A stretch of 64,000 nucleotides of DNA, from the NCBI RefSeq assembly GCF_037976325.1, contig NZ_CP150265.1:1161001-1225000 (forward strand), in the 5' to 3' direction. Under the pieces are notes generated by a model that saw only the letters and a program-made list of their open reading frames with translations, was not told the origin of the DNA and ran no database searches. This document shows, one piece after another, positions 1-64,000 of this stretch (position 1 is its first letter; each line of letters starts with the position of its first letter). The position numbers and the translations under genes are program-made. The stretch is from Paenibacillus sp. FSL K6-3182 (GTDB taxonomy: Bacteria > Bacillota > Bacilli > Paenibacillales > Paenibacillaceae).

Positions 1-587
1 TGAGGAATGCTGCGTCCTTCGATGAATTGACCAAGGGTTTTATGTGATTCATCCGAAATTTCTTGCCTGCTGACATAACCCAAATGATTGGTGCCGGAAG
101 CAAAGTTCATTGTACCCACTTCTTCAGGAATAGGGACCAGCGGCATCCACAGCGTAATGGTATTATTGGTATCGAAAGGCCAATAAATTTGGTCTTGATG
201 CCATGGAGTATGACCGCCGCCAGGTTCTTTGAATAATGCTTGATCATGATAAATCCGGACACCCTCAACACCCATCAATTCTGCAGCTATTTTTGCAAAA
301 CGTTTTGCAAGTGTGAATGCAGCTGCAGCCTCACTCATCTCCCAAAGGTTGCCTACTTGTATAAAAGCTTTGCCGTAAGTATCCCGTTCAGAGACCGGCT
401 TATCATGGTAATTGTGTTTAAATACCAAGTCACTAATGATTGGTTCATACGTTTTTATCATTTCTGCGGATGCGACATTTTTTAAAAAGAGATGGCCATC
501 CTTTTGATAAGAAGCGATTTGTTCTTGCGTGAGAGAATAGCTTTCTTCAAGCAGGGGCAGCGTGCTTAACCTATTGTTTTCATTCAT
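1..587 (-). CDS. Phytanoyl-CoA dioxygenase (PhyH) family protein, 3' end beyond window
   Basis: This is the N-terminal ~195 residues of a non-haem Fe(II)/2-oxoglutarate oxygenase; the rest lies beyond the left edge. The segment PWHQDQIYWPFD contains the HxD iron-binding pair (about H130 and D132), with the PhyH-like context ALFKEPGGGHTPWHQD before it and MNFASGTNHLG after it. The distal iron histidine and the 2-oxoglutarate-binding arginine should be in the missing part. The start is the second of two adjacent ATGs (587, not 590), because it sits 7 bases after AGGAGG. The gene is divergent from an AraC regulator that may control it (inference). The substrate is unknown; the family includes ectoine hydroxylases and many uncharacterised oxygenases. 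Confidence 0.85.
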   Translation of the reverse strand, partial: MNENNRLSTLPLLEESYSLTQEQIASYQKDGHLFLKNVASAEMIKTYEPIISDLVFKHNYHDKPVSERDTYGKAFIQVGNLWEMSEAAAAFTLAKRFAKIAAELMGVEGVRIYHDQALFKEPGGGHTPWHQDQIYWPFDTNNTITLWMPLVPIPEEVGTMNFASGTNHLGYVSRQEISDESHKTLGQFIEGRSIP

Positions 588-755
588 CATATTTCCTCCT
601 AATTGTATGTGTTTGTTTCAGCTTCGCAATACATACAGTGTAAGGGATTCTTCTATGATCTGGCTTTGTCAAAGCTTCAAATAATTTTGTCAAAAACAAC
701 TGTAATTGTGGGATAGATATGATATTCTGTGAGTAATTACGAGTAGAGGATGAGG

Positions 756-1646
756 ATGTTCATGAAACCTGGCATGGATGCAACGATGAACCACCGGATC
801 GTGCCCTATATACGAGAGTGCGATTTTGCGCTGCGAAAACCGTGGGTACTGCCGGAACGCCGTTTGCTTGATTACTTGCTTGTCTATGTACAGGAAGGGG
901 AATGCTTGTTCACAGTTGATGGGGTGGCCTATCCATTCGAAAAAGGTGAGTTTTGTTTCATTCAGCCAAATAGTGTGAATCGTTTGGAAGGGACAACGAA
1001 TACGGTAACGCCGTTTGCACACTTTGATATATTTTATAGTACGACTAGCGACCAAAGCTTCCCAACACGAGCGGGCCAATTGGATTTGACCCCCTATCAG
1101 CATCTTATGCAGCCGAGATTGGACGAGCAGTTCCAAACTCATATTCCGGTGAAGCTGAAGCTAAGTCATCCATCTAAATTTCGTGATACATTTTTGCAAG
1201 TGGTGGAATTCTGGCAGTATAAGGACTCCATTATGCAATTGAAGGCACAAACCCGAATGATGGAATTGGTTACATTCATACTAGAGGATTACATGCCTGC
1301 CAATCATGTCAAGCAAATGTCACCGCAGGCATTAAATTGGATTACTTCTTATTTTTCGTTTAACTTGAGCGAACCTTTATCGGTAGTTGATATGGCGCGA
1401 AGAGCTAATCTATCTACTTCAAGATTTAACGATGTATTTAAAATGCAGTACGGTGTAACACCGCATCAATATTTGTTAAAAACACGCATAGATCATGCTT
1501 GTGAGCTGCTGCTTGCATCCAAGCTGACACAAGAGCAGATCGCAAGTTATTGTGGGTTTTCAGATATTCATCATTTTTCTAAGGCATTCAAGAAAATAGT
1601 AGGAATAACTCCTGGTGAGTACAGCAGGGGGAGAATGGGGCGATGA
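756..1646 (+). CDS. AraC family transcriptional regulator
   Basis: About 296 residues. The N-terminal ~150 residues look like an AraC cupin sensor domain (hydrophobic beta strands, GECLFTVDGVAYPFEKGEFCF). The C-terminal ~100 residues form the paired helix-turn-helix of the family, with the signature stretch IASYCGFSDIHHFSKAFKK and the ending GITPGEYS. Three in-frame ATGs occur at 750, 756 and 762; 756 is preferred because AGAGG lies 6 bases upstream, although 762 also has a GAGG at 6 bases. The gene is divergent from the PhyH-type oxygenase, with about 165 bp between the starts, so it is probably the local regulator of that catabolic gene. The effector is unknown. Confidence 0.88.
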   Translation: MFMKPGMDATMNHRIVPYIRECDFALRKPWVLPERRLLDYLLVYVQEGECLFTVDGVAYPFEKGEFCFIQPNSVNRLEGTTNTVTPFAHFDIFYSTTSDQSFPTRAGQLDLTPYQHLMQPRLDEQFQTHIPVKLKLSHPSKFRDTFLQVVEFWQYKDSIMQLKAQTRMMELVTFILEDYMPANHVKQMSPQALNWITSYFSFNLSEPLSVVDMARRANLSTSRFNDVFKMQYGVTPHQYLLKTRIDHACELLLASKLTQEQIASYCGFSDIHHFSKAFKKIVGITPGEYSRGRMGR

Positions 1647-2043
1647 TACTAGATTCATCGGTCAAACGATAGTACAGCAGTAAGAAATGAAAGGGGGAAT
1701 CTGACGAAGCTCTCAAACAAAAGGCAAGCATCCTTTCACATAGTTGTAGATGAGCATGAAGCTATGGAGTGTTTGCCATAAAACTCGAAAAAATTGCAAC
1801 AAAAGCACCGTTATCTATTTCCAACACCCCCAAATTAAAGTTAAATCCAACACCTATAAAAAATTATAGAGGTATTTTATTATACTTTTAGAAATTTAAT
1901 TCTAAAAGCAACCATCTATTAAAAAACAGCCGTTTTTTCATTTGTTTTTCTTCGTCCTCTATATACTCTCTGGCTTTTTCTAAAACCTCCGATAGTTGAA
2001 CTGCATCATGCTCAGTATCTTAGATATGGGCCCTAACCCTATT
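1647..2043. other. Non-coding stretch with decayed coding remnants
   Basis: No intact gene is visible. On the minus strand an open stretch (2019 down to a stop at 1889) reads as a charged helical C-terminus (EKAREYIEDEEKQMKKRL) without a start codon or ribosome site. With the DinB fragment beside it, this looks like gene debris. A plus-strand stretch near 1690-1775 has an AAGGGGG followed by a short open frame from a CTG, which I judge coincidental. Confidence 0.45.
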
Positions 2044-2160
2044 TTATGATAAATATTTCCCAATCACATTTGCTGACACTGGCTTTAGCCCAAGCTCTCT
2101 TATCCAGACGGAGAGCTGTCCCATATGGTGTATTTCGTGATCGATCACATGACGCATCAT
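2044..2160 (-). pseudogene. DinB-family protein, C-terminal remnant
   Basis: The 38 codons before the stop at 2044 read RHVIDHEIHHMGQLSVW and continue RELGLKPVSANVIGKYL. This matches the conserved C-terminal helix of DinB/YfiT-type metal-dependent proteins, including the histidine-rich HEIHH.GQ metal-binding segment. The ~120 upstream residues expected for the family are absent: directly upstream in frame is a stop (2161-2163) and then the 112-bp repeat array. The gene was therefore truncated, apparently with the repeat block now in place of its 5' part. Confidence 0.7.
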
Positions 2161-2197
2161 TCACCTTTTGTATAGTGTCGATCGTAAATAGCTCACT

Positions 2198-2490
2198 TTA
2201 AGAACAAATAAGTTCTTATAGATCCAATTTAACTCGATCAGGCGCTGAAGTAGCTCTATAAGCGCATATATGTTCTTACAGCCAACAAACCCGGCCGTTT
2301 CTCTCGCTGTAAGAACACATATGTTCTTACAGATCCAATTCAACCTCAACCAGACGCTGAAGCAGCTCTATAAGCGCATATATGTTCTTACAGCCAACAA
2401 ACCGGGCCGTTTCTCTCGCTGTAAGAACACATACGTCCTTAAAGTTCCAATTCAACCTCGACCAGACACCGAAGCAGCTCTATAAGCGCA
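2198..2490. repeat. 112-bp tandem repeat, about 2.7 copies, with palindromic cores
   Basis: The segment AGCTCTATAAGCGCAT recurs at 2252, 2364 and 2476, exactly 112 bp apart. Each complete unit holds two inverted repeats: TGTTCTTACAGC/GCTGTAAGAACA flanking about 23 bases, and TAAGAACACATATGTTCTTA. The third copy diverges after about 2490. There is no credible gene in it. It lies directly against the truncated DinB gene. It resembles two other intergenic repeat arrays in this window in style but not in overall sequence. Confidence 0.9.
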
Positions 2491-2825
2491 TGATTTTTTC
2501 TTCTGGTTCACTTCATTTATTCTCTCACCTTAATCTATTAATTTTAGGAACGCATGTGCTTAATGCCGCAATTCTTACTTATGTAGTGCTTTCAATATTT
2601 GATTTTTATAAAATTTTAATAAAATATCTGTGAAATGTTTAAATATAAAGGAAGTTTTTCTGCATGTGATGTACTAAATGAGAAGGCGCTGACTAGGCTA
2701 GCAAAAGGTTAGATTGGAAGAAGATATTGTCAATGGAAAAGAAGCTGAAGAAAGCCGGATGACATAGCTGAAATAAGACGAGAAGGGTTATAATAGAAGG
2801 ACCTATTATATGGAGGTTAATCAAC
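2491..2825. other. Intergenic region, AT-rich, no gene seen
   Basis: I see no supported coding sequence. The right part (about 2690-2815) has short open stretches that could be gene debris. TATAAT lies at about 2790 and GGAGG at about 2813, which serve the acetyltransferase that follows. Confidence 0.5.
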
Positions 2826-3383
2826 ATGTCTATATTTACACGCACGGATCATATTGGCGTCATTCAACCGGATATTAAAGTATATCAAGCAAAACCAGAG
2901 GATACGGAAGCTGTATTGCAGCTTCTCATCCAAACAGCGGAATGGCTAAAGAGCAAAGGTTCTACGCAGTGGAGCGGCTTGCTGAAGGGGGAGGATTCTC
3001 ATCAGACACCGGAGGCAATTAAACGCGGTGAGGTATACATATTTATGCAAGGAAACAGTTTGGCAGGCATGGTCATGCTTATGCAGCAAGCAAGCGCTTG
3101 GGATCGCGAGTTATGGGGTGAAGAGGGGCATGAACAGTCCATCTATCTGCATCGACTTAACATTAACCGTGAGGTTGCAGGCAAAAACTTAGGTGAAGCC
3201 ATTGTGGATTGGGCAGGATCAGGTATTCATTTTGAGGGAAAAGATCGTATTCGGCTGGACTGTATTGCGAATAATCCGAAGCTCAATGCATTCTACCTAA
3301 GCTGCGGGTATGAACATAAAGGTTTATCCTCCAATGAGATGGGGGAATTTAATTTATACGAGAAATTGCAGACAGTACAGTAA
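2826..3383 (+). CDS. GNAT family N-acetyltransferase
   Basis: 185 residues, predicted acetyl-CoA-dependent acyltransferase of unknown substrate. The GNAT fold is suggested by the N-terminal IKVYQAKPEDTEAVLQLL, the central strand YLHRLNINREVAGKNLGEAI (the acetyl-CoA-binding beta4/alpha3 region, with a degenerate Q/RxxGxG/A loop) and the terminal LDCIANNPKLNAFYLSCGY, which is the usual ending motif. GGAGG is 9 bases before the ATG. It is a single gene ending in a strong terminator, convergent with the chitinase gene. Confidence 0.85.
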   Translation: MSIFTRTDHIGVIQPDIKVYQAKPEDTEAVLQLLIQTAEWLKSKGSTQWSGLLKGEDSHQTPEAIKRGEVYIFMQGNSLAGMVMLMQQASAWDRELWGEEGHEQSIYLHRLNINREVAGKNLGEAIVDWAGSGIHFEGKDRIRLDCIANNPKLNAFYLSCGYEHKGLSSNEMGEFNLYEKLQTVQ

Positions 3384-3388
3384 TAGAA

Positions 3389-3426
3389 GAGGGACGGCGC
3401 AGTTCATACTGCGCCGTCCCTCTTTT
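3389..3426 (+). terminator. Rho-independent terminator
   Basis: A 14-bp perfect stem (GAGGGACGGCGCAG/CTGCGCCGTCCCTC) with loop TTCATA is followed by TTTT. It lies between the acetyltransferase and the convergent chitinase gene and may work in both directions. Confidence 0.93.
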
Positions 3427-3442
3427 GCATTTTTTAAAAAGG

Positions 3443-6400
3443 TTATTTGCTCGCTAATCCCAAATTATCAAGCAATCTCATCACTGCTACGACTGCCTGT
3501 GCTTTCGTCACTTTCGCCTGAGGATCAAATTTCGTCTCGGATACGCCTTGCAAAATTTGCTCTTTAACTAACAGTGCAACAGAAGCTTTAGCATAGGAAG
3601 ATATAGAAGCTTGATCACGGAAAGACTCAAGCAACGCTGCATCACCGTCTGCCGTACGATCAATCAGCTTCATCACTTTTGCCAAAATGACTGCCATGTC
3701 CTGACGAGTAATCGTACCGTTCGGATCAAATAGCTGCTCGCTCTTGCCAGTAATGATGCCTAATTCCTTAGCTAATGCAATATCTCCAGCATATTTGGAA
3801 TCTGCCGCTACATCATCAAATGGAGCGCCTTCTACTTTTGGCACGATGCCGAGGCCTCTGCTGATCATGGAAATAAATTCAGCCCTAGTGATGATCGTGT
3901 TTCCTCCGAATTGTTCATTCGATTGTCCAAAAACGATTAATTTTGCTGCTGCACGCTCGATATGGTTTTTGTTCCATTCAGCCGTCACGTCTTTGAAGAC
4001 GAAGCTGGATTCGACAATGGTATAGATGCTGTTGCCGTTGCTGACCAGATGAGCGGTAAATCCGCCTTTATCGTCTTTTTTGAACACCGTATGGAGTGGA
4101 CGGAATTGATTTGTGCCAGGCAAGTAAACAACACCGTTTGCACGGTTTGTATCTATATCTTTAGCATTCAATTGATAAATACGGGTGAAAACAGACTTGC
4201 CAAAATCAGTGACTTCCTCATATTTGTTGTCAGCTGTCAGCTTATAAATTTTAAAGTCAAGCGACGAAACTTTTAGCGTATAGCCATTCTTTTTTGCCAA
4301 TTGTTCTATTGCAGCTGCTTCGCTCGCAGTCGGTGGAGTAATCGAAATTTTGATATCTGATTTCAGGTGAATCGCATGGGCTGGAATGACATAGGTAACT
4401 CCGTTCCAGATGATGGACAAATTCGCCTTATCGTTTTTGCTGGCAAGTGCTGCAATAACTTCCTTAGGAAGGATGACATCCACTTGGGCTGCATCGTTGC
4501 CGACAGTCACTTTTAGCTCGGCGGAGCTAGCCGCTCCAATCGTTTGAATAGCCGCATCTTTCAAAATCGTAACGGTCCACTTGCCGCCGGATTTCGTAAC
4601 GTTGGAATCAAGCTCATTTTTATCTTTGACCGCTTGCGGGTTCCCAGATGACGACTCTGGCGGAGCCGTGTAATCTAATGTTTTTGCCTCTAGTTTTGTC
4701 ATTTCGGACTTTTCGATTATCTCATCCTCATTTTTAGTAATGGCTACTACACCAATGAAATAGGTCGTACTGTGCGTCAGTTGCGTAAACGTGTAGTTTG
4801 TAGCAGTTGTAGATTCCACCAATTTATCACCCAGATAAACGTCATACCCAGCTGCTTTCGGAGAAACTGTCCATTGAACGCTAATCGCGTCATAGGTTGA
4901 ACTCGTAACCGTGAGATGAGCTGGAGATATTACGCCTGCTGTACTTACAACCAGTGCACTGCTTGCAGGAGAAACCTCTGTAATGTTATTGCCGTCTTTT
5001 CTGATACTGAGCACGGTAACGGTGTAGTCTGAGCCAAGGTTCAGCTTGTCTGCTTTAAACTGTGTATTCACTGTATAGCCTGTAAATATGGCGTTCACGA
5101 ATACTTCATAGCCAGCAGCCCCTTGGACAGCATCCCATTTAATTTCAAAGGATTGTTTGTCCGCGCTGAGCTTTGTTACATTTTGAGGAGCAGCTAGTGC
5201 GTTTTCATTCACCTTGCCGTCAATTGGAAGATCACTGATCAACTGCGTTGTAAGTGTTTTGTTGCGGTCACCGCTAATGTCCCAAGTCATAACGCCAGCC
5301 AAATCCAAGGTTTTGACAAGCGAAGTGCTATACATCATTGTCGTTTGGTCATTATAAGTAATAAACATTCCGGTTTCACTATTGTAAACATAAGCGACCT
5401 TTGAATGCTCGTTCCAGTAACGGGTATATCCGTTTTGGTCTATCATATTGTTCTCAACCTCGGCAAAATCGAACTTACCGCTCTCCCATGATCCATAAGG
5501 AATGGATGTGCAGTTTTGATATTCACCGTTTGCGGAACAACCCTTCCAGCCTATTCCATAATAAGGAACACCCATGTTTAGTTTAAAAGCCGGAACGCCG
5601 CCGTTCAAATGACCAAGCAGGGCGCCTCTAACATTGTTGCGCTTCGCAGAGGCTCTTACATTATTAGGGTCTTGATAGAGAGGCGAATTATGGAAAGCTC
5701 GCAGTTCCCAGCTTCCGCTATAGTCATAGCTCATAATGTTGATCATATCTAGGTATTGAACAGAATTTGCGAAGTCAGCATTGACTACGAAATCATCTCC
5801 TTGACCGGATGCGATGGTGAGCAAATAATATTTGCCATCGATGGAGCCGGCTGCATCAAGCGCTGCACGAACGGTTTGCATGAGAAGAGTGAAGTTTTGT
5901 TTATCCTCTGGACGATTGATATTATCCGATTCTCCGCCCTCAACCGGATATTCCCAGTCGATATCGAGTCCATCCATCTTATACGTACGCAAATATTTAA
6001 CGACGGAATTCGCAAACGTACGACGTGTGACTTCAGATGCAGCCATGTCGGAGAAATGATTGGAGAATGTCCAGCCGCCTACGGAAGCCATCAGCTTCAG
6101 CTCAGGGTTATTATTTTTAATTTTGTTAAAAGCAGCAAGCTGCTCAATATCGACCTTCTGGTCTCCAAGCACAAGCTCTCCGTCGAAAACATAATTCGCT
6201 TGCAGTGGAATGTCTTTATTTTGGCAAGCTACACCGTTTGAACCAACTTTACGCCAGCATATATCGGAAAAGGCGTAATTGAGATGTGTAAGCTGTGAAA
6301 CATCGATGTCTTCTGGAAAGTATTGACGATTATTGTCATAGGAAAACCAGCTGCCGTAATAGGTGAAATTAGTGTAGTCCGCACCTGGAATCGTCGTTGC

Positions 6401-7708
6401 TGCGCTGCTGGCAGCTGATTTCCATAGCGCATTTTTGGCTGCAACTGTAAAACTGTAGGATTTGCCTTCTGTTAAACCCTCAGCAACATACCGATTGGAA
6501 TCGCTGGAGCCGATAAGCTTGCCTGCTTCATAGATGTCGTAGCTCGTTGCGCCAGGGGTCGGTGCCCAGCCTAGAGAAGCGGTTGTGCGGTTGGCTGTAA
6601 TGACTTGAAGATCGAGCGGCACCGCAAGCTCGCCCCATTTGATTTCTAAAGGCGGACCGTTAACCGGATCTTTGCCGGAAGCGCCATTTTGCGCGCCAAC
6701 CATAAATTTGTAGATGCTGCCTGCTGTAAGTCCTCCTTCTGGGAACGTATAGATGAATGTGTCGGAGCCATTCCATATTCCGCCTTTCCAACCACCGTTA
6801 ACATAGAAGTCATAGCCGTTGGCATCAGGACTGCCTGACCATTTGAACGTAATATTGGATGATGTAATATCGCTTACCTTTAAATATTGAGGAGGCGTTA
6901 ATGGCGGTTCTTTATATTCACTTGTATCCTTTGGCGTAGTGAAAGTAATCGAATTGCTCTTCTGTTTATCTGTTAGATTAGCATATTGCGTACCGTTCGG
7001 ACCTAAGAAGAAGGTATATTTGGTTTCTTCCTTTAATCCGCCAATCGTGCTGCCTCCTACTTGCGTGAAGCCGGAATAAGGATCTTTGTTAAGAGGAGGA
7101 TTCTCGGGATTCCAAACCCAGTAATCATCCAGCTTATGCGCAGGATCAAAGGTAACGGTTACCGTATTATGTGTAACATTCACAATACTTAGGTTGCTAG
7201 GCCCTGGATTGCCAGTCGGCTCATTGGAAGGCTCGCCGGCAAGTGTCGTAAATTCAACGTAGTTGCTTCGCAACACCCGCGTGTAAGGTCTCTTGTACCA
7301 AGTGGTATACAGTTTGTACGTCGTATTAGGCTGCAAGTTTTGCAGCTCCACACTGCCGCCTTTCCCTGTAGCTAAATAGTTGTTTATATCTTCTTTTGTT
7401 GGATTAGCAGGATCTGGAGCTACGTAGTACCATACATCAACGTCAGCTTGCTCTGGATGAACATCCCATTTAAGCTGTGCACTCGTCGCAGTGATGGAAT
7501 CGGTTACAACAGTTAGGTTTTGAGGGACGGGAGGGGCTGCCTCATAGACAGCATCCGTTACGGCTCGAGCAGCTTCGTTCACTGCGGGCAACGCTGCTTC
7601 ATTCCCATAGGCTGTTGTTGTGTCAAGGAAAGGAGATACGAGAAGTGCGAGACACATAAACATAATGACAAACTTCATTCCTTTATTTCTTGCAAAAATA
7701 TTCACCAT
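3443..7708 (-). CDS. Secreted GH18 chitinase with fibronectin type III and SLH domains
   Basis: About 1,421 residues; endo-hydrolysis of chitin at the cell surface. In order: signal peptide (residues 1 to about 34); four Fn3-like domains (about 60-440); GH18 catalytic domain (about 444-825) with SVGGW and the DxxDxDxE motif DGLDIDWE (catalytic Glu about 586) and MSYDYSGSW; two Fn3 domains (about 838-1010); a beta-rich domain of unknown type (about 1030-1230); three SLH domains (about 1238-1418) for attachment to wall polysaccharide. The start at 7708 (or the adjacent GTG at 7705) is chosen because AGAGGTGAT sits just upstream and the signal peptide begins here; the frame is open further upstream to 7750. 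It is transcribed alone. Confidence 0.93.
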   Translation of the reverse strand: MVNIFARNKGMKFVIMFMCLALLVSPFLDTTTAYGNEAALPAVNEAARAVTDAVYEAAPPVPQNLTVVTDSITATSAQLKWDVHPEQADVDVWYYVAPDPANPTKEDINNYLATGKGGSVELQNLQPNTTYKLYTTWYKRPYTRVLRSNYVEFTTLAGEPSNEPTGNPGPSNLSIVNVTHNTVTVTFDPAHKLDDYWVWNPENPPLNKDPYSGFTQVGGSTIGGLKEETKYTFFLGPNGTQYANLTDKQKSNSITFTTPKDTSEYKEPPLTPPQYLKVSDITSSNITFKWSGSPDANGYDFYVNGGWKGGIWNGSDTFIYTFPEGGLTAGSIYKFMVGAQNGASGKDPVNGPPLEIKWGELAVPLDLQVITANRTTASLGWAPTPGATSYDIYEAGKLIGSSDSNRYVAEGLTEGKSYSFTVAAKNALWKSAASSAATTIPGADYTNFTYYGSWFSYDNNRQYFPEDIDVSQLTHLNYAFSDICWRKVGSNGVACQNKDIPLQANYVFDGELVLGDQKVDIEQLAAFNKIKNNNPELKLMASVGGWTFSNHFSDMAASEVTRRTFANSVVKYLRTYKMDGLDIDWEYPVEGGESDNINRPEDKQNFTLLMQTVRAALDAAGSIDGKYYLLTIASGQGDDFVVNADFANSVQYLDMINIMSYDYSGSWELRAFHNSPLYQDPNNVRASAKRNNVRGALLGHLNGGVPAFKLNMGVPYYGIGWKGCSANGEYQNCTSIPYGSWESGKFDFAEVENNMIDQNGYTRYWNEHSKVAYVYNSETGMFITYNDQTTMMYSTSLVKTLDLAGVMTWDISGDRNKTLTTQLISDLPIDGKVNENALAAPQNVTKLSADKQSFEIKWDAVQGAAGYEVFVNAIFTGYTVNTQFKADKLNLGSDYTVTVLSIRKDGNNITEVSPASSALVVSTAGVISPAHLTVTSSTYDAISVQWTVSPKAAGYDVYLGDKLVESTTATNYTFTQLTHSTTYFIGVVAITKNEDEIIEKSEMTKLEAKTLDYTAPPESSSGNPQAVKDKNELDSNVTKSGGKWTVTILKDAAIQTIGAASSAELKVTVGNDAAQVDVILPKEVIAALASKNDKANLSIIWNGVTYVIPAHAIHLKSDIKISITPPTASEAAAIEQLAKKNGYTLKVSSLDFKIYKLTADNKYEEVTDFGKSVFTRIYQLNAKDIDTNRANGVVYLPGTNQFRPLHTVFKKDDKGGFTAHLVSNGNSIYTIVESSFVFKDVTAEWNKNHIERAAAKLIVFGQSNEQFGGNTIITRAEFISMISRGLGIVPKVEGAPFDDVAADSKYAGDIALAKELGIITGKSEQLFDPNGTITRQDMAVILAKVMKLIDRTADGDAALLESFRDQASISSYAKASVALLVKEQILQGVSETKFDPQAKVTKAQAVVAVMRLLDNLGLASK

Positions 7709-8157
7709 ATCACCTCTAATTTTCATAGTCGAACATTGCAGCATTAGCATTCATGTGCAAGTCTGGGTGTGGTTGTTTTCTCAATGTGTTACGGAGTATT
7801 TTGAGCGGGTTCTTGCTTTTCCGAGACCGAATTTGGCAGTCACAATCACCAACTGTCACGGAATTAAAAGGGGATAATTTGGTATCACCTCCTGCAAAGC
7901 TTGCATTTAATTTGTATAACTATTCCTAGCATGAGACGTTGATTTCATGAAAGGAAGGGGTAAATTACGATGATAAAAGGGGAATATTTTACAAAAATAT
8001 AATAAAAAAGGGATATTCCGCACAGGAAATAGAGGTTTAACTCGATCTTTAAAAACAACATCGAGTGAAACCCATAGCATGCGAGAAAAAAGCATTTTGA
8101 ACGGTCATTGTTGTAGTTGTGATAAAATGAAAGAGATTCAGAAATAACCTAATAGAA
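7709..8157. other. Divergent control region of chitinase and metallopeptidase genes
   Basis: About 450 bp without a gene. On the minus strand it holds a long 5' leader region for the chitinase, including an orphan ribosome-site-like GGAGGTGATACC near 7880 that has no start codon after it. On the plus strand, TTGTTG...GATAAAAT at about 8108-8128 could be the metallopeptidase promoter. I could not match the leader to a known riboswitch class. Confidence 0.4.
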
Positions 8158-8823
8158 ATGATGGTCGCTATGAAAATCGAATTTGAAAATCATATCATTG
8201 AGTTTAATGTTGAATATGCCAATAGAAAAAAGATATATATCCAAATGGACTCATTGGGATTCATAACCGTGAAGGCTCCCAATGGAACAACGGAAGAGAA
8301 TGTCATGCGGGCCGTGCAGCAGCATGGTAAACAGCTCACTCAGAGATTGCAGCAGATCGCGAAGGTTCGAGATACCCCGAAGACAAAAGAATATCAAGAG
8401 CAAGGAAAATTCCTTCACCTTGGAAAAGAGTACTTTCTTCATGAATTGATCGACACAGCTGATCTGAGTGAAGAGGAGTTAAAAATCAATCTTAAAAAGT
8501 TTTATTTTGCAAGCTGTAAGAAAATCATTGGAGAACGAATCAAACGATATCAAGAGCAGCTGAAAGTAAAACATAAAAGCTTCGAAATCGAAGAGTCAAG
8601 AACGAAGTGGGGAAGCTGCAGCTCAAGTAAAAAATTAACCTTTAATTACCGACTGGCGATGGCTCCGCTTGAGGTGATCGATTATGTCGTCATCCATGAG
8701 CTTTGCCATCTGACGCATATGAATCATGATCGTTCCTTCTGGAGACGAGTGGGCAGCATTATGCCGGATTACAAAGAGAAGGAAGAGTTTCTAGCAAAAC
8801 ATGGTCAAGCTATGACACTGTAA
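8158..8823 (+). CDS. YgjP-like (DUF45, M48-type) metallopeptidase
   Basis: 221 residues, predicted zinc peptidase. The diagnostic C-terminal segment is present: WGSCSSSKKLTFNYRLAMAP, then VIDYVVIHELCHLTHMNHD with the HExxH zinc and catalytic motif and the third ligand histidine, then FWRRVGSIMPDYKE. This matches the YgjP family. None of the ATGs at 8158, 8161 and 8170 has a good ribosome site, so the start is uncertain. It is a single gene with its own terminator. The substrate is unknown. Confidence 0.9.
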   Translation: MMVAMKIEFENHIIEFNVEYANRKKIYIQMDSLGFITVKAPNGTTEENVMRAVQQHGKQLTQRLQQIAKVRDTPKTKEYQEQGKFLHLGKEYFLHELIDTADLSEEELKINLKKFYFASCKKIIGERIKRYQEQLKVKHKSFEIEESRTKWGSCSSSKKLTFNYRLAMAPLEVIDYVVIHELCHLTHMNHDRSFWRRVGSIMPDYKEKEEFLAKHGQAMTL

Positions 8824-8836
8824 TCAAGATAACTTG

Positions 8837-8860
8837 CCTCCCGTCAAAGGGAGGTTTTTT
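8837..8860 (+). terminator. Rho-independent terminator
   Basis: CCTCCC, loop GTCAAA, GGGAGG, then TTTTTT, 13 bases after the metallopeptidase stop. Confidence 0.9.
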
Positions 8861-8984
8861 GCTGTATCTCTATTATATCGTCTATTTTTCAAATGGTTAT
8901 GTTTACTTCTTATACATACTAATGATTTTTATCACTAATCGAGGGAAATCGTGAACATTAGATGCAGCGTGCTTTATTTCCGTT

Positions 8985-9527
8985 CTAGCCTTGCTGTCTC
9001 CGCAGGTAATTTTCGTATTCAACGGTAAACTCGAGTGCTTGCTCGAAGTCTGGAGACAGCAGAGAAAGTGCCGCTATTACATCTGCTTTCGATGTGGCGC
9101 TTAATGCGATGATTTGAGGTTGGCGAGGAATACGGAACATCGTATGATCGTGAAATGTGATGGTGACGACGGTTCCTATTGCCTCGTCATTGGAGGAATA
9201 AACCGTGCTCCACATCCAACGCTGCTGGTCGGTTTCCTCCGCATTTCCCCATTCCCGCGACAGGTCGAAATGGCCTGGAAGTTTGGGTTCGAGATGGAAA
9301 CCGGACTCTTTAAATTGCCTATGAACAGGGAGGAACATCAGATTGAGAAATGTTCCATAAGCAGCATCTCCTGCCTCGCTATAAGCTTTTTGCAGTATAT
9401 CTTGATGGTTTAGAAGGATGGATTCCCAGCTCTCATTAATATGATTTGTAATGTAGCTTGCAATCGCTGCAATGGTACTTTCATCACTTTCCTCAAGAAA
9501 TGCTTGTAATGGATTTGTATGCTTCAT
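8985..9527 (-). CDS. Hypothetical protein, 180 aa
   Basis: I do not recognise this soluble protein. It has an acidic, helical N-terminus (LQAFLEESDESTIAAIASYI), a beta-rich centre (TVVTITFHDHTMFRIPRQPQ) and a helical C-terminus. There is no signal peptide or membrane segment. The ribosome site AAAGGGG lies 8 bases before the ATG, and the frame has good coding character. It stands alone, convergent with the metallopeptidase. Confidence 0.75.
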   Translation of the reverse strand: MKHTNPLQAFLEESDESTIAAIASYITNHINESWESILLNHQDILQKAYSEAGDAAYGTFLNLMFLPVHRQFKESGFHLEPKLPGHFDLSREWGNAEETDQQRWMWSTVYSSNDEAIGTVVTITFHDHTMFRIPRQPQIIALSATSKADVIAALSLLSPDFEQALEFTVEYENYLRRQQG

Positions 9528-9788
9528 ACGTTATCCCCTTTCAATTTCCTTCGATTTTTGGAGTTACATTTCAATCTTACAACATTCATGCAAATGAAAA
9601 GGTTTGACGTATTTTTCTTAGAAGCAACGGGTCTTTAATGAACAAAACCTTATCATGTAGGTTTAATCTTCAAAAAATATAGCAAGACGATAAATGAAAT
9701 TGTAATGAAAAATGCGAAACATAATGTGCTTAAAAACGCAATAAACAGGGTACATTCATACAAAGACGAATTCAGGGAGGTAGTACCC

Positions 9789-9911
9789 ATGAGCAAGAAA
9801 AAACTATTGATAACTGCAATTGGAGCTGGCGTCACTTATTTAATGAAAAACAAGGATGCGCGAGATAAGCTTGTCCATACGCTGCAAAATTTCAGGAAAA
9901 AGAATCGTTAA
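9789..9911 (+). CDS. Small basic protein, 40 aa
   Basis: 40 residues beginning MSKKKLLITAIGAGVTYLM and ending KNRDARDK-like then LQNFRKKNR. It has a short hydrophobic N-terminal segment (residues 5-20) followed by a basic amphipathic tail, so it is probably membrane-associated. GGGAGG lies 8 bases before the ATG, a strong site that supports translation despite the size. YtxH-like proteins have a similar design, but I cannot assign a family. Confidence 0.7.
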   Translation: MSKKKLLITAIGAGVTYLMKNKDARDKLVHTLQNFRKKNR

Positions 9912-10040
9912 TGGAATGATCGATAGTGGGCTCGGCAAATCAGCTTAGATGACAATTGGAAAAGAGAACGACTAGTTGGCTTCGATCATTTATGGTAAGA
10001 TGTCTAAGACTAATAAACGATAAAAAATCAATCAATAGGA

Positions 10041-10075
10041 GAAGCAGGGTACAAGATGATACCCTGCTTCTTTTT
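10041..10075 (+). terminator. Rho-independent terminator
   Basis: An 11-bp perfect stem (GAAGCAGGGTA/TACCCTGCTTC) with an 8-base loop is followed by TTTTTG. It lies 130 bases after the 40-residue gene and before the second acetyltransferase. Confidence 0.88.
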
Positions 10076-10120
10076 GTTTGGAAACGTTATATGCTTTGAG
10101 TAGCATAAAGGAGATTGAAA

Positions 10121-10597
10121 ATGCCTACTATAATTGCAAAACCATTTGATCAAGAAATGCAAAACCTGTTAAGCGATATACACACTGCCTATCACGCAGG
10201 GGAGCTTAGCCAAAAGGATAAATCAGAGCTTCCGGAAAACATATACGTCATCGAGGCTGAGGACGAGATGGTTGGATACGGAGTCGTTTGGGAGTACGAT
10301 AACGCCAAGCAGCTGATTCAGAAAGCAGAACAAGATTATTTTAACGATGATGAGAAGTATTTGGAGCGGGACTTTTATATTGAGATTAAAAACAAAAAGA
10401 ACTTTGTATTTATAGAAGCACTTGATGTTTTAAAGGAATTTGAAGGCAAGGGTTACGCTGCTGCCTTTATTCAATGGGTTAAAGCAAAATATCCGAATAA
10501 AAAGATGTATGTATATACGTTGGATAAAACAAGGAACTTTTGGTATAAGCAAGGCTTTGAGCCTTTGGGAAACACCGTTTGGATGACTTTTAATTAA
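10121..10597 (+). CDS. GNAT family N-acetyltransferase
   Basis: 158 residues. The GNAT core is visible: the strand NFVFIEALDVLKEFEGKGYA carries the acetyl-CoA-binding motif (R/Q-x-x-G-x-G/A here as FEGKGYA), followed by AAFIQWVKAKYPNKKMYVYTL and the terminal NFWYKQGFEPLG. AAGGAG is 7 bases before the ATG at 10121, so an in-frame TTG at 10115 is not needed. The substrate is unknown. A single gene. Confidence 0.87.
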   Translation: MPTIIAKPFDQEMQNLLSDIHTAYHAGELSQKDKSELPENIYVIEAEDEMVGYGVVWEYDNAKQLIQKAEQDYFNDDEKYLERDFYIEIKNKKNFVFIEALDVLKEFEGKGYAAAFIQWVKAKYPNKKMYVYTLDKTRNFWYKQGFEPLGNTVWMTFN

Positions 10598-10770
10598 AGG
10601 TTGAAAAATGGGCCTAGGCTACTGTCTCAAGGATAGAGGTTTATGTCGATTATATCGTTTTATTATGCTATACTTACTTGTTATGTCTTAAAGGAACGGT
10701 TTTTGGAAATGCTATGCGATTATAAAAGCAGCATGATTGAGAATATAAGGCTTCAAATGAAGGAGAAAAG

Positions 10771-11916
10771 ATGACTTTTAATGATCTAAATTTTAGCCCT
10801 GCAATTCTGAAGGCGCTAACCAAGGAAAACTACACGAAGCCTACGCCTATTCAGGAGCAGGCTATTCCCGTAGTACTAGCGGGCAAAGATTTGTTTGGCT
10901 GCGCTCAGACAGGGACAGGGAAAACGGCTGCATTCGCATTACCCATCATTCAGTTATTAAGCGGCCAACCTACTAAACCGGGGGCACAGCGACGTATTCG
11001 CTCATTGATTTTGACTCCTACAAGAGAGCTTGCCCTCCAGATAGAAGAAAACATGCGTGCATACGGACAATTTACCGACTTGCGCAGTGTAGCTATCGTG
11101 GGCGGCGTTTCACAGAAGGTTCAGGAGCGTGCACTTCGACAAGGCGCTGATGTTATTATTGCCACTCCAGGCAGACTTATCGATCTTATTAATCAAAAGT
11201 TTGTTGATTTGCAATATGTACAAATATTAGTGCTTGATGAAGCAGATCGAATGCTCGATATGGGCTTTATCCACGATGTGAAGAGAATCATCGCCAAAAT
11301 GCCAAGAAAAAAGCAAACACTCTTTTTCTCGGCTACGATGCCTCCAGAAATTTCGAAGCTTGTCAAAACGCTGCTTGTTAATCCGGCGAAAGTGGAAATA
11401 ACTCCAGCTTCCTCAACAGTGGATCGAATAGAGCAATCTGTCTATTTTGTAGATAAAGGTAATAAACAAGATTTATTGAATGACCTGCTGCAGGATAAAT
11501 CCATCGCTTCGGCGCTTGTATTTACTCGAACGAAGCATGGTGCAGATCGTGTAGTGCGCGGACTGACTAAAGTGAATATTTCTGCACAGGCTATTCATGG
11601 AAACAAGTCTCAAAATGCCCGCCAAAATGCGTTAACTAATTTTAGAAGCGGTGCAACTCGAGTACTGGTTGCCACAGATATTGCGGCGAGAGGTATCGAT
11701 ATTGACGAGCTTTCGCATGTCATTAATTTCAACCTTCCTAATATTTCAGAAACGTATGTTCATCGCATTGGCCGTACAGGCAGAGCTGGTTTAAGTGGAA
11801 TCGCCATCTCTTTTTGCGAAGTGGATGAAATTCCTTATTTGAAGGATATTGAGAAAATGATTCGCAAAACTATACCTGTAGTAACCGAACGTCCTGATGG
11901 GGTTCTGATCAGTTAA
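10771..11916 (+). CDS. DEAD-box ATP-dependent RNA helicase (RhlE-like)
   Basis: 381 residues, RNA duplex unwinding driven by ATP. All motifs are visible in order: Q motif (PTPIQEQAIP), motif I (AQTGTGKT), Ia (PTRELALQ), GG, Ib (TPGRL), II (DEAD), III (SAT), IV (ALVFTRTK), V (ATDIAARGIDI) and VI (HRIGRTGRAG). It ends soon after motif VI without the long basic tail of cold-shock helicases such as CshA, so it is a minimal RhlE-like form. AGGAG precedes the ATG by about 6 bases. A small gene follows 47-65 bases downstream and probably shares the transcript. Confidence 0.95.
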   Translation: MTFNDLNFSPAILKALTKENYTKPTPIQEQAIPVVLAGKDLFGCAQTGTGKTAAFALPIIQLLSGQPTKPGAQRRIRSLILTPTRELALQIEENMRAYGQFTDLRSVAIVGGVSQKVQERALRQGADVIIATPGRLIDLINQKFVDLQYVQILVLDEADRMLDMGFIHDVKRIIAKMPRKKQTLFFSATMPPEISKLVKTLLVNPAKVEITPASSTVDRIEQSVYFVDKGNKQDLLNDLLQDKSIASALVFTRTKHGADRVVRGLTKVNISAQAIHGNKSQNARQNALTNFRSGATRVLVATDIAARGIDIDELSHVINFNLPNISETYVHRIGRTGRAGLSGIAISFCEVDEIPYLKDIEKMIRKTIPVVTERPDGVLIS

Positions 11917-11963
11917 GCAACGAAGAAAGCCGAAATATAATAAATTGACCTAGGGGTGATCGT

Positions 11964-12269
11964 CTGAGAAAGCAAAAGCCAATGTCATTCGAAGATTTGT
12001 TGAAGGAATTGCAAGGACAGAAGTCGATTCAGGAAGATCCGAATCATGTTTCATTTGATGATTTGTTTAAAGAATCGTTTATGAGCAAGCATTCCAGCTT
12101 TACAAGCTTTAGCGCGTTTCTTGAGAAGGGCAACTTTCAAGTAGAAACAAGAGAAGATGTTCAGAACATTCCGGATGAGCTATTTGATCGTCACGTTGCA
12201 AGAGAAACGGATTTTGCCAATTGGCAGTCTATGCTCGATACAGCAACTTCGGAATACAGCGGCAAGTAA
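11964..12269 (+). CDS. Small acidic hypothetical protein downstream of the helicase
   Basis: About 101 residues if translation starts at CTG 11964, or 95 from ATG 11982. The only good ribosome site (AGGGGTGATC) ends so that CTG 11964 falls at normal spacing, while ATG 11982 has no nearby site; an in-frame stop just upstream excludes longer forms. The N-terminus carries two similar motifs, MSFEDLLKEL and VSFDDLFKES, about 25 residues apart, followed by ETREDVQNIPDELFDRHVAR. I recognise no domain. The position after the DEAD-box gene suggests a linked role, but nothing in the sequence proves it. Confidence 0.65.
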   Translation: MRKQKPMSFEDLLKELQGQKSIQEDPNHVSFDDLFKESFMSKHSSFTSFSAFLEKGNFQVETREDVQNIPDELFDRHVARETDFANWQSMLDTATSEYSGK

Positions 12270-12301
12270 GTGCCAGCATTGCGTCAATTATAGGCAAGTA
12301 G

Positions 12302-12335
12302 AAGCTTGAGCCCATCGCGGCTCAAGCTTTTTTTT
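12302..12335 (+). terminator. Rho-independent terminator
   Basis: An 11-bp perfect stem (AAGCTTGAGCC/GGCTCAAGCTT) with loop CATCGC and a T run. It closes the helicase transcript. Confidence 0.93.
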
Positions 12336-12439
12336 GTTTATTTTGATGTTAATTTCACATTGTAATGAGCCATTCACGCTCTGTTCATATTCCAAACGTA
12401 AACTTCAGCTATCAAGAGAAGGAATGGAGATGGTTGAAC

Positions 12440-13537
12440 ATGTTTCTAGCACTGCGCGAATTGAAATATGCGAAAGGCAGATATTTTCTAATTGGATTAA
12501 TAATGGTTCTGGTCGCATGGTTAACCTTTATGGTTTCAGGATTAGCCAATGGGCTTTCATCAGATAATGCATCCATTCTAAAAAATATGGACGCCGATTA
12601 TTTCGTGCTTCAGACGGATTCCGAGCATAAGCTGACGCGGTCCGCACTAGGTACCGAGAAGCTGGAGGAGGTCAGGCAATTAGAAGGACTCTCACAATCC
12701 GAACCGCTTGGGCAAACGATGCTTTCGGTATATCGGAATGATTCCAAGAAGAAGATAGATATTGCTTTGTTTGGTATCGAGCCAAGTGGAAAGGTAATGC
12801 CTAGTATTACTGAAGGGAAAAGCATGGGGGCAAGCAATGAAGTGGTCGTTGACTCCTCGTTAAAAGAACAAGGCGTGCAAATTGGCGATACGCTAGGAGA
12901 TCAAGAGCTCGGCATTGAATGGAAGGTCGTCGGTTTTACCACTAATCAGAAGTTCAGTCATACGCCGGTTGCATTTATGGATATCCAAAATTTTAATAAG
13001 CTGATGCAAGCATCCTTCGGTAAGCAAACAGCTTCCTATAACGCTATTGTCATTCATTCAGATAATCTAAACAAAGAATCATTGCAAAAGAGTGTAGCAG
13101 ATACGGAGGTTATTACAAAAAAAGAAGCGGTACAGGGCATTCCGGGTTTTAAAGAGGAGCAAGGCTCCCTGACGATGATGATCGCTTTCTTAATTGTTAT
13201 TGCCGCTTTCATACAAGCTGTTTTCTTCTATGTCATTACACTGCAGAAAATTAGCCAATTTGGAGTGTTGAAGGCAATCGGAGCAAAGACGTCCTATCTG
13301 GCAGCAAATTTAGTGGGACAAGTATTGCTTTTGGCTATTGTGGCTGTTGCAATAAGCATTGGACTTACTTTTGGCGTAAGTGCGATTTTGCCAGTGAGCA
13401 TGCCTTTTGAGTTAGGTGTAAATATATTGTCTCAATATTCCGGTTTACTTATTCTAGTCTCGATTATCGGTGCGTTGCTGTCCTTAAATCGGATTGCAAA
13501 AGTTGATGCGATTGAAGCGATTGGGAGGGTTGAATAA
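12440..13537 (+). CDS. FtsX/MacB-type ABC transporter permease
   Basis: About 365 residues. One N-terminal membrane helix (RYFLIGLIMVLVAWLTFMVS), a large extracytoplasmic domain of about 220 residues (MacB periplasmic-core type), then three C-terminal helices with the FtsX signature (FGVLKAIGAKTSYLAANLVGQ). The start at ATG 12440 begins the conserved MFLALRELKYAKGRY; a TTG at 12434 is closer to the GGAG and is an alternative, and the frame is open back to 12365. Its stop overlaps the next ATG by one base (TAATG), so it is coupled to its ATPase. The likely role is export or mechanotransmission, not import. Confidence 0.9.
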   Translation: MFLALRELKYAKGRYFLIGLIMVLVAWLTFMVSGLANGLSSDNASILKNMDADYFVLQTDSEHKLTRSALGTEKLEEVRQLEGLSQSEPLGQTMLSVYRNDSKKKIDIALFGIEPSGKVMPSITEGKSMGASNEVVVDSSLKEQGVQIGDTLGDQELGIEWKVVGFTTNQKFSHTPVAFMDIQNFNKLMQASFGKQTASYNAIVIHSDNLNKESLQKSVADTEVITKKEAVQGIPGFKEEQGSLTMMIAFLIVIAAFIQAVFFYVITLQKISQFGVLKAIGAKTSYLAANLVGQVLLLAIVAVAISIGLTFGVSAILPVSMPFELGVNILSQYSGLLILVSIIGALLSLNRIAKVDAIEAIGRVE

Positions 13538-14262
13538 TGAAGGAAAAACTTATTCTTGAGCATGTAAATAAAGTGTATGGCGAAGGTGAAACAGCTGTTA
13601 CGGCGCTGCAAAAGGTCTCTTTAAGCGTAAAAGCAGGAGAGTTTGTCGCTGTTGTTGGACCATCGGGTTCGGGCAAAAGTACTTTTCTTTCCATAGCGGG
13701 GGCGCTGCTCTCACCGTCAAGCGGACGGATTTTAATTAATGAGAAGGATGTCACGAATTTATCTTCAAGCGAATTAAGCGAGGTTAGAGTCAAAAATCTT
13801 GGTTTTATTTTTCAAGCATCCAATCTTGTTCCTTATTTAAGAGTAGTGGATCAACTGCTGCTTGTATCGAAGCTAGCAGGTACAGATGGCAAAGAAGCGC
13901 TTGTGAAAGCTAAAGCGCTTCTTGAGAAAGTAGGACTGCTGCATCGGATGAATTATTATCCGGAGAAGCTGTCCGGCGGAGAACGCCAACGGGTTGCCAT
14001 TGCTAGGGCATTCATGAATGATCCCGGTGTTATTCTAGCCGACGAGCCGACAGCCAGCCTCGATTCTAAACGGGGTAGAGCGGTAGTGGAGCTCATGGCT
14101 TCAGAGGTTAAGCAACGGGGCAAGGCGGCCGTTATGGTCACCCATGACGAGCGTGTATTGGATTTATGTGACCGGATCGTAACGATTAAGGACGGTATGC
14201 TTTTTGAGCAAAATGATCATGCTGCTGCGAGCAATAGGCCAGATGCAGTCGCACATAGGTGA
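13537..14262 (+). CDS. ABC transporter ATP-binding protein (LolD/MacB type)
   Basis: 241 residues. Walker A GPSGSGKST, Q-loop region (IFQASNLVPYL), signature LSGGERQR, Walker B VILADEPTASLD and switch VTHD are all intact. It is translationally coupled to the FtsX-type permease, forming a two-gene exporter. In this family such pairs move lipids or peptides or handle antimicrobials; no regulatory two-component genes lie beside this pair, so the substrate cannot be guessed. Confidence 0.94.
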   Translation: MKEKLILEHVNKVYGEGETAVTALQKVSLSVKAGEFVAVVGPSGSGKSTFLSIAGALLSPSSGRILINEKDVTNLSSSELSEVRVKNLGFIFQASNLVPYLRVVDQLLLVSKLAGTDGKEALVKAKALLEKVGLLHRMNYYPEKLSGGERQRVAIARAFMNDPGVILADEPTASLDSKRGRAVVELMASEVKQRGKAAVMVTHDERVLDLCDRIVTIKDGMLFEQNDHAAASNRPDAVAHR

Positions 14263-14315
14263 ATGAAGGTTGATTAAGCAGTGTTCTCTTGCACGTCTTG
14301 CATCAAGTTTAGATG

Positions 14316-14359
14316 GGATGTCTCTGAAGGTCTATGACCTTTAGGGACATCCTTTTTTT
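14316..14359 (+). terminator. Rho-independent terminator
   Basis: Long hairpin with outer stem GGATGTC/GACATCC and inner stem AAGGTC/GACCTT, then seven T. It closes the ABC exporter operon. Confidence 0.9.
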
Positions 14360-14528
14360 CTGAAAAACCCCATGAGGAAGACGGAGTGTGAGTTCATTGG
14401 CAGCAGCTGTTTTGGGGAAATGCGTTTCGCTTCATACTTTGCATGTTTAATAAAGTAAGACCCTGCTGCAGCTAATATTGGATATGCATGTAGTCAGGTT
14501 GAGAGTTCATACAGAAGGAGATGAGACG

Positions 14529-15401
14529 ATGGGCAAATGGAAAACATCGCGGGTTTGGCGCAGTATTGGTTTGCTATTGCTCATGCTTTGCTGCATGGGG
14601 TTAATCGTATCTGCTTCTAATCCGAATACACCTGAAGGATTTTTAATTATCGCACATCGTGGGGCTTCTGGTGATGCTCCTGAGAATACGATGGCCGCCT
14701 TTGAGCAAGCGGAGCGTCTGGGTACTGATTTTATCGAATTTGATGTACAGCTAAGCAAAGACGGTGAACTAGTTGTCATTCATGATGATACGGTGGATAG
14801 AACGACGCAATATACAGGAGCTGTGGACGATTATACATTAAGTGAACTTGAAAATATGGATGCTAAGAATGATAAAAAAACTGACGATACGGATGAGAAG
14901 ATCGTTTCATTCGAAGAAGTTATGCACCGTTTTGCTGGAAAGCTAGGCATGCTCATCGAGATTAAAGAATCAAAGCTTTATCCTGGCGTGGAAGAGAAGG
15001 TGGCTGAGGTCGTACGTCGTTATGAGCTTTTGCTCCAAGTTAATGGCTTAGAGGAGGGCCGAAATTTTACAGCGGTTGAACATGTCAAAAATAGCGTGGG
15101 TATCATTATTCAATCCTATAACTTTCAATCCACCCGTCTAATTCACTCCCTGCTGCCGGACATCCCGATTGCTGCGCTTATTCAGGAGGATCAGCATCCT
15201 CTGTCAGAGAAGACGCTGGATGAACTTGTTTCTTTCGCGGATTACATTCATTACAATCATGAATTGCTTGACGAGAAGATCGTAGAGCAAATTCATCATC
15301 GCAACCGGAAGGTCATGGCGTGGACGATACAGTCAGAGCAAGATATGATACGGATGAAAAAGCTCGGAGTGGATGGGGTTATTACCGATTTTCCGGGGTA
15401 A
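14529..15401 (+). CDS. Secreted glycerophosphodiester phosphodiesterase
   Basis: About 290 residues. An N-terminal hydrophobic signal or anchor (residues about 12-30, IGLLLLMLCCMGLIV) is followed by a GDPD TIM barrel: HRGASGDAPENT with the catalytic His and Glu, FIEFDVQLSKDG with the metal-binding Glu and Asp, and VIHDDTVDRTT with the second catalytic His. It hydrolyses glycerophosphodiesters to glycerol-3-phosphate and an alcohol outside the membrane, and may act on lipoteichoic-acid-like polymers. The start at 14529 is set by GGAG 8 bases upstream; the frame is open back to 14478 but would spoil the signal peptide. A single gene. Confidence 0.92.
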   Translation: MGKWKTSRVWRSIGLLLLMLCCMGLIVSASNPNTPEGFLIIAHRGASGDAPENTMAAFEQAERLGTDFIEFDVQLSKDGELVVIHDDTVDRTTQYTGAVDDYTLSELENMDAKNDKKTDDTDEKIVSFEEVMHRFAGKLGMLIEIKESKLYPGVEEKVAEVVRRYELLLQVNGLEEGRNFTAVEHVKNSVGIIIQSYNFQSTRLIHSLLPDIPIAALIQEDQHPLSEKTLDELVSFADYIHYNHELLDEKIVEQIHHRNRKVMAWTIQSEQDMIRMKKLGVDGVITDFPG

Positions 15402-15505
15402 GGAATATACGAGAAACTATACTTCCTTCTATACAAAATTATTCAATCAAATACAAATGTTGCCATAATGTGAGGTTTGATGAATAATAGGGGGAGAAGG
15501 GTGGG

Positions 15506-16336
15506 ATGGTCATGAAAATGGCTTTTACTGTCGATGTAGAGGATTGGTTTTGCAGTCCGAACCTGTCTCTTTCCGAATGGGCTGACTGCGAATTAAGGCT
15601 TGAGCAGCCCGTTCATCAAATATTGGACCTTCTGGACGAATATGAGGCGACGGGCACTTTTTTTGTCCTGGGCTGGATCGCTGAGAAAAGGCCTGATTTG
15701 GTGAAAGAAATATATCGAAGAGGTCATGAAATTGCATCACACGGCTATTCCCATCGTCTCGTTTATGATCAATCAACACTAGAATTTAAAGCGGATATTA
15801 GGCTGTCAAAAGATATTTTAGAGCATTTGATCGGTTCAAAGGTGACTGGGTATCGTGCCCCCTGTTTTTCTATGACAGATTGGGGACTTGATATTTTAAT
15901 AGAAGAAGGATTCGCTTACGATTCTAGTATTAGTCCGAATACACCAAATAACCTATATTCCAAGTTTAATTTGTCCTCGAAAGTTGCGCAATCTTTTAAA
16001 ATAAAAGATCATCTATGGGAAGTGCCGTTGCCTGCTTTTCGCTTAGGCGGCGTTAATATTCCATGGGGCGGCGGAGGGTATTTTCGAATTTATCCTTATC
16101 GTTTTTTTTATAGCGGAGCACGAAAAATTATAGGCGATAAAGATTATTTCGTTTATTATATCCACCCTTATGATTTAGACTACGATCAACCGCAAATTTT
16201 TAACACCTCTTGGTCAAATGGCATTCGAAGATACTACGGATTAAGGGATACATACGCAAAAATAAAACAATTATTGTCGGATTTCAACTGTATGTCCATA
16301 AGTAAATATGATCCTCAAATCGGGGGAATACATTAG
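15506..16336 (+). CDS. Polysaccharide deacetylase (NodB/DUF3473 type)
   Basis: 276 residues. The NodB fold motifs are present: FTVDVEDW with the catalytic and metal Asp, HEIASHGYSH with the HxxxH zinc ligands, and YRAPCFS (motif 3). The C-terminal YYIHPYDLD matches the DUF3473 extension found in deacetylases of exopolysaccharide clusters. No signal peptide is seen, so it probably acts on a cytoplasmic precursor. ATGs at 15506 and 15512 follow a G-rich ribosome site; either may be used. A methyltransferase starts 1 base after its stop, so they are one operon. Confidence 0.9.
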   Translation: MVMKMAFTVDVEDWFCSPNLSLSEWADCELRLEQPVHQILDLLDEYEATGTFFVLGWIAEKRPDLVKEIYRRGHEIASHGYSHRLVYDQSTLEFKADIRLSKDILEHLIGSKVTGYRAPCFSMTDWGLDILIEEGFAYDSSISPNTPNNLYSKFNLSSKVAQSFKIKDHLWEVPLPAFRLGGVNIPWGGGGYFRIYPYRFFYSGARKIIGDKDYFVYYIHPYDLDYDQPQIFNTSWSNGIRRYYGLRDTYAKIKQLLSDFNCMSISKYDPQIGGIH

Positions 16337-16337
16337 C

Positions 16338-17177
16338 GTGGCCACGAAAACAGAGATTATGTCTAACCGGCGTTTATTGGATGGTGTCGCTTATTTATTT
16401 TGCAGAGAAATGGGGATTAGAAGGGTAAAGATACAGAAACCATCGGCAGAAGAAGTGAATATGCTCCTTATGAACGGCATTTTATCCGAAGATCTTAAGC
16501 TTGTGGAAAAATCATTTGGTTACGCTTGTTACGAATATTACAGGCAGCTATATGACCCCGATTCCTTTGACCACCTTCTTATCGCAGAGGCCAAAAATCG
16601 AAGGAAAATGCTGGACTTGTGCTGTGGGGGAGGGGCTACCGTATTCTCTTTACTTCAGAACGAGCCGGATATTATATATGGAATCGATTCGGACGCGCAC
16701 CAGATCGGTCTTCTAGAAGCACTGCTCCACAGAAGTGAAGCTTATAACAAAGTAGTCACAACGATAGCAGATGCGCACCATATTCCGCTTGCGAACCATT
16801 CAGTTGATTTTGTCGTTTGTAGAGTAGCGCTGCAATATCTTCATGTGGAGCAGGTGCTGCAGGAGGTTTTTCGTGTATTGTCCCCGCGAGGAAGGGTGTT
16901 TTTTCTCGTACATGGCTCGGGATATATATTGGATTATTTATTTGCGCGAAGAGCTATATTGAATAAAAAAAGTTTGAAATTTGCAATATATAAGCTTTTT
17001 CATTTAAGCAGTAAGGCTAAGGAGTTTAACCGCGCGCAAGCGAATTTTTTGACCGCAAAGGATTTGAAAGAGAAGCTGGCTGCTGCAGGATTTCGAGACA
17101 TGAAGGTGCACACCCATAAAGAATGGATGAAAATGGGGGTGTTTCCGGTTTATTTTGCGGTAACGGCTGAGAACTGA
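16338..17177 (+). CDS. Class I SAM-dependent methyltransferase
   Basis: About 279 residues. Motif I is MLDLCCGGGATVFSLL, the acidic end of strand 2 is YGIDSD, and AHHIPLANHSVDFVVCRVALQYL is the UbiE/COQ5-like motif; VLSPRGRVFFLVHG follows. A ~75-residue N-terminal extension precedes the domain. The start is taken as GTG 16338, one base after the deacetylase stop and about 10 bases after GGGGG; the frame is open to an ATG at 16308 inside the upstream gene. The tight coupling suggests both enzymes modify the same glycan or lipid-linked intermediate (inference). Confidence 0.87.
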   Translation: MATKTEIMSNRRLLDGVAYLFCREMGIRRVKIQKPSAEEVNMLLMNGILSEDLKLVEKSFGYACYEYYRQLYDPDSFDHLLIAEAKNRRKMLDLCCGGGATVFSLLQNEPDIIYGIDSDAHQIGLLEALLHRSEAYNKVVTTIADAHHIPLANHSVDFVVCRVALQYLHVEQVLQEVFRVLSPRGRVFFLVHGSGYILDYLFARRAILNKKSLKFAIYKLFHLSSKAKEFNRAQANFLTAKDLKEKLAAAGFRDMKVHTHKEWMKMGVFPVYFAVTAEN

Positions 17178-17202
17178 ATATAGTCTGCTCAAAGACAACG
17201 GT

Positions 17203-17227
17203 AACCCAAGTTAAGTAAACTTGGGTT
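17203..17227. terminator. Hairpin between convergent genes
   Basis: AACCCAAGTT, loop AAGTA, AACTTGGGTT, with only a weak T tract on either side. It lies between the methyltransferase and the convergent LacI-family gene and is probably a weak bidirectional terminator. Confidence 0.65.
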
Positions 17228-17278
17228 ATTGCTGCTTGACTATGTACTTTGTTTGCTACTCTCGAGTCAAAGCACATA

Positions 17279-18289
17279 TTAAATACTGCGTACGCTGTCT
17301 CTAATCATAAGTTCTGTACCCAGCATGACATGGTGAATGATTTCTTTACCTTCGAGCATTTCAATAAGAATTTGCGCCGCTTGGGAGCCTAACTCGTATT
17401 TATGCTGGTGAACGGTAGTAAGCGCGGGTGTGCAATAAGCCGTTAAATCAATGTTGTCGAAGCCGATGATCGATATATCATCAGGTACCTTTTTTCCCAT
17501 ATCCTTAACGCCCTGCAAAGCCCCGAGAGCCATTAAGTCGCTGGAGCAAAATATAGCAGTCACTTCAGGACGGCTGGACAATATTTGGCGTGCGGCCTCT
17601 CTTCCACCATGCTCGGAAAATGAACCATTCAGCACAAGTGTTTCATCAAAGGGAACACTGCTGCTTTGCAGTGCTTGACGGTAGCCCTCTAGCCTAAGCA
17701 GGCTTACAGCTGCTTGCTCATGGCCGTTTATCATGGCGATATGGCGATGTCCTGATTCGAGCAGATGGTTGGTTGCCGCAAGAGCACCCGTTGTATTATC
17801 CGAAGTAACGTATCCGACGTTAGGCCCTTGAAGAGTGATATCAATAAGGACGCATGGAATATCAGACGATACGATTTCCTCCAAATAAGGATCGTCTAAT
17901 CGAATACCCATGATGATAACCCCGTCTACGCCTCGTTCCTGGCATAATGTTTTATATGATTTTACCTTTTGTTTCTGAGGTGTTGTACTGAATAGGACAA
18001 GGTCATAATCGAGTTCGCCTGAACGATCATTTATTCCGCACAGGACTTCGAATGCGATATTGTCTTTGGAGCTGTCTCTTGTAACATTGGAGAGAAGGAG
18101 GCCAAGTGTCTTTGTTTTTTTCGATATGAGCGACCTTGCAGCCATATTAGGGCTATAACCGAGCTGGTCTGCTATAGTCTTAATTTTGAGCCGAGTGCCC
18201 TCGTTAACGTCGTCATAGCCGTTCAAGGCACGCGATACTGTAGTAACAGATACACTAGCAGCTTTAGCTATATCTTTAATCGTAACCAT
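17279..18289 (-). CDS. LacI family transcriptional repressor of the adjacent saccharide operon
   Basis: About 336 residues. The N-terminal LacI helix-turn-helix and hinge read VTIKDIAKAASVSVTTVSRA, then GYSPNMAARSL, followed by a periplasmic-binding-protein-like sugar domain (DISIIGFDNIDLTAYCTPALTTV near the C-terminus). The start at 18289 has GGAGG 6 bases upstream; the frame is open to 18316. It is divergent from the debranching-enzyme operon, and two palindromes of the LacI type (TCCGAAACGTTTCGGA) lie between them, so it most likely represses that operon until an oligosaccharide binds. Confidence 0.93.
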   Translation of the reverse strand: MVTIKDIAKAASVSVTTVSRALNGYDDVNEGTRLKIKTIADQLGYSPNMAARSLISKKTKTLGLLLSNVTRDSSKDNIAFEVLCGINDRSGELDYDLVLFSTTPQKQKVKSYKTLCQERGVDGVIIMGIRLDDPYLEEIVSSDIPCVLIDITLQGPNVGYVTSDNTTGALAATNHLLESGHRHIAMINGHEQAAVSLLRLEGYRQALQSSSVPFDETLVLNGSFSEHGGREAARQILSSRPEVTAIFCSSDLMALGALQGVKDMGKKVPDDISIIGFDNIDLTAYCTPALTTVHQHKYELGSQAAQILIEMLEGKEIIHHVMLGTELMIRDSVRSI

Positions 18290-18355
18290 ACAATACCTCC
18301 GAAATGTTGAAAACATGTAATGTATTATGATAAAAATTAAAAAATAAATTGACTC

Positions 18356-18384
18356 TTGTAAATGCTTTCATCATGATCTATAAT
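18356..18384 (+). promoter_or_regulatory. Sigma-A-type promoter of the saccharide operon
   Basis: TTGTAA (18356-18361), 17 bases, TATAAT (18379-18384). A TTGACT just upstream overlaps. The expected start point (about 18391) lies just before the first LacI operator. Confidence 0.7.
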
Positions 18385-18398
18385 TCGATTATAACTTA

Positions 18399-18414
18399 TC
18401 CGAAACGTTTTGGA
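18399..18414. promoter_or_regulatory. LacI-type operator 1
   Basis: TCCGAAACGTTTTGGA, an imperfect palindrome centred on the CpG, about 10-20 bases after the predicted start point. It is the same motif as operator 2 with one arm changed. The repressor gene is next to it. Confidence 0.8.
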
Positions 18415-18464
18415 AAGTTAGATTGCTTCGTCGAAAATGAGTAAGCATATTTTTTTGCCTCTTT

Positions 18465-18480
18465 TCCGAAACGTTTCGGA
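18465..18480. promoter_or_regulatory. LacI-type operator 2
   Basis: TCCGAAACGTTTCGGA, a perfect 16-bp palindrome, 66 bp (about six helical turns) from operator 1 centre to centre. The spacing would suit looping by a tetramer or cooperative binding. Confidence 0.85.
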
Positions 18481-18545
18481 TAAACGAATGCTTGTTTGAT
18501 TTAAGGGAATAAAAAAGCTATTACAAGAAGAAATGAGGGAAACAC

Positions 18546-20639
18546 TTGGATTATCGAGTCATCAAAGAAAACGATCTATTCCTCATGACGGACCGGAATG
18601 GAGATATTCCGGAAGGTGATGTTTCAGGTCAGGGTCTTTACACAAAAGATACCCGGTTCATAAGCAGGATGGAGATCCGAATCAACGGTCAGAAGCCGAT
18701 ATTGCTGTCTTCAGCAGCGGATGAGAATTATATCTCTACGATTCGCCTTACCAATCCACATATGGAAGAGAAGGGCGAGCTTATCTTGTGGCGTGAGTCC
18801 GTAGAAATTGAACGTACACGCTTCATTTATGATGGAGCATTGTATGAGACGTTCAATCTCACCAGCTATTATCCTAAAGCCATTACATTTGATTTCTCCG
18901 TGTTATTGGATGCGGATTTTGCAGATATGTTTGTCGTTCGCGGCTTTCAGCATGGCGATTTGGGAAGAAAGACGGCAGAGAAAAGCGGCCAACGGGAAAG
19001 AGTAATTGGCTATCTCGGGGCTGACGATATACGCCGTGAAACGAAGATTAAATGGGATACAAATGAAAGTCGCATAGGCGAGACAGGTGAGCTTCATTTC
19101 GATGTGGAACTGAGCCATCGGGAAAGCCATGCAATCGCTTTCTATATTGCGCCAATCGTTGACGGCAATGAGCCGCAGCAGCATGATCCGGCGGAAGCGA
19201 TGGTTAAGCTTAGACAATCGTATGCGGATTGGAATGGATCATCCACATCCATCCAAACGGATGTACCGCTATTTAACAAGCTGCATCATCGCGGAGTGCA
19301 GGACTTAAGAGTTCTGCTTACGGATATCGGGTATGGAGCATTCCCAGTTGCAGGCTTACCTTGGTTCTCGGTGCCATTTGGCCGTGATAGTTTAATTACT
19401 GCGCTGCAGATGTTATCCTTAAACCCGCAAATTGCTAAGGGAACGCTGCTCACGATGGCCGCTTATCAAGGCCAGAATGAAGATGAGTGGCGCGATGAGC
19501 AGCCAGGTAAAGTGATGCATGAAATTCGGTATGGCGAACTAGCAAGCACAAATCAGGTTCCATTTACGCCGTATTACGGCACGATTGATGCGACGCCGCT
19601 ATTCCTTCTATTAGCTGCCGAGTATTATCACTGGACCGGAGATGCTCAGTTTATTAAAGAGCTAATGCCTCATCTTAATGCAGCACTCGCTTGGGTGAAG
19701 GAATATGGCGACTGCGACGATGATTCCTTTGTTGAGTACTATCAGAAATCTTCTAAAGGGATTGCCAATCAGGGGTGGAAAGATTCTGCGGATTCCGTTG
19801 TTCACCGCAACGGCGATTATGCAGAGGCTCCAATCGCGCTCGTCGAGGTTCAAGGTTATGTTTACCAAGCGCTTACAAGGCTTGCCCCTATATTCAAGAG
19901 CTTAGGCCACGAGGAACAAGCCGCTGGCATGGAGCAAGATGCAGAACAGCTTAGAGTTCGCTTTGAGCGCGATTTCTGGATGGAGGATGAGCAGTTTTAC
20001 GCGATTGCGCTTGATAAGGATAAGAAGCGCGTAGATTCCGTCACTTCGAATTCAGGACATATTCTAATGTCGGGCATTGCTTCTCCTGAGCGTGCAAGCG
20101 CTGTTGCGAAAAGACTGGTTGCTCCTGACATGTTCGGTGGTTACGGCATTCGTACGATGAGTACGGAAGCAGCCGGCTACAACCCGATGAGCTACCATGA
20201 CGGAAGCGTATGGCCGCATGACAACTCCGTTTGTTTGCTTGGTCTTAGTTATTTAGGCTTCCAAGAAGAAGCGATTACCGTCATGCAAGGACTATTGAAT
20301 GCAGCAGCAAAGTTTGAGTATTACAGATTGCCTGAGCTGTTCTGCGGGTATGATGATTCGCTTGGTGCGCCAGTTCCTTACCCCGTTGCTTGCTCTCCGC
20401 AGGCATGGGCAGCAGGGACGCCGCTCACATTTGTACAAGCCTTGCTTGGGCTTCAGCCTAACGCTCTAACGAAGCAGATTACAATTAAGCCTTCTTTGCT
20501 TCAAGGGATGAACGAGCTTCTGGTAGAGCAAATGCAAATTGGCAGCGGCGCTCTAAGCCTGCGCGTTACTCGCGGTATCAATGGCCCAGAGGTGGAAATA
20601 CTGTCTAATCTGACAGGATATGAGCTTCTCATTTCATAG
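18546..20639 (+). CDS. Amylo-alpha-1,6-glucosidase / glycogen-debranching-type enzyme
   Basis: 697 residues, cytoplasmic. The N-terminal ~200 residues match the glycogen-debranching N-terminal domain (DGNG-like DRNGDIP, GQGLYTKDTRFISRM). The rest is an (alpha/alpha)6 barrel: GLPWFSVPFGRDSLITALQ, QGWKDSADSV (Asp likely catalytic), NPMSYHDGSVWPHDNSV and PVACSPQAWAAGTPL, as in the GDE_C/GH63-like group. The start is TTG 18546, the only start with a ribosome site (GAGGG, 6 bases). First gene of the LacI-controlled operon; it probably cuts imported branched oligosaccharides. The exact substrate cannot be read from sequence. Confidence 0.9.
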   Translation: MDYRVIKENDLFLMTDRNGDIPEGDVSGQGLYTKDTRFISRMEIRINGQKPILLSSAADENYISTIRLTNPHMEEKGELILWRESVEIERTRFIYDGALYETFNLTSYYPKAITFDFSVLLDADFADMFVVRGFQHGDLGRKTAEKSGQRERVIGYLGADDIRRETKIKWDTNESRIGETGELHFDVELSHRESHAIAFYIAPIVDGNEPQQHDPAEAMVKLRQSYADWNGSSTSIQTDVPLFNKLHHRGVQDLRVLLTDIGYGAFPVAGLPWFSVPFGRDSLITALQMLSLNPQIAKGTLLTMAAYQGQNEDEWRDEQPGKVMHEIRYGELASTNQVPFTPYYGTIDATPLFLLLAAEYYHWTGDAQFIKELMPHLNAALAWVKEYGDCDDDSFVEYYQKSSKGIANQGWKDSADSVVHRNGDYAEAPIALVEVQGYVYQALTRLAPIFKSLGHEEQAAGMEQDAEQLRVRFERDFWMEDEQFYAIALDKDKKRVDSVTSNSGHILMSGIASPERASAVAKRLVAPDMFGGYGIRTMSTEAAGYNPMSYHDGSVWPHDNSVCLLGLSYLGFQEEAITVMQGLLNAAAKFEYYRLPELFCGYDDSLGAPVPYPVACSPQAWAAGTPLTFVQALLGLQPNALTKQITIKPSLLQGMNELLVEQMQIGSGALSLRVTRGINGPEVEILSNLTGYELLIS

Positions 20640-20697
20640 GTTTCACGCTTTATGCTCTATATACAAAGTTCATATTACTAAGGAGGTTGTATGTAAG

Positions 20698-22017
20698 ATG
20701 AAGAAAATAGGGGTTTCAATTTTATCTTTAATGCTGGTAGTTGTTCTTATGTTAACGGCTTGTGGCAAGAGCAATGAAGGCAACAAAAACACTGGTAATA
20801 CAGCAACGAACGGCGGTACAGAACAAGAGGCGACAAAAGAGCCAGCCGCTGAGAAGGTAACCGTTACACTTGCAGGTTGGGGAGCAAGTCCAGAAGAGCA
20901 GGATTTGCTAAACCAAACGTTAAAGGAATTTGAAGCAAAATATCCAAATGTAAAGGTTAATTATGAAGTAATTGCCGATCAATACATGGATGTTATCAAA
21001 ACAAGACTTATTGGCGGTGAAGGCCCAGACGTCTTCTACCTGGACGCATTCGAAGCACCTGCACTTATTGAGCGTAATGTTCTAGAGCCACTTGATAGCT
21101 ATGTGACACCAGAATTTGATGTTGCAGACTTTGAACAGCCTATGGTTGATGCTTTCAAACAAGATGGCGTTTCCTACGGTTTCCCTAAGGATTTCTCTAC
21201 GCTTGCAATGTTCTACAACAAAAAAGACTTTGCAGAAGCAGGAATTACTGCTCCGCCAACAACTTGGGATGAGCTGAAAGAAGCTGCAGTTAAGCTTACT
21301 AAAAAAGAAGGCGACAAAACGGTTCGCTTCGGCTTTGGTGTTGCGCCTGAGCTTGCACGTCAACTGTTCATGATTCAAGCATTCGGCGGCAAAGTTGCAG
21401 ATGAGAATGGCAATGCTGCATTCGCGGCTCCAGATGCTCTTAAAGGTTTGCAGCTTGTAACGGATATGCACAATGTAGACAAATCATCCGGCGAGCCAAA
21501 AGAAGTAGGCGCTGGCTGGGGCGGAGAAATGTTCGGTCAAGGCAAAGCTTCCATCGTATTCGAAGGAAACTGGGCAATTCCATTCTTGGAGTCCAACTAC
21601 AAGGATCTAGATTACGGCACAGCTGAACTTCCAACTGTAAATGGCAAACAAGGCACTATGGCATTCACTGTTGCTTATGTAATGAACAAGGAATCGAAGA
21701 AAAAGGAAGCAGCTTGGCAGTTGATCTCCTTCTTGACTGGTAAAGAAGGAATGAAAACGTGGACGAGCAAAGGTTTCGCGCTTCCAACTCGTAAATCGGT
21801 ATCACAAGAGCTTGGCTACGATAAAGATGAGCTTCGCAGTGCAATTGTAGCAGGCGCTTCTTATGCAACGCCTTGGCAAGCAGGCTCCACACTTCCTACA
21901 ATCATGAGCAACTTCAACAACCAATTCGTTGATACATTTATGGGTAATTCGAATCTTGAAGATGCAATGAAGAAAGCAGAATCGGTTGCGAATAAGGAAA
22001 TCGCAGCAGCGAAATAA
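20698..22017 (+). CDS. Sugar ABC transporter substrate-binding lipoprotein
   Basis: 439 residues. Lipoprotein signal ending LMLTAC (lipobox, lipidated Cys) then a Ser/Asn/Thr-rich linker. The family-1 solute-binding fold is shown by VTVTLAGWGASPEEQDLLNQ, YPNVKVNYEVI, GEGPDVFYLDAF and the conserved AMFYNKKDFAEAGI. The start at ATG 20698 fits the signal peptide; AGGAGG is 11 bases upstream. An ATG at 20692 is followed at once by a stop. It binds the operon's oligosaccharide outside the membrane and delivers it to the two permeases; no ATPase gene is present, so a shared MsmX-like ATPase is likely (inference). Confidence 0.94.
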   Translation: MKKIGVSILSLMLVVVLMLTACGKSNEGNKNTGNTATNGGTEQEATKEPAAEKVTVTLAGWGASPEEQDLLNQTLKEFEAKYPNVKVNYEVIADQYMDVIKTRLIGGEGPDVFYLDAFEAPALIERNVLEPLDSYVTPEFDVADFEQPMVDAFKQDGVSYGFPKDFSTLAMFYNKKDFAEAGITAPPTTWDELKEAAVKLTKKEGDKTVRFGFGVAPELARQLFMIQAFGGKVADENGNAAFAAPDALKGLQLVTDMHNVDKSSGEPKEVGAGWGGEMFGQGKASIVFEGNWAIPFLESNYKDLDYGTAELPTVNGKQGTMAFTVAYVMNKESKKKEAAWQLISFLTGKEGMKTWTSKGFALPTRKSVSQELGYDKDELRSAIVAGASYATPWQAGSTLPTIMSNFNNQFVDTFMGNSNLEDAMKKAESVANKEIAAAK

Positions 22018-22024
22018 GCGAGGT

Positions 22025-22057
22025 GAAGGAGGGAGGGTGCAAGACGCTCCCTCCTTC
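22025..22057 (+). other. Intercistronic hairpin between binding protein and permeases
   Basis: GAAGGAGGGAG and CTCCCTCCTTC form an 11-bp perfect stem with an 11-base loop but no T run. Hairpins of this kind after binding-protein genes usually protect the upstream mRNA and raise its level over the permeases. Confidence 0.75.
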
Positions 22058-22093
22058 AATCTCTGATATTGATATGAAAGGAGAAGGTGCAGC

Positions 22094-22993
22094 ATGACCC
22101 ATGTCTCTTCATGGAGAAGAAAGCTGAAAAATAACGTAACCGGCTATCTGTTCCTGCTTCCAACCATTCTAGTTCTTGGTACTTTTTTGTTCTTGCCTGT
22201 ATTCTATTCCCTTTATTTATCGGGGCATAAGGTCAATCTGCTTGGCGAAGTAAGCTACAAATGGGTAGGAGTTAATAATTTCACGCGTATGGCAGGCGAT
22301 GAAAGAGCCTGGATTGCGCTTAAGAACACAGCATCCTTTGCTTTGTTTGTTGTGCCTCTGCAAACGGCGTTTGCTATTTTACTAGCTGTTATTTTGAATG
22401 CTAAGCTCAGATACAAAAACTTTTTCCGTATCGTATTTTTTATGCCGACCGTTACTTCGTCGGCGGTACTATCACTTATATTTATGTGGATATACAATTC
22501 AAACGGTCTTTTGAACCGAGTGCTTGAATTTATCGGTTTGCATGGATACAACTGGCTTGGAGATCCTGCGGTCGCCATGAAGGCGATCATGCTTATGAAT
22601 ATATGGTCTACCGCTCCATTCTTTATGGTTGTTTTCTTGGCTGCATTACAAGACATTCCTGATGCGCTGTACGAGTCAGCTATGCTAGACGGGGCAGGAG
22701 GCTGGAGGAGATTTATTTCCATCACGCTGCCGCTAATTAAGCCTGCGACCTTCTTTACGGTCGTTATGGGTATTATCGGTACCTTCCAACTCTTCGACCA
22801 ATCTTATATTTTCTCAGCAGGTTCAGGCGGACCGAATAACTCGACCTTGACCGTAGCTCTGCTTATTTATCAATATGCTTTCAAAAATCTCGACTTCGGC
22901 TATGCCTCTGCGCTCGCTGTCATGCTGGCTGCTGTCATTATGATCGTGACGCTGATACAGCGTAAGCTATTTGCCGAAGAAAAGCTGAACTAG
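22094..22993 (+). CDS. Sugar ABC transporter permease (MalF-like)
   Basis: 299 residues with six membrane helices beginning at about residue 15 (YLFLLPTILVLGTFLFLPVF). The EAA loop that contacts the ATPase reads ALYESAMLDGAGGWRRFISI, followed by TLPLIKPATFFTVV. AAGGAG precedes the ATG by about 9 bases. It pairs with the permease 12 bases downstream, and its binding protein is just upstream. Confidence 0.95.
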   Translation: MTHVSSWRRKLKNNVTGYLFLLPTILVLGTFLFLPVFYSLYLSGHKVNLLGEVSYKWVGVNNFTRMAGDERAWIALKNTASFALFVVPLQTAFAILLAVILNAKLRYKNFFRIVFFMPTVTSSAVLSLIFMWIYNSNGLLNRVLEFIGLHGYNWLGDPAVAMKAIMLMNIWSTAPFFMVVFLAALQDIPDALYESAMLDGAGGWRRFISITLPLIKPATFFTVVMGIIGTFQLFDQSYIFSAGSGGPNNSTLTVALLIYQYAFKNLDFGYASALAVMLAAVIMIVTLIQRKLFAEEKLN

Positions 22994-23005
22994 GAGGGCG
23001 ACTAG

Positions 23006-23836
23006 ATGGTATTTCAACAATCCAAATGGGGAAAGGCGATTCTTTATTTCCTGTTATTCTCATACGGCTGCATCACTGTTGCTCCTTTTCTATGGGCGCT
23101 TTCCTCTTCGTTTAAGCCGCTCAGTGAGATTGTTTCCGGGGGCATCAACTTTATTCCGAAAGAATTCACCTTGCAGAACTATTATGATATTTTCGTGAAA
23201 GAGCCGCTTTTCCTCAGGTGGATGTACAACAGTGCCTTGATTGCAGTTGTTGCGACGGTTTGCAATACGCTGTTCAACTCAATGGCGGGTTATGCACTTG
23301 CACGTATTGAATTTGCCGGCAACAAAATCATGTTCATCCTTATCTTAGCGGTGCAGATGATTCCAGGCCAACTGACGATCGTACCCGCTTACTTAATTAT
23401 GAAGCAGCTCGATTTGTTAAACACCTATGCCGCACTGACTTTGCCGATGATGGCGAATGCGACGTTTATCTTTATGATGCGGCAATTTTTCCTTAGCTTC
23501 CCGAAAGAGCTTGAGGAGGCAGCCGAGATGGACGGGCTTAATCGGTTCGGCGTGTTTTTCCGCATTGCATTGCCGCTTGCGATACCTGCATTAGCAGCTC
23601 AAACGATCTTCGTTTTCATGGGTGCATGGAACGAGTTCCTGAAGCCGCTCATGTTCATGTCCGACAAGTCGATGTTTACGTTAACGCTCGGTCTGAATAC
23701 GTTCAAAGGGCAGTACATTAGCCACTGGAACTACATTATGGCTGCATCGATGGTATTTACGCTTCCAGCGCTGCTGATTTATGCGTTCTTCAATCGATTC
23801 TTTATTAAAGGAATTACGTTTACCGGCGGTAAATAA
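23006..23836 (+). CDS. Sugar ABC transporter permease (MalG-like)
   Basis: 276 residues with six membrane helices. The EAA loop is ELEEAAEMDGLNRFGVFFRI followed by ALPLAIPALAAQTI, and the C-terminus FNRFFIKGITFTGGK is typical of MalG-type permeases. AGGAGGG precedes the ATG by about 8 bases. Last gene of the operon, followed by a strong terminator. Confidence 0.95.
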   Translation: MVFQQSKWGKAILYFLLFSYGCITVAPFLWALSSSFKPLSEIVSGGINFIPKEFTLQNYYDIFVKEPLFLRWMYNSALIAVVATVCNTLFNSMAGYALARIEFAGNKIMFILILAVQMIPGQLTIVPAYLIMKQLDLLNTYAALTLPMMANATFIFMMRQFFLSFPKELEEAAEMDGLNRFGVFFRIALPLAIPALAAQTIFVFMGAWNEFLKPLMFMSDKSMFTLTLGLNTFKGQYISHWNYIMAASMVFTLPALLIYAFFNRFFIKGITFTGGK

Positions 23837-23850
23837 CATAGTAACGAAAC

Positions 23851-23897
23851 GGGGCTGTCCTGAGGTCATTTAGACCTCTTGGGACAGCCCTGTTTTT
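23851..23897 (+). terminator. Rho-independent terminator
   Basis: Stem GGGGCTGTCC/GGGACAGCCC with inner GAGGTC/GACCTC, then TTTTT. It closes the saccharide operon. Confidence 0.92.
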
Positions 23898-23951
23898 AAT
23901 TGATTCACATATGCATAATGAGACATAGGATGCTCAGTGGGCAGGCTGTGA

Positions 23952-24566
23952 GCGGTAATAAGCCTATTTTTTAGTCCTATTTTTGCGAAGAGGGCTGATT
24001 GGGCGAAAATAAGACTAGATTGCAGCTCTATTTTTGTCTGAAACGGATATTATGGGGAAATTGGCAGATTTTGAGCGGTAATAAGCCTAATTTCTAGCCC
24101 TATTTTTACTAAGCGGGCTGATTGGGCGAAAATAGGACTAGATTGTAGATCTATTTTAGTTCGAAAAGGATACAAAGAGGCGATTGGCAGGTCACGAGAG
24201 AAAATAAGCCTAATTTCTAGCCCTATTTTTACTACACGGGCTGATTGGACGAAAATAGGACTAAATTGTAGATCTAAATTTGTTTGAAACGGATACAATG
24301 ATGCAATTGGCAGCTCAGGAGCGGTAATAAGCCTAATTTCTAGCCCTATTTTTACTACACGGGCTGATTGGACGAAAATAGGACTAAATTGTAGATCTAA
24401 ATTTGTTTGAAACGGATACAATGATGCAATTGGCAGCTCAGGAGCGGTAATAAGCCTATTTTATAGTCCTATTTTTGCGAAGAGGGCTGTTTTGATGAAA
24501 ATAGGGCTAGAATGTAGATCTAATTTTATTTGAGACGAGTATAGAGGGGCATATGGCAGAAAAGCC
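23952..24566. repeat. 123-bp tandem repeat, five copies
   Basis: The segment GCGGTAATAAGCCT (or a close variant) recurs at 23952, 24075, about 24198, 24321 and 24444, exactly 123 bp apart; a degraded sixth start is near 24553. The two units from about 24209 and 24332 are identical over about 120 bases, so amplification is recent. Each unit contains inverted pairs such as AAAATAG/CTATTTT. As 123 is divisible by three, the minus strand stays open as a 41-residue peptide repeat, but it has no ribosome site or convincing coding character. Confidence 0.93.
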
Positions 24567-24610
24567 TAAGTTATGATCATGCTTGCTGTGCAGGGCAAGT
24601 CAGCTCTCCA

Positions 24611-25033
24611 TTATGGATGTCTAAAGTCGAATTTATCGTGAGGAACATCAAGACTATGACCATTAATGATGACGGTATCGTTATCGCTCCAAGTGATGAC
24701 CGCTTGATCCTCGCGAGCGTTCCAATAAATATTTTTGGTTTTATGATTGCGTTTAATGAATACCAATTCACCGCGAATCATCAAAGGAGTAGTCGCTCCT
24801 CCATTTATAAGGTACGCTTTTAAACGGTAAGTCCCATCAGGGGAAGCGGCCTCTATAAGAAATTTTCCCTTCGGCAGTCTGCCCATGTCATAGAAGAGCC
24901 AATAAACACCAGCTCCAATAGTTAAGGCGAAGAATGTGCAGATAGAAATAAATATGATGAGCAGCTTTTTTAAAATTTTCTTGTTCTCAGTCGCCGCTTG
25001 AACATCAATATTTTCATCGAACAACGGTATCAT
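24611..25033 (-). CDS. DUF5412-like membrane protein
   Basis: About 137-140 residues. One N-terminal membrane helix (KLLIIFISICTFFALTIGAG) is followed by an outside beta domain with PDGTYRLKAYLINGGATT and the distinctive NIYWNAREDQAVITWSDNDT, then VIINGHSLDVPHDKFDFR. This ending is what I know from DUF5412 proteins of Bacilli, whose function is unknown. The ATG at 25033 directly abuts AGGAG, which is too close; the in-frame TTG at 25024 lies 9 bases from it and is probably the real start. It stands alone between a repeat array and a transporter operon. Confidence 0.78.
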   Translation of the reverse strand: MIPLFDENIDVQAATENKKILKKLLIIFISICTFFALTIGAGVYWLFYDMGRLPKGKFLIEAASPDGTYRLKAYLINGGATTPLMIRGELVFIKRNHKTKNIYWNAREDQAVITWSDNDTVIINGHSLDVPHDKFDFRHP

Positions 25034-25141
25034 CTCCTGGAAAATTTGGATAACATTAGAATATCACAAGTTACACTCCGGAGAAACCAAATGCGAATCA
25101 TAACAACAATTAGATATAAACGATGCCCTGCCGAATAAAAC

Positions 25142-25171
25142 AAAAAAAGCAGCCCAATCGGGCTGCTTTTT
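25142..25171 (-). terminator. Rho-independent terminator of the permease operon
   Basis: GCAGCCC, loop, GGGCTGC with A and T runs on both sides. On the minus strand it follows the LplC-type permease and ends in TTTTTTT. Confidence 0.9.
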
Positions 25172-25205
25172 ATTTTATTAATCGGAGCTGGGAAGCAGCA
25201 AGAGC

Positions 25206-26078
25206 TTATTCCTTAACCGCACCAATGACAATCCCTTTTACAAAGTAACGCTGCAAGAAAGGATAAACCAATAGAATCGGTAATGCGCCGATAAAGATCT
25301 GCGATGCGCTAATGGTTCTTTGCGACATATTGGCAACCATTTGTGGATCAAGCTTAGTCATATCCTTTTGAACGATAATCGTTTGCATGAAGCTTGCAAG
25401 AGGCAGCTTCTCGGCATCCTTCATATAGATAATACCGTCGAAATAGGAATTCCAATGTCCGACCATAATAAACAAGGAAACCGTTGCAATCGCAGGCAAG
25501 GAGATCGGCAAATAAATCATGAAGAAAGTGCGCAGCTGGCCGGCTCCATCAATAAAAGCAGCTTCTTCCAGATCCTTAGGAACAGTACGGAAGAAGTTTA
25601 GCAAAAGAATAACGTTATAAACGCCGACTGTACCTGGTAGGATAAGCGCCCATAAAGTATTCATTAGTCCGAGCTTAAGGATGAGGAGGTAGCTTGGAAT
25701 AAGTCCGCCTGCAAATAGCATCGTAACGACAAAATACCAAAGATAAACATTGCGAGCACGGAAGATATGAGAATCTTTGGACAGGGCATAAGCAGCAAGT
25801 GTACTAACTAGCATAGCAAGCGCCGTACCAAGGATGGTCCGCTGTGTCGACACCCACAAGGAAGTAAGGAAATTGCTGTTGTTGAACGTCTTAGCATAGG
25901 CTTCTAATGTGAAACCGATCGGCCAAAAAGTGACCAATCCCGCGTTGGCGGGAGCGGACGCACTCATGGAAACCATGAGAAGGTGATATAGCGGCAGCAA
26001 GCATAGTATGGAAAGAAGAATCAAAAACACGTTGTTAAATATGCTGAAAATACGGTATGGCAGTGTTTTATGGTGCAT
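25206..26078 (-). CDS. LplC/YtcP-type sugar ABC transporter permease
   Basis: 290 residues, six membrane helices. Family features are NVFLILLSILCLLPLYHLLM, the FAGGLIPSYLL stretch typical of LplC, the EAA loop DLEEAAFIDGAGQLRTFFMI, and the C-terminus PFLQRYFVKGIVIGAVKE. It follows the LplB-type permease by 15 bases. Such permeases serve lipoprotein-dependent import of complex oligosaccharides in Paenibacillus. Its binding protein is not adjacent but in the divergent unit at 30.7 kb. Confidence 0.95.
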   Translation of the reverse strand: MHHKTLPYRIFSIFNNVFLILLSILCLLPLYHLLMVSMSASAPANAGLVTFWPIGFTLEAYAKTFNNSNFLTSLWVSTQRTILGTALAMLVSTLAAYALSKDSHIFRARNVYLWYFVVTMLFAGGLIPSYLLILKLGLMNTLWALILPGTVGVYNVILLLNFFRTVPKDLEEAAFIDGAGQLRTFFMIYLPISLPAIATVSLFIMVGHWNSYFDGIIYMKDAEKLPLASFMQTIIVQKDMTKLDPQMVANMSQRTISASQIFIGALPILLVYPFLQRYFVKGIVIGAVKE

Positions 26079-26093
26079 ACGTTGTCACCCTTT

Positions 26094-27044
26094 CTAGAAG
26101 ATTCGGTAACCGGCAAATTTATAAGCAAGACGATAAGAGATTACGATTAGAATCAAGCTGATCCCTGATTTAAACAGGCTAACTGCTGTTGCAAAGCTGA
26201 ATTGACCGCTGAGTAGACCTTCACGATAGACAAAGGTGTCAATAATATCACCCTGCTGATAAATCAAAGGACTGTACAAGTTGAACACTTGGTCGAAGTT
26301 TGCATTTAGTACGTTACCAAGCGCCAAGGTTGCAACTACAATCGCAATTGGAATGAGTGATGGAATCGTAATATGCGTCGTTTGCTTGATACGGCCTGCA
26401 CCGTCAACTTCAGCAGCTTCATAAAGTGCTGGATTAATACCGGCAAGCGCTGCAAGGAAGATAATTGTATTGAATCCAAATTCCTTCCACACATCACTAA
26501 AAATAATGGTGAAGCGGAACCAGGCGCCATCGCCCAAAAAGAAAATCGGCTTAATGCCGAATACATTGCTTATAAATTGATTAATAATTCCTGTCTGTGC
26601 GAGCATATCGATCAAAATTCCGGATAGCGTGACCCAGGAAAGGAAATGCGGCAGATAGACGAGCGTTTGGATTGATCTTTTGAGCCCCATGTTCCTGACT
26701 TCATTCAGAAGCAAAGCAAAAATGAACGGAATGATCAAGTTCAGCACGATTTTGGAGCAAGCAAAAAATAGGGTGTTCCACGTAATTTGCAAGAAATAAT
26801 CATTTTGAAACATATATTCAAAATGCTTCAAGCCTACCCATGGAGAGCCCATCATTCCAAGTGAAGCTTTATAATCTTGAAACGCCATCATAATACCTGT
26901 CATCGGTATATAGGAGAAGATGAAAACCGAAAGTACCGCCGGCAGCACCATGAAATGCAGCATCCAAGGTTGTTTATATTTGTGTTTTGTTTTTGCTCGT
27001 GGTGTGGTCTCCAAAGTCACTTGCTTTTCTGTGTTTGCTTCCAT
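26094..27044 (-). CDS. LplB-type sugar ABC transporter permease
   Basis: 316 residues, six membrane helices, with the N-terminal YIPMTGIMMAFQDYKASLG and YLPHFLSWVTLSGIL typical of LplB, and the EAA loop ALYEAAEVDGAGRIKQTTHI. The start at 27044 (MEANTEK) follows GGGGG by 7 bases; the frame is open to 27137, but those codons have no ribosome site. First gene of a two-permease operon, divergent from the sensor kinase. Its promoter carries the direct-repeat pair described at 27129-27162. Confidence 0.93.
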   Translation of the reverse strand: MEANTEKQVTLETTPRAKTKHKYKQPWMLHFMVLPAVLSVFIFSYIPMTGIMMAFQDYKASLGMMGSPWVGLKHFEYMFQNDYFLQITWNTLFFACSKIVLNLIIPFIFALLLNEVRNMGLKRSIQTLVYLPHFLSWVTLSGILIDMLAQTGIINQFISNVFGIKPIFFLGDGAWFRFTIIFSDVWKEFGFNTIIFLAALAGINPALYEAAEVDGAGRIKQTTHITIPSLIPIAIVVATLALGNVLNANFDQVFNLYSPLIYQQGDIIDTFVYREGLLSGQFSFATAVSLFKSGISLILIVISYRLAYKFAGYRIF

Positions 27045-27128
27045 AGCTATCCCCCGTTCCATAAAATTGGTTTGTGTATAATAAGAAACCCTGCTATATA
27101 TAGTAACAAGCATTTCTCTTACTGGACT

Positions 27129-27162
27129 ATAGGACAATGTTAGGATTGATATGGTTTTGTTA
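27129..27162 (-). promoter_or_regulatory. Paired direct repeat, likely YesN-type regulator site, for the permease operon
   Basis: Read on the minus strand: TAACAAAACCATAT (27162-27149), six bases, TAACATTGTCCTATAG (27142-27127), then 19 bases from the 14-base core to TTGTTA (27109-27104), a -35 for the permease genes. A weak TCTTAT follows 17 bases later. The same arrangement stands before the binding-protein gene. Weak -10 and upstream tandem sites 20 bp apart fit activation by an AraC-type protein. Confidence 0.7.
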
Positions 27163-27185
27163 GGGGATATCGTCTGGAGGAATGA

Positions 27186-29027
27186 ATGATGGAGATTAGT
27201 AACGGTCTTGCTTTTGTCAAAAGAAAGATGGGTGCTCGGTTTAGTCTGTTTTCTAAAATGAATGGGTTGATCTTAATTTTGTTCATCCCCATTGTGATCA
27301 TGTATACGTATTCAAACGACGTGGCCTTTAACGTTGTCAGCAAGGAGCTTAAGCTATCGAACACGAGACAGTTGTCCTTTTTGTCCAGTCAAATTGACTC
27401 GCGGATTAATCAGATGGTCGATTTCTCCAATACATTCTCGAAAGATCCGAATGTGCAGCGATTTAATGGGCTTAAAATATGGGAAGATCGTTATGACCGC
27501 ATGCAGACTAGGTTTATCGTTCAAGAGAAGATGGCACTGCAATCAGGCGTCATTAACATATGGCCAGTCAGATACACCGTTTACTCGCAGCAAAACAAAG
27601 AGTTAATATCAAATTACAACAATCCTGCTGAGTACGATGAGGAATTTTTAAAGCGAAATATGAGCGGGAAATGGACCTATGGCAATGGCGAAGCTAAGGC
27701 CGATAATGAACCTAGTTACTTTCATTGGTTTTATACCGAATCATATGGCCAGCAAGGTAAACTGAATGGAAGCAATCTGGTCATTGAAGCGAGCTTCAGT
27801 TATGAAAATATCCAAAACATGCTGGACACCTATAAATCAGGTGGACAAGGCGACCCGATTTTTTACCATAAAGGGGACGCTCCGATTACGAACCGCAGTG
27901 CGGATCAACAGCTTTCAGGAGAGTTGGTTTCCTACTTGGACGAGCAGTCGCTGGAAGACACAACGCAGCAGGTAGTGAAGCTGCATGGTGAGAACTATTT
28001 GGTGAGCTCGGTTAAATCAACTTATTTGGGCTGGCATTTAGTTGACGTTGTTCCGCTTGATCAAATATTGAAGCCGATATCGATCACTCGCAATTTGTTT
28101 TATGTCTCGATGATTTTGTTATTTGTTGTGGGCATATCTGCTTCCATTCTGCTTTACCGTAATGTGCAGCGGCCGATTAGGCAATTGATTAAGGGTTTGC
28201 AAAGCGTACAGCGGGGGGATTTCTCGTTTCGGATCAGCTCAAGCGTAAATAATGAATTTTCATTTTTATTTTACCGTTTTAACGATATGTCACGACAAAT
28301 CCAAGACTTAATTGAAAATGTGCTGAATGAAAAAATTCGGTCAAGGGAAGCGACATTGAAGCAATTACAGGCTCAAATTAATCCGCATTTTCTATATAAC
28401 TGTCTGGGTTATATAATTAATATGGCACAGATGAAAGAACAGGAAGCGGTTGTGTCGATGGCATACAACTTAAGCGCCTATTATCGCTATACGACTCGAA
28501 CGGAGAGACAAACCGCTGCGCTGGACGAAGAAATTAAATTACTTATTAATTATTTGGACATTCAGAAGCTGCGCAACGGCAGAATTGATTATACAATAGA
28601 TATCCCAGCAGAAATGCTGAAGCAGCGCATACCGCCGCTTATGCTTCAACCTATCGTAGAAAATGCGGTCATTCATGGTATAGGAAAATCCTATACATCT
28701 GGAGAAATTCGAATTACCGGCGAGATGTCAGACGGGTTATGCAAAATATATATCGATGACGATGGACCAGAGCTTGAGCCAAGTGTGCTTGAAGCGTTGA
28801 ATGCAAAAATGAGCGAGCCATTGAAAGAGGAAATGGGCTGCGGTCTTTGGAATACGAATCAGCGTATTATTCATCAATTTGGCGATAAATCTTATTTATG
28901 CTTCAAAAAATCGCCATTAGGAGGATTTCAGACAGAAATCGTATGGGAAACAGCATCTGGAGAAGAACAGAGACCATATCCTACTTTACAAGGAGATACA
29001 CAACATGCAGATGATAATCGTAGATGA
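27186..29027 (+). CDS. YesM-type sensor histidine kinase
   Basis: 613 residues. Membrane helix (about 22-42), a ~250-residue extracellular Cache-like sensor, second helix (about 297-318), HAMP, then the His_kinase domain with QINPHFLYNCLGYIIN (phosphorylated His about 401), the N box QPIVENAVIHG and GCGLWNTNQRI in the ATP-binding domain. The start is one of the adjacent ATGs 27186 or 27189 after GGAGG. It overlaps the response regulator by 23 bases. It probably senses a sugar or the loaded binding protein and activates the split LplABC-like transporter. Confidence 0.94.
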   Translation: MMEISNGLAFVKRKMGARFSLFSKMNGLILILFIPIVIMYTYSNDVAFNVVSKELKLSNTRQLSFLSSQIDSRINQMVDFSNTFSKDPNVQRFNGLKIWEDRYDRMQTRFIVQEKMALQSGVINIWPVRYTVYSQQNKELISNYNNPAEYDEEFLKRNMSGKWTYGNGEAKADNEPSYFHWFYTESYGQQGKLNGSNLVIEASFSYENIQNMLDTYKSGGQGDPIFYHKGDAPITNRSADQQLSGELVSYLDEQSLEDTTQQVVKLHGENYLVSSVKSTYLGWHLVDVVPLDQILKPISITRNLFYVSMILLFVVGISASILLYRNVQRPIRQLIKGLQSVQRGDFSFRISSSVNNEFSFLFYRFNDMSRQIQDLIENVLNEKIRSREATLKQLQAQINPHFLYNCLGYIINMAQMKEQEAVVSMAYNLSAYYRYTTRTERQTAALDEEIKLLINYLDIQKLRNGRIDYTIDIPAEMLKQRIPPLMLQPIVENAVIHGIGKSYTSGEIRITGEMSDGLCKIYIDDDGPELEPSVLEALNAKMSEPLKEEMGCGLWNTNQRIIHQFGDKSYLCFKKSPLGGFQTEIVWETASGEEQRPYPTLQGDTQHADDNRR

Positions 29028-30615
29028 TGAAGCACACTGGGTAGAGAATTTATCGATGCACAAGCCTTGGCATACACTTGGTATTGAGCAGGTTCATAAA
29101 GCTTACTCTGCACATGAGGCGCTTCAAATTATAGAAACGAATCCCATTGATATTGTCATATCCGATATTTTAATGCCCGAAATGACAGGGCTTGAACTCA
29201 TAGAGAAAATACGAGAACGCGATAAAAGAATGAAATGTATTATTTTATCAGGACATTCGGATTTTGAATTTGCCAAAAAAGCGGTTCAAAATCAAACGGT
29301 AGATTATTTGCTAAAGCCGCCATCGGATAACGAGCTGTTCAGCGCGGTTAAGACTGCGATTGACCAATTGCAAGCGGAATGGGAAGCAGTCAGCTCGCAG
29401 GAGCGGACGGAGTATACGCTGAGGGAGAATCTGCCGATGCTGCGCGGTCAGTTGCTGATTGATGCGCTAAAAGGCTACCGGATGTCTGCTGATGAATGGA
29501 CTCGAAAGCTTGAAAGCTACGGCTTGCCGTTCAGCTATGGAGATTGCACTTTGCTGCTTGTACGTATGGAAGAGGAATTTGGGCAATATACAAGTAACGG
29601 ACAACAGCTGATGGAATATGCCATTATCAATATGGCGGAAGAGATCTTCAGTGAATTTTCTGAAGTATGGGGAGTTAAGGAGGAGCATGGTTATTTAGTG
29701 TTCTTGCTTCAACTGAAGGATAAGGGTTCAATCCCTGGAAAAGAGAAGATTTTGGAGAAGCTTGCGATTCAGCTTCAGCATAAAGTAAAACAATTTTTGA
29801 AGGGCTCCTTATCCATCGTACTATCAGAATCTTTCAAGTTTCCTGAACAGCTTCAGGAAAATTATCGCAAATCATTTGCTTACTTTAGGCAAATCGTAGG
29901 GGACGAGCGAGAATTTGTTATGCGGGTTGGCGATATGGAGCCAAGCGTTTCGCATGGTCCGTTGGACGCTCTTTATATGCCGCCGTCTTTAATCAGCTTA
30001 TTAGAGGCGGGGCGCTGGGAGGCTGCGGAGGATAAGCTGGTGGGCGTTTGCGCGGAGCTCGATGAGAGATGGTCCGACTCATGGGAGCATTGCATGGAGG
30101 CTGGATTTTTGATCGCCTCCTCGTTCACACAGCTGGCACATCGGAACGGGCATACGCTGGTCAAGCTGCTAGGGGCAGATATGGAGCCTCTACAAAGCGG
30201 AGAAGCTTTTACATCGATCAGCAAGCTGCGCAAATGGTCGCTTAACGTGCTTTCGAAGCTGAAGGACGGCACCTCAAGTGAAATTAAAGATATACGTTCT
30301 TCTTATGTGAAGAAGATTCAAAATTACGCGGAGGAGCATCTTCACGAAGACGTTTCTTTGCGAGCACTCGCTGACCATGTGAATTTGCATCCTACCCATC
30401 TGTCCAAAATATATAAGATTGAGACGGGTGAAGGCATAAGTGATTATATATCACGTCTGCGCATGGAACGTGCCTGCCACAAGCTAAAAACAACAAGCAA
30501 AAAGATTTATGAAATTAGCATGGAAATCGGCTATTTGGACCCGGCTTATTTTATCAAAGTGTTCAAACGCCAATATGGTGTAACGCCGCAGGAATATAGG
30601 GACGGCAATCAATAG
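29005..30615 (+). CDS. YesN-type response regulator (REC + AraC HTH)
   Basis: 536 residues. N-terminal receiver with the phosphorylated Asp about 54 (IDIVISDILMPEMTGL), then LSGHSDFEFAKKAV and LLKPPSD; a long middle region of unknown role; C-terminal AraC double helix-turn-helix (VSLRALADHVNLHPTHLSKIY and YEISMEIGYLDPAYFIKVFK, ending YGVTPQEY). GGAG is 9 bases before the ATG. It is coupled to the kinase and is the likely binder of the TAACANTGTCCTAT repeats found before both the permease and binding-protein genes. Confidence 0.95.
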   Translation: MQMIIVDDEAHWVENLSMHKPWHTLGIEQVHKAYSAHEALQIIETNPIDIVISDILMPEMTGLELIEKIRERDKRMKCIILSGHSDFEFAKKAVQNQTVDYLLKPPSDNELFSAVKTAIDQLQAEWEAVSSQERTEYTLRENLPMLRGQLLIDALKGYRMSADEWTRKLESYGLPFSYGDCTLLLVRMEEEFGQYTSNGQQLMEYAIINMAEEIFSEFSEVWGVKEEHGYLVFLLQLKDKGSIPGKEKILEKLAIQLQHKVKQFLKGSLSIVLSESFKFPEQLQENYRKSFAYFRQIVGDEREFVMRVGDMEPSVSHGPLDALYMPPSLISLLEAGRWEAAEDKLVGVCAELDERWSDSWEHCMEAGFLIASSFTQLAHRNGHTLVKLLGADMEPLQSGEAFTSISKLRKWSLNVLSKLKDGTSSEIKDIRSSYVKKIQNYAEEHLHEDVSLRALADHVNLHPTHLSKIYKIETGEGISDYISRLRMERACHKLKTTSKKIYEISMEIGYLDPAYFIKVFKRQYGVTPQEYRDGNQ

Positions 30616-30617
30616 CC

Positions 30618-30651
30618 TAACAGAGTCCTATGGAAACTAACAATGTCCTAT
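30618..30651 (+). promoter_or_regulatory. Paired direct repeat, likely YesN-type regulator site, for the binding-protein gene
   Basis: TAACAGAGTCCTAT (30618-30631), six bases, TAACAATGTCCTAT (30638-30651), then 19 bases to TTGTTA (30671-30676) and a weak TCTTAC 18 bases further. Repeat distance (20 bp) and distance to the -35 (19 bases) equal those before the permease operon. Confidence 0.75.
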
Positions 30652-30720
30652 AGATACCCCCCCGTACAAATTGTTAAAGTTACTCATGTAAGGATCTTAC
30701 ACCGTAGGGGGAAAAGAAAA

Positions 30721-32406
30721 ATGGCTAAATTCAAAAAAGCAGGGCTTCTACTTGCAGCTTTGGGACTCGTTTTCGTTACAGCTTGCAGCGGTAATACCGG
30801 CAAGAACGTAAACAAAGAAGAGTCAGGTTCAACGAATACTAGTACTAGTACAGCTGATAGCGCATTCGCCGCTGGCAAATACGATCCACCGATTGAAATC
30901 AGCACCGTATTGATGCCGATTAAGAACTATGGCGGTAAAGGCGATACGAAGGAAAACAACGTCCACGATCGTTGGATGCTTGAAACACTTGGTATTAAAC
31001 ATAAGGATACTTGGTATCCAGCAAGTGATGATCAATACAGACAAAAGCTTCAACTTGCTATTTCTTCAGGTGAGAAGCTTCCGGATTTTGTAAAGGTACC
31101 AACAAACGCTGTATTGACTAACCAACTTATCGATTCTGGTCAATTTATTGCAATTGATGAGCTGTTTGACAAGTACGCAACAAAAGTTTGGAAGGACCAT
31201 GCTGAGAAAAACCCTGAGCTTTGGTATCCCTTCACAAGAGATGGCAAGAAATACAATGTGCCATTGATGGAGTACACGAACAATGACAACACGCTGCTTT
31301 GGCTTCGTGAAGATTGGATGGAGAAGCTGAAACTAGAGGCTCCAAAAACAATTGCAGATCTAGAAGTCATTATGGACAAATTCAAAAACGAGAACCCTGA
31401 CGGCCTAGCGCCAAAAGATGTTTATCCACTAGCGATTTCTTTGAAAGGCGCTACGAACACTTGGATGGGCGGACTTGATTGGTTATTCGGTGCTTATGGT
31501 TCTGTTCAAGAGCAATGGAACAAAGATAAAGACGGAAATCTTGAATACGGTTCCGTAAATCCAGGAGCAAAAGCAGCACTTGCTAAGCTTCAAGAATGGA
31601 TGAACAAAGGTTATATCCATGCAGACTCCGCTTTGTGGGATGAAGGCAAGTCAGCAGAAAGCTGGACAAAAGGCGCAGCAGGCATCTTGCCAGGCGCAAA
31701 CTGGGTACCAGATTGGCCGGCTCCAGATTTGTTGAAAAACGTACCAGGCTCCAAATATAAAGCTTACCCGGTACCTGCAGGTCCAGATGGTTACATGGGT
31801 ACAAAATGGCAGAACTCTGGCGTAAACGCCAGTATTATGATCAACAAGGATGCTAAGCATCCGGAAGCTATTTTCTTGTACTACAACTACTTGCTTGAAA
31901 ACCTAGCGAATCCTACGGTTGGCAGCAAATATGAACATGGCTTTGCTCAAGGTTATGACTGGGATATCGTAGATGGTCAACCAACGAGCAACAAGGATAA
32001 AATCCCTGGATTTACGAACGAATTCCCGTTCATTACTGGTCCGGCTCGTATTCCTGATCTGTTTATGACAACTTTGGTTAAGCTTGCTGACGGAGCTGCT
32101 CCGGAAACACCTTACGAGAAACAAACGGCTGAATTCCGCAAACCTGAAAACTGGTATGCAGCAAAAGTCGTTATGGATCAAAAGGATATTCGCAAACAAA
32201 ACTACTTTACAGGTGCAGCAACAGAAACAATGGTTTCAAAATGGAATTTGCTGCGTCAATCCGAGATGGAAACGTTCAACAAAATCATCTACGGCAAATT
32301 GCCGGTTGATGCTTTCGATGAGTTTGTATCCAGCTGGAAAGCAAATGGCGGAGACCAAATCACGAAAGAAGTTAATGAGTGGTTCCAATCCGTTTCTAAA
32401 AAATAA
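30721..32406 (+). CDS. LplA-type substrate-binding lipoprotein
   Basis: 561 residues. Signal peptide ending LGLVFVTAC (lipobox), then Ser/Thr linker. The long (over 500 residues) type with ISTVLMPIKNYGGKGDTKEN, WLREDWMEKLKLEAPKTIAD and a large C-terminal lobe is characteristic of LplA-like proteins paired with LplB/LplC permeases. The start at 30721 fits both the signal peptide and GGGGG about 10 bases upstream; the frame is open to 30643. It should feed the divergent permeases at 25.2-27.0 kb. No ATPase gene is nearby. Confidence 0.94.
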   Translation: MAKFKKAGLLLAALGLVFVTACSGNTGKNVNKEESGSTNTSTSTADSAFAAGKYDPPIEISTVLMPIKNYGGKGDTKENNVHDRWMLETLGIKHKDTWYPASDDQYRQKLQLAISSGEKLPDFVKVPTNAVLTNQLIDSGQFIAIDELFDKYATKVWKDHAEKNPELWYPFTRDGKKYNVPLMEYTNNDNTLLWLREDWMEKLKLEAPKTIADLEVIMDKFKNENPDGLAPKDVYPLAISLKGATNTWMGGLDWLFGAYGSVQEQWNKDKDGNLEYGSVNPGAKAALAKLQEWMNKGYIHADSALWDEGKSAESWTKGAAGILPGANWVPDWPAPDLLKNVPGSKYKAYPVPAGPDGYMGTKWQNSGVNASIMINKDAKHPEAIFLYYNYLLENLANPTVGSKYEHGFAQGYDWDIVDGQPTSNKDKIPGFTNEFPFITGPARIPDLFMTTLVKLADGAAPETPYEKQTAEFRKPENWYAAKVVMDQKDIRKQNYFTGAATETMVSKWNLLRQSEMETFNKIIYGKLPVDAFDEFVSSWKANGGDQITKEVNEWFQSVSKK

Positions 32407-32414
32407 TGATCTTG

Positions 32415-32444
32415 GCCCGCAGAGTCTTCTGCGGGCTTTTTTTT
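32415..32444 (+). terminator. Rho-independent terminator
   Basis: A 9-bp perfect stem (GCCCGCAGA/TCTGCGGGC) with loop GTCT and eight T, directly after the binding-protein gene. Confidence 0.95.
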
Positions 32445-32591
32445 GTGTGTTGGGTTATGTGGTGTGAATGGGGGAGGAGGTGGGTGGCACGAACAAGATA
32501 AAAAGGGGGAGAGCGCGGCTGGTGCGTGGAAGGTGGATTGTTACGTAGAACAGTGCTGCGTGAAGCGGATAGAGCAGACCTGCTTGAGCGT

Positions 32592-32847
32592 AACGGACAT
32601 CAGAGCGCTTATTTGTGTAGAATCGGCTGTTTTTGCAGAGCTAACGGACATATGTTCCGTTATTTGGGCTAAAGCGATTGATTTTAGCGCCTTTTCACTA
32701 GAATAACGGAACCTATGTCCGTTAAAATCCAGATTAGACGTAATTATTGGAAATAACGGAACCTATGTCCGTTAGATGTAAGCCTAAGGATGCCCAGCAA
32801 TGTTTTTGAGGTTGTGCTTGTTGGAAATAACGGATCCTATGTCCGTT
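32592..32847. repeat. AACGGA...TCCGTT palindromic repeats, four clear copies
   Basis: AACGGACATATGTTCCGTT at 32643-32661, AACGGAACCTATGTCCGTT at 32705-32723 and again at 32755-32773, and AACGGATCCTATGTCCGTT at 32829-32847. Each is a 6-bp inverted repeat around seven bases, usually preceded by AAT. A half copy (AACGGACAT) is at about 32592. The segment AAGGATGCCCAGCA also occurs twice (about 32790 and 32858). No gene is supported in 32445-32939. Confidence 0.88.
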
Positions 32848-32939
32848 AGGTGCAAATAAGGATGCCCAGCACCCCCATTGCCATCGTGATAATGTGCTAA
32901 TAAAGGTGCTGGGTTAGTTTGTATGGTGTAACGTAGTGG

Positions 32940-33563
32940 CTAAATGGACTTCGAAATCATCTGAACATATGCGGCATACATGCGTCCGAGCGCTCGCAAT
33001 AACATCGGTTGCACAAATACGAGCACTAAGCCGATCCCGCCAGCTATCCAAGAGCGCTGTGCAGAAGTAATCTCTGCGTAAAAAGGAAAGAAGGTCCAGG
33101 TGGACTGAAATAAATCGAAGTTGAAGAAGTCCGCACTCACCTTATAGGCAAATGGGGAAAGCATGACTGCATAGGCGGTAACTGGCAGGACAATGCCTAA
33201 TGTAAACCCGGTAATACCAATCGGAAGCTGCAATAGGCTGTACAGAATACCTTGGTAGGTTTGACCTTTTCCAAGAAGACGAACCAATGACCGAGAGCCT
33301 TCCCAGCTAAGAGATAGTTGATCGTCGTCCCGATGATGCGATTGGGAATTACCTCGATACCAAGCTAGAGTAGATTGTTGTTCCTTGACCATCATCCAGC
33401 GACATGCTGCAAGTGTCGCCCACAACATGGGCAACCCAACCCATAAAATGATCAGCGGCAAGCTTACTGATAAACCTGTAACAGCTATTACAAATGCTAT
33501 GATTCCTTTCGGAAGCGACATTAGAAGCATGGCCCAAGCTTTTAAGGCACTTTGTTTTTGCAT
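32940..33563 (-). CDS. Putative-sensor-domain (PF13796-like) membrane protein
   Basis: 207 residues with four membrane helices in two pairs. The first pair (LPKGIIAFVIAVTGLSVSLP, then LIILWVGLPMLWATLAACRW) and the repeat of the LPxGIxxFxxxxxL pattern in the second half (LQLPIGITGFTLGIVLPVTA) match the 'putative sensor' membrane domain usually found at the N-terminus of histidine kinases in Actinobacteria. Here it stands alone without a kinase part. GAGGGG lies 7 bases before the ATG. No partner gene is evident. Confidence 0.75.
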   Translation of the reverse strand: MQKQSALKAWAMLLMSLPKGIIAFVIAVTGLSVSLPLIILWVGLPMLWATLAACRWMMVKEQQSTLAWYRGNSQSHHRDDDQLSLSWEGSRSLVRLLGKGQTYQGILYSLLQLPIGITGFTLGIVLPVTAYAVMLSPFAYKVSADFFNFDLFQSTWTFFPFYAEITSAQRSWIAGGIGLVLVFVQPMLLRALGRMYAAYVQMISKSI

Positions 33564-33692
33564 ATTTAAACCCCTCTCATACCAACACTTCCTTCAGTAT
33601 AGAGGGATCATTCTACTTAAGCATTGATCCAAAGACTGGATAGCGTGCTCGACTTTGGTCTAGTATTCTTATCGTTTTTTTGGAAAATAAAC

Positions 33693-36600
33693 TCAGACCA
33701 ACCGCTCTGTATCCTGCGTTCTCTCAACCAACACGCGCATTAAGCCTTTTAAAACATGAATTTTTTGAAAGCAAAAAGTAAATACCTGCTCTCTAGTCAG
33801 TTCCAGCAAGATGGTGCGGCTAATGGCTGTACAATCGGCGGAACGCGGCTGTCCGTCGATGATGGCCATCTCACCAAAACATTGTCCGACCTCGAGTGTT
33901 GCAAGCTGCTCAGATCCCTTATGCACTTGCACTTTCCCCTCAATAATTCCGTACATGGTGTCACCATCCTCACCAATGCCACAAATTCTCTCACCGGGCT
34001 CATACACGGATTCTTCCACCATTCGAGCCAGCTTTATAAAATCTTCTTGTGTGCAGTGGGCAAAAAGGCTAATCTTCTGCAGCACTAGAATACGCCTAAT
34101 AATCGTCTCGTTTCGGTCCTCAGCTTCAATTGACGCAAGAGCAGGATCCTCGACAGTGGCTTCTTCTATTGCAGCATCCAGAACGGCTCTTGAAACCTTC
34201 TCATTGGTGTTGCGCAATCGAAGCGACAACTGCTTCATCAGCTCCATAGCAATTTCGGTTCGATCAAAAATCATTTCGTAAAATGCACTCGAAGTCAGCT
34301 CGTATAGAACGACATCCTCTTCCGCTATAACGGTTGCAGAGCGAACTCTTTGTGTGATGACGCTTATCTCGCCAAAATAATCGTAAGCGCTGAGCTCATT
34401 AATTTTGTGGCCATGGATATAAATGCCTGTACGGCCTTGTTCAATAAGATAGAGAGAGTCACCAGCTTCTCCTTCGCGAACGATTTCGACTCCTTTTCTT
34501 ATCCATACCTTTTGCAGGCGCATCGCGATGTTGAAGAAGTCACGACCAGTTAAACCAGCGAACAACGCTACACGTTTGAGCAAATGAATTTGTTTCATAA
34601 GTGAATCCTGCTCAAGCTTATCGTCTGATTGTGTTAAATAATCAATATTTAGATTAATCCAAGGATCGCTTTGATCATAAAACCACTGTATTGATTCTTT
34701 AACATGCAATTCTGAGGGAGCTTCTTCTCCGGGAGTGGAAGACGATGAAATGATTTTTGTCATGTCAGTCCGCAATTTCCCTTTAAGCAGCTGGTCAATT
34801 ACCTCAATGGCATTAGCCTGCTGCCTAGCATTGCCATCCTGCCAATTGGCATACACAGCCTGAATGGACCTTGAGTCATAAAGAAAGGCCAGCAGTTGAA
34901 AAATCCTTTTTACATGACGAACCCGCATCTGTTCAATCGCCTCAGCTAGATCACTCATACGATTTGTATTACCGATAAGTGCAAGTTGCTCCACCCATTT
35001 AAAATAATAGGAAATCTCCTGATCGATCAAATGCTCAGCATGTTTTTTGTCAACCTGATTGGTTCCAGCATGAATCCGAGTTGCAGACTCAAGTGTTTTC
35101 TCCCTAAGTTCGCTGGAAAAGAGCAGATAATGCCTCAATAAGGCATCAAGTGCAGCTTGTGTTCCAATTTCCTCTAATACGCGTGGCAAATGAAGGTTAA
35201 GCTCTTTCGCAGTCATGCGGCTTTCAAGTATAGGAATGATGATGGCCTCATCATAGCTTGTTAATGCAGCAGTAGCTTGAAGCCTGACCTTGCTATCATC
35301 AAGAAGCGGAATAATGAACCGAACCAGCTCGGGTACTCGCAATATGGAAGCAGACTTCAATGCCCGTATACGAACGAGATGGGAGGAGTCCTCGAACATC
35401 GGGATCAACGGTTTGTAAAAGCTGGCAATCCCAATTTGTCCGAACAGGCCTGCCATGGCAATACGCTCTTCTTCCTGCCCATTTTTGAGCAGCTCCTTTA
35501 ATACACCGACGGCTTGGAACATGCCTTCTATGCCGTAATATTTAATTAGTCCGACGATAGCTGCTGCTCGTATATGAACATCCTCATCATGCAGATAGGC
35601 AGTAATGCGATCTAATTGCTCTTCCAGCGCATAGGCAGATAAGGCAAGGATGGCATGAGCGCGAATGGTAACTGATGATGAATAAAGATGGGCTTCAAGC
35701 TTCCTTTCACCAAGGGCAGGCGTGCTTAATTGAAGGTATTTTAACGCTTCGATCTGCAGCTCCTGAACGGGATGCTGTAGCAGAGGCGTGATCTGCTCAT
35801 TCATATCAAATTCTTGTATGCCGCTAAGAATCGCAAAAGCATATAAAGCCTGCTGCTTGTCGTGCCTATGCAGCGCTGACGCTAAAATTTGAATGCTTGC
35901 TGGATCTACGAAATCCGGCTCATCTTGCAGGTCCATGCTTTTCGATTGCAGGGTTGATAAAAGCATGCTTAAATAGTTTTTCTTAATTTTTATCGCCGCA
36001 ACGATACAGCAGCCAATCAACGCAAGAATAAAATAACTGAATTGCTCAATCGCGAACCATTGCGAAAGCACAATGAGACTGATTGCCGCGATCCCTTTGG
36101 CGCCATTTCGTACGATGCCATCGAGGAAACCTTTGGCTCTGCCGCGCCATTCGGGAGCAATGGGAAACATGATGAGCTGACTTACGGAGGAGTATATCGT
36201 ATCGCCAAGCACCTTATCGCTTGCTTTAACTGCAGTTGCAATGGCAAGCACAGGCATGATGAGGAGAGCGAAGCTTCCTGTAAACAAGACGATCGGAAAA
36301 ACAAGAATGGCAGTCATGACACCGTAGCGGGTTATCATTTTGCCGGAAATGAATAATTGAACAAATAGTGCAAGCAATCCCGCAAATCCATAAAAGCTGC
36401 CCATAAAGCTGGCGAGCTCTTCATTTTGCAAGGTGCCGCGAAGAATAACTTTGAATTGATAATCAACAAGCGTCAGGGAGATTGTGAGCGTACCGGCCAT
36501 AATCGCCACATATTTAAGATGAGGCACGCTTTGGAATAAGCCTTGTTTCTCTTCAACGGCTCGCGTTTGTGCTTTAGATAATTTTTTAATAGTAGTTTTA

Positions 36601-37241
36601 ATCGCGAAAAACTCGGCAGGATTTGGCACTCCTCGCAGAAGCTTAAGGATAAATAGCAGGCAAAGCAGCTGTGCAGCAGCATAGATGAAGATTAAATTTT
36701 CGGTTCCTAACGACTGTACCAGCAGCTTTAGACCAAAGCCGCTCAAAATACCGCCAACAAGTCCACCGCTTCCTACAAAACCAATCATGCGTTTCGCTTT
36801 GCGCTGATCCATAATGGAGGTCGCAAACTGCCAGAAGCAGACGATCATCAAAAAGTTTAGTACATCATATCCAACGTAGATGACGGGGAAAATCCAGCTA
36901 AAGCCGATCCCGACAGCAAGACGCGAAAGAAGTGCGAGCATAGAAGCAATGATTATAACTCTAACAACGAGTTGATCGGTGCGGAAGCGTCCGCATAGCT
37001 TTTGGTATATAAATCCGGTTAAGAGAAGGGTGGCTGCTTGGGGCAAATACATATACGATAAGACGGATGCGTCGTATCTGCTGAGAAATAAAGTATCTGC
37101 AGCTGTTCGACTGATAGTAGAAGCAGCGACGATGAAAAACAGATAACCGAATAAATAAAATATTTTTCTATATTCTGTTCGATCGGATTGAAATTGACGT
37201 GAGAGCAGAGTGAATGGATTAACGATACTTTTCTTAGACAT
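33693..37241 (-). CDS. Npt-like nucleotide transporter fused to HEAT repeats and two cyclic-nucleotide-binding domains
   Basis: 1,182 residues. About 1-418: 10-12 membrane helices with the ISRTAADTLFLSRYD stretch found in Npt1/Npt2-like ADP/ATP-carrier relatives. About 430-860: HEAT-like helical repeats (SVTIRAHAILALSAYALEE, HIRAAAIVGLIKYYG, LVRIRALKSASIL). About 885-1010 and 1050-1172: two cyclic-nucleotide-binding domains (GDSLYLIEQGRTGIY with YFGEISV; GDTMYGIIEGKVQVH with CFGEMAIIDGQPRSA, the latter with the canonical phosphate-cassette Arg). The start at 37241 is supported by GGAGAGG about 10 bases upstream; the frame is open to 37325. It may be a ligand-gated carrier. A single gene, divergent from the siderophore locus. 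Confidence 0.88.
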   Translation of the reverse strand: MSKKSIVNPFTLLSRQFQSDRTEYRKIFYLFGYLFFIVAASTISRTAADTLFLSRYDASVLSYMYLPQAATLLLTGFIYQKLCGRFRTDQLVVRVIIIASMLALLSRLAVGIGFSWIFPVIYVGYDVLNFLMIVCFWQFATSIMDQRKAKRMIGFVGSGGLVGGILSGFGLKLLVQSLGTENLIFIYAAAQLLCLLFILKLLRGVPNPAEFFAIKTTIKKLSKAQTRAVEEKQGLFQSVPHLKYVAIMAGTLTISLTLVDYQFKVILRGTLQNEELASFMGSFYGFAGLLALFVQLFISGKMITRYGVMTAILVFPIVLFTGSFALLIMPVLAIATAVKASDKVLGDTIYSSVSQLIMFPIAPEWRGRAKGFLDGIVRNGAKGIAAISLIVLSQWFAIEQFSYFILALIGCCIVAAIKIKKNYLSMLLSTLQSKSMDLQDEPDFVDPASIQILASALHRHDKQQALYAFAILSGIQEFDMNEQITPLLQHPVQELQIEALKYLQLSTPALGERKLEAHLYSSSVTIRAHAILALSAYALEEQLDRITAYLHDEDVHIRAAAIVGLIKYYGIEGMFQAVGVLKELLKNGQEEERIAMAGLFGQIGIASFYKPLIPMFEDSSHLVRIRALKSASILRVPELVRFIIPLLDDSKVRLQATAALTSYDEAIIIPILESRMTAKELNLHLPRVLEEIGTQAALDALLRHYLLFSSELREKTLESATRIHAGTNQVDKKHAEHLIDQEISYYFKWVEQLALIGNTNRMSDLAEAIEQMRVRHVKRIFQLLAFLYDSRSIQAVYANWQDGNARQQANAIEVIDQLLKGKLRTDMTKIISSSSTPGEEAPSELHVKESIQWFYDQSDPWINLNIDYLTQSDDKLEQDSLMKQIHLLKRVALFAGLTGRDFFNIAMRLQKVWIRKGVEIVREGEAGDSLYLIEQGRTGIYIHGHKINELSAYDYFGEISVITQRVRSATVIAEEDVVLYELTSSAFYEMIFDRTEIAMELMKQLSLRLRNTNEKVSRAVLDAAIEEATVEDPALASIEAEDRNETIIRRILVLQKISLFAHCTQEDFIKLARMVEESVYEPGERICGIGEDGDTMYGIIEGKVQVHKGSEQLATLEVGQCFGEMAIIDGQPRSADCTAISRTILLELTREQVFTFCFQKIHVLKGLMRVLVERTQDTERLV

Positions 37242-37483
37242 GATACTTTTTCCTCTCCGTTTCTCTTCCTGCCCGCAATAGCTTAAGAAGAATAGTATAT
37301 ATGAAGAAAATACATATTGGAACAAAATTTGCTAGAATGCTTCGCGATACGTATGGTCTGCTGGATATGTAGAAATGGTATGCCATTAATTCGTCTTATA
37401 CGGCGAAAAGTAAAATAAACGCAAATTGGAGCCAATAGTAGATTCTTCGCTAAAAATAATGTCATGATTTACGCTGTCAGACA

Positions 37484-37513
37484 TTGCAAATGATAATCGT
37501 TATCATTTATAAT
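37484..37513 (+). promoter_or_regulatory. Fur-box-containing promoter of the siderophore locus
   Basis: TTGCAA (37484-37489), 18 bases, TATAAT (37508-37513). The spacer and -35 are overlaid by GCAAATGATAATCGTTATC (37486-37504), which matches the 19-base Fur consensus GATAATGATAATCATTATC at 16 positions. Iron repression of the downstream genes is expected. Confidence 0.88.
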
Positions 37514-37569
37514 AATAATGAATGTTTATATGTAATGCTTTCACAGGGAGAAGGGAGTGATCCGACACG

Positions 37570-39525
37570 ATGAAAATGAGTGATCACCTAATGTTATGGA
37601 ATCATGCTTCGATTAAAGTGATGGATATACGCCATACGGTCATGGAACCAGGCGAGGAGCTGCGATCGTATCGCTTGCCCACCAGCGCTTTTTTTTATGC
37701 GATTCGCGGCAGTGCGCAGATGTGGTCGGATGGAACGATGCACATTGTGAATCGATTTCATGTTTTGCATGGCGGCAAAGGAATGTGCCTGGATATTACC
37801 GCTCATGATGCTTTTGAATATTATATGATTTTTTATAAAGCTATTCTCGCTTTGCCTTCTCGCCAACCTTTAATGAAGCTAATGGAGACGGAGAACCCAT
37901 TCCAACTGCAATATAGCTTTGTACCTCATTATCCGATCCCCTTATATCATAGTGTTGAGCTAATGAGCAAGGAATGGCGGGAGCCAGAACTGTTGGAGAA
38001 ATTACATATAAAAATGCTATTCTATCAATTTGCCTATGAGCTTTTAAGTCAAATGAGCAGTCAAAACGTGAAGACCCAAAAGGTGGACCTCGTGTCACAA
38101 GTGGTTCGTTATATTCATGAGCACTCTTCAGACCGAGTAACATTGGATGAGCTTGCAGAGCTGCTGGATTGCAGCGTCAGCTACTTATCAAGAAAATTCA
38201 AGCATGCGACAGGTAAAAGTCCCATTGAGTATTTGATTGCTGTTCGAATCGACAAAGCGAAGGAGCTTTTGCAAAATACAGATGCAACGCTGCAAGAAAT
38301 AGCCGAGAGCGTAGGTTTCTCGGATGACAGCTATTTCAATCGCATGTTCAAAAAACATGTAGGCATGTCGCTTGGTCAATTTAAAGCAAAGGTTCAAAAT
38401 AATCCTGTGGATCGTTCAAGATATACAATTGTCCCACGTAGAATCAGGCGTTATAGTGGTAATGGTTATGAAAATCATTATCAATACAAGAAAGTGGGAA
38501 TATTCAAAATGTATAGAGGATCAAGAACACCAATGGCTGCATCATTATTGCTTTGCTTTGTTTTATTTCTCAGCGCCTGCTCTGTGGGTACGTCAAATAC
38601 GAGTTCAACAAACGGAGGGTCGTCTGCACCAACCACTAACGTGTCTGAAGCAGCTGCAACCGACTCCACACCAGCAAATGTTACCCGCGTAGTAAAACAT
38701 GCGATGGGGGAAGCAACGATAACTGGCGCGCCTGAGCGTGTTGTCATACTTACGAATGAAGGAACGGAAGCGCTCCTTGCCGTTGGCATTAAACCGATCG
38801 GCGCGGTGCAATCTTGGATTGGCGACCCTTGGTACGATCATATCAAAGATGAGATGCAGGACGTTACCGTTGTAGGCGATGAACTTCAGCCGAATATTGA
38901 AATGATCGCGAGCCTGAAGCCAGATCTAATAATCGGGAATAAGGTGAGACAAGAAAAAATATATGATCAGCTAAGCCAAATTGCGCCGACCGTATTCGCA
39001 GAGGACTTGGTTGGAGATTGGAAAATCAACTTTAAGCTTTATATGGAAGCCGTGGATAAGACGGAAGAGGGCGAAAAGGCAATGGCTGACTTCGACAAGC
39101 GTGTTGCTGAAGTGAAAGCGAAGCTAGGCAGCAAAGCGGATACGAAAATTTCGGTTGCACGCTTCTCCGCTTCCCAGGTACGAATCTATCAGAAGCAAAC
39201 CTTCTCGGGCGTACTCTTAAATGATTTAGGATTTGCACGGCCTGAGTCGCAGGATAAGGATTCATTTATTGAAGTGATGTCCAAAGAAACGATTCCAAGC
39301 ATGGATGGAGACGTATTATTCTACTTCGTCACGGAGGCAGCTGGGAAGACAGATGCATCCAAGGTGGTAGAGGAGTGGATGAACGATCCTTTATTCAAAA
39401 AACTAAATGTCGTGCAAAACAACAAGGTAATAAAAGTAGATGAAGCGATTTGGAATTCTGCTGGAGGCTACAAGGCTGCAAATTTATTGCTCGATGAGAT
39501 TGTTGCCTATTTTGATGTAAAGTAG
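37570..39525 (+). CDS. AraC regulator fused in frame to a siderophore-binding lipoprotein
   Basis: 651 residues in one open frame. About 1-165: cupin-like sensor. About 173-275: AraC double helix-turn-helix (VTLDELAELLDCSVSYLSRKF and LQEIAESVGFSDDSYFNRMF). About 278-320: basic linker of no known fold. About 322-337: signal-peptide-like segment ending LFLSAC (lipobox Cys about 337), then a Ser/Thr linker. About 385-651: FhuD/FeuA-like binding domain (RVVILTNEGTEALLAVGIKPIG, ASLKPDLIIGNK, PLFKKLNVVQNNKVIKVDE). B. subtilis Btr also joins AraC to a binding domain, but without a lipobox. A promoter and Fur box inside this frame suggest the second half can be made separately, from ATG 38509. Two FecCD permeases follow. 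Confidence 0.88.
   Translation: MKMSDHLMLWNHASIKVMDIRHTVMEPGEELRSYRLPTSAFFYAIRGSAQMWSDGTMHIVNRFHVLHGGKGMCLDITAHDAFEYYMIFYKAILALPSRQPLMKLMETENPFQLQYSFVPHYPIPLYHSVELMSKEWREPELLEKLHIKMLFYQFAYELLSQMSSQNVKTQKVDLVSQVVRYIHEHSSDRVTLDELAELLDCSVSYLSRKFKHATGKSPIEYLIAVRIDKAKELLQNTDATLQEIAESVGFSDDSYFNRMFKKHVGMSLGQFKAKVQNNPVDRSRYTIVPRRIRRYSGNGYENHYQYKKVGIFKMYRGSRTPMAASLLLCFVLFLSACSVGTSNTSSTNGGSSAPTTNVSEAAATDSTPANVTRVVKHAMGEATITGAPERVVILTNEGTEALLAVGIKPIGAVQSWIGDPWYDHIKDEMQDVTVVGDELQPNIEMIASLKPDLIIGNKVRQEKIYDQLSQIAPTVFAEDLVGDWKINFKLYMEAVDKTEEGEKAMADFDKRVAEVKAKLGSKADTKISVARFSASQVRIYQKQTFSGVLLNDLGFARPESQDKDSFIEVMSKETIPSMDGDVLFYFVTEAAGKTDASKVVEEWMNDPLFKKLNVVQNNKVIKVDEAIWNSAGGYKAANLLLDEIVAYFDVK
38429..38482 (+). 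promoter_or_regulatory. Internal promoter with Fur box inside the AraC-lipoprotein fusion
   Basis: TTGTCC (38429-38434), 17 bases, TATAGT (38452-38457), with the expected start point at about 38464. GGTTATGAAAATCATTATC (38464-38482) matches the Fur consensus at 16 of 19 positions and covers that start point. An in-frame ATG follows at 38509, ahead of the lipoprotein signal. This is what a separate binding-lipoprotein gene would have upstream. Confidence 0.75.
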
Positions 39526-39544
39526 CTTAGCACTGTTAGTCAGC

Positions 39545-39582
39545 AAGCTGACGTCGTGACTATCAGACGTCAGCTTATTTTT
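39545..39582 (+). terminator. Intra-operon terminator or attenuator
   Basis: An 11-bp perfect stem (AAGCTGACGTC/GACGTCAGCTT), 10-base loop, then ATTTTT, placed between the binding-lipoprotein part and the first permease. It probably lowers permease expression relative to the binding protein. Confidence 0.85.
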
Positions 39583-39603
39583 GATGAAAGGGGTGAAGTT
39601 AAC

Positions 39604-40614
39604 ATGGCATTAAGGCTCCATAGCCGCAAAAGAAAGCTGGTGAGCCTGGTGGCAGGCGCAGTGTTGCTGCTCATCGGTATGCTCGTTAGTATTCTATATG
39701 GCATCCATCTATTCGAATTAAAAGATTTATGGCGTGCCTATACGCAATTTGATGGTTCGGATGCACATCTAATTATTAGAAATACGCGAGTTCCTCGAGC
39801 ATTAATTGCGGCAGCAGTAGGGGCGAGTCTTGCTATTGCGGGTGCAATCATGCAAGTGTTAACCAAAAATCCGTTAGCTTCTCCATCTATATTCGGCATC
39901 AATTCAGGTGCTGTTCTATTTATTGTTGTCAGCTTGGCTATGCTAGGCTCGTCTCTAACCATGAACGGAATGGTTTGGATTGCTTTAGCAGGCGCAGCCA
40001 CTACTTCTTTGCTTGTTTTTACACTGGGAATGCAGGGGAGAAGCGGGTTTGAACCAATTAAGCTTACGTTGGCCGGAGCTTCTGTAGCTGCATTTGCTTC
40101 CTCCCTATCCTCTGGCATTATGCTGATAAATAAAGAATCTCTTGATTCTGCATTGTTTTGGATGGTCGGCTCTGTATCTGGGAGACAATTAACTCATCTA
40201 ACTATCGTATTTCCTTATATGCTTCTAGGATGGGTCTTAGCGCTGCTAATGGCAGGCTCTTTAAACGTCATGGCTTTGGGTGATGATAGTGCCAAAGGCC
40301 TTGGCCAGCGAATGATGCTTATACGGGTTGTATCTGTCCTTGCTGTTGTACTTCTAGCAGGAAGCTCAGTTGCGGTGGCGGGGCCCATTGCGTTCATTGG
40401 ATTAATTGTGCCTCATCTTTGCAGATACATATTTGGAAATGACTATCGCTGGCTATTGCCCTATTGTGGGCTGGTAGGAGCAATTCTCCTCGTATTTGCT
40501 GATATTGCTTCACGGTTTATCCTTATGCCCAAGGAGGTGCCTGTAGGTGTCGCTACTGCGCTTATTGGTGTTCCTTTCTTGATTTATGTGGCGAGAAGGA
40601 GTAAACATGCATAG
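39604..40614 (+). CDS. FecCD-family iron-siderophore ABC transporter permease
   Basis: 336 residues, about nine to ten membrane helices. Family signatures are RVPRALIAAAVGASLAIAGA, QVLTKNPLASPSIFGINSGA, the ATPase-contact region around LGQRMMLIRVVSVL and VAGPIAFIGLIVPHLCRYIFG. The start at 39604 is set by AAAGGGG about 10 bases upstream. It overlaps the next permease by 8 bases. It forms the membrane channel with its partner and takes substrate from the upstream binding domain. Confidence 0.95.
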   Translation: MALRLHSRKRKLVSLVAGAVLLLIGMLVSILYGIHLFELKDLWRAYTQFDGSDAHLIIRNTRVPRALIAAAVGASLAIAGAIMQVLTKNPLASPSIFGINSGAVLFIVVSLAMLGSSLTMNGMVWIALAGAATTSLLVFTLGMQGRSGFEPIKLTLAGASVAAFASSLSSGIMLINKESLDSALFWMVGSVSGRQLTHLTIVFPYMLLGWVLALLMAGSLNVMALGDDSAKGLGQRMMLIRVVSVLAVVLLAGSSVAVAGPIAFIGLIVPHLCRYIFGNDYRWLLPYCGLVGAILLVFADIASRFILMPKEVPVGVATALIGVPFLIYVARRSKHA

Positions 40615-41605
40615 AGGAATAGGGAAATCTATCTTAATACTCGCAATATTAAGCATCGCACTGATTGCTTTGTCTATTCTTTGTTTATCCATAGGCGGTG
40701 TAAGCATTCCTATTAAGGAAATCTTCCTTTCACTGCTGGGTAAAAATAAAGAGGGCAGCGACTTAATTATTATGCAGTTTCGTATGCCGCGAATTGTGGC
40801 AGCCGTTTTAGTCGGCGCTGCCTTAGCGGTTGCAGGTGCTGTGCTTCAAGGCGTGATACGGAATCCGCTTGCATCACCAGATTTGCTGGGTGTGACCGGA
40901 GGGGCGTCTGTTGCGGTTGTAGCTTTTATGACGCTATTCACAGGATACAGTGTTCACTGGATTCCTTTTATAGCTGTCGCGGGGGCCTTCGTTATTGCTG
41001 CTCTAAACTATACGCTAGCTTGGAAAAATGGGGTTTCACCGTTCAGGCTCGTACTTATTGGTATTGGCATATCGACTGCTATGGGGGCACTTACGATATT
41101 TCTGCTTATTAGCGGACCGGCCTATTTGGCTGCGCAAGTGCTGAACTGGATGACCGGAAGCATCTACGGGACGAGTTGGAAGTATATTGAGGTGTTGTGG
41201 CCTTGGGTCGCCATCTTCATTCCTTTATCCATTCTCTATGCAAAAGAGCTGAACGTACAATCCTTAGGTGAAGCAACGGCCATCGGATTAGGCAGCCGAC
41301 TTCAATTAAGCCGTATGATTCTGCTGTTCTATAGCGTAGCGCTTGCAGGGGCAGCGGTTGGAATTGCCGGAACTATTTCCTTTTTAGGATTATTGGCTCC
41401 ACATATGGCTAGAAAGCTTATCGGCCATTCTTATAAACTAGTAATCCCAGTATCCGCTCTTCTGGGTGCGATGATTTTGCTATTAGCTGATCTGGCGGGG
41501 AGAACGCTTTTCCAACCGCTTGATATACCAGCCGGCGTCTTTACCGCAGGTATAGGCGCTCCGTTCTTTATGTACCTTTTGTTTAAACGGAAAGCTTTTA
41601 AATGA
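40607..41605 (+). CDS. FecCD-family iron-siderophore ABC transporter permease
   Basis: 332 residues, about nine to ten membrane helices, with RMPRIVAAVLVGAALAVAGA, QGVIRNPLASPDLLGVTGGA and IAGTISFLGLLAPHMARKLIG. The start at 40607 has AAGGAG 6 bases upstream and lies inside the end of the previous gene, so translation is coupled. No ATPase gene follows; as in the B. subtilis Feu system, a shared ATPase elsewhere is likely. A strong terminator ends the operon. Confidence 0.95.
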   Translation: MHRGIGKSILILAILSIALIALSILCLSIGGVSIPIKEIFLSLLGKNKEGSDLIIMQFRMPRIVAAVLVGAALAVAGAVLQGVIRNPLASPDLLGVTGGASVAVVAFMTLFTGYSVHWIPFIAVAGAFVIAALNYTLAWKNGVSPFRLVLIGIGISTAMGALTIFLLISGPAYLAAQVLNWMTGSIYGTSWKYIEVLWPWVAIFIPLSILYAKELNVQSLGEATAIGLGSRLQLSRMILLFYSVALAGAAVGIAGTISFLGLLAPHMARKLIGHSYKLVIPVSALLGAMILLLADLAGRTLFQPLDIPAGVFTAGIGAPFFMYLLFKRKAFK

Positions 41606-41626
41606 TGTTGTTCGCTCAAAAAGAAG

Positions 41627-41656
41627 AACGGCGACCGATTATGGTCGCCGTTTTTT
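41627..41656 (+). terminator. Rho-independent terminator
   Basis: A 10-bp perfect stem (AACGGCGACC/GGTCGCCGTT) with loop GATTAT and a T run. It ends the siderophore operon. Confidence 0.94.
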
Positions 41657-41727
41657 CTTGTATAATTATTCTAGGAAGCTTTATAGCCAAGCAGGCTAAG
41701 AAAGTTAATATGACAAGGAGGCAAGTT

Positions 41728-42054
41728 ATGCCCATTTATAATAAATTAGTCCGCGATCGGATTCCAGAAATCATAAAGCAGCAAGGCAACACATTCACTA
41801 CGAGAATACTTGAGAACGAAGAGTATCTGAAAGAGCTGCGTACGAAGCTGGTAGAAGAGACGAATGAATACCTTGAAGCAGATTCTAAAACGGAATCAAT
41901 AGAGGAGCTAGCGGATATTATGGAGCTGCTTCATGCGCTTGCTGAATTCCACGACGTAACGATTGGGAAGCTGGAGCAAATTCGTGCGGAGAAAGCAGAA
42001 AAGCGCGGAAGCTTTAAGGAACGTATATATCTTATGGAGGTGGAGGAGAGCTAG
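41728..42054 (+). CDS. MazG-like nucleoside triphosphate pyrophosphohydrolase
   Basis: 108 residues. The family opening YNKLVRDRIPEIIKQQG is followed by the EExxE...ExxD metal-binding pattern in KLVEETNEYLEADSK and ESIEELADIMELLHAL. It hydrolyses an NTP-like substrate to NMP and pyrophosphate; this short 'LVRDRIPE' group is usually annotated as phosphoribosyl-ATP pyrophosphohydrolase-like house-cleaning enzymes. The start at 41728 has AAGGAGG 6 bases upstream; the frame is open to 41602 through the previous terminator and is not used there. A single gene. Confidence 0.9.
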   Translation: MPIYNKLVRDRIPEIIKQQGNTFTTRILENEEYLKELRTKLVEETNEYLEADSKTESIEELADIMELLHALAEFHDVTIGKLEQIRAEKAEKRGSFKERIYLMEVEES

Positions 42055-42062
42055 CTAAAAAG

Positions 42063-42098
42063 AAAATCCCCTGTATTGTGAACAATTCAGGGGATTTT
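42063..42098 (+). terminator. Rho-independent terminator
   Basis: An 11-bp stem AAAATCCCCTG/CAGGGGATTTT around a 14-base loop, directly after the MazG-like gene and facing the convergent SHOCT gene. It can act in both directions. Confidence 0.88.
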
Positions 42099-42131
42099 CC
42101 GTGCTAATAGTAGCAACGATTAAACATGCTT

Positions 42132-42968
42132 CTACCCTAATAGCCTTATTTTCTGCTGCTTAAATTCATCTTCCGTTATAAGATTATCTCGCAACAAGGA
42201 GGAAAGTTTTAATAATTCATCTGCAACTGAAAGTTGATTAGCGTTAGTCGGCTTTTCATTTTCATCCACTTGCTTAATTAAAAAACTCAACATAGTATGC
42301 CAATGCGTAATCTCATTATCAACGGATTTGAACATTATATTGTCTTTAGTAATGCCCTTTGGGAAATTCTCAAACGTAATGCGATGGAATGGTTTTGACA
42401 TATTATTAACAACGATAAGAAGTTGAACTTTCTTGATTAGATCAAGAGTGGTTCTTGAAGCGCTTAGGCCACCAATAATAGCTCCAGTATTTCCAGCAAT
42501 AGATCTGCCAAGCAAAGCTCTGCCAATGATGTCCGTTCGTGAGGAAGAGGTTACTGTAACACTGTCATGAAGAATGGTTGATTGTAAAATATCTTTATAG
42601 AGAAAAATCTCGCATTTGTAATTGTATTCATTCTTGCTTAATAAAGGCTCCGTATTAGTCTCCTGATTATAAATGATACATATTTTTTTATTTGTTTCAT
42701 CTAATGCAATATAGCTTTCTTTATCATCCGACATAAATTCTTGTGAAAGCTTAAAATCTTTTATGCCTGGCACCATATCTTTAATTTGTTTTTCAAGATT
42801 TATCGATAATTGATAATAATTTTTACTTTTCCGATTAGCGGCAGTAAGTGTGAATAATATAAAACCTGAAAATCCAATTAGCATAATGGTTTCATTACGC
42901 GCAAACAAACCAATAATACCGACAAGCAAAAATACTGCCAAAAAAAATACAGATGGATTTCTATACAT
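42132..42968 (-). CDS. Membrane protein with C-terminal SHOCT domain
   Basis: 278 residues. Two closely spaced N-terminal membrane helices (FFLAVFLLVGIIGLFARN and MLIGFSGFILFTLTAANR), a ~190-residue beta-rich cytoplasmic region with a glycine-rich centre (GRSIAGNTGAIIGGLSASRT), and a C-terminal SHOCT motif (DELLKLSSLLRDNLITEDEF, then KQQKIRLL). SHOCT is an oligomerisation-type short module; the middle part is unassigned. A single gene, codons more AT-rich than the neighbours by eye. Function unknown. Confidence 0.8.
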   Translation of the reverse strand: MYRNPSVFFLAVFLLVGIIGLFARNETIMLIGFSGFILFTLTAANRKSKNYYQLSINLEKQIKDMVPGIKDFKLSQEFMSDDKESYIALDETNKKICIIYNQETNTEPLLSKNEYNYKCEIFLYKDILQSTILHDSVTVTSSSRTDIIGRALLGRSIAGNTGAIIGGLSASRTTLDLIKKVQLLIVVNNMSKPFHRITFENFPKGITKDNIMFKSVDNEITHWHTMLSFLIKQVDENEKPTNANQLSVADELLKLSSLLRDNLITEDEFKQQKIRLLG

Positions 42969-43154
42969 CGTTTCTCCCCTATCAAAAACGAACGCAAATG
43001 GTTGGATTTGATCATTCGTTTACTTATTAGGAATATCGTACCATGAAAATCTTCAATTTGTCATAACAATCTTCTCCCCATTTTCTCCTGCCAAACGCTT
43101 AAAGATGGTTTATACTAAAAACAACAGAAAAAATCGAATTCGAGGTGAAAGAGA

Positions 43155-45083
43155 ATGGCTTATATGGTCCCAGAGGTTATCCGGACGAGTGCGACTGCTG
43201 GGGAGCGGTTATTGTTTCGTACGCTGAAGGATTATCTGCCGAGCGATTATGCGGTTTATTTTGAACCGGAAATTGGGGGGAATCGCCCTGGCTTCGTAAT
43301 CATAGGCCCAGATCTGGGATTGGTCGTTCTTGAAGTGAAGGACTATACGAGGTCTGCTCTATTCGAGGTTGATCGTGACGAGTGGCGTTTGCATGCATCT
43401 GGAGGTCAGATCGAAGCTGTAATGAACCCTTATCAAGAAGCAAGGGAGAGCTTGCGGCAGGTGGCGGGCGAGCTAAGAAATGATGACAGCCTCATTGAAC
43501 AGAAAGGCAAATTTCAAGGACAGCTCAAATTTCCGAATGGCTTCGGAACGGCTTTTACACGGCTGAAGCAGAAGGATTTTATAGAAAATGGTTTGTACGA
43601 TGTCATTGCAGAGCAATTTGTGCTTTGCCGCGACGAGATCGACCCTGAGGATGCTGGATTTACAGCCGATGCCCTCATTGAGAAGATCCATGGCATGTTT
43701 ACGGCACGCAAGCGCAGCAGCTACATTTTATCGCAAGAGGAGATCAGGCAGATTCGTAATCACCTCATACCTGAGGCGCGGATCAGCGCGGAATTTCTGC
43801 AGCCTGCAAATCAGAAGCAGCAGGAGCAGTTCGTCCTGTCGCATCACAATATTAAGGGTATGGATCTGCATCAGGAAAATATGGCAGAGCAGCTTGGGGA
43901 TCGCCATCGGCTTATCCGCGGCGTGGCGGGGAGCGGGAAGACGCTTGTCCTCGCCAGCCGAGCCAAACATTTGGCCAATCATCATCCAGAATGGAAGATT
44001 CTTGTCCTCTGCAGCAGCATTGCCTTATCCCGAAGCCTTCGGCAAATGATTGACCGGAAGATGGAGGAGCCGGAGGATTTGCTTGACTGGATTAGACTAG
44101 CGGAGCAAAAGGAAGGCAAGCCTCGCGACCAAAACGTCGAGGTCTATAATTTTCATGAGTGGCTGCGAGCAGTGCTGAACGTAAGAGATACGGATGTCGC
44201 TAAGCTTATTGGCAAGCTGGAGAAGAAGGAAGCTATTTTACCTACCTATGAAGCAATCCTTATTGATGAGGGTCAAGATTTTCAGCCAGAATGGCTTAAG
44301 CTTCTAAGTTATTTGCTTAATCCCGCGACACAAAATTTGCTGCTGGTTGAGGACCGGGCACAATCGTTCTTTAAACGGAAATCGAGCTTGCTGCAGGACA
44401 CGGGGCTTGATTTTCGCGGACGTTCGCGCATTCTCTCCGTTAATTATCGCAACACGGCTCAAATCGCGCAGTTTGCTTGGGATTTCTATCAACGGCATTC
44501 TCTGTTTCAGAACAAGGTTCAGTACGGATTGTCGAAAGGGGTAGAAATTATACCTCCTCAGAGTACACGGAGAAGCGGACCTGAGCCAATATTGGAGCGT
44601 CGCGGGAGCTTTCAGGAAGAGATGAAGACTGTCATTGAACAAATGCGATCCTTGCATGACCATCATAAGATTGCTTATTCAGAGATGGTCATCTTATACC
44701 GAGTAAAGGACAATTACTACTCCTCCTTCACGGATATGATCAAGAGGGCGCTTAAGGGACAAGGCTTTCCCGTTTATTGGATCACAGAAAATGCCGATTT
44801 GAACCAGGAATCAAATATAGCCGGCGATGCGATTAATGTATCAGACATTGACAGTGTGAAGGGGCTTGATTTCCGAGCGGTCTTCATCGTAAATGCCGAG
44901 AACATGCCTTTCTCATTGGAAGAAGTGGAGGAGCGGGAAGTATCGCTGTTTTATATTGCCATGACACGCGCATTGGACTGGCTGCACATCTCCTACAGCG
45001 GTGATTCCAAGTTTACGCTTTATTTGGACGAAGTGCAGCAGCAGCGGCTGAAGCAGGAGCATGCTATAAAGAAGATGGGATGA
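43155..45083 (+). CDS. NERD-domain nuclease fused to a superfamily 1 (UvrD-like) helicase
   Basis: 642 residues. About 15-130: NERD domain (YFEPEIGGNRPGFVIIGPDL and VVLEVKDY, the restriction-endonuclease-like E...D...ExK pattern). About 240-630: UvrD-like helicase with Walker A GVAGSGKT (256-263), Walker B LIDEGQDF (about 369-376), SVNYRNTAQIAQFA, DSVKGLDFRAVFIVNAE and FYIAMTRALDWLHIS (motif VI). It should couple ATP-driven DNA translocation to cleavage. GAGGTG is about 9 bases before the ATG. A single gene with its own terminator; related proteins occur in both housekeeping and antiphage settings. Confidence 0.92.
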   Translation: MAYMVPEVIRTSATAGERLLFRTLKDYLPSDYAVYFEPEIGGNRPGFVIIGPDLGLVVLEVKDYTRSALFEVDRDEWRLHASGGQIEAVMNPYQEARESLRQVAGELRNDDSLIEQKGKFQGQLKFPNGFGTAFTRLKQKDFIENGLYDVIAEQFVLCRDEIDPEDAGFTADALIEKIHGMFTARKRSSYILSQEEIRQIRNHLIPEARISAEFLQPANQKQQEQFVLSHHNIKGMDLHQENMAEQLGDRHRLIRGVAGSGKTLVLASRAKHLANHHPEWKILVLCSSIALSRSLRQMIDRKMEEPEDLLDWIRLAEQKEGKPRDQNVEVYNFHEWLRAVLNVRDTDVAKLIGKLEKKEAILPTYEAILIDEGQDFQPEWLKLLSYLLNPATQNLLLVEDRAQSFFKRKSSLLQDTGLDFRGRSRILSVNYRNTAQIAQFAWDFYQRHSLFQNKVQYGLSKGVEIIPPQSTRRSGPEPILERRGSFQEEMKTVIEQMRSLHDHHKIAYSEMVILYRVKDNYYSSFTDMIKRALKGQGFPVYWITENADLNQESNIAGDAINVSDIDSVKGLDFRAVFIVNAENMPFSLEEVEEREVSLFYIAMTRALDWLHISYSGDSKFTLYLDEVQQQRLKQEHAIKKMG

Positions 45084-45109
45084 AGCGAACGGCTGATTCC
45101 CTGATAATG

Positions 45110-45145
45110 AAAGGCTGTCCGATAATGTATCGGGCAGCCTTTTTT
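45110..45145 (+). terminator. Rho-independent terminator
   Basis: A 15-bp stem with one mismatch (AAAGGCTGTCCGATA/TATCGGGCAGCCTTT) and loop of three, then TTT. It follows the NERD-helicase gene. Confidence 0.92.
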
Positions 45146-45242
45146 GCTGTCGTGAGCTTGAAGAGGGTTGGTTTAGGCTTCACAAGGAATTTGAGGAACT
45201 TTGTCGAATGATAGACGAATCGAAAAAAAGGGAGGCATCGTC

Positions 45243-47072
45243 ATGGACACAAGACAATGGATGTCAATATTGCTATGCTTTGCGACCGCTGTGATGCTGT
45301 TCGTGGCGTTCCTCTCCTACCGGAAACGTCATTTGCAGATGGCAAGGACCATGATTTACATGATGACAACGGCGTCTTTTTACGCACTCGGCTACACCTT
45401 TGAAATTTTTAGCGACAGCTTAAGCGGAGTGAAGTTTTCTCTACAGGTCGAGTACATCGGCATCCCCTTTGTCTCTGCATTTTGGCTGCTGCTCGTTATC
45501 CAGTTCACAGGACTTACGCCCCGCTACCGGAAGCAGCTTGCGATATTGCTGTTTCTCGTTCCAACAGTGACTTTCCTACTCCATCTCACTAACGATTGGC
45601 ATCATCTTATTTACAAAGAATACGTCTTGAACACGATTAAGACGGTTCCCTTGTACAATACGGTGAAGGGACCGTGGTATTCCGTACACGCGATCTACAA
45701 TTATACGATTCTGCTTCTCGGCATTTTGTTGTTTATTCCCATGTATTTGCGGGCATTGCCTATCGTGCGGACACAGATTGTCGTCCTTATTTTGGGCGCG
45801 GCCGCTCCTATGCTGTTTAATATCGCCTACATGTTCAGCAAAGTTATTGATTTCACGCCGCTTGGTTTCGCTGTATCGGGCGTTGTTTATGCTTGGGGCA
45901 TTTTCCGGTTTAGGCTGCTTCGTTTAACACCGCTTGCATATGCTAAAATGTTCGATACGATCCGCGACGGCGTTGTCCTGCTCGACTATGAGGATCAGAT
46001 TGTGAACCACAATCGCGCGGCAGAAGAAGTGTTTCCTGAGCTTGGATCGGCAAAAAGTTTTCCTGCGTTCATCAAGGACTTGCTGCCAGACTGCCCAGAG
46101 CTGCTCGAGCGAATTGCCGCAACGGAATTCCGAGATGATCGGTTTTCGCTTCAGCGCTTGCAAAGCGATCGGCAAAGGTATTATATTTGCAGCTTATCTT
46201 ATATTTATGATACAGGTATGGCCCCTATTGGAAAAATGCTGATGCTCAGCGATATTACGGAGCTGAAGGAGAACGAGGAGAGGCTGCGCGAGAAGTCTGA
46301 ACGATTGTCTCGGCTGAACGCCTTCAAGGACAAGCTGTTCACCGTAATGGCTCACGATATCCGTGATCCGATCGCGCTGCTTGTCAGCTTGACCGAGCTG
46401 CTGGGCGATGAGCCGAGCGACACTGACATCGCGAATGCTGAAGTGTTTCAAGAGATTAGGAGGCAAGTGCGCGGTACCTATTATCTCGTCGATAATTTGC
46501 TCGACTGGTATCGCAGTCAAAATGGGGAAGTAGCGTTTCGACCGCTCACGTGGAATTTGCAGCAGGTCGTTCGCCAAGCCATCTCGTTAGCCGGAGCAAG
46601 GGCTGGCATGAAGAACATCAGTATCTCAGAGCACATCGACGAGAGGCTGACAGTGAATGCGGATAAAGAAATGCTCGATCTCATTTTCCGTAATTTGCTT
46701 TCAAATGCGATTAAGTACACGGACATTGGCGGGGAAATTGCGATAAATGCATCTATCGATCGGGACCAGGTGACGGTGACTGTACGCGATAATGGGAGCG
46801 GGATAGACGAGGAAACAGCACAACTGCTGCATCATGATGAACTGTTTTTCAAGGAGCCTGGATTTGCCAGTGGAGAAGATGGTGGAGAGATGAGGTTTGG
46901 TCTCGTATTAACCCGAGAATTTCTTCGCATGCATGGCGGCAGTCTTAGGTTCGATAGCTTGCCTGGCGTAGGTACAACATTCTTTTTCACATTGTCCGGC
47001 TCATCGAGTCGTGGCGGAACGATGGAAAGTGAAGGAACGGCGGTGATAGCTGATGAAAGTCATATTGATTGA
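45243..47072 (+). CDS. 7TM-sensor histidine kinase
   Basis: 609 residues. About 1-215: seven membrane helices of the histidine-kinase N-terminal 7TM type (ILLCFATAVMLFVAFLSYRK, VEYIGIPFVSAFWLLLVIQF, FLLHLTNDWHHLIYKEY). About 230-340: PAS-like domain. About 350-420: dimerisation domain with MAHDIRDPIALL (phospho-His about 368). About 450-590: ATPase domain with NLLSNAIKYT, VRDNGSGIDEE and FGLVLTREFLRMHGG. The start at 45243 follows GGGAGG by 7 bases. It overlaps its regulator by 20 bases. It is probably the sensor for a signal that controls the giant surface protein downstream (inference from position). Confidence 0.92.
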   Translation: MDTRQWMSILLCFATAVMLFVAFLSYRKRHLQMARTMIYMMTTASFYALGYTFEIFSDSLSGVKFSLQVEYIGIPFVSAFWLLLVIQFTGLTPRYRKQLAILLFLVPTVTFLLHLTNDWHHLIYKEYVLNTIKTVPLYNTVKGPWYSVHAIYNYTILLLGILLFIPMYLRALPIVRTQIVVLILGAAAPMLFNIAYMFSKVIDFTPLGFAVSGVVYAWGIFRFRLLRLTPLAYAKMFDTIRDGVVLLDYEDQIVNHNRAAEEVFPELGSAKSFPAFIKDLLPDCPELLERIAATEFRDDRFSLQRLQSDRQRYYICSLSYIYDTGMAPIGKMLMLSDITELKENEERLREKSERLSRLNAFKDKLFTVMAHDIRDPIALLVSLTELLGDEPSDTDIANAEVFQEIRRQVRGTYYLVDNLLDWYRSQNGEVAFRPLTWNLQQVVRQAISLAGARAGMKNISISEHIDERLTVNADKEMLDLIFRNLLSNAIKYTDIGGEIAINASIDRDQVTVTVRDNGSGIDEETAQLLHHDELFFKEPGFASGEDGGEMRFGLVLTREFLRMHGGSLRFDSLPGVGTTFFFTLSGSSSRGGTMESEGTAVIADESHID

Positions 47073-48204
47073 CGATGAGCCCGTCATGCATTTGATCATG
47101 CGGAAGATGCTCGTGAAATATGCTGAGCTTCAGGTGACGGGAACGTTTGTAAATACGGATGCTGCGGCTGCATTTCTGAGTGAAAATCCCGACGTCGAGC
47201 TGGCGTTTGTGGATATCTCCATGCCCGGTGATAGTGGACTTACATTCGCCGCAAGGCTGGACGAAGCAGGCTGTAAGACGCAAATCGTGTTTGTCACCTC
47301 GCATAAGGATTATGCGCTAGAAGCTTATGAGTTGTCCGTGCTTGATTATTTGGTGAAGCCGGTAACTCAGGAGCGGCTGGAGCGGACGATTAACCGGGCA
47401 CTGGAGAGCAGAAAAATCGTTCAACCGCTGCAGCAAGCAGATACTGCGATTCGGGGTATGAGCCGTGTCAGCGTTGCCACGCTGGGCGACTTTTTTGTGC
47501 GTAATGAATCAGGACGCGTAAAGTGGATTTCCAGCAAGAGTGCTGAACTCTTCGCCTATTTGCTGCTGAATCGGGGTAGACGAATTTCGCGCTCGCGCCT
47601 TGTTGCAGATATATTCGCGGGTATGGCGAGCGTGAATGCCGAAAAATATTTAAATACAACCGTGTACCAGCTGCGTAAATCATTGGAGCCGATAGGGCTC
47701 CGGGAAGCTATTCGTTCTGAGAATGACGGTTATGCGCTGGAACTGGACGATGCAGTTATTGACTACGTTGAATTTGAGCGTCAAACAGAAAATCTGGGAA
47801 GTATCGACGCGGGCAACGTGGAAGAAGCACTTATCGTTGAAAGGCTCTATACGGGTGATTTGTTCGGCAGCAAAGCTTACGTATGGGCGATTCATGAGAC
47901 AGATCGGCTGTCAGAGCGGTATGCATCTTTTGTCAAAAATGCAGCAGAGACGCTGCTCACCCTGTCGAACACGGCTGCGGCGTCGAAGCTTCTTCTGAAG
48001 CTGCATGCCCGTAATCCGCTTGAAGAATCGGTGGTCGAGCTGCTGATGAAGAAGCATGGACTGGACGGGGATAAGAAAGGGTTAACCGCACAATACACCG
48101 ACTATGTGAGGCTTCTAAAGCGGGAACTGGGCATTCGTCCATCCCAAGAGCTGCTTATGCTGTATGATTCTCTTATCAGCGGACTTTCCGAAGTAGGAAA
48201 ATAA
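47053..48204 (+). CDS. Response regulator with OmpR-like and BTAD (SARP-type) domains
   Basis: 383 residues. About 1-120: receiver (ILIDDEP, phospho-Asp about 54 in AFVDISMPGDSG, LDYLVKPV). About 140-235: winged helix (WISSKSAELFAYLLLNRGRR, LNTTVYQLRKSLEP). About 240-380: bacterial transcriptional activation domain with TPR-like helices (EEALIVERLYTGDLF, LLLKLHARNPLEESVVELLM, LKRELGIRPSQELLMLYDSL). This REC-wHTH-BTAD order occurs in Bacilli and differs from ordinary OmpR regulators by the SARP-like tail. It is translationally coupled to the 7TM kinase; the giant gene begins 200 bases downstream. Confidence 0.92.
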   Translation: MKVILIDDEPVMHLIMRKMLVKYAELQVTGTFVNTDAAAAFLSENPDVELAFVDISMPGDSGLTFAARLDEAGCKTQIVFVTSHKDYALEAYELSVLDYLVKPVTQERLERTINRALESRKIVQPLQQADTAIRGMSRVSVATLGDFFVRNESGRVKWISSKSAELFAYLLLNRGRRISRSRLVADIFAGMASVNAEKYLNTTVYQLRKSLEPIGLREAIRSENDGYALELDDAVIDYVEFERQTENLGSIDAGNVEEALIVERLYTGDLFGSKAYVWAIHETDRLSERYASFVKNAAETLLTLSNTAAASKLLLKLHARNPLEESVVELLMKKHGLDGDKKGLTAQYTDYVRLLKRELGIRPSQELLMLYDSLISGLSEVGK

Positions 48205-48223
48205 ATATTTTGAACAGGTTGCA

Positions 48224-48256
48224 AAAACCGCGAAGCCTTGATGCTGCGCGGTTTTT
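48224..48256 (+). terminator. Rho-independent terminator
   Basis: Stem AAAACCGCG/CGCGGTTTT with a 14-base loop and TTTTT. It separates the two-component operon from the giant gene. Confidence 0.9.
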
Positions 48257-48305
48257 GTCGTTTTACGCGAAAATCTTTTATTATTCTTTCATCGCAGCCT
48301 ATTAG

Positions 48306-48319
48306 ACTTAAGCTTAAGT
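48306..48319. promoter_or_regulatory. 14-bp perfect palindrome upstream of the giant gene
   Basis: ACTTAAGCTTAAGT, with a related half-palindrome TAAGCTCTTAAG at 48361-48372. It lies in the short control region of the giant gene and could be an operator, perhaps for the adjacent BTAD regulator. Role inferred from position only. Confidence 0.4.
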
Positions 48320-48403
48320 GCTGTTAACGTTGCCGAACTTGGGCTCTATCAAATACAGAGTAAGCTCTTAAGCCAATTGGTGAAGATGGAAGGGGAAATC
48401 ATT

Positions 48404-51400
48404 GTGAGGAAACAAAAAGTTAGAATGTTAAGGAGCCTGCTGCTCAAGTGGATGATGATTGCTAGCCTAGTTGTCGGTCTGGTAGCTCCCGGCATAGGCA
48501 ATGCGAGCGGGCAAGCCTTCGCGGCATCTGCAATTCCGGCCAAAGTGCCCGCTGCATTCTCAGATCTAGCGGGCCACTGGGCGGAGAAGACCGTCAGGGA
48601 GTGGGCAGGCCAAGGTTTAATTGAGGGTTTTCAGGACGGAACCTTCAGGCCAAATCAAGCTCTAAGCCGGATTGAATACGTAACGCTGGTCAACCGGCTA
48701 TTCGCGTTCAAAGGAGCGGGGACTAAGCAGTTCACGGACGTCGCTCCGACCGCTTGGTATGCTGTGCAAGTGCATGCAGCCGCGGAAGCAGGGTATATCG
48801 AAGGCTATGGCAATGGAACATTTCGGCCAGAGCAGAAGCTAAGCCGAATAGAAGCAGCTGTTGTGCTTTCGCGCCTTGTGCCGGTAATAGGCAAAGACGG
48901 GGCTAGCCTGCTCAGCGAGTTTAAGGATGGGGCTAGCATTCCTGGTTACGGACGCGATGCATTGGAAGCCATTGTTGAAGCGGGCTACATTAGCGGGCTT
49001 GCGGACGGCACGCTTCGGCCGGTTCAGCCGATGACAAGGGCGGAAGCCGTTATGATGCTCGATAGAGTGCTGAAACAATCAACTAGGTCAGCAGAGGGAA
49101 TAACCGTTAGCGCAAAGGTTCTTGAAACAGGGGGCACATGGGGCAAGGCGCAAGGGAACTTTGAAGTCGCTGGCGATTTGACCATTCAGGCTCCAGGCAC
49201 AACTCTTCGTAATGTGACGATTAAGGGAAATCTCACTATTGGGAAAGAAGTCGGCGAAGGAGATGTGTTTCTCAAAGGTGTGAAAGTGCTTGGAAGCACG
49301 TTTGTAAACGGCGGCGGGCAGAACAGCGTACATATTGATGACTCGCAGCTAGCAGCTGTCGTCGTCGACAAAGCAGATGGACGAGTTAGGGTTGTCATCG
49401 GTGGAACAACGATTATAAGACAGCTGGATGTGCAATCGGAGGCGAATATTGAATCTCCGATATCTGAAGGCAGCGGGATAGAGGGCATTACGATCTCCTC
49501 TTCCGGCGAAGTTATTTTGTCCGGCAAGTTTAAGCTAGTCGAGGTTAAGAGCGATGTGCAGTTAACCATTGCTTCGGGATCTGTAGAAAAATTAACCGTT
49601 AGTGAGCAGGTTAAGACATCAACCATTTCACTTGCAGAAGGCGTCAGCGTTAGCAGCATGGAACTGCATGGGCCAGCGAATGTGAAAGGCAAAGGAACGA
49701 TTGAGAAAGCAATTGTCGATTCTCTAGGCGTTGTTTTTGAGAAGGAGCCAGCTCAAAAAGAAGTAACCGAGAAAGGTGGTTTAATTGGAGGTGGAGCATC
49801 AGGGGGAATTGGTTCGCCGGGCGGGCCAACGAGCCCAACTAATACACCTAAACCAACCGATACTCCCAAACCAACAGAAACGCCAAGACCAACGGATCCG
49901 GTTGATGTAACAGTAACCGCAACTGCGGGTCAAGCAGCAGCGACAGGGTTTAGGCTTGCGTTTAGCGCGCCAGTACCAGGGCTCACCGCAGCACATCTGA
50001 CACTGAAAAACGCTGCGAACGGAAACATTACTGTTGCATCAGCTTCTACGCTTAATGGGGGCAGCTCTTACTTTATTACAGCAGCTCTCACAGAGGGCGA
50101 GTCTTATAAGCTGACGATTGCTAAAACTGGGTTTCAGTTCGGGGCTGGGATTTTATTTCAAGTTCCAAAGACTGAGCAGCCTGCCATTTCGGTTGCAGCA
50201 TCCGTATATGGGTCCAGCAAAACGGGGTTCTCGTTGCTGCTGAGCCCGTCGGTTGTTGGATTGACGCAAGCTGAGTTTACACTCAAGCACGGCAGCGAAA
50301 GTGTCGCAATAGGTTCCGTAACCGAGCGGACGGGAGGCAGCGCTTATGATTTCTCAGCGTCACTTGCCGAGGGTGAAACGTATTCGCTTACGGTTGCCAA
50401 GGAAGGATATTATTTCGGCAGCGCAGTATCGATATTCGTTCCGATTACTGATCCAGAGGTTGTATCTGTAGTGGCCTCAATATCCGGCGCAAGTACAGCT
50501 GGTTTCACAATCAAGCTGGATACTCCTGTCGCGGGGCTGACAGAGGATCATTTGACATTAGCGTTAAACGATCCAGGCACTAAGATTGGAGTGACGGAGG
50601 TCGCAACTGATGATGACGGCAGAACTTATGCTGTCAAAGCGGAGTTGGTCGAAGGCGAGACATACTCACTAACGCTAAGGAAAGCTGGATACAGCTTTGG
50701 CGCGGCGCTTAGCGTTGCGGTTGCCCCGCCCAGCAGTATTGCTGTCCATGCGGCCGTTAGCCACATCTCGACATCCGGCTTCATACTGGAGCTCGATCGT
50801 ACCGTCCCAGCTATCGATGCGCTAAGCTTTATTTTAAAGAATGCTGCTGGAGCGGACATAGGCATTAATATGCTAAGCGCGGTATCTATCGGCAAAGAGT
50901 ATGAAGTGTATTCCTCCCTAACGAAAGGCGAGACGTATACCTTATTGCTCAATAAAGAAGGTTATGCTTTTGGCAGCGAAATTGTCTTAAAGGTAGAACC
51001 TTCCCCAATTCTATCAACTGTAGAGTGGGTCAATCGTCAAGGCTTTCAGTTGAATTTCCCAAACGACACGGTCGATTTGGCTAAGGCCTTGATTACAATA
51101 GAGGATGGAAACGGCAAATCGCTTGCTGTCACTTCTGTCCAAACGAACGTGGATGGGCATTCGGCTATCCTATCAACCGATTTAATGGCTGCTGGGAGCT
51201 ATCGGTATAGAATTGATGTGGATGATGACCGCTATACGATCGGTACGCTTATCGTTCCAGAGAAGATAGCCGTATCGAAACAAACGGCGTTTGATCCGTC
51301 CAATGCAGGGATTATCGTGCACTTCAGCGTACCTGTTCCGGGATTAACCGCAGCAGCGTTTTCTCTAGCGGATACAAACGGTGATCAAATTGCAATAGAC

Positions 51401-54400
51401 AGTGTATCGACTCTGGATAATGGCAGCAGTTATTTCGTTAAATCGGCGGCCATGCAGTATCAACCCATAAGACTAAAAATAAGCAGTGAGGGTTACGACT
51501 TCGGAAACAGTGTAAACGTTGTTCGAACAACGATTAACCCATGGTATATAGGCGTTGGTCCGAATAATGTCATGGTTGGGCTTAACCCGAATATAGCGGG
51601 TTTGACCGCCAATGATTTCAAGGTCATGGATGCGCTCGGGAACGCGGTGGCCATAACGAATGTCGTGTGGGACCCTCAGCAAAGATTTTATGTTGTCTCT
51701 TATAACGGAGTGAGAGGAAAACCATATTTTATTAGCGTTGTACGTGAGGGCTTCGACTTTGGTTTACCGAAATCGGTTACGCTCGCGGAGAAGAACACGA
51801 TTACTGACATTTCCTATACAGGATTCACCTTTGTTCTTAATCCTCCTGCTTCTATTGATACAGTCAACGGCTTTGTTCTCAAGCGGGCCGACGGAAGCAC
51901 CATAAAACTCCGCTCTGCAGTGACAAGCGACGGCGGTTGGAGTTACCGAATTGCTGCTGATCTGACTCCTGGTGATTACGTGCTGAAGGTCAGTGCGACA
52001 ATGGATCAGACGATTTATAACATTCATGTTCCGGTCGTTACTACCATTTCGGCGGATCAGATTGTCGATACGGGACTTCGGGTTAAGCTTAGCTATGCTA
52101 TTGCGGGGTTAATACCAGGTCAATTTCTTCTGACTCGCAAGGGTACAGGAGAGCGGGTAACGATACAAGACGCTGTGACAATGGATGGCGGTCTTACCTA
52201 CAGGCTGAAGGCAGACTTGCTTGGCGGCAGCTATAACCTAAGTCTTCCTAGTCATCTTCCGGCGCAGGGGATCGAATTTGAAGCGGGAGAAACGATCGAC
52301 GCGGGGAAAGCGACCATCAGCAATACAGCCATGAATGGCTTTGATCTGGCATTTGAGCAAGCAGTTCCTGGATTATTGCCTGCTCATATTCAATTAACAG
52401 ATAATCAGGGCAATGGGGTTGGCGGAATGGCGCTGACAACCGCCGATGGAGGATTATCCTATCATGTCAGTGCAAATCTGATCAGTGGTCGAGACTATAC
52501 GATCGCCTTCCGCAAGGATTACGTGAAGTTTGACGGGCCGGCGACGTTTTACGTCAATCAATTGGTCACCGGAGTTATTACTGACGTCTCCAAAGATGGA
52601 GCAGTAGCGGTTACTTTCTCTACTCCTCTAAGGCAAATAGAGTACGGGCAGGGTCTTGCGGTGAAAGATGAACAGGGCAAACGCTATCACCCAAAAACGC
52701 TCGTCATGTCTGCCGATGGAATGAGCTTTGAGATGTCTTTTGGCGGTACGTTTGCTTTGACACGCGGACAAACATACGCCTTTGATATTGAGGTGGATGG
52801 TTATTCGTTCAGCCACCTAGCCTTTACCGTGCCTTCCGAAGCCACCGTTGCCGGATTTTCTGCTTCGGGTGTTACCGTGCATTTTGACATTCCAGTTATT
52901 GGACTTGGGAAGAAAAATTTCTTTATTCGGGGAGCTCAAGGGGAAACGATAAACGTAGCTTCGGCGAACACAACGGATTTCGGAAGCAGCTATGTATTGG
53001 AAGCAGCGCTGATTCCTAGTAAATCTTATATCGTTCAGGTAAAGCCGGACTTGACTTATCAGCGTTACGAGCCAGTATCCTTTGTGTTTACCAAGCTCAT
53101 TACCGCTTCTGTATCCGAGATGAAGAAAGATAGCTTCAAACTCAGCTTCAGTGAAAAGATTGCTGATTTGAAGCCTGCCGACATTATTTTGCGAAGACCA
53201 GACGGTCAGCAAATTCCAAACTCGGAATACTCTTTATCAACAAAAGATCAGGGTTTAACTTATCTGGTGGCGATCAGAGCTGCGACTGGTGCAAAATATT
53301 CACTTGAGCTAAGCCGAAGTGAATTTACGCTAGCGTCGCCGATCACGGTGGATATTCCCGTAATAGGCTCACTTCAATTGAGAGGTACGACGGCAACGAA
53401 GATTTATGTTGATGTTTACCCGCTTATTTCAGATTTGACTGGGGACAGCTTTAAGCTGACAGACAGCAAAGGCCGGCCAATCGGATTTACGCTTCATTAC
53501 GAAGGAGGCGCATCCTATTCTCTCATTGGCAATTTTAATGTATCCGAGACATATAGCTTAGTCATTACTTATCCGGGATATGACTTTGGAAATCCGCTGA
53601 CCGTTGGGCTGAAGGTTCGTGCCGATGCGATACTGTTACGCCAGTCGCAGCAGGGATTCACCATCTATTTCTTCCCGTCGGTTCCGAATCTTCAAGCCGC
53701 AGATGTGATGGTTAAAGACAATAACGGAAATTCAGTGGCAATTGAATCCATTCATACGAGTGATGACGGAGCCAGCTATACGGTTACGGTTCCTTTAAAA
53801 GGAGGAATCACCTATACCGCTAGTGTTGAAAAAGAGGGCTACATGTTCTCTACGCTTGACAAGATTACACTAAACTCGAGATCCATTTCGGCCGTACAAG
53901 CAACGGCTTCGAGAGTCACGTTGCATTTTAAGGAACAAACGATGTTAAATACTTCGGATATTCATATAGTGGATGAGAACGGGGTAAACGTTGCGATTCG
54001 CACGAACGTGTCAAACGATGGAGGTTATTCGTATGAGCTAGGCGTCGCAATCGTTCCTGATAAGGTCTATTCGGTGTTCATCTCAAAAATGGGTTACGAC
54101 TATGGTGATCCGCTAGCTTTCTCCATTCGCTCTGTAGGCGTTCGTTTTGGCGGGATGATTAGCGGGAACAATCGAGCTTTTATATTGCATTTAGATCAGC
54201 CGGTTCCGCATTTGCGAATAAGTGACTTCCAGCTTAAACGCGTGGAGGGCGGTACAAAGGCAATTACCTCCGCAACCACGAGTGATGGGGGTAATAGCTA
54301 CCTAATTGAAGCTGAGTTTTGGGGAGCGGAGCAGTACACAATCACCGCTGCCAAAGCCGGGTATGATTTCGGAAGCGGAGTTGTGGTTGACGTTCCAATC

Positions 54401-57400
54401 ATTGCAAATGCTGCAGTGCTAAGTTCAGGCGCTTCGGAAATTGTCATTGGTCTTAGCCCTGCTGTACCGGATTTGGATGTAAGCCATGTGGCTATCACAG
54501 ACGAGGAGGGCAATCGGCTTACTGCAGCTTCGGTCGTTACAGAGGATGGCGGACTAACCTATCGGATTAAAGCCTCTTATAAAGGAGGCAAAACTTACTC
54601 TTGTGCGCTAAGCAAGAGCGGGTATGATTTTGGACAAGCGTTGTCGGCTTTGCTGCCAAGCGCGGTTTCGGTGACAGTGGAAGGCGCTGCCGAGTCGGGA
54701 CTTGTCGTCTTTGTTGCACCGGGACTAAGCGGACTGTCTGCGAGCAGCTTCGCGCTAAAGGATGCCGAGGGCAAGTCGGTAATTATAAAAGCTGCAACAA
54801 CAAATAACGGTGGAAGAACGTACACATTATCCGCAGCGCTTGAAGGCGGGAAAACGTACAAGCTGATCATAACAGCAGCAGGATATGATTTTGGAGCGGC
54901 ATTGAACGCTTATGTGCCAGTACCAGTAAATCCAACTCTATCAAGTGTCAGTAAGGATGGGTTTAACGTGTTGCTTGATTCGGCTGTTCCGGGCTTGCGT
55001 GCAAGTGACTTTAGCTTGCGTAATAGTCAAGGTGCTGCGATTGCCATCGCCTCTATTACAGCCGAGAACGCTGGTATCGAATATGCGGTACATGCCTCAC
55101 TCGAAGAGGGAGCGGCTTACAGTCTGACTTTAACGAAGAGCGGCTACGCATTCAGCAGCGGACTTCCGGTTCTTGTTCCAGCTGCGCCTATACCGGAAGC
55201 GCAGGTGCCTATCCGCATGACAGCAAGCCATATTACAACTAACGCTTTCACATTAGAATTAAGCAAAGCAGTCCGTAATATGGATGGCACATGGCTTACA
55301 CTGCTTGATGACCAGGGACGAGGAATTGGATTCCAGCTTGTAAATCCGAATGGGAACAACCCAGATGCGCCAGATGCAGGACGAATCTACAACATCATTA
55401 CTCCGCTGTCAGCAGGTGTGAATTACAAGCTGATTGCTCAAATACCGGATCGTGTGGTGGAAGGACCGCTGGATGTTTATATTCCGATGACGGAATATCC
55501 GAAAAGTTTAGCTGCGACTAGAAACGGCTTGACGATCACTTTCGTTGGAGCGGGTCCAAAAGATCTGCAGCCGGAAGATGTGAAGCTCTTGTCTAAAGAT
55601 GGGACAGAGGTCACAGTCACTGGAGTGACAGCGGGTGTAGAGACAGGGTCGTTTTTAATTAAAGCGAATGTGGTTGAAGGGCAAACGTACACCGCAGCTT
55701 TTAGCAAGCAAGGCTATATCTTTGCTGGGCAGGAAAAATTAAATGCCGTTTACGTGCCGATTGTTATCTCTGCGACGCTTGTTCGAGTGAATGAAAATGG
55801 ATTTAATCTGCTCCTTAGTGCTCCGATAGAAAATTTGAATATCGAAATGCACAATGGCAGCGCAGTCTGGTATCGCCCAACCTCTGTTTCAACGCCGGAC
55901 TTTGGGCAAACCTATTTTATTAATGAATATATCGGATATAACAAGGAGTTTAAGCTTCGTCTGAGCAAGGACGGGCATGACTTTGGAGGGGATACGATCA
56001 TCAGCAACGTGAGCACACCTCCCGAGCTGATCGATGCCGTATCGAGTGAAAACGGAAAAGCCATTACCCTGACCTTTGATAAGCCGCTGGCTGCTGTTAA
56101 TTCGGGGTCAACGTTTTCTGTGAAAATTAACAACCAATGGCAAAGCGGGGTTATGACAAGGCTGACCTCCGATGCAACGAAAATCGAGTTGACTTGGAGC
56201 AGCAGCGGGGCGGTTATCAGTTCGACATCGACGATAGCCGTCGCTTATAGCGGCATCAACCGGGTCAAGGCAGTTAATCAGACGTATTTGGCCACTTTTG
56301 GAGAATTCCAGGTAGCTAATGTCGCTACGCTGGATGGTTTCCTGCAAAGCCATTCCACCCAGTACGATGCCGTTTACCCTGTGCATGTACTGCGGGTTGA
56401 TTATGGCAAGTCTGCGTTAGAGTCATTAAGACTGCTACGGCAAGCTGGATTTACCCCAGCGAACTACGCAAAAGCGGTCAAGAAAGAATATGGTTTGGAT
56501 TGGAGTGCATTCATCCGCCTATTATACGAAATAGATACTGATGCGCCTACCTTGTTCCAGGCTTTAAGCGCGTCTGGCTATATTTCCAACTATGTCAATT
56601 TGATACCGGATTTTGTGACAGCTGGCTATGAAGCTGAAGACATTGCACTGCCGCTTCGTAATCTTGGCTATCAGCCTCGAGATATAATGGCGTCGTTTAA
56701 GCTAGCCGGAGTAACAACCGCTTCATCCGCCTATGTTCTGCGTTATACCTATGCGGAAACTGGCGGAAACGCCGCTGTGGCATTGAAGCTAGGCAAGTAC
56801 AGTATTAGCGAGATTAGGGATGCTGTTCAATCCGTTTACGGCTTAACGAACGAGAGCACCATCGAAGCTTTGGCTGCCGCGAAATTCACGGCAGCAGAAT
56901 CCGCAGTTGTCATTAAAGAGGCTTATGCCGCATCTAGCGTAGATAATGCGAAACTGCTTGGCAGTGCTGGTTATCCTGCTAACAATATAGGAATTGCGCT
57001 GCGAGATCTATATTCGTTCAGCGACGTCAACGAGGCTGTTCTGACTTACTTGGGAGCAGGCATTGAGACAGGACAAGCTTATGTTATCTTAAAAAGCACC
57101 TTCGATAAGCAACAAACAGCTTCAGCTATGCTGGCGGCAGGTATTGCTGCTGCCCAGGTCGCCAAAGGTATTCAAGCCTCCGGCGATGGTGCAGCCGTTA
57201 TTGTTGGCGCTATGAAAAGCGGATCATACGGGATCGGTGAAATTGCTAGCGCCGTACTCGGCGCATGGGGTTCCGAAGCGGCTGGACTAAGTGAGGCTAT
57301 GAGAGGGTTTACGGATCATGGTTATGACATGGAAAGCAAGGCGGGATTGCTTCGAGAAAGCTTCGGGGCTGATATCGCTACGACCATCAGCGTGCTGTAT

Positions 57401-60400
57401 CCGGGGGTGAAGGGCGACCAAAGAAAGACGATGCTGTTGTCATTAATTCGCGCTGGTTATGAGCCTGCGGAACTTACGGCTTATATTCTGAATAATCGAA
57501 TGGCCAGCAGCCGTTCGGAAGCTCTGACGCTGCTGAGGCAGTCGGGTATGTCTACCGCGCAAGGATTAAGCACAATTCGAAATGCCGTCATTCGCGGAGG
57601 CGCGTCCTTCACAATGGAGGATGCGGTGGAAGTTATCTTCCGCAGCTATGACCGCTTCGAGGCTGGAGATGTATTACATGCGCTTCGAACGACTTTTGCA
57701 AGTGATGAAACGGTAAGTATGGATGCCACTACTTTGGCCCGTTCGCTCACAAGCATCAAAAGCTGGGAGAAGCTAGCCATTGGACAAGCTCTAAAAGCTC
57801 AGCTAGGCTTGACGCTGCAGCAATGGGTAGAGCTTGAAAGGACTACTGCATTTGATTATTTTAAATGTCCTTGCAGTGTATCAACGGTTGTAAAGGACTC
57901 GCAATATTTGTTCCCGGGAACGTCAATACAGGAAGCGACAGTGGCAATGAGCCTCTCTAGCTTCTATACGCTGGATGACATTATTGAAGGAACAATTAAT
58001 CTTTATCCTACTGGCGGAGTACGTGCGAAAGGATTGCCGTATTTGACCGCAGCGCTAAAAGACTCGGGGTATAAATTCACGGAAATTGCACAGGCATTTG
58101 AAGCGCGGGGCTGGACGGAATGGATTGGGGCTTTCAGCAAACAAGGCATAGCAGCTAGTGAGGTTGCCGCCTATCTGAACCAACGGACCGAACCGCTAAC
58201 GATAGGGCAAGTCATCACACGCCTTGCACCATATTCGGTAAGGGATATTGCATTAGTGCTTAGAACGGAATACGGCTTGCCATCGTCAGAGGCGTCTGCG
58301 CTTCTGCTTGCCAGCTATTCGTCAGAGGAAGTAGGTACTGCCATCGCTGCTGCTTATGGCGGAGACCCTATGACGATTTGGATCAAAGTGCTGAAGGAGC
58401 AAGGCGCAACGGCCATTTCTGTCATCAATACGCTGGGTGCGCTGTATCCGTCTTATTTTGACTCAGGCAAGGTTGGGCCGGCACTGATTAAGGGTGGATA
58501 TTCGAAAGAAGAAGTAATGGAAGGACTTCTCATCCACACCCGAAGAATGGGTAATATGAAATCGACCATAGCGATTCTGCAGTCTTTGTACGGACAAGAG
58601 CAAGTGACGATTGCTGGTCTGCTTGACGCTTCGTCCAGCAAGGAGCCTAAGGATGGTATTGCATTTCTTAGAATGAGCGGTTATTCCTTATCCGTTGTTG
58701 CTCACAGCCTGAAAGATTATTATCAGCTTACTTCGAGCGAAGCTTCATATTTGCTGGCAAAAGAATATCCTAACGACATCGACGATATTCTGCTTGGCCT
58801 TGCATCCTTATATGGTCAAGGACTTGATGAAACAGTTGCAGGCGCGTTGGAGCAGCAAGGGATCACAACCTTTGATGAAGCGGTTAATTATCTATACGTC
58901 ACAGGTTTCCCGATTAAAGATATCGTGAGCGTTGGCAAAAACCATTTTGGCCAATCGGCTGGGGTGATCGCGCTTCGCTTGTCAGCGGTATACTTGTCGT
59001 CAAGCAATGTGCTCATCCAGGCAGTAGCTTCAGCTTTTAATCAATCCGTTGAGTTAACGATGTATCAGCGGCAGGCAGCAGAAGGACCAGTATCCTTTGC
59101 CAGTGGAATTGAACTTGCTTATAAGGCGCAATTCAGCTTAGTATCGATCGTGAAGATGGCAAAGGATGGTTACGGTATTTCATCGGGTGCAGCTCTTCAA
59201 GCACTGCTGGATACTGGCCGGTATCGCCAGAGCGACGTGCTTTCTGCTATATCGAATGTTTACGGCAGCTCACAAAACGCAAGCATTGTTGACTCTTTAG
59301 AGGCTCAGCATCTGGTGACATTGAAGGATGCAATCCCTTATCTGACAAAGATGAGATTCAGCCTCCGGGATATGATTCAGGTAGGGAAGGATTATTACAT
59401 TCTCGATTCCTCTAAAGTGGTACAAGCCTTAATGGATGGTGCAGTCGATGAGGAGAGCCGGATTTTGGCGGAAGTTTCTGCTGTTTACGGTTTAGCGTTA
59501 GAGCAGGTTACGATTCAGGCCATGATCGATCTGGGCATCGGAAGGTTGGCGGATGCAATTCCACAGCTTAAGCTTAGCTATAGCTTGCGAGATATTATCC
59601 GAATTGCCAAGGATTATTACCATATGACAGCAGGTGAGACACTAGCTATTCTCTCCGAAACAAATGGATATTCATTTAATGAGCTAGTAGCAACTGTCTT
59701 TGAAGTTTACGGAAAACCGATCGAGGAAAGCTTATCCAGCCTGCTTAAGAAGAGCAGAATCAATACGCTGGAGGATGCTGTTCCGCTCCTCAGAGGCATG
59801 GGCTATACGCTTCATGATATTGTGGGCGCAGCTAAGGATTATTTTGGATTTGCAGCAGACAAAACGTTAACGGTTCTAACCGCTCTCCAAGTGGACAACG
59901 AAAAGGTTATTGAAGTAACGGTAGCTGCCGTTTATGGGCAGTCATCAGAGTCTACGGCGCTGCAGTATCTAGAAGAAGGGGGAATCACGGACGAAACAGC
60001 GGCCATTCCTTACTTGTGGAATTCAGGCGTTCCGATGATAGATATCGTACGCGTGGTTAAAGGCTTTTACGGCAAGACAGCCGGCGAAACCGCAGCATTG
60101 CTAATTGGCAGTCAGCTGTTCGAGCTGAACGTCATTCTGAGCAGTGTAAATGCAGTGTACGGACAAGCGGTGAACGGCGCTTTAATCGAAGTAATCAAAG
60201 CAGGTGGAGCAACATCAGCTGAAGCTATGGCGGATCAGCTCTTGGATGCAGGCTACCGCATGGAGGACATCGTTAAGGCGAGCAAGGAGCAATATGGCAA
60301 GACGAGAGAAGCGTCGCTTGTGATTCTTCAGGGACTTGCCGTTTATCAAGAAGCAGCCATTCAATCAACGCTTAATAAAGTGTACGGAGAGGCTTTTGCT

Positions 60401-62146
60401 CCGGTGAGCATTATCAAGGATGTCCTTAAGCTGAAAGGTGTTGCGACGCCACAAGGAGCGGTTGTGTTCTTGCGGGATGCCGGCTATGAAATTAAGGAAA
60501 TTGTCCAATACCTCAGGTTTGACTATAAACTAGACTCAGGTGCAGTTACTGAATTGCTTTCTCCCTATTATCCGGCAGAAGTGATTGGGCTTGCTATAGT
60601 GGGAGTCTATTATACCAACACAAATCTAAGGGTATTGGAAGATATTTTTCCGGCAACGACCGCATTTGTACCACTCAATGTTGTGCGGTTTATGAAAACC
60701 AAATTCACTGTCGCCGATATCGTACTCGCTATGAAGCTGTTATTTCAAATGGATGCAGCCACGATAATGGAAACTATTCCGGAAACTTTGATTCCGCAGG
60801 ATCAGGTTCGGATGGCCGCAGGTGAAGTATTCGGCGGCAATCCGCTAATTGCTTACCTTGCCCGTATGAAGTCGAAAGGGACGGACGCCGCCGGGATTGC
60901 TACCGAGCTTGAACGGCAAAATCTGCTTGGTCCTGATCGTTCTGGATATTTGATCGGCACGTTAATGACGCTTGGTTATGATCGTGCCAGCATTATCCGT
61001 GCTTTCTATATGTTCTTCACGGCTGGCAGAGGGACGGCAACAACAATCGAGGAGCAATCGGCGCTGTTCGTCAAGCTGGGGTATTCAAAAGCGGGAGACA
61101 TCATTGACGTTCTGAGGCAGAATGGGTACGTAAACAGTACCAGCTATGCATATCGCGTATTCACAACCGTCAAGATGACTTTATCGAGCGTTTCTATGGT
61201 CGATATTGCGAAGGAAATGAAAAATCGCGGTTATGACGGTAGAGAAATTTTGAACACGCTGAATCGGTACGATGCGCGAGAAGATTCGATCTTTACACTT
61301 CTGAAGGAGTATGGTTATAACGCAGAAGAGGCGCTTCGGTACATGAAAGAGCGGACGCTCGAAAATAAACTATATTGGCTGCATAAAAACGGATACGCTG
61401 TCGGTGAATACTTAAGATACACCTTTAATTGGGATAACGACACGATTTCTATTTTGAGACAGTTAGGTATTCCTTCCACCGACCTCTCGAAGGCTTTGCA
61501 CAGCAGTGGCTACAGTCTTTATTATATTTCCAAGTTCTTGTACGACGGAGGATTCAAGGAAATTGCTGAGCTTACTAGAGCGCTGCTGGCGGTAAACGCC
61601 CACGTACAATGGGTTCCTTACAATTTGCTTGAGCTGGGTCACTGGTCGCTTAAGGAGATAGCCAAGGGTATGCTTGATTCTGGGCTGATCACTCTCGTAG
61701 AGCTTAGCGATGCCATACGGATGGCTAATAACAACAACTTGGATGAGACGTATCTGATTATTAAGGAAATATCGACACGTGAGCAGCAAGCTTTTTACGA
61801 TGATCTGTCCAGTGCGGAACGCATGCTGCTCAGCAATAATGAAATTGCCATTATCATTACATTGACGACTCTTCGGGGCGATAGAGTAAGGATAGGTGAG
61901 GCGACTAAGCTAATGCGAAACACAGAGAGAGTAGACTATAAGGACTCCGTCATTATGACAGCTCTTTCTGGATATAACGTCCTCGATGCTCTTGATGCGG
62001 TATGGGATGTTTATCGCTTTGAAATTGGTGTCGCTATTCTTAAGACGATGATCGGTCAGACTTGTACGAAGGTACTTACGGAATTCAAGGATTACTACAG
62101 GCTGGGAAATCTGGTTTACAGGATCGTATCAAGAGTGATGAAATAA
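48404..62146 (+). CDS. Giant SLH-anchored surface protein with beta repeats and novel alpha-helical repeats
   Basis: About 4,580 residues in one frame. Signal peptide (about 1-42, SLLLKWMMIASLVVGLVAPG); three SLH domains (about 48-225: FSDLAGHWAEKTVREWAGQG, FTDVAPTAWYAVQVHAAAEA, third from FKDGASIPGYG); beta-helix-like stretch (about 229-440, NFEVAGDLTIQAPGTTLRNV); Gly then Pro/Thr linker (about 456-500, TPKPTDTPKPTETPRPTD); about 23 beta repeats (about 502-2540); a SwmB/CopC-like domain (DAVSSENGKAITLTFDKPL, about 2545-2635); then about 1,900 residues of helical repeats to the end. The GTG at 48404 is chosen because AAGGGG lies 8 bases upstream; an ATG at 48386 is possible. It probably protrudes from the cell wall as an adhesin or scaffold. 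No enzyme motif was found. Confidence 0.9.
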   Translation: MRKQKVRMLRSLLLKWMMIASLVVGLVAPGIGNASGQAFAASAIPAKVPAAFSDLAGHWAEKTVREWAGQGLIEGFQDGTFRPNQALSRIEYVTLVNRLFAFKGAGTKQFTDVAPTAWYAVQVHAAAEAGYIEGYGNGTFRPEQKLSRIEAAVVLSRLVPVIGKDGASLLSEFKDGASIPGYGRDALEAIVEAGYISGLADGTLRPVQPMTRAEAVMMLDRVLKQSTRSAEGITVSAKVLETGGTWGKAQGNFEVAGDLTIQAPGTTLRNVTIKGNLTIGKEVGEGDVFLKGVKVLGSTFVNGGGQNSVHIDDSQLAAVVVDKADGRVRVVIGGTTIIRQLDVQSEANIESPISEGSGIEGITISSSGEVILSGKFKLVEVKSDVQLTIASGSVEKLTVSEQVKTSTISLAEGVSVSSMELHGPANVKGKGTIEKAIVDSLGVVFEKEPAQKEVTEKGGLIGGGASGGIGSPGGPTSPTNTPKPTDTPKPTETPRPTDPVDVTVTATAGQAAATGFRLAFSAPVPGLTAAHLTLKNAANGNITVASASTLNGGSSYFITAALTEGESYKLTIAKTGFQFGAGILFQVPKTEQPAISVAASVYGSSKTGFSLLLSPSVVGLTQAEFTLKHGSESVAIGSVTERTGGSAYDFSASLAEGETYSLTVAKEGYYFGSAVSIFVPITDPEVVSVVASISGASTAGFTIKLDTPVAGLTEDHLTLALNDPGTKIGVTEVATDDDGRTYAVKAELVEGETYSLTLRKAGYSFGAALSVAVAPPSSIAVHAAVSHISTSGFILELDRTVPAIDALSFILKNAAGADIGINMLSAVSIGKEYEVYSSLTKGETYTLLLNKEGYAFGSEIVLKVEPSPILSTVEWVNRQGFQLNFPNDTVDLAKALITIEDGNGKSLAVTSVQTNVDGHSAILSTDLMAAGSYRYRIDVDDDRYTIGTLIVPEKIAVSKQTAFDPSNAGIIVHFSVPVPGLTAAAFSLADTNGDQIAIDSVSTLDNGSSYFVKSAAMQYQPIRLKISSEGYDFGNSVNVVRTTINPWYIGVGPNNVMVGLNPNIAGLTANDFKVMDALGNAVAITNVVWDPQQRFYVVSYNGVRGKPYFISVVREGFDFGLPKSVTLAEKNTITDISYTGFTFVLNPPASIDTVNGFVLKRADGSTIKLRSAVTSDGGWSYRIAADLTPGDYVLKVSATMDQTIYNIHVPVVTTISADQIVDTGLRVKLSYAIAGLIPGQFLLTRKGTGERVTIQDAVTMDGGLTYRLKADLLGGSYNLSLPSHLPAQGIEFEAGETIDAGKATISNTAMNGFDLAFEQAVPGLLPAHIQLTDNQGNGVGGMALTTADGGLSYHVSANLISGRDYTIAFRKDYVKFDGPATFYVNQLVTGVITDVSKDGAVAVTFSTPLRQIEYGQGLAVKDEQGKRYHPKTLVMSADGMSFEMSFGGTFALTRGQTYAFDIEVDGYSFSHLAFTVPSEATVAGFSASGVTVHFDIPVIGLGKKNFFIRGAQGETINVASANTTDFGSSYVLEAALIPSKSYIVQVKPDLTYQRYEPVSFVFTKLITASVSEMKKDSFKLSFSEKIADLKPADIILRRPDGQQIPNSEYSLSTKDQGLTYLVAIRAATGAKYSLELSRSEFTLASPITVDIPVIGSLQLRGTTATKIYVDVYPLISDLTGDSFKLTDSKGRPIGFTLHYEGGASYSLIGNFNVSETYSLVITYPGYDFGNPLTVGLKVRADAILLRQSQQGFTIYFFPSVPNLQAADVMVKDNNGNSVAIESIHTSDDGASYTVTVPLKGGITYTASVEKEGYMFSTLDKITLNSRSISAVQATASRVTLHFKEQTMLNTSDIHIVDENGVNVAIRTNVSNDGGYSYELGVAIVPDKVYSVFISKMGYDYGDPLAFSIRSVGVRFGGMISGNNRAFILHLDQPVPHLRISDFQLKRVEGGTKAITSATTSDGGNSYLIEAEFWGAEQYTITAAKAGYDFGSGVVVDVPIIANAAVLSSGASEIVIGLSPAVPDLDVSHVAITDEEGNRLTAASVVTEDGGLTYRIKASYKGGKTYSCALSKSGYDFGQALSALLPSAVSVTVEGAAESGLVVFVAPGLSGLSASSFALKDAEGKSVIIKAATTNNGGRTYTLSAALEGGKTYKLIITAAGYDFGAALNAYVPVPVNPTLSSVSKDGFNVLLDSAVPGLRASDFSLRNSQGAAIAIASITAENAGIEYAVHASLEEGAAYSLTLTKSGYAFSSGLPVLVPAAPIPEAQVPIRMTASHITTNAFTLELSKAVRNMDGTWLTLLDDQGRGIGFQLVNPNGNNPDAPDAGRIYNIITPLSAGVNYKLIAQIPDRVVEGPLDVYIPMTEYPKSLAATRNGLTITFVGAGPKDLQPEDVKLLSKDGTEVTVTGVTAGVETGSFLIKANVVEGQTYTAAFSKQGYIFAGQEKLNAVYVPIVISATLVRVNENGFNLLLSAPIENLNIEMHNGSAVWYRPTSVSTPDFGQTYFINEYIGYNKEFKLRLSKDGHDFGGDTIISNVSTPPELIDAVSSENGKAITLTFDKPLAAVNSGSTFSVKINNQWQSGVMTRLTSDATKIELTWSSSGAVISSTSTIAVAYSGINRVKAVNQTYLATFGEFQVANVATLDGFLQSHSTQYDAVYPVHVLRVDYGKSALESLRLLRQAGFTPANYAKAVKKEYGLDWSAFIRLLYEIDTDAPTLFQALSASGYISNYVNLIPDFVTAGYEAEDIALPLRNLGYQPRDIMASFKLAGVTTASSAYVLRYTYAETGGNAAVALKLGKYSISEIRDAVQSVYGLTNESTIEALAAAKFTAAESAVVIKEAYAASSVDNAKLLGSAGYPANNIGIALRDLYSFSDVNEAVLTYLGAGIETGQAYVILKSTFDKQQTASAMLAAGIAAAQVAKGIQASGDGAAVIVGAMKSGSYGIGEIASAVLGAWGSEAAGLSEAMRGFTDHGYDMESKAGLLRESFGADIATTISVLYPGVKGDQRKTMLLSLIRAGYEPAELTAYILNNRMASSRSEALTLLRQSGMSTAQGLSTIRNAVIRGGASFTMEDAVEVIFRSYDRFEAGDVLHALRTTFASDETVSMDATTLARSLTSIKSWEKLAIGQALKAQLGLTLQQWVELERTTAFDYFKCPCSVSTVVKDSQYLFPGTSIQEATVAMSLSSFYTLDDIIEGTINLYPTGGVRAKGLPYLTAALKDSGYKFTEIAQAFEARGWTEWIGAFSKQGIAASEVAAYLNQRTEPLTIGQVITRLAPYSVRDIALVLRTEYGLPSSEASALLLASYSSEEVGTAIAAAYGGDPMTIWIKVLKEQGATAISVINTLGALYPSYFDSGKVGPALIKGGYSKEEVMEGLLIHTRRMGNMKSTIAILQSLYGQEQVTIAGLLDASSSKEPKDGIAFLRMSGYSLSVVAHSLKDYYQLTSSEASYLLAKEYPNDIDDILLGLASLYGQGLDETVAGALEQQGITTFDEAVNYLYVTGFPIKDIVSVGKNHFGQSAGVIALRLSAVYLSSSNVLIQAVASAFNQSVELTMYQRQAAEGPVSFASGIELAYKAQFSLVSIVKMAKDGYGISSGAALQALLDTGRYRQSDVLSAISNVYGSSQNASIVDSLEAQHLVTLKDAIPYLTKMRFSLRDMIQVGKDYYILDSSKVVQALMDGAVDEESRILAEVSAVYGLALEQVTIQAMIDLGIGRLADAIPQLKLSYSLRDIIRIAKDYYHMTAGETLAILSETNGYSFNELVATVFEVYGKPIEESLSSLLKKSRINTLEDAVPLLRGMGYTLHDIVGAAKDYFGFAADKTLTVLTALQVDNEKVIEVTVAAVYGQSSESTALQYLEEGGITDETAAIPYLWNSGVPMIDIVRVVKGFYGKTAGETAALLIGSQLFELNVILSSVNAVYGQAVNGALIEVIKAGGATSAEAMADQLLDAGYRMEDIVKASKEQYGKTREASLVILQGLAVYQEAAIQSTLNKVYGEAFAPVSIIKDVLKLKGVATPQGAVVFLRDAGYEIKEIVQYLRFDYKLDSGAVTELLSPYYPAEVIGLAIVGVYYTNTNLRVLEDIFPATTAFVPLNVVRFMKTKFTVADIVLAMKLLFQMDAATIMETIPETLIPQDQVRMAAGEVFGGNPLIAYLARMKSKGTDAAGIATELERQNLLGPDRSGYLIGTLMTLGYDRASIIRAFYMFFTAGRGTATTIEEQSALFVKLGYSKAGDIIDVLRQNGYVNSTSYAYRVFTTVKMTLSSVSMVDIAKEMKNRGYDGREILNTLNRYDAREDSIFTLLKEYGYNAEEALRYMKERTLENKLYWLHKNGYAVGEYLRYTFNWDNDTISILRQLGIPSTDLSKALHSSGYSLYYISKFLYDGGFKEIAELTRALLAVNAHVQWVPYNLLELGHWSLKEIAKGMLDSGLITLVELSDAIRMANNNNLDETYLIIKEISTREQQAFYDDLSSAERMLLSNNEIAIIITLTTLRGDRVRIGEATKLMRNTERVDYKDSVIMTALSGYNVLDALDAVWDVYRFEIGVAILKTMIGQTCTKVLTEFKDYYRLGNLVYRIVSRVMK
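49910..56020 (+). repeat. Array of ~23 coding beta-type repeats, 85-90 residues each
   Basis: Each unit has the pattern GFxLxFxxxVPGLTAxxFxLKD, then a turn, VTTxDGGxSYxVxAxL, xxGxTYxLTxxKxGYDFG and a linking strand. The terminal GYDFG-type motif recurs about every 260 bases (for example 54353, 54612, 54874 and 55138). Copies 8-13 and 21 have lost the motif but keep the strands. The repeats have diverged at DNA level, so the array is old. Confidence 0.85.
56340..62140 (+). repeat. Array of coding alpha-helical repeats, clearest period about 75 residues
   Basis: The motif DI(V/I)xxxKDYYG recurs at about 58708, 58935, 59159, 59386, 59607, 59830, 60054 and 60281, at intervals of 221-227 bases. 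Between these a second motif, VxAVYGxxxE, recurs with the same period, so each unit is two related halves of about 37 residues. More diverged copies fill the rest (SEIRDAVQSVYGLTNES at about 56,810; RDIALVLRTEYGLPSSEA at about 58,240). Not matched to any helical-repeat family I know. Confidence 0.8.
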
Positions 62147-62188
62147 TTTATTCAACCCATGATGTAGAATATCGCAATTACTAGAAAG

Positions 62189-62236
62189 CACCCTGTCAAA
62201 GCCATTTATCATGTATGGCTAGATAGGGTGTTTTTT
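62189..62236 (+). terminator. Rho-independent terminator of the giant gene
   Basis: Outer stem CACCCT/AGGGTG and inner AGCCAT/ATGGCT around a short loop, then six T, about 40 bases after the stop. Confidence 0.88.
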
Positions 62237-62378
62237 CTTATGATTTAGTTTCGCCGCTAACGTAATTAATTCTACTCGAAGAATAGTCTGTTTTTCCTTT
62301 AGTTGACAAAATCTATCCTTCACCTTAAATTGAATACAAATACATTATAACGTATAAATATTCATTAGAGGTGAAATC

Positions 62379-63290
62379 ATGACTCATTTATTATCACTAA
62401 GAGAGTACGACGCGGACACCATTCACTCCATCATCAGGCAAGGAATCGAGATAAAGAACAGCCCAGAGGCCTATTACCACGCAGCAGAGCGAAAAGGTCT
62501 TCTCATGCTTTTTCAGAAAACTTCTACTCGTACGAATCTATCGTTTCAATCTGGAATTAACCAAATGGGCGGGTACTCAGTCGTTATGGATTGGGATGCC
62601 AGCAACTTCAGTATTTCACCCATTCAGTATGAAGCGCAGTATGCTTCACGAAACTGCGATGTGATTATGGCCAGACTGAAGAAACATGACGATTTGCTCG
62701 AGCTTGCCAAGTACTCCAAGGTCCCTGTCATTAATGGCTGCTGCGACAAATATCATCCTTGCCAGGCTCTTGCGGACTTGATGACCATCTATGAGGTCGC
62801 AGGTACTTTTACGGGAATAACGCTTACGTACGTTGGCATTCATAACAATGTCGCCAATTCTTTGGTCGCAGGGTGTATGGCAGTGGGAATCAAGCTACTG
62901 CTAGTTACTCCGATCATTAACAAGCCATCTTGGGATGAGGAGCTTATGCAAAAGGCTTTTCAAAGTGGATTTGTTGAAAAGGTTATTGATTTGCCTAGTG
63001 CGGCAGCCAGATCTGATTTTGTATATACTGACACTTGGATCGATATGGAGTTTTTTTATGAAGACCACTATCAAGATGAGAAGAAGCGAAGAATGGAGAA
63101 GATGCTGCCTTATCAGTTGAACAGAAGCAATCTTGCGGGACACTTGCCTTATCTTATGCATGACATGCCTATCCATCCGGGCTTCGAGATAGAGGAGGAG
63201 TTAGTGGAGTCGGAGCGTTCCATCATCTATCAGCAAGCCGAGAACAGGATGTATGTTCAAAAAGCGCTGCTTATGCATTTACTTAAATAA
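62379..63290 (+). CDS. Ornithine/aspartate carbamoyltransferase family enzyme with atypical HDMP motif
   Basis: 303 residues. The carbamoyl-phosphate motif is KTSTRTNLSF (S49-T50-R51-T52); HPCQALADLMTIYE (H126) is the conserved second motif; the C-terminus ESERSIIYQQAENRMYVQKA matches ornithine carbamoyltransferases. Where those have HCLP, this has HDMP (261-264, in MHDMPIHPGFEI), so the substrate-binding Cys is Asp. GAGGTG is 6 bases before the ATG. No other arginine genes are nearby. It may carbamoylate an amine other than ornithine. A single gene, convergent with a guanylate-kinase-like gene. Confidence 0.85.
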   Translation: MTHLLSLREYDADTIHSIIRQGIEIKNSPEAYYHAAERKGLLMLFQKTSTRTNLSFQSGINQMGGYSVVMDWDASNFSISPIQYEAQYASRNCDVIMARLKKHDDLLELAKYSKVPVINGCCDKYHPCQALADLMTIYEVAGTFTGITLTYVGIHNNVANSLVAGCMAVGIKLLLVTPIINKPSWDEELMQKAFQSGFVEKVIDLPSAAARSDFVYTDTWIDMEFFYEDHYQDEKKRRMEKMLPYQLNRSNLAGHLPYLMHDMPIHPGFEIEEELVESERSIIYQQAENRMYVQKALLMHLLK

Positions 63291-63299
63291 AGTTATCAA

Positions 63300-63345
63300 A
63301 AAAGCTCATCCACGCATACTAAGCGCAGTTGAGCTTTTGATTGTT
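63300..63345. terminator. Bidirectional terminator between convergent genes
   Basis: AAAAGCTCA...TGAGCTTTT around an imperfect inner stem (CGC/GCG), with A and T runs on both sides, just after the carbamoyltransferase and before the guanylate-kinase-like gene. Confidence 0.75.
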
Positions 63346-63358
63346 TTTTGGGATGTTC

Positions 63359-63922
63359 TCAAAATGAACCATGAGCGGCTATGATCTCTCTGACCTGCGT
63401 CATTGTATCATTAAAGCGGGTGTCATCATGGTTCCATATGATCACATCAGCATGCTGCATATACTCGCTCTTTAGTTCAATTTCCTCCGCGCGTTGCACC
63501 CTTTTGGCGATTTCCTCAGGCATTCCGCCTCTTATTACCAATCTTCTTTTAATGGATTCAACATCCGCACCTACATAGATCGCAATCACATGATCATACC
63601 GCTTCTTTAAAGCGAGTACGCCAGCAAGGTCCATTACAATATGGGCATTCCTATTTTGATCGAATACTTCTTCAATGCTGGATTTTAGTGTACCGTAATA
63701 ATGCTCGTTGTATCGTGTCCATTCAATAAAGGCATCTGCACGAATGTGATTTTCAAACTGGCTCGTTTCCATAAAAATATAATGAATCCCGTCTGACTCA
63801 TTCGGCCTCGGGAGTCTGGTTGTTGAAGTAATAATTTTTTGAAAGCCGCTAAGGGTCAGCTCTTTCTGGATTTCGGATTTACCTGAAGCGGAAGGGCCAT
63901 AAAATGCGAATATTTTTCCCAA
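63359..63922 (-). CDS. Guanylate-kinase-like P-loop protein
   Basis: 187 residues. P-loop GPSASGKS (about 9-16), then STTRLPRPNESDGIHYIFM, the guanylate-kinase GMP-binding segment (TTRxPRxxExxGxxYxF), and ANVHIVMDLAG-like AHIVMDLAGVLALK. It is shorter in the lid region than housekeeping Gmk and lacks the usual operon (extracellular matrix regulator or rpoZ genes), so it is a paralogue, not the essential Gmk. The start is TTG 63922, 9 bases after GGAG; no ATG is available in frame upstream. Substrate uncertain. Confidence 0.85.
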   Translation of the reverse strand: MGKIFAFYGPSASGKSEIQKELTLSGFQKIITSTTRLPRPNESDGIHYIFMETSQFENHIRADAFIEWTRYNEHYYGTLKSSIEEVFDQNRNAHIVMDLAGVLALKKRYDHVIAIYVGADVESIKRRLVIRGGMPEEIAKRVQRAEEIELKSEYMQHADVIIWNHDDTRFNDTMTQVREIIAAHGSF

Positions 63923-64000
63923 ACGAAAGCTCTCCTTTATGAATTGTTCAGCGATCTCTTCTAATAAAGACCATATATTGTTAAAATGTTTCTAAATGAC

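Follow-up and report, generated by a model that had tools for sequence, protein, structure and literature searches.

A giant SLH-domain surface protein with a fixed-length helical head in Paenibacillus, and a promoter signature associated with its neighbouring two-component genes

In the window analysed here (the whole 64,000-nucleotide stretch of the Paenibacillus sp. FSL K6-3182 genome, positions 1,161,001 to 1,225,000 of contig NZ_CP150265.1), one gene encodes a giant protein that carries SLH domains near its start, a large helical head at its end, and a stalk of Ig-like domains between them. It is somewhat probable, in our judgement, that this protein is a regulated head-on-stalk surface fibre, switched by the neighbouring two-component pair and used for contact. 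The two-component genes and the promoter signature described below are new to this analysis, and were absent from the first-pass annotation of the same DNA. No description of the protein's family or of its regulon was found in the open-licence papers searched.

An intact gene with a conserved order of parts

The giant gene (48404–62146, + strand) runs in a single frame from a GTG at 48404, preceded by an AGGGGA read by eye, to the stop ending at 62146; no stop interrupts it, and its 4,580 codons and 4,580-residue product agree with the uninterrupted gene of about that size first proposed. The N-terminus is signal-peptide-like by eye, being hydrophobic with basic residues, and in 14 of 16 bins, each of 300 codons, GC content peaks at the first codon position. 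A frameshift or assembly collapse in the long repeat region, the hazard named in the first-pass annotation, was looked for, and the evidence speaks against it: the genome is one closed contig of 7,559,925 bases (99.99% complete), and open frames of 4,578–4,828 aa occur in 26 of the 27 loci with a full-length helical match, the window's own included. The exception is the broken frame of genome G121 (3,292 aa). Comparison of the gene with three relatives over seven regions gives dN/dS values of 0.03–0.18, and the gene is under purifying selection. Broken copies in a few relatives (G121 and G105) and an apparent remnant in G042 could be taken to favour an assembly artefact or a decaying gene; the closed contig, the genes of equal length in other genomes, and the dN/dS values together remove the artefact reading, and we treat this explanation, to which we assign negligible probability, as in effect refuted.

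The distal helical part was used to trace the gene's distribution. Its profile matches in 36 of 394 family genomes, and the giant itself is present in 28, namely the 27 with a full-length helical match (among them G121, with its broken frame) and G105, in which the frame is split. Relatives with the giant include Paenibacillus sp. FSL A5-0031, P. paridis, and P. luteus. A search of the taxonomic order gave matches in 17 of 296 genomes, including two from another family. Across the phylum, 2 of 398 match, namely the window's own genome and, in another class, locus L063 (G597:C143), where two short stretches resemble the head; a stop interrupts one of them, and they may be a remnant. The proposed order of anchor, beta-helix, linker, beta stalk, and helical distal part is real, and the search for homologues of the same order found the architecture conserved in the 28 family genomes.

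Three SLH domains (48557–49084, + strand; about residues 52–227) are recovered by Pfam in three stretches (E 2.4e-32), and PDB entries 3pyw and 6bt4 match residues 52–227; the SLH anchors first suspected are therefore present. By analogy with known SLH biology, the giant would be a surface protein attached to a pyruvylated wall polymer. The beta-helix-like region that follows (49085–49783, + strand; about residues 228–460) is of CBM54 type: about residues 236–480 match both chains of the chitinase ChiW in PDB 5gzt (E 6.3e-15 and 6e-11). Excerpts of the ChiW study describe its CBM54 as a right-handed beta-helix that is cut between Asn282 and Ser283 (PMC5132251). All eight aligned proteins retain the cleavage motif given there, GGGX(N/Q/D/H)S(V/I)x, which appears here as GGGQNSVH (49310–49333, + strand; residues 303–310), a predicted self-cleavage site; together with the ChiW match, this suggests that a nick may be made in the fibre close to its base. 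The beta-helix of the first-pass annotation is accordingly confirmed, and the "rigid stalk" role assigned to it gives way to a reading as CBM54. The Gly- and then Pro/Thr-rich linker (49775–49900, + strand), also anticipated, varies among relatives, with 12–17 of 17 aligned residues gapped out in five of seven.

ChiW of Paenibacillus sp. FPU-7 is similar in several respects, since the excerpted account gives it SLH domains, a CBM54 with the cleavage motif, a flexible linker, Ig-like domains, and a place on the cell surface (5gzt; PMC5132251). It differs distally, where ChiW is described as bearing two GH18 catalytic domains and the giant instead has 23 Ig-like repeats and a helical head; Pfam found no catalytic domain in the giant.

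The stalk (49925–56002, + strand; residues 508–2533) comprises, by a purpose-built HMM, exactly 23 Ig-like beta repeats with a period of 87, where about 23 had been counted before. The repeats show weak similarity to Big_5, below the cut-off. Eight proteins have stalks of 23, 24, or 25 repeats, and insertions of about one repeat occur in four of seven relatives. A conserved junction domain (56003–56311, + strand; residues 2534–2636), likewise weakly similar to Big_5 below the cut-off, joins stalk and head; its dN/dS is 0.03–0.06.

Other features of the window were noted in passing. A 1,210-aa protein (33693–37325, − strand) appears by eye to combine a transporter-like part, HEAT-like repeats, and two cyclic-nucleotide-binding-like domains, and at 37570–39525 (+ strand) an AraC-type DNA-binding domain seems, again by eye, to be joined to a siderophore-binding-like protein, with two permease-like genes after it. 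Tandem repeats lie at 23950–24537 (4.8 copies of 123 bases, 87% matches) and at 2192–2491 (2.7 copies of 112 bases, 89% matches).

The helical head and its relatives

The head (56312–62143, + strand) spans 1,944 residues, close to the 1,900 first estimated, with about one 10-residue helix per 15 residues and periodicities of 15, 30, and 75. Structure prediction, which the first-pass annotation had recommended, gave two models that are all-helical, the C-terminal one containing 72 helices with a median length of 10 and a median step of 15. The helices are thereby supported and the fold is not, as both models are poor (mean pLDDT 63 and 59, pTM 0.29 each) and have low TM-scores and Z against solved structures. 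Searches of the head against Pfam and PDB returned no family above noise, and FIVAR modules gave no match in the window protein at E 1 and none in eight heads at E 0.01.

Head comparisons covered 27 of the 28 giant genomes, leaving out the split gene of G105 and a second giant in G106. In these 27 aligned sequences, head length is 1,938–1,963 residues (SD 7), identity to the window's head is 37–98%, and 177 columns are invariant. The C-x-C pair, here C-P-C (57866–57874, + strand; residues 3155–3157), is invariant in 27 of 27 heads. The stalk, in other words, changes by whole repeats and the head does not. The "helical superstructure" once proposed is consistent with this fixed length, but its fold is left without support by the models. 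Because the head evolves as a unit of fixed size, we take it to be the working part of the giant; such a size would point to one particular surface or assembly more than to a spacer that only adds bulk.

Related heads are also found on other supports. Six SLH-type loci have open frames of 1,958–2,053 aa, and the two of them that were run through Pfam both have SLH domains. Further supports are a 2,376-aa protein with SLH and Big_4, a 4,356-aa protein with SLH and FN3, and a 577-aa protein without SLH. At four loci that encode smaller or FN3-stalked helical SLH proteins (L058, L059, L060, and L062), a histidine kinase gene of a different type lies directly or nearly upstream, with 7TMR-DISM in three of the four.

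Giant1-3 of Apilactobacillus kunkeei, compared by description, are also surface giants (3,000–8,000 aa) that combine a beta-solenoid with long alpha-helical repeats; SLH domains go unmentioned in the text of that study, and the order of parts and the anchoring differ from those of the giant in the window (PMC12863079).

A two-component pair and a promoter signature

The two genes directly upstream of the giant encode a sensor kinase (45201–47072, + strand; HisKA_7TM, PAS_8, HisKA, and HATPase_c) and a response regulator (47053–48204, + strand; Response_reg, Trans_reg_C, and BTAD, the latter two both above the Pfam cut-off). Among 16 relatives with inspected flanking DNA, 13 have the regulator next to the giant, on its upstream or its downstream side, and in G041 the giant sits between kinase and regulator. 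Regulator and giant share contig and strand in 23 of 27 giants, the window's own counted, and the regulator is on another contig in the other four (G047, G017, G114, and G120). On the head tree, the ten giants whose regulator lies about 2 kb downstream group in a single clade, so the rearrangements reflect few events.

A regulator orthologue, defined by our own line of at least 55% identity between orthologue and paralogue, occurs in 28 of 28 giant genomes and in at least 29 of 366 others, at most the best four candidates per genome having been considered among the matches listed (Fisher p 2.6e-27, a value that ignores the relatedness of the genomes). The presence of the regulator in at least 29 genomes without the giant, and its place on another contig in four with it, count against the regulatory link proposed below. 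Regulator and head distances correlate across 14 genomes (Mantel r 0.81), but the two trees disagree on the branch of the window's own sequence, a further point against it.

Between regulator and giant lies the signature CTTTTAT-TATT-CTTTCAT-N10-TAGACT (48275–48308, + strand), a predicted regulator site and −10 element, preceded by a hairpin with a T-run (48222–48257, + strand) that is terminator-like by eye and is not listed by a terminator scan. With constant spacing and one or two letters varying, CTTTyAT-N4-CTTTyAT-N10-TAgAcT is present in all of the first eight upstream regions. Of ten further upstream regions, nine hold a site that scores 30–40 against a matrix built from these eight, where the top score elsewhere in the window is 10; in the tenth (G320) the site was cut at the end of the piece read, and the genome-wide pattern search finds it. 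All 27 giants checked are preceded by the signature, 7,961–8,658 bases before the helical part. In G042 (locus L180, G042:C31:51500-57827), the signature stands before a 127-aa open frame that resembles the giant's start, upstream of kinase and regulator genes; this frame is probably a decayed giant.

Genome-wide, the signature follows the regulator. With at most one mismatch it is found in 56 of 57 regulator genomes, at 129 sites (summed over the per-genome table) versus 4 for the reversed pattern; the regulator match in the one genome without a site (G396) is only partial. Among 57 control genomes it occurs in one (G093), which belongs to the 16 controls from other families that lay outside the regulator screen. 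It occurs in none of the 41 same-family controls, which lack the regulator among the matches listed and three of which (G243, G259, and G293) carry a paralogue of 44–45% identity. Within the window's genus, the signature is present in 19 of 19 genomes with the regulator and 0 of 22 without it among the matches listed. In the window's own genome the pattern occurs once, at the giant; when three mismatches are allowed there are 11 other hits versus 23 for the reversed control, so weaker sites there cannot be judged.

The form of the signature is that of a SARP operator. Excerpts of a study of SARP regulators describe operators of heptamer direct repeats with short spacers, classically in 11-bp units, that overlap the −35 region, and give the AfsR repeat as CGTT(T/C)ATCGNN (PMC10972967). 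The signature has heptamer direct repeats in 11-bp units near −35, and its CTTT(T/C)ATNNNN resembles the AfsR repeat. The SARP/AfsR proteins of Streptomyces, as presented there, likewise join a DNA-binding domain to a BTAD; here, by contrast, a receiver is fused in front, the adjacent gene encodes the kinase, and surface proteins, not antibiotic genes, make up many of the targets. From the association, we infer that the regulator binds the signature. That the signature instead belongs to another regulator, co-inherited with a pair that is not the direct switch, is distinctly improbable. The evidence is an association among related genomes, and in 4 of the 27 giant genomes the regulator lies elsewhere, as such a reading would have it; yet the joint occurrence of regulator and signature in family and genus, the suitability of the operator form for a BTAD regulator, and a site that precedes the regulator gene itself in G029 all argue for the neighbouring pair.

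What lies behind the signature was sampled at 40 of the 129 sites, that of the giant of G320 included, by choosing the longest ORF that starts within 700 bases of the site. Of the 40 chosen ORFs, 27 have at least 1,000 residues, 34 begin like a signal peptide under a simple hydrophobicity criterion, and 24 show SLH domains, among them the giant of G320. Five of the 40 run off the fetched DNA, and four of these five are large with no visible SLH. Among 492 ORFs around regulator loci, 4.3% have at least 1,000 residues and 31.5% a signal-peptide-like start, and the contrast is a guide only, because the choice favours long ORFs and the comparison set was not picked in this way. All seven downstream proteins sent to Pfam have SLH domains. 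The remaining sites are mixed, several preceding smaller or non-SLH genes. The signature elsewhere thus often precedes large SLH proteins. A one-mismatch site in G117 (L064; G117:C1:1822158-1822191) lies just before the 2,376-aa SLH, Big_4, and helical protein, and this small-stalk relative may therefore share the control.

A proposed role and its alternatives

We propose the following model. A signal sensed by the neighbouring kinase would activate the regulator, which would bind the tandem heptamers, 11 bp apart and just upstream of the −10, and bring polymerase to the giant's promoter. The giant would be exported by means of its signal peptide and held on a wall polymer by its three SLH domains. 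Homology and motif suggest that its CBM54 probably nicks itself at N307|S308 and stays assembled, as ChiW does. The 23 Ig-like domains would lift the 1,944-residue head off the wall, and the head would serve as the working part, offering a large and defined surface for binding or assembly that a single C-x-C disulfide may staple. Its most likely role would be to make contact, under regulation, with other cells, matrix, or polysaccharide surfaces; this is the least firm step of the model. SlhA of Paenibacillus alvei, compared by description, is also an SLH surface protein. According to excerpts of its study, cells that lack it fail to swarm and form less biofilm, and it has C-terminal SLH domains and a CBM6, unlike the giant (PMC3776848).

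Two other functions could be served by a protein of this kind. The giant may be a regulated anti-adhesive shield that crowds or masks other surface proteins, as Ebh, SraP, and SasG do in Staphylococcus aureus under the ArlRS-MgrA cascade. Size, wall anchoring, and a two-component link are common to both, judging from excerpts of that work (PMC6548404); the cascade there represses proteins that shield adhesins, and the giant has no FIVAR match. Shielding by bulk would need no head of fixed length with so many invariant columns across 27 sequences, and we regard this function as unlikely. A second function, very unlikely in our view, is that of a building block in an S-layer or matrix, where the helical part would form a lattice and would not be a head for binding. 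S-layer proteins typically carry SLH anchors, and a fixed head length would suit a lattice too, but a stalk that varies by whole repeats and a patchy spread over 28 of 394 genomes are poorly suited to a basic coat. We retain the regulated contact fibre as the preferred reading.

More broadly, and as a serious yet tentative possibility, these results may describe a two-component regulon with SARP-type operators for large SLH proteins among relatives of Paenibacillus, whose sole target in this genome is a fibre with a head of a new family. In such a head, some 130 ten-residue helices would form one superstructure of fixed length, and no tunable spacer; it would be a new extracellular alpha-solenoid, reused on supports of varied length and make-up. 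An anonymous giant gene thereby gains a regulatory logic that can be tested, and its working part is argued for on evolutionary grounds. For each genome, the signature yields a prediction of the large SLH proteins that may fall under one regulator, and with such predictions a single reporter could reveal the condition that induces giant surface proteins in these soil bacteria.
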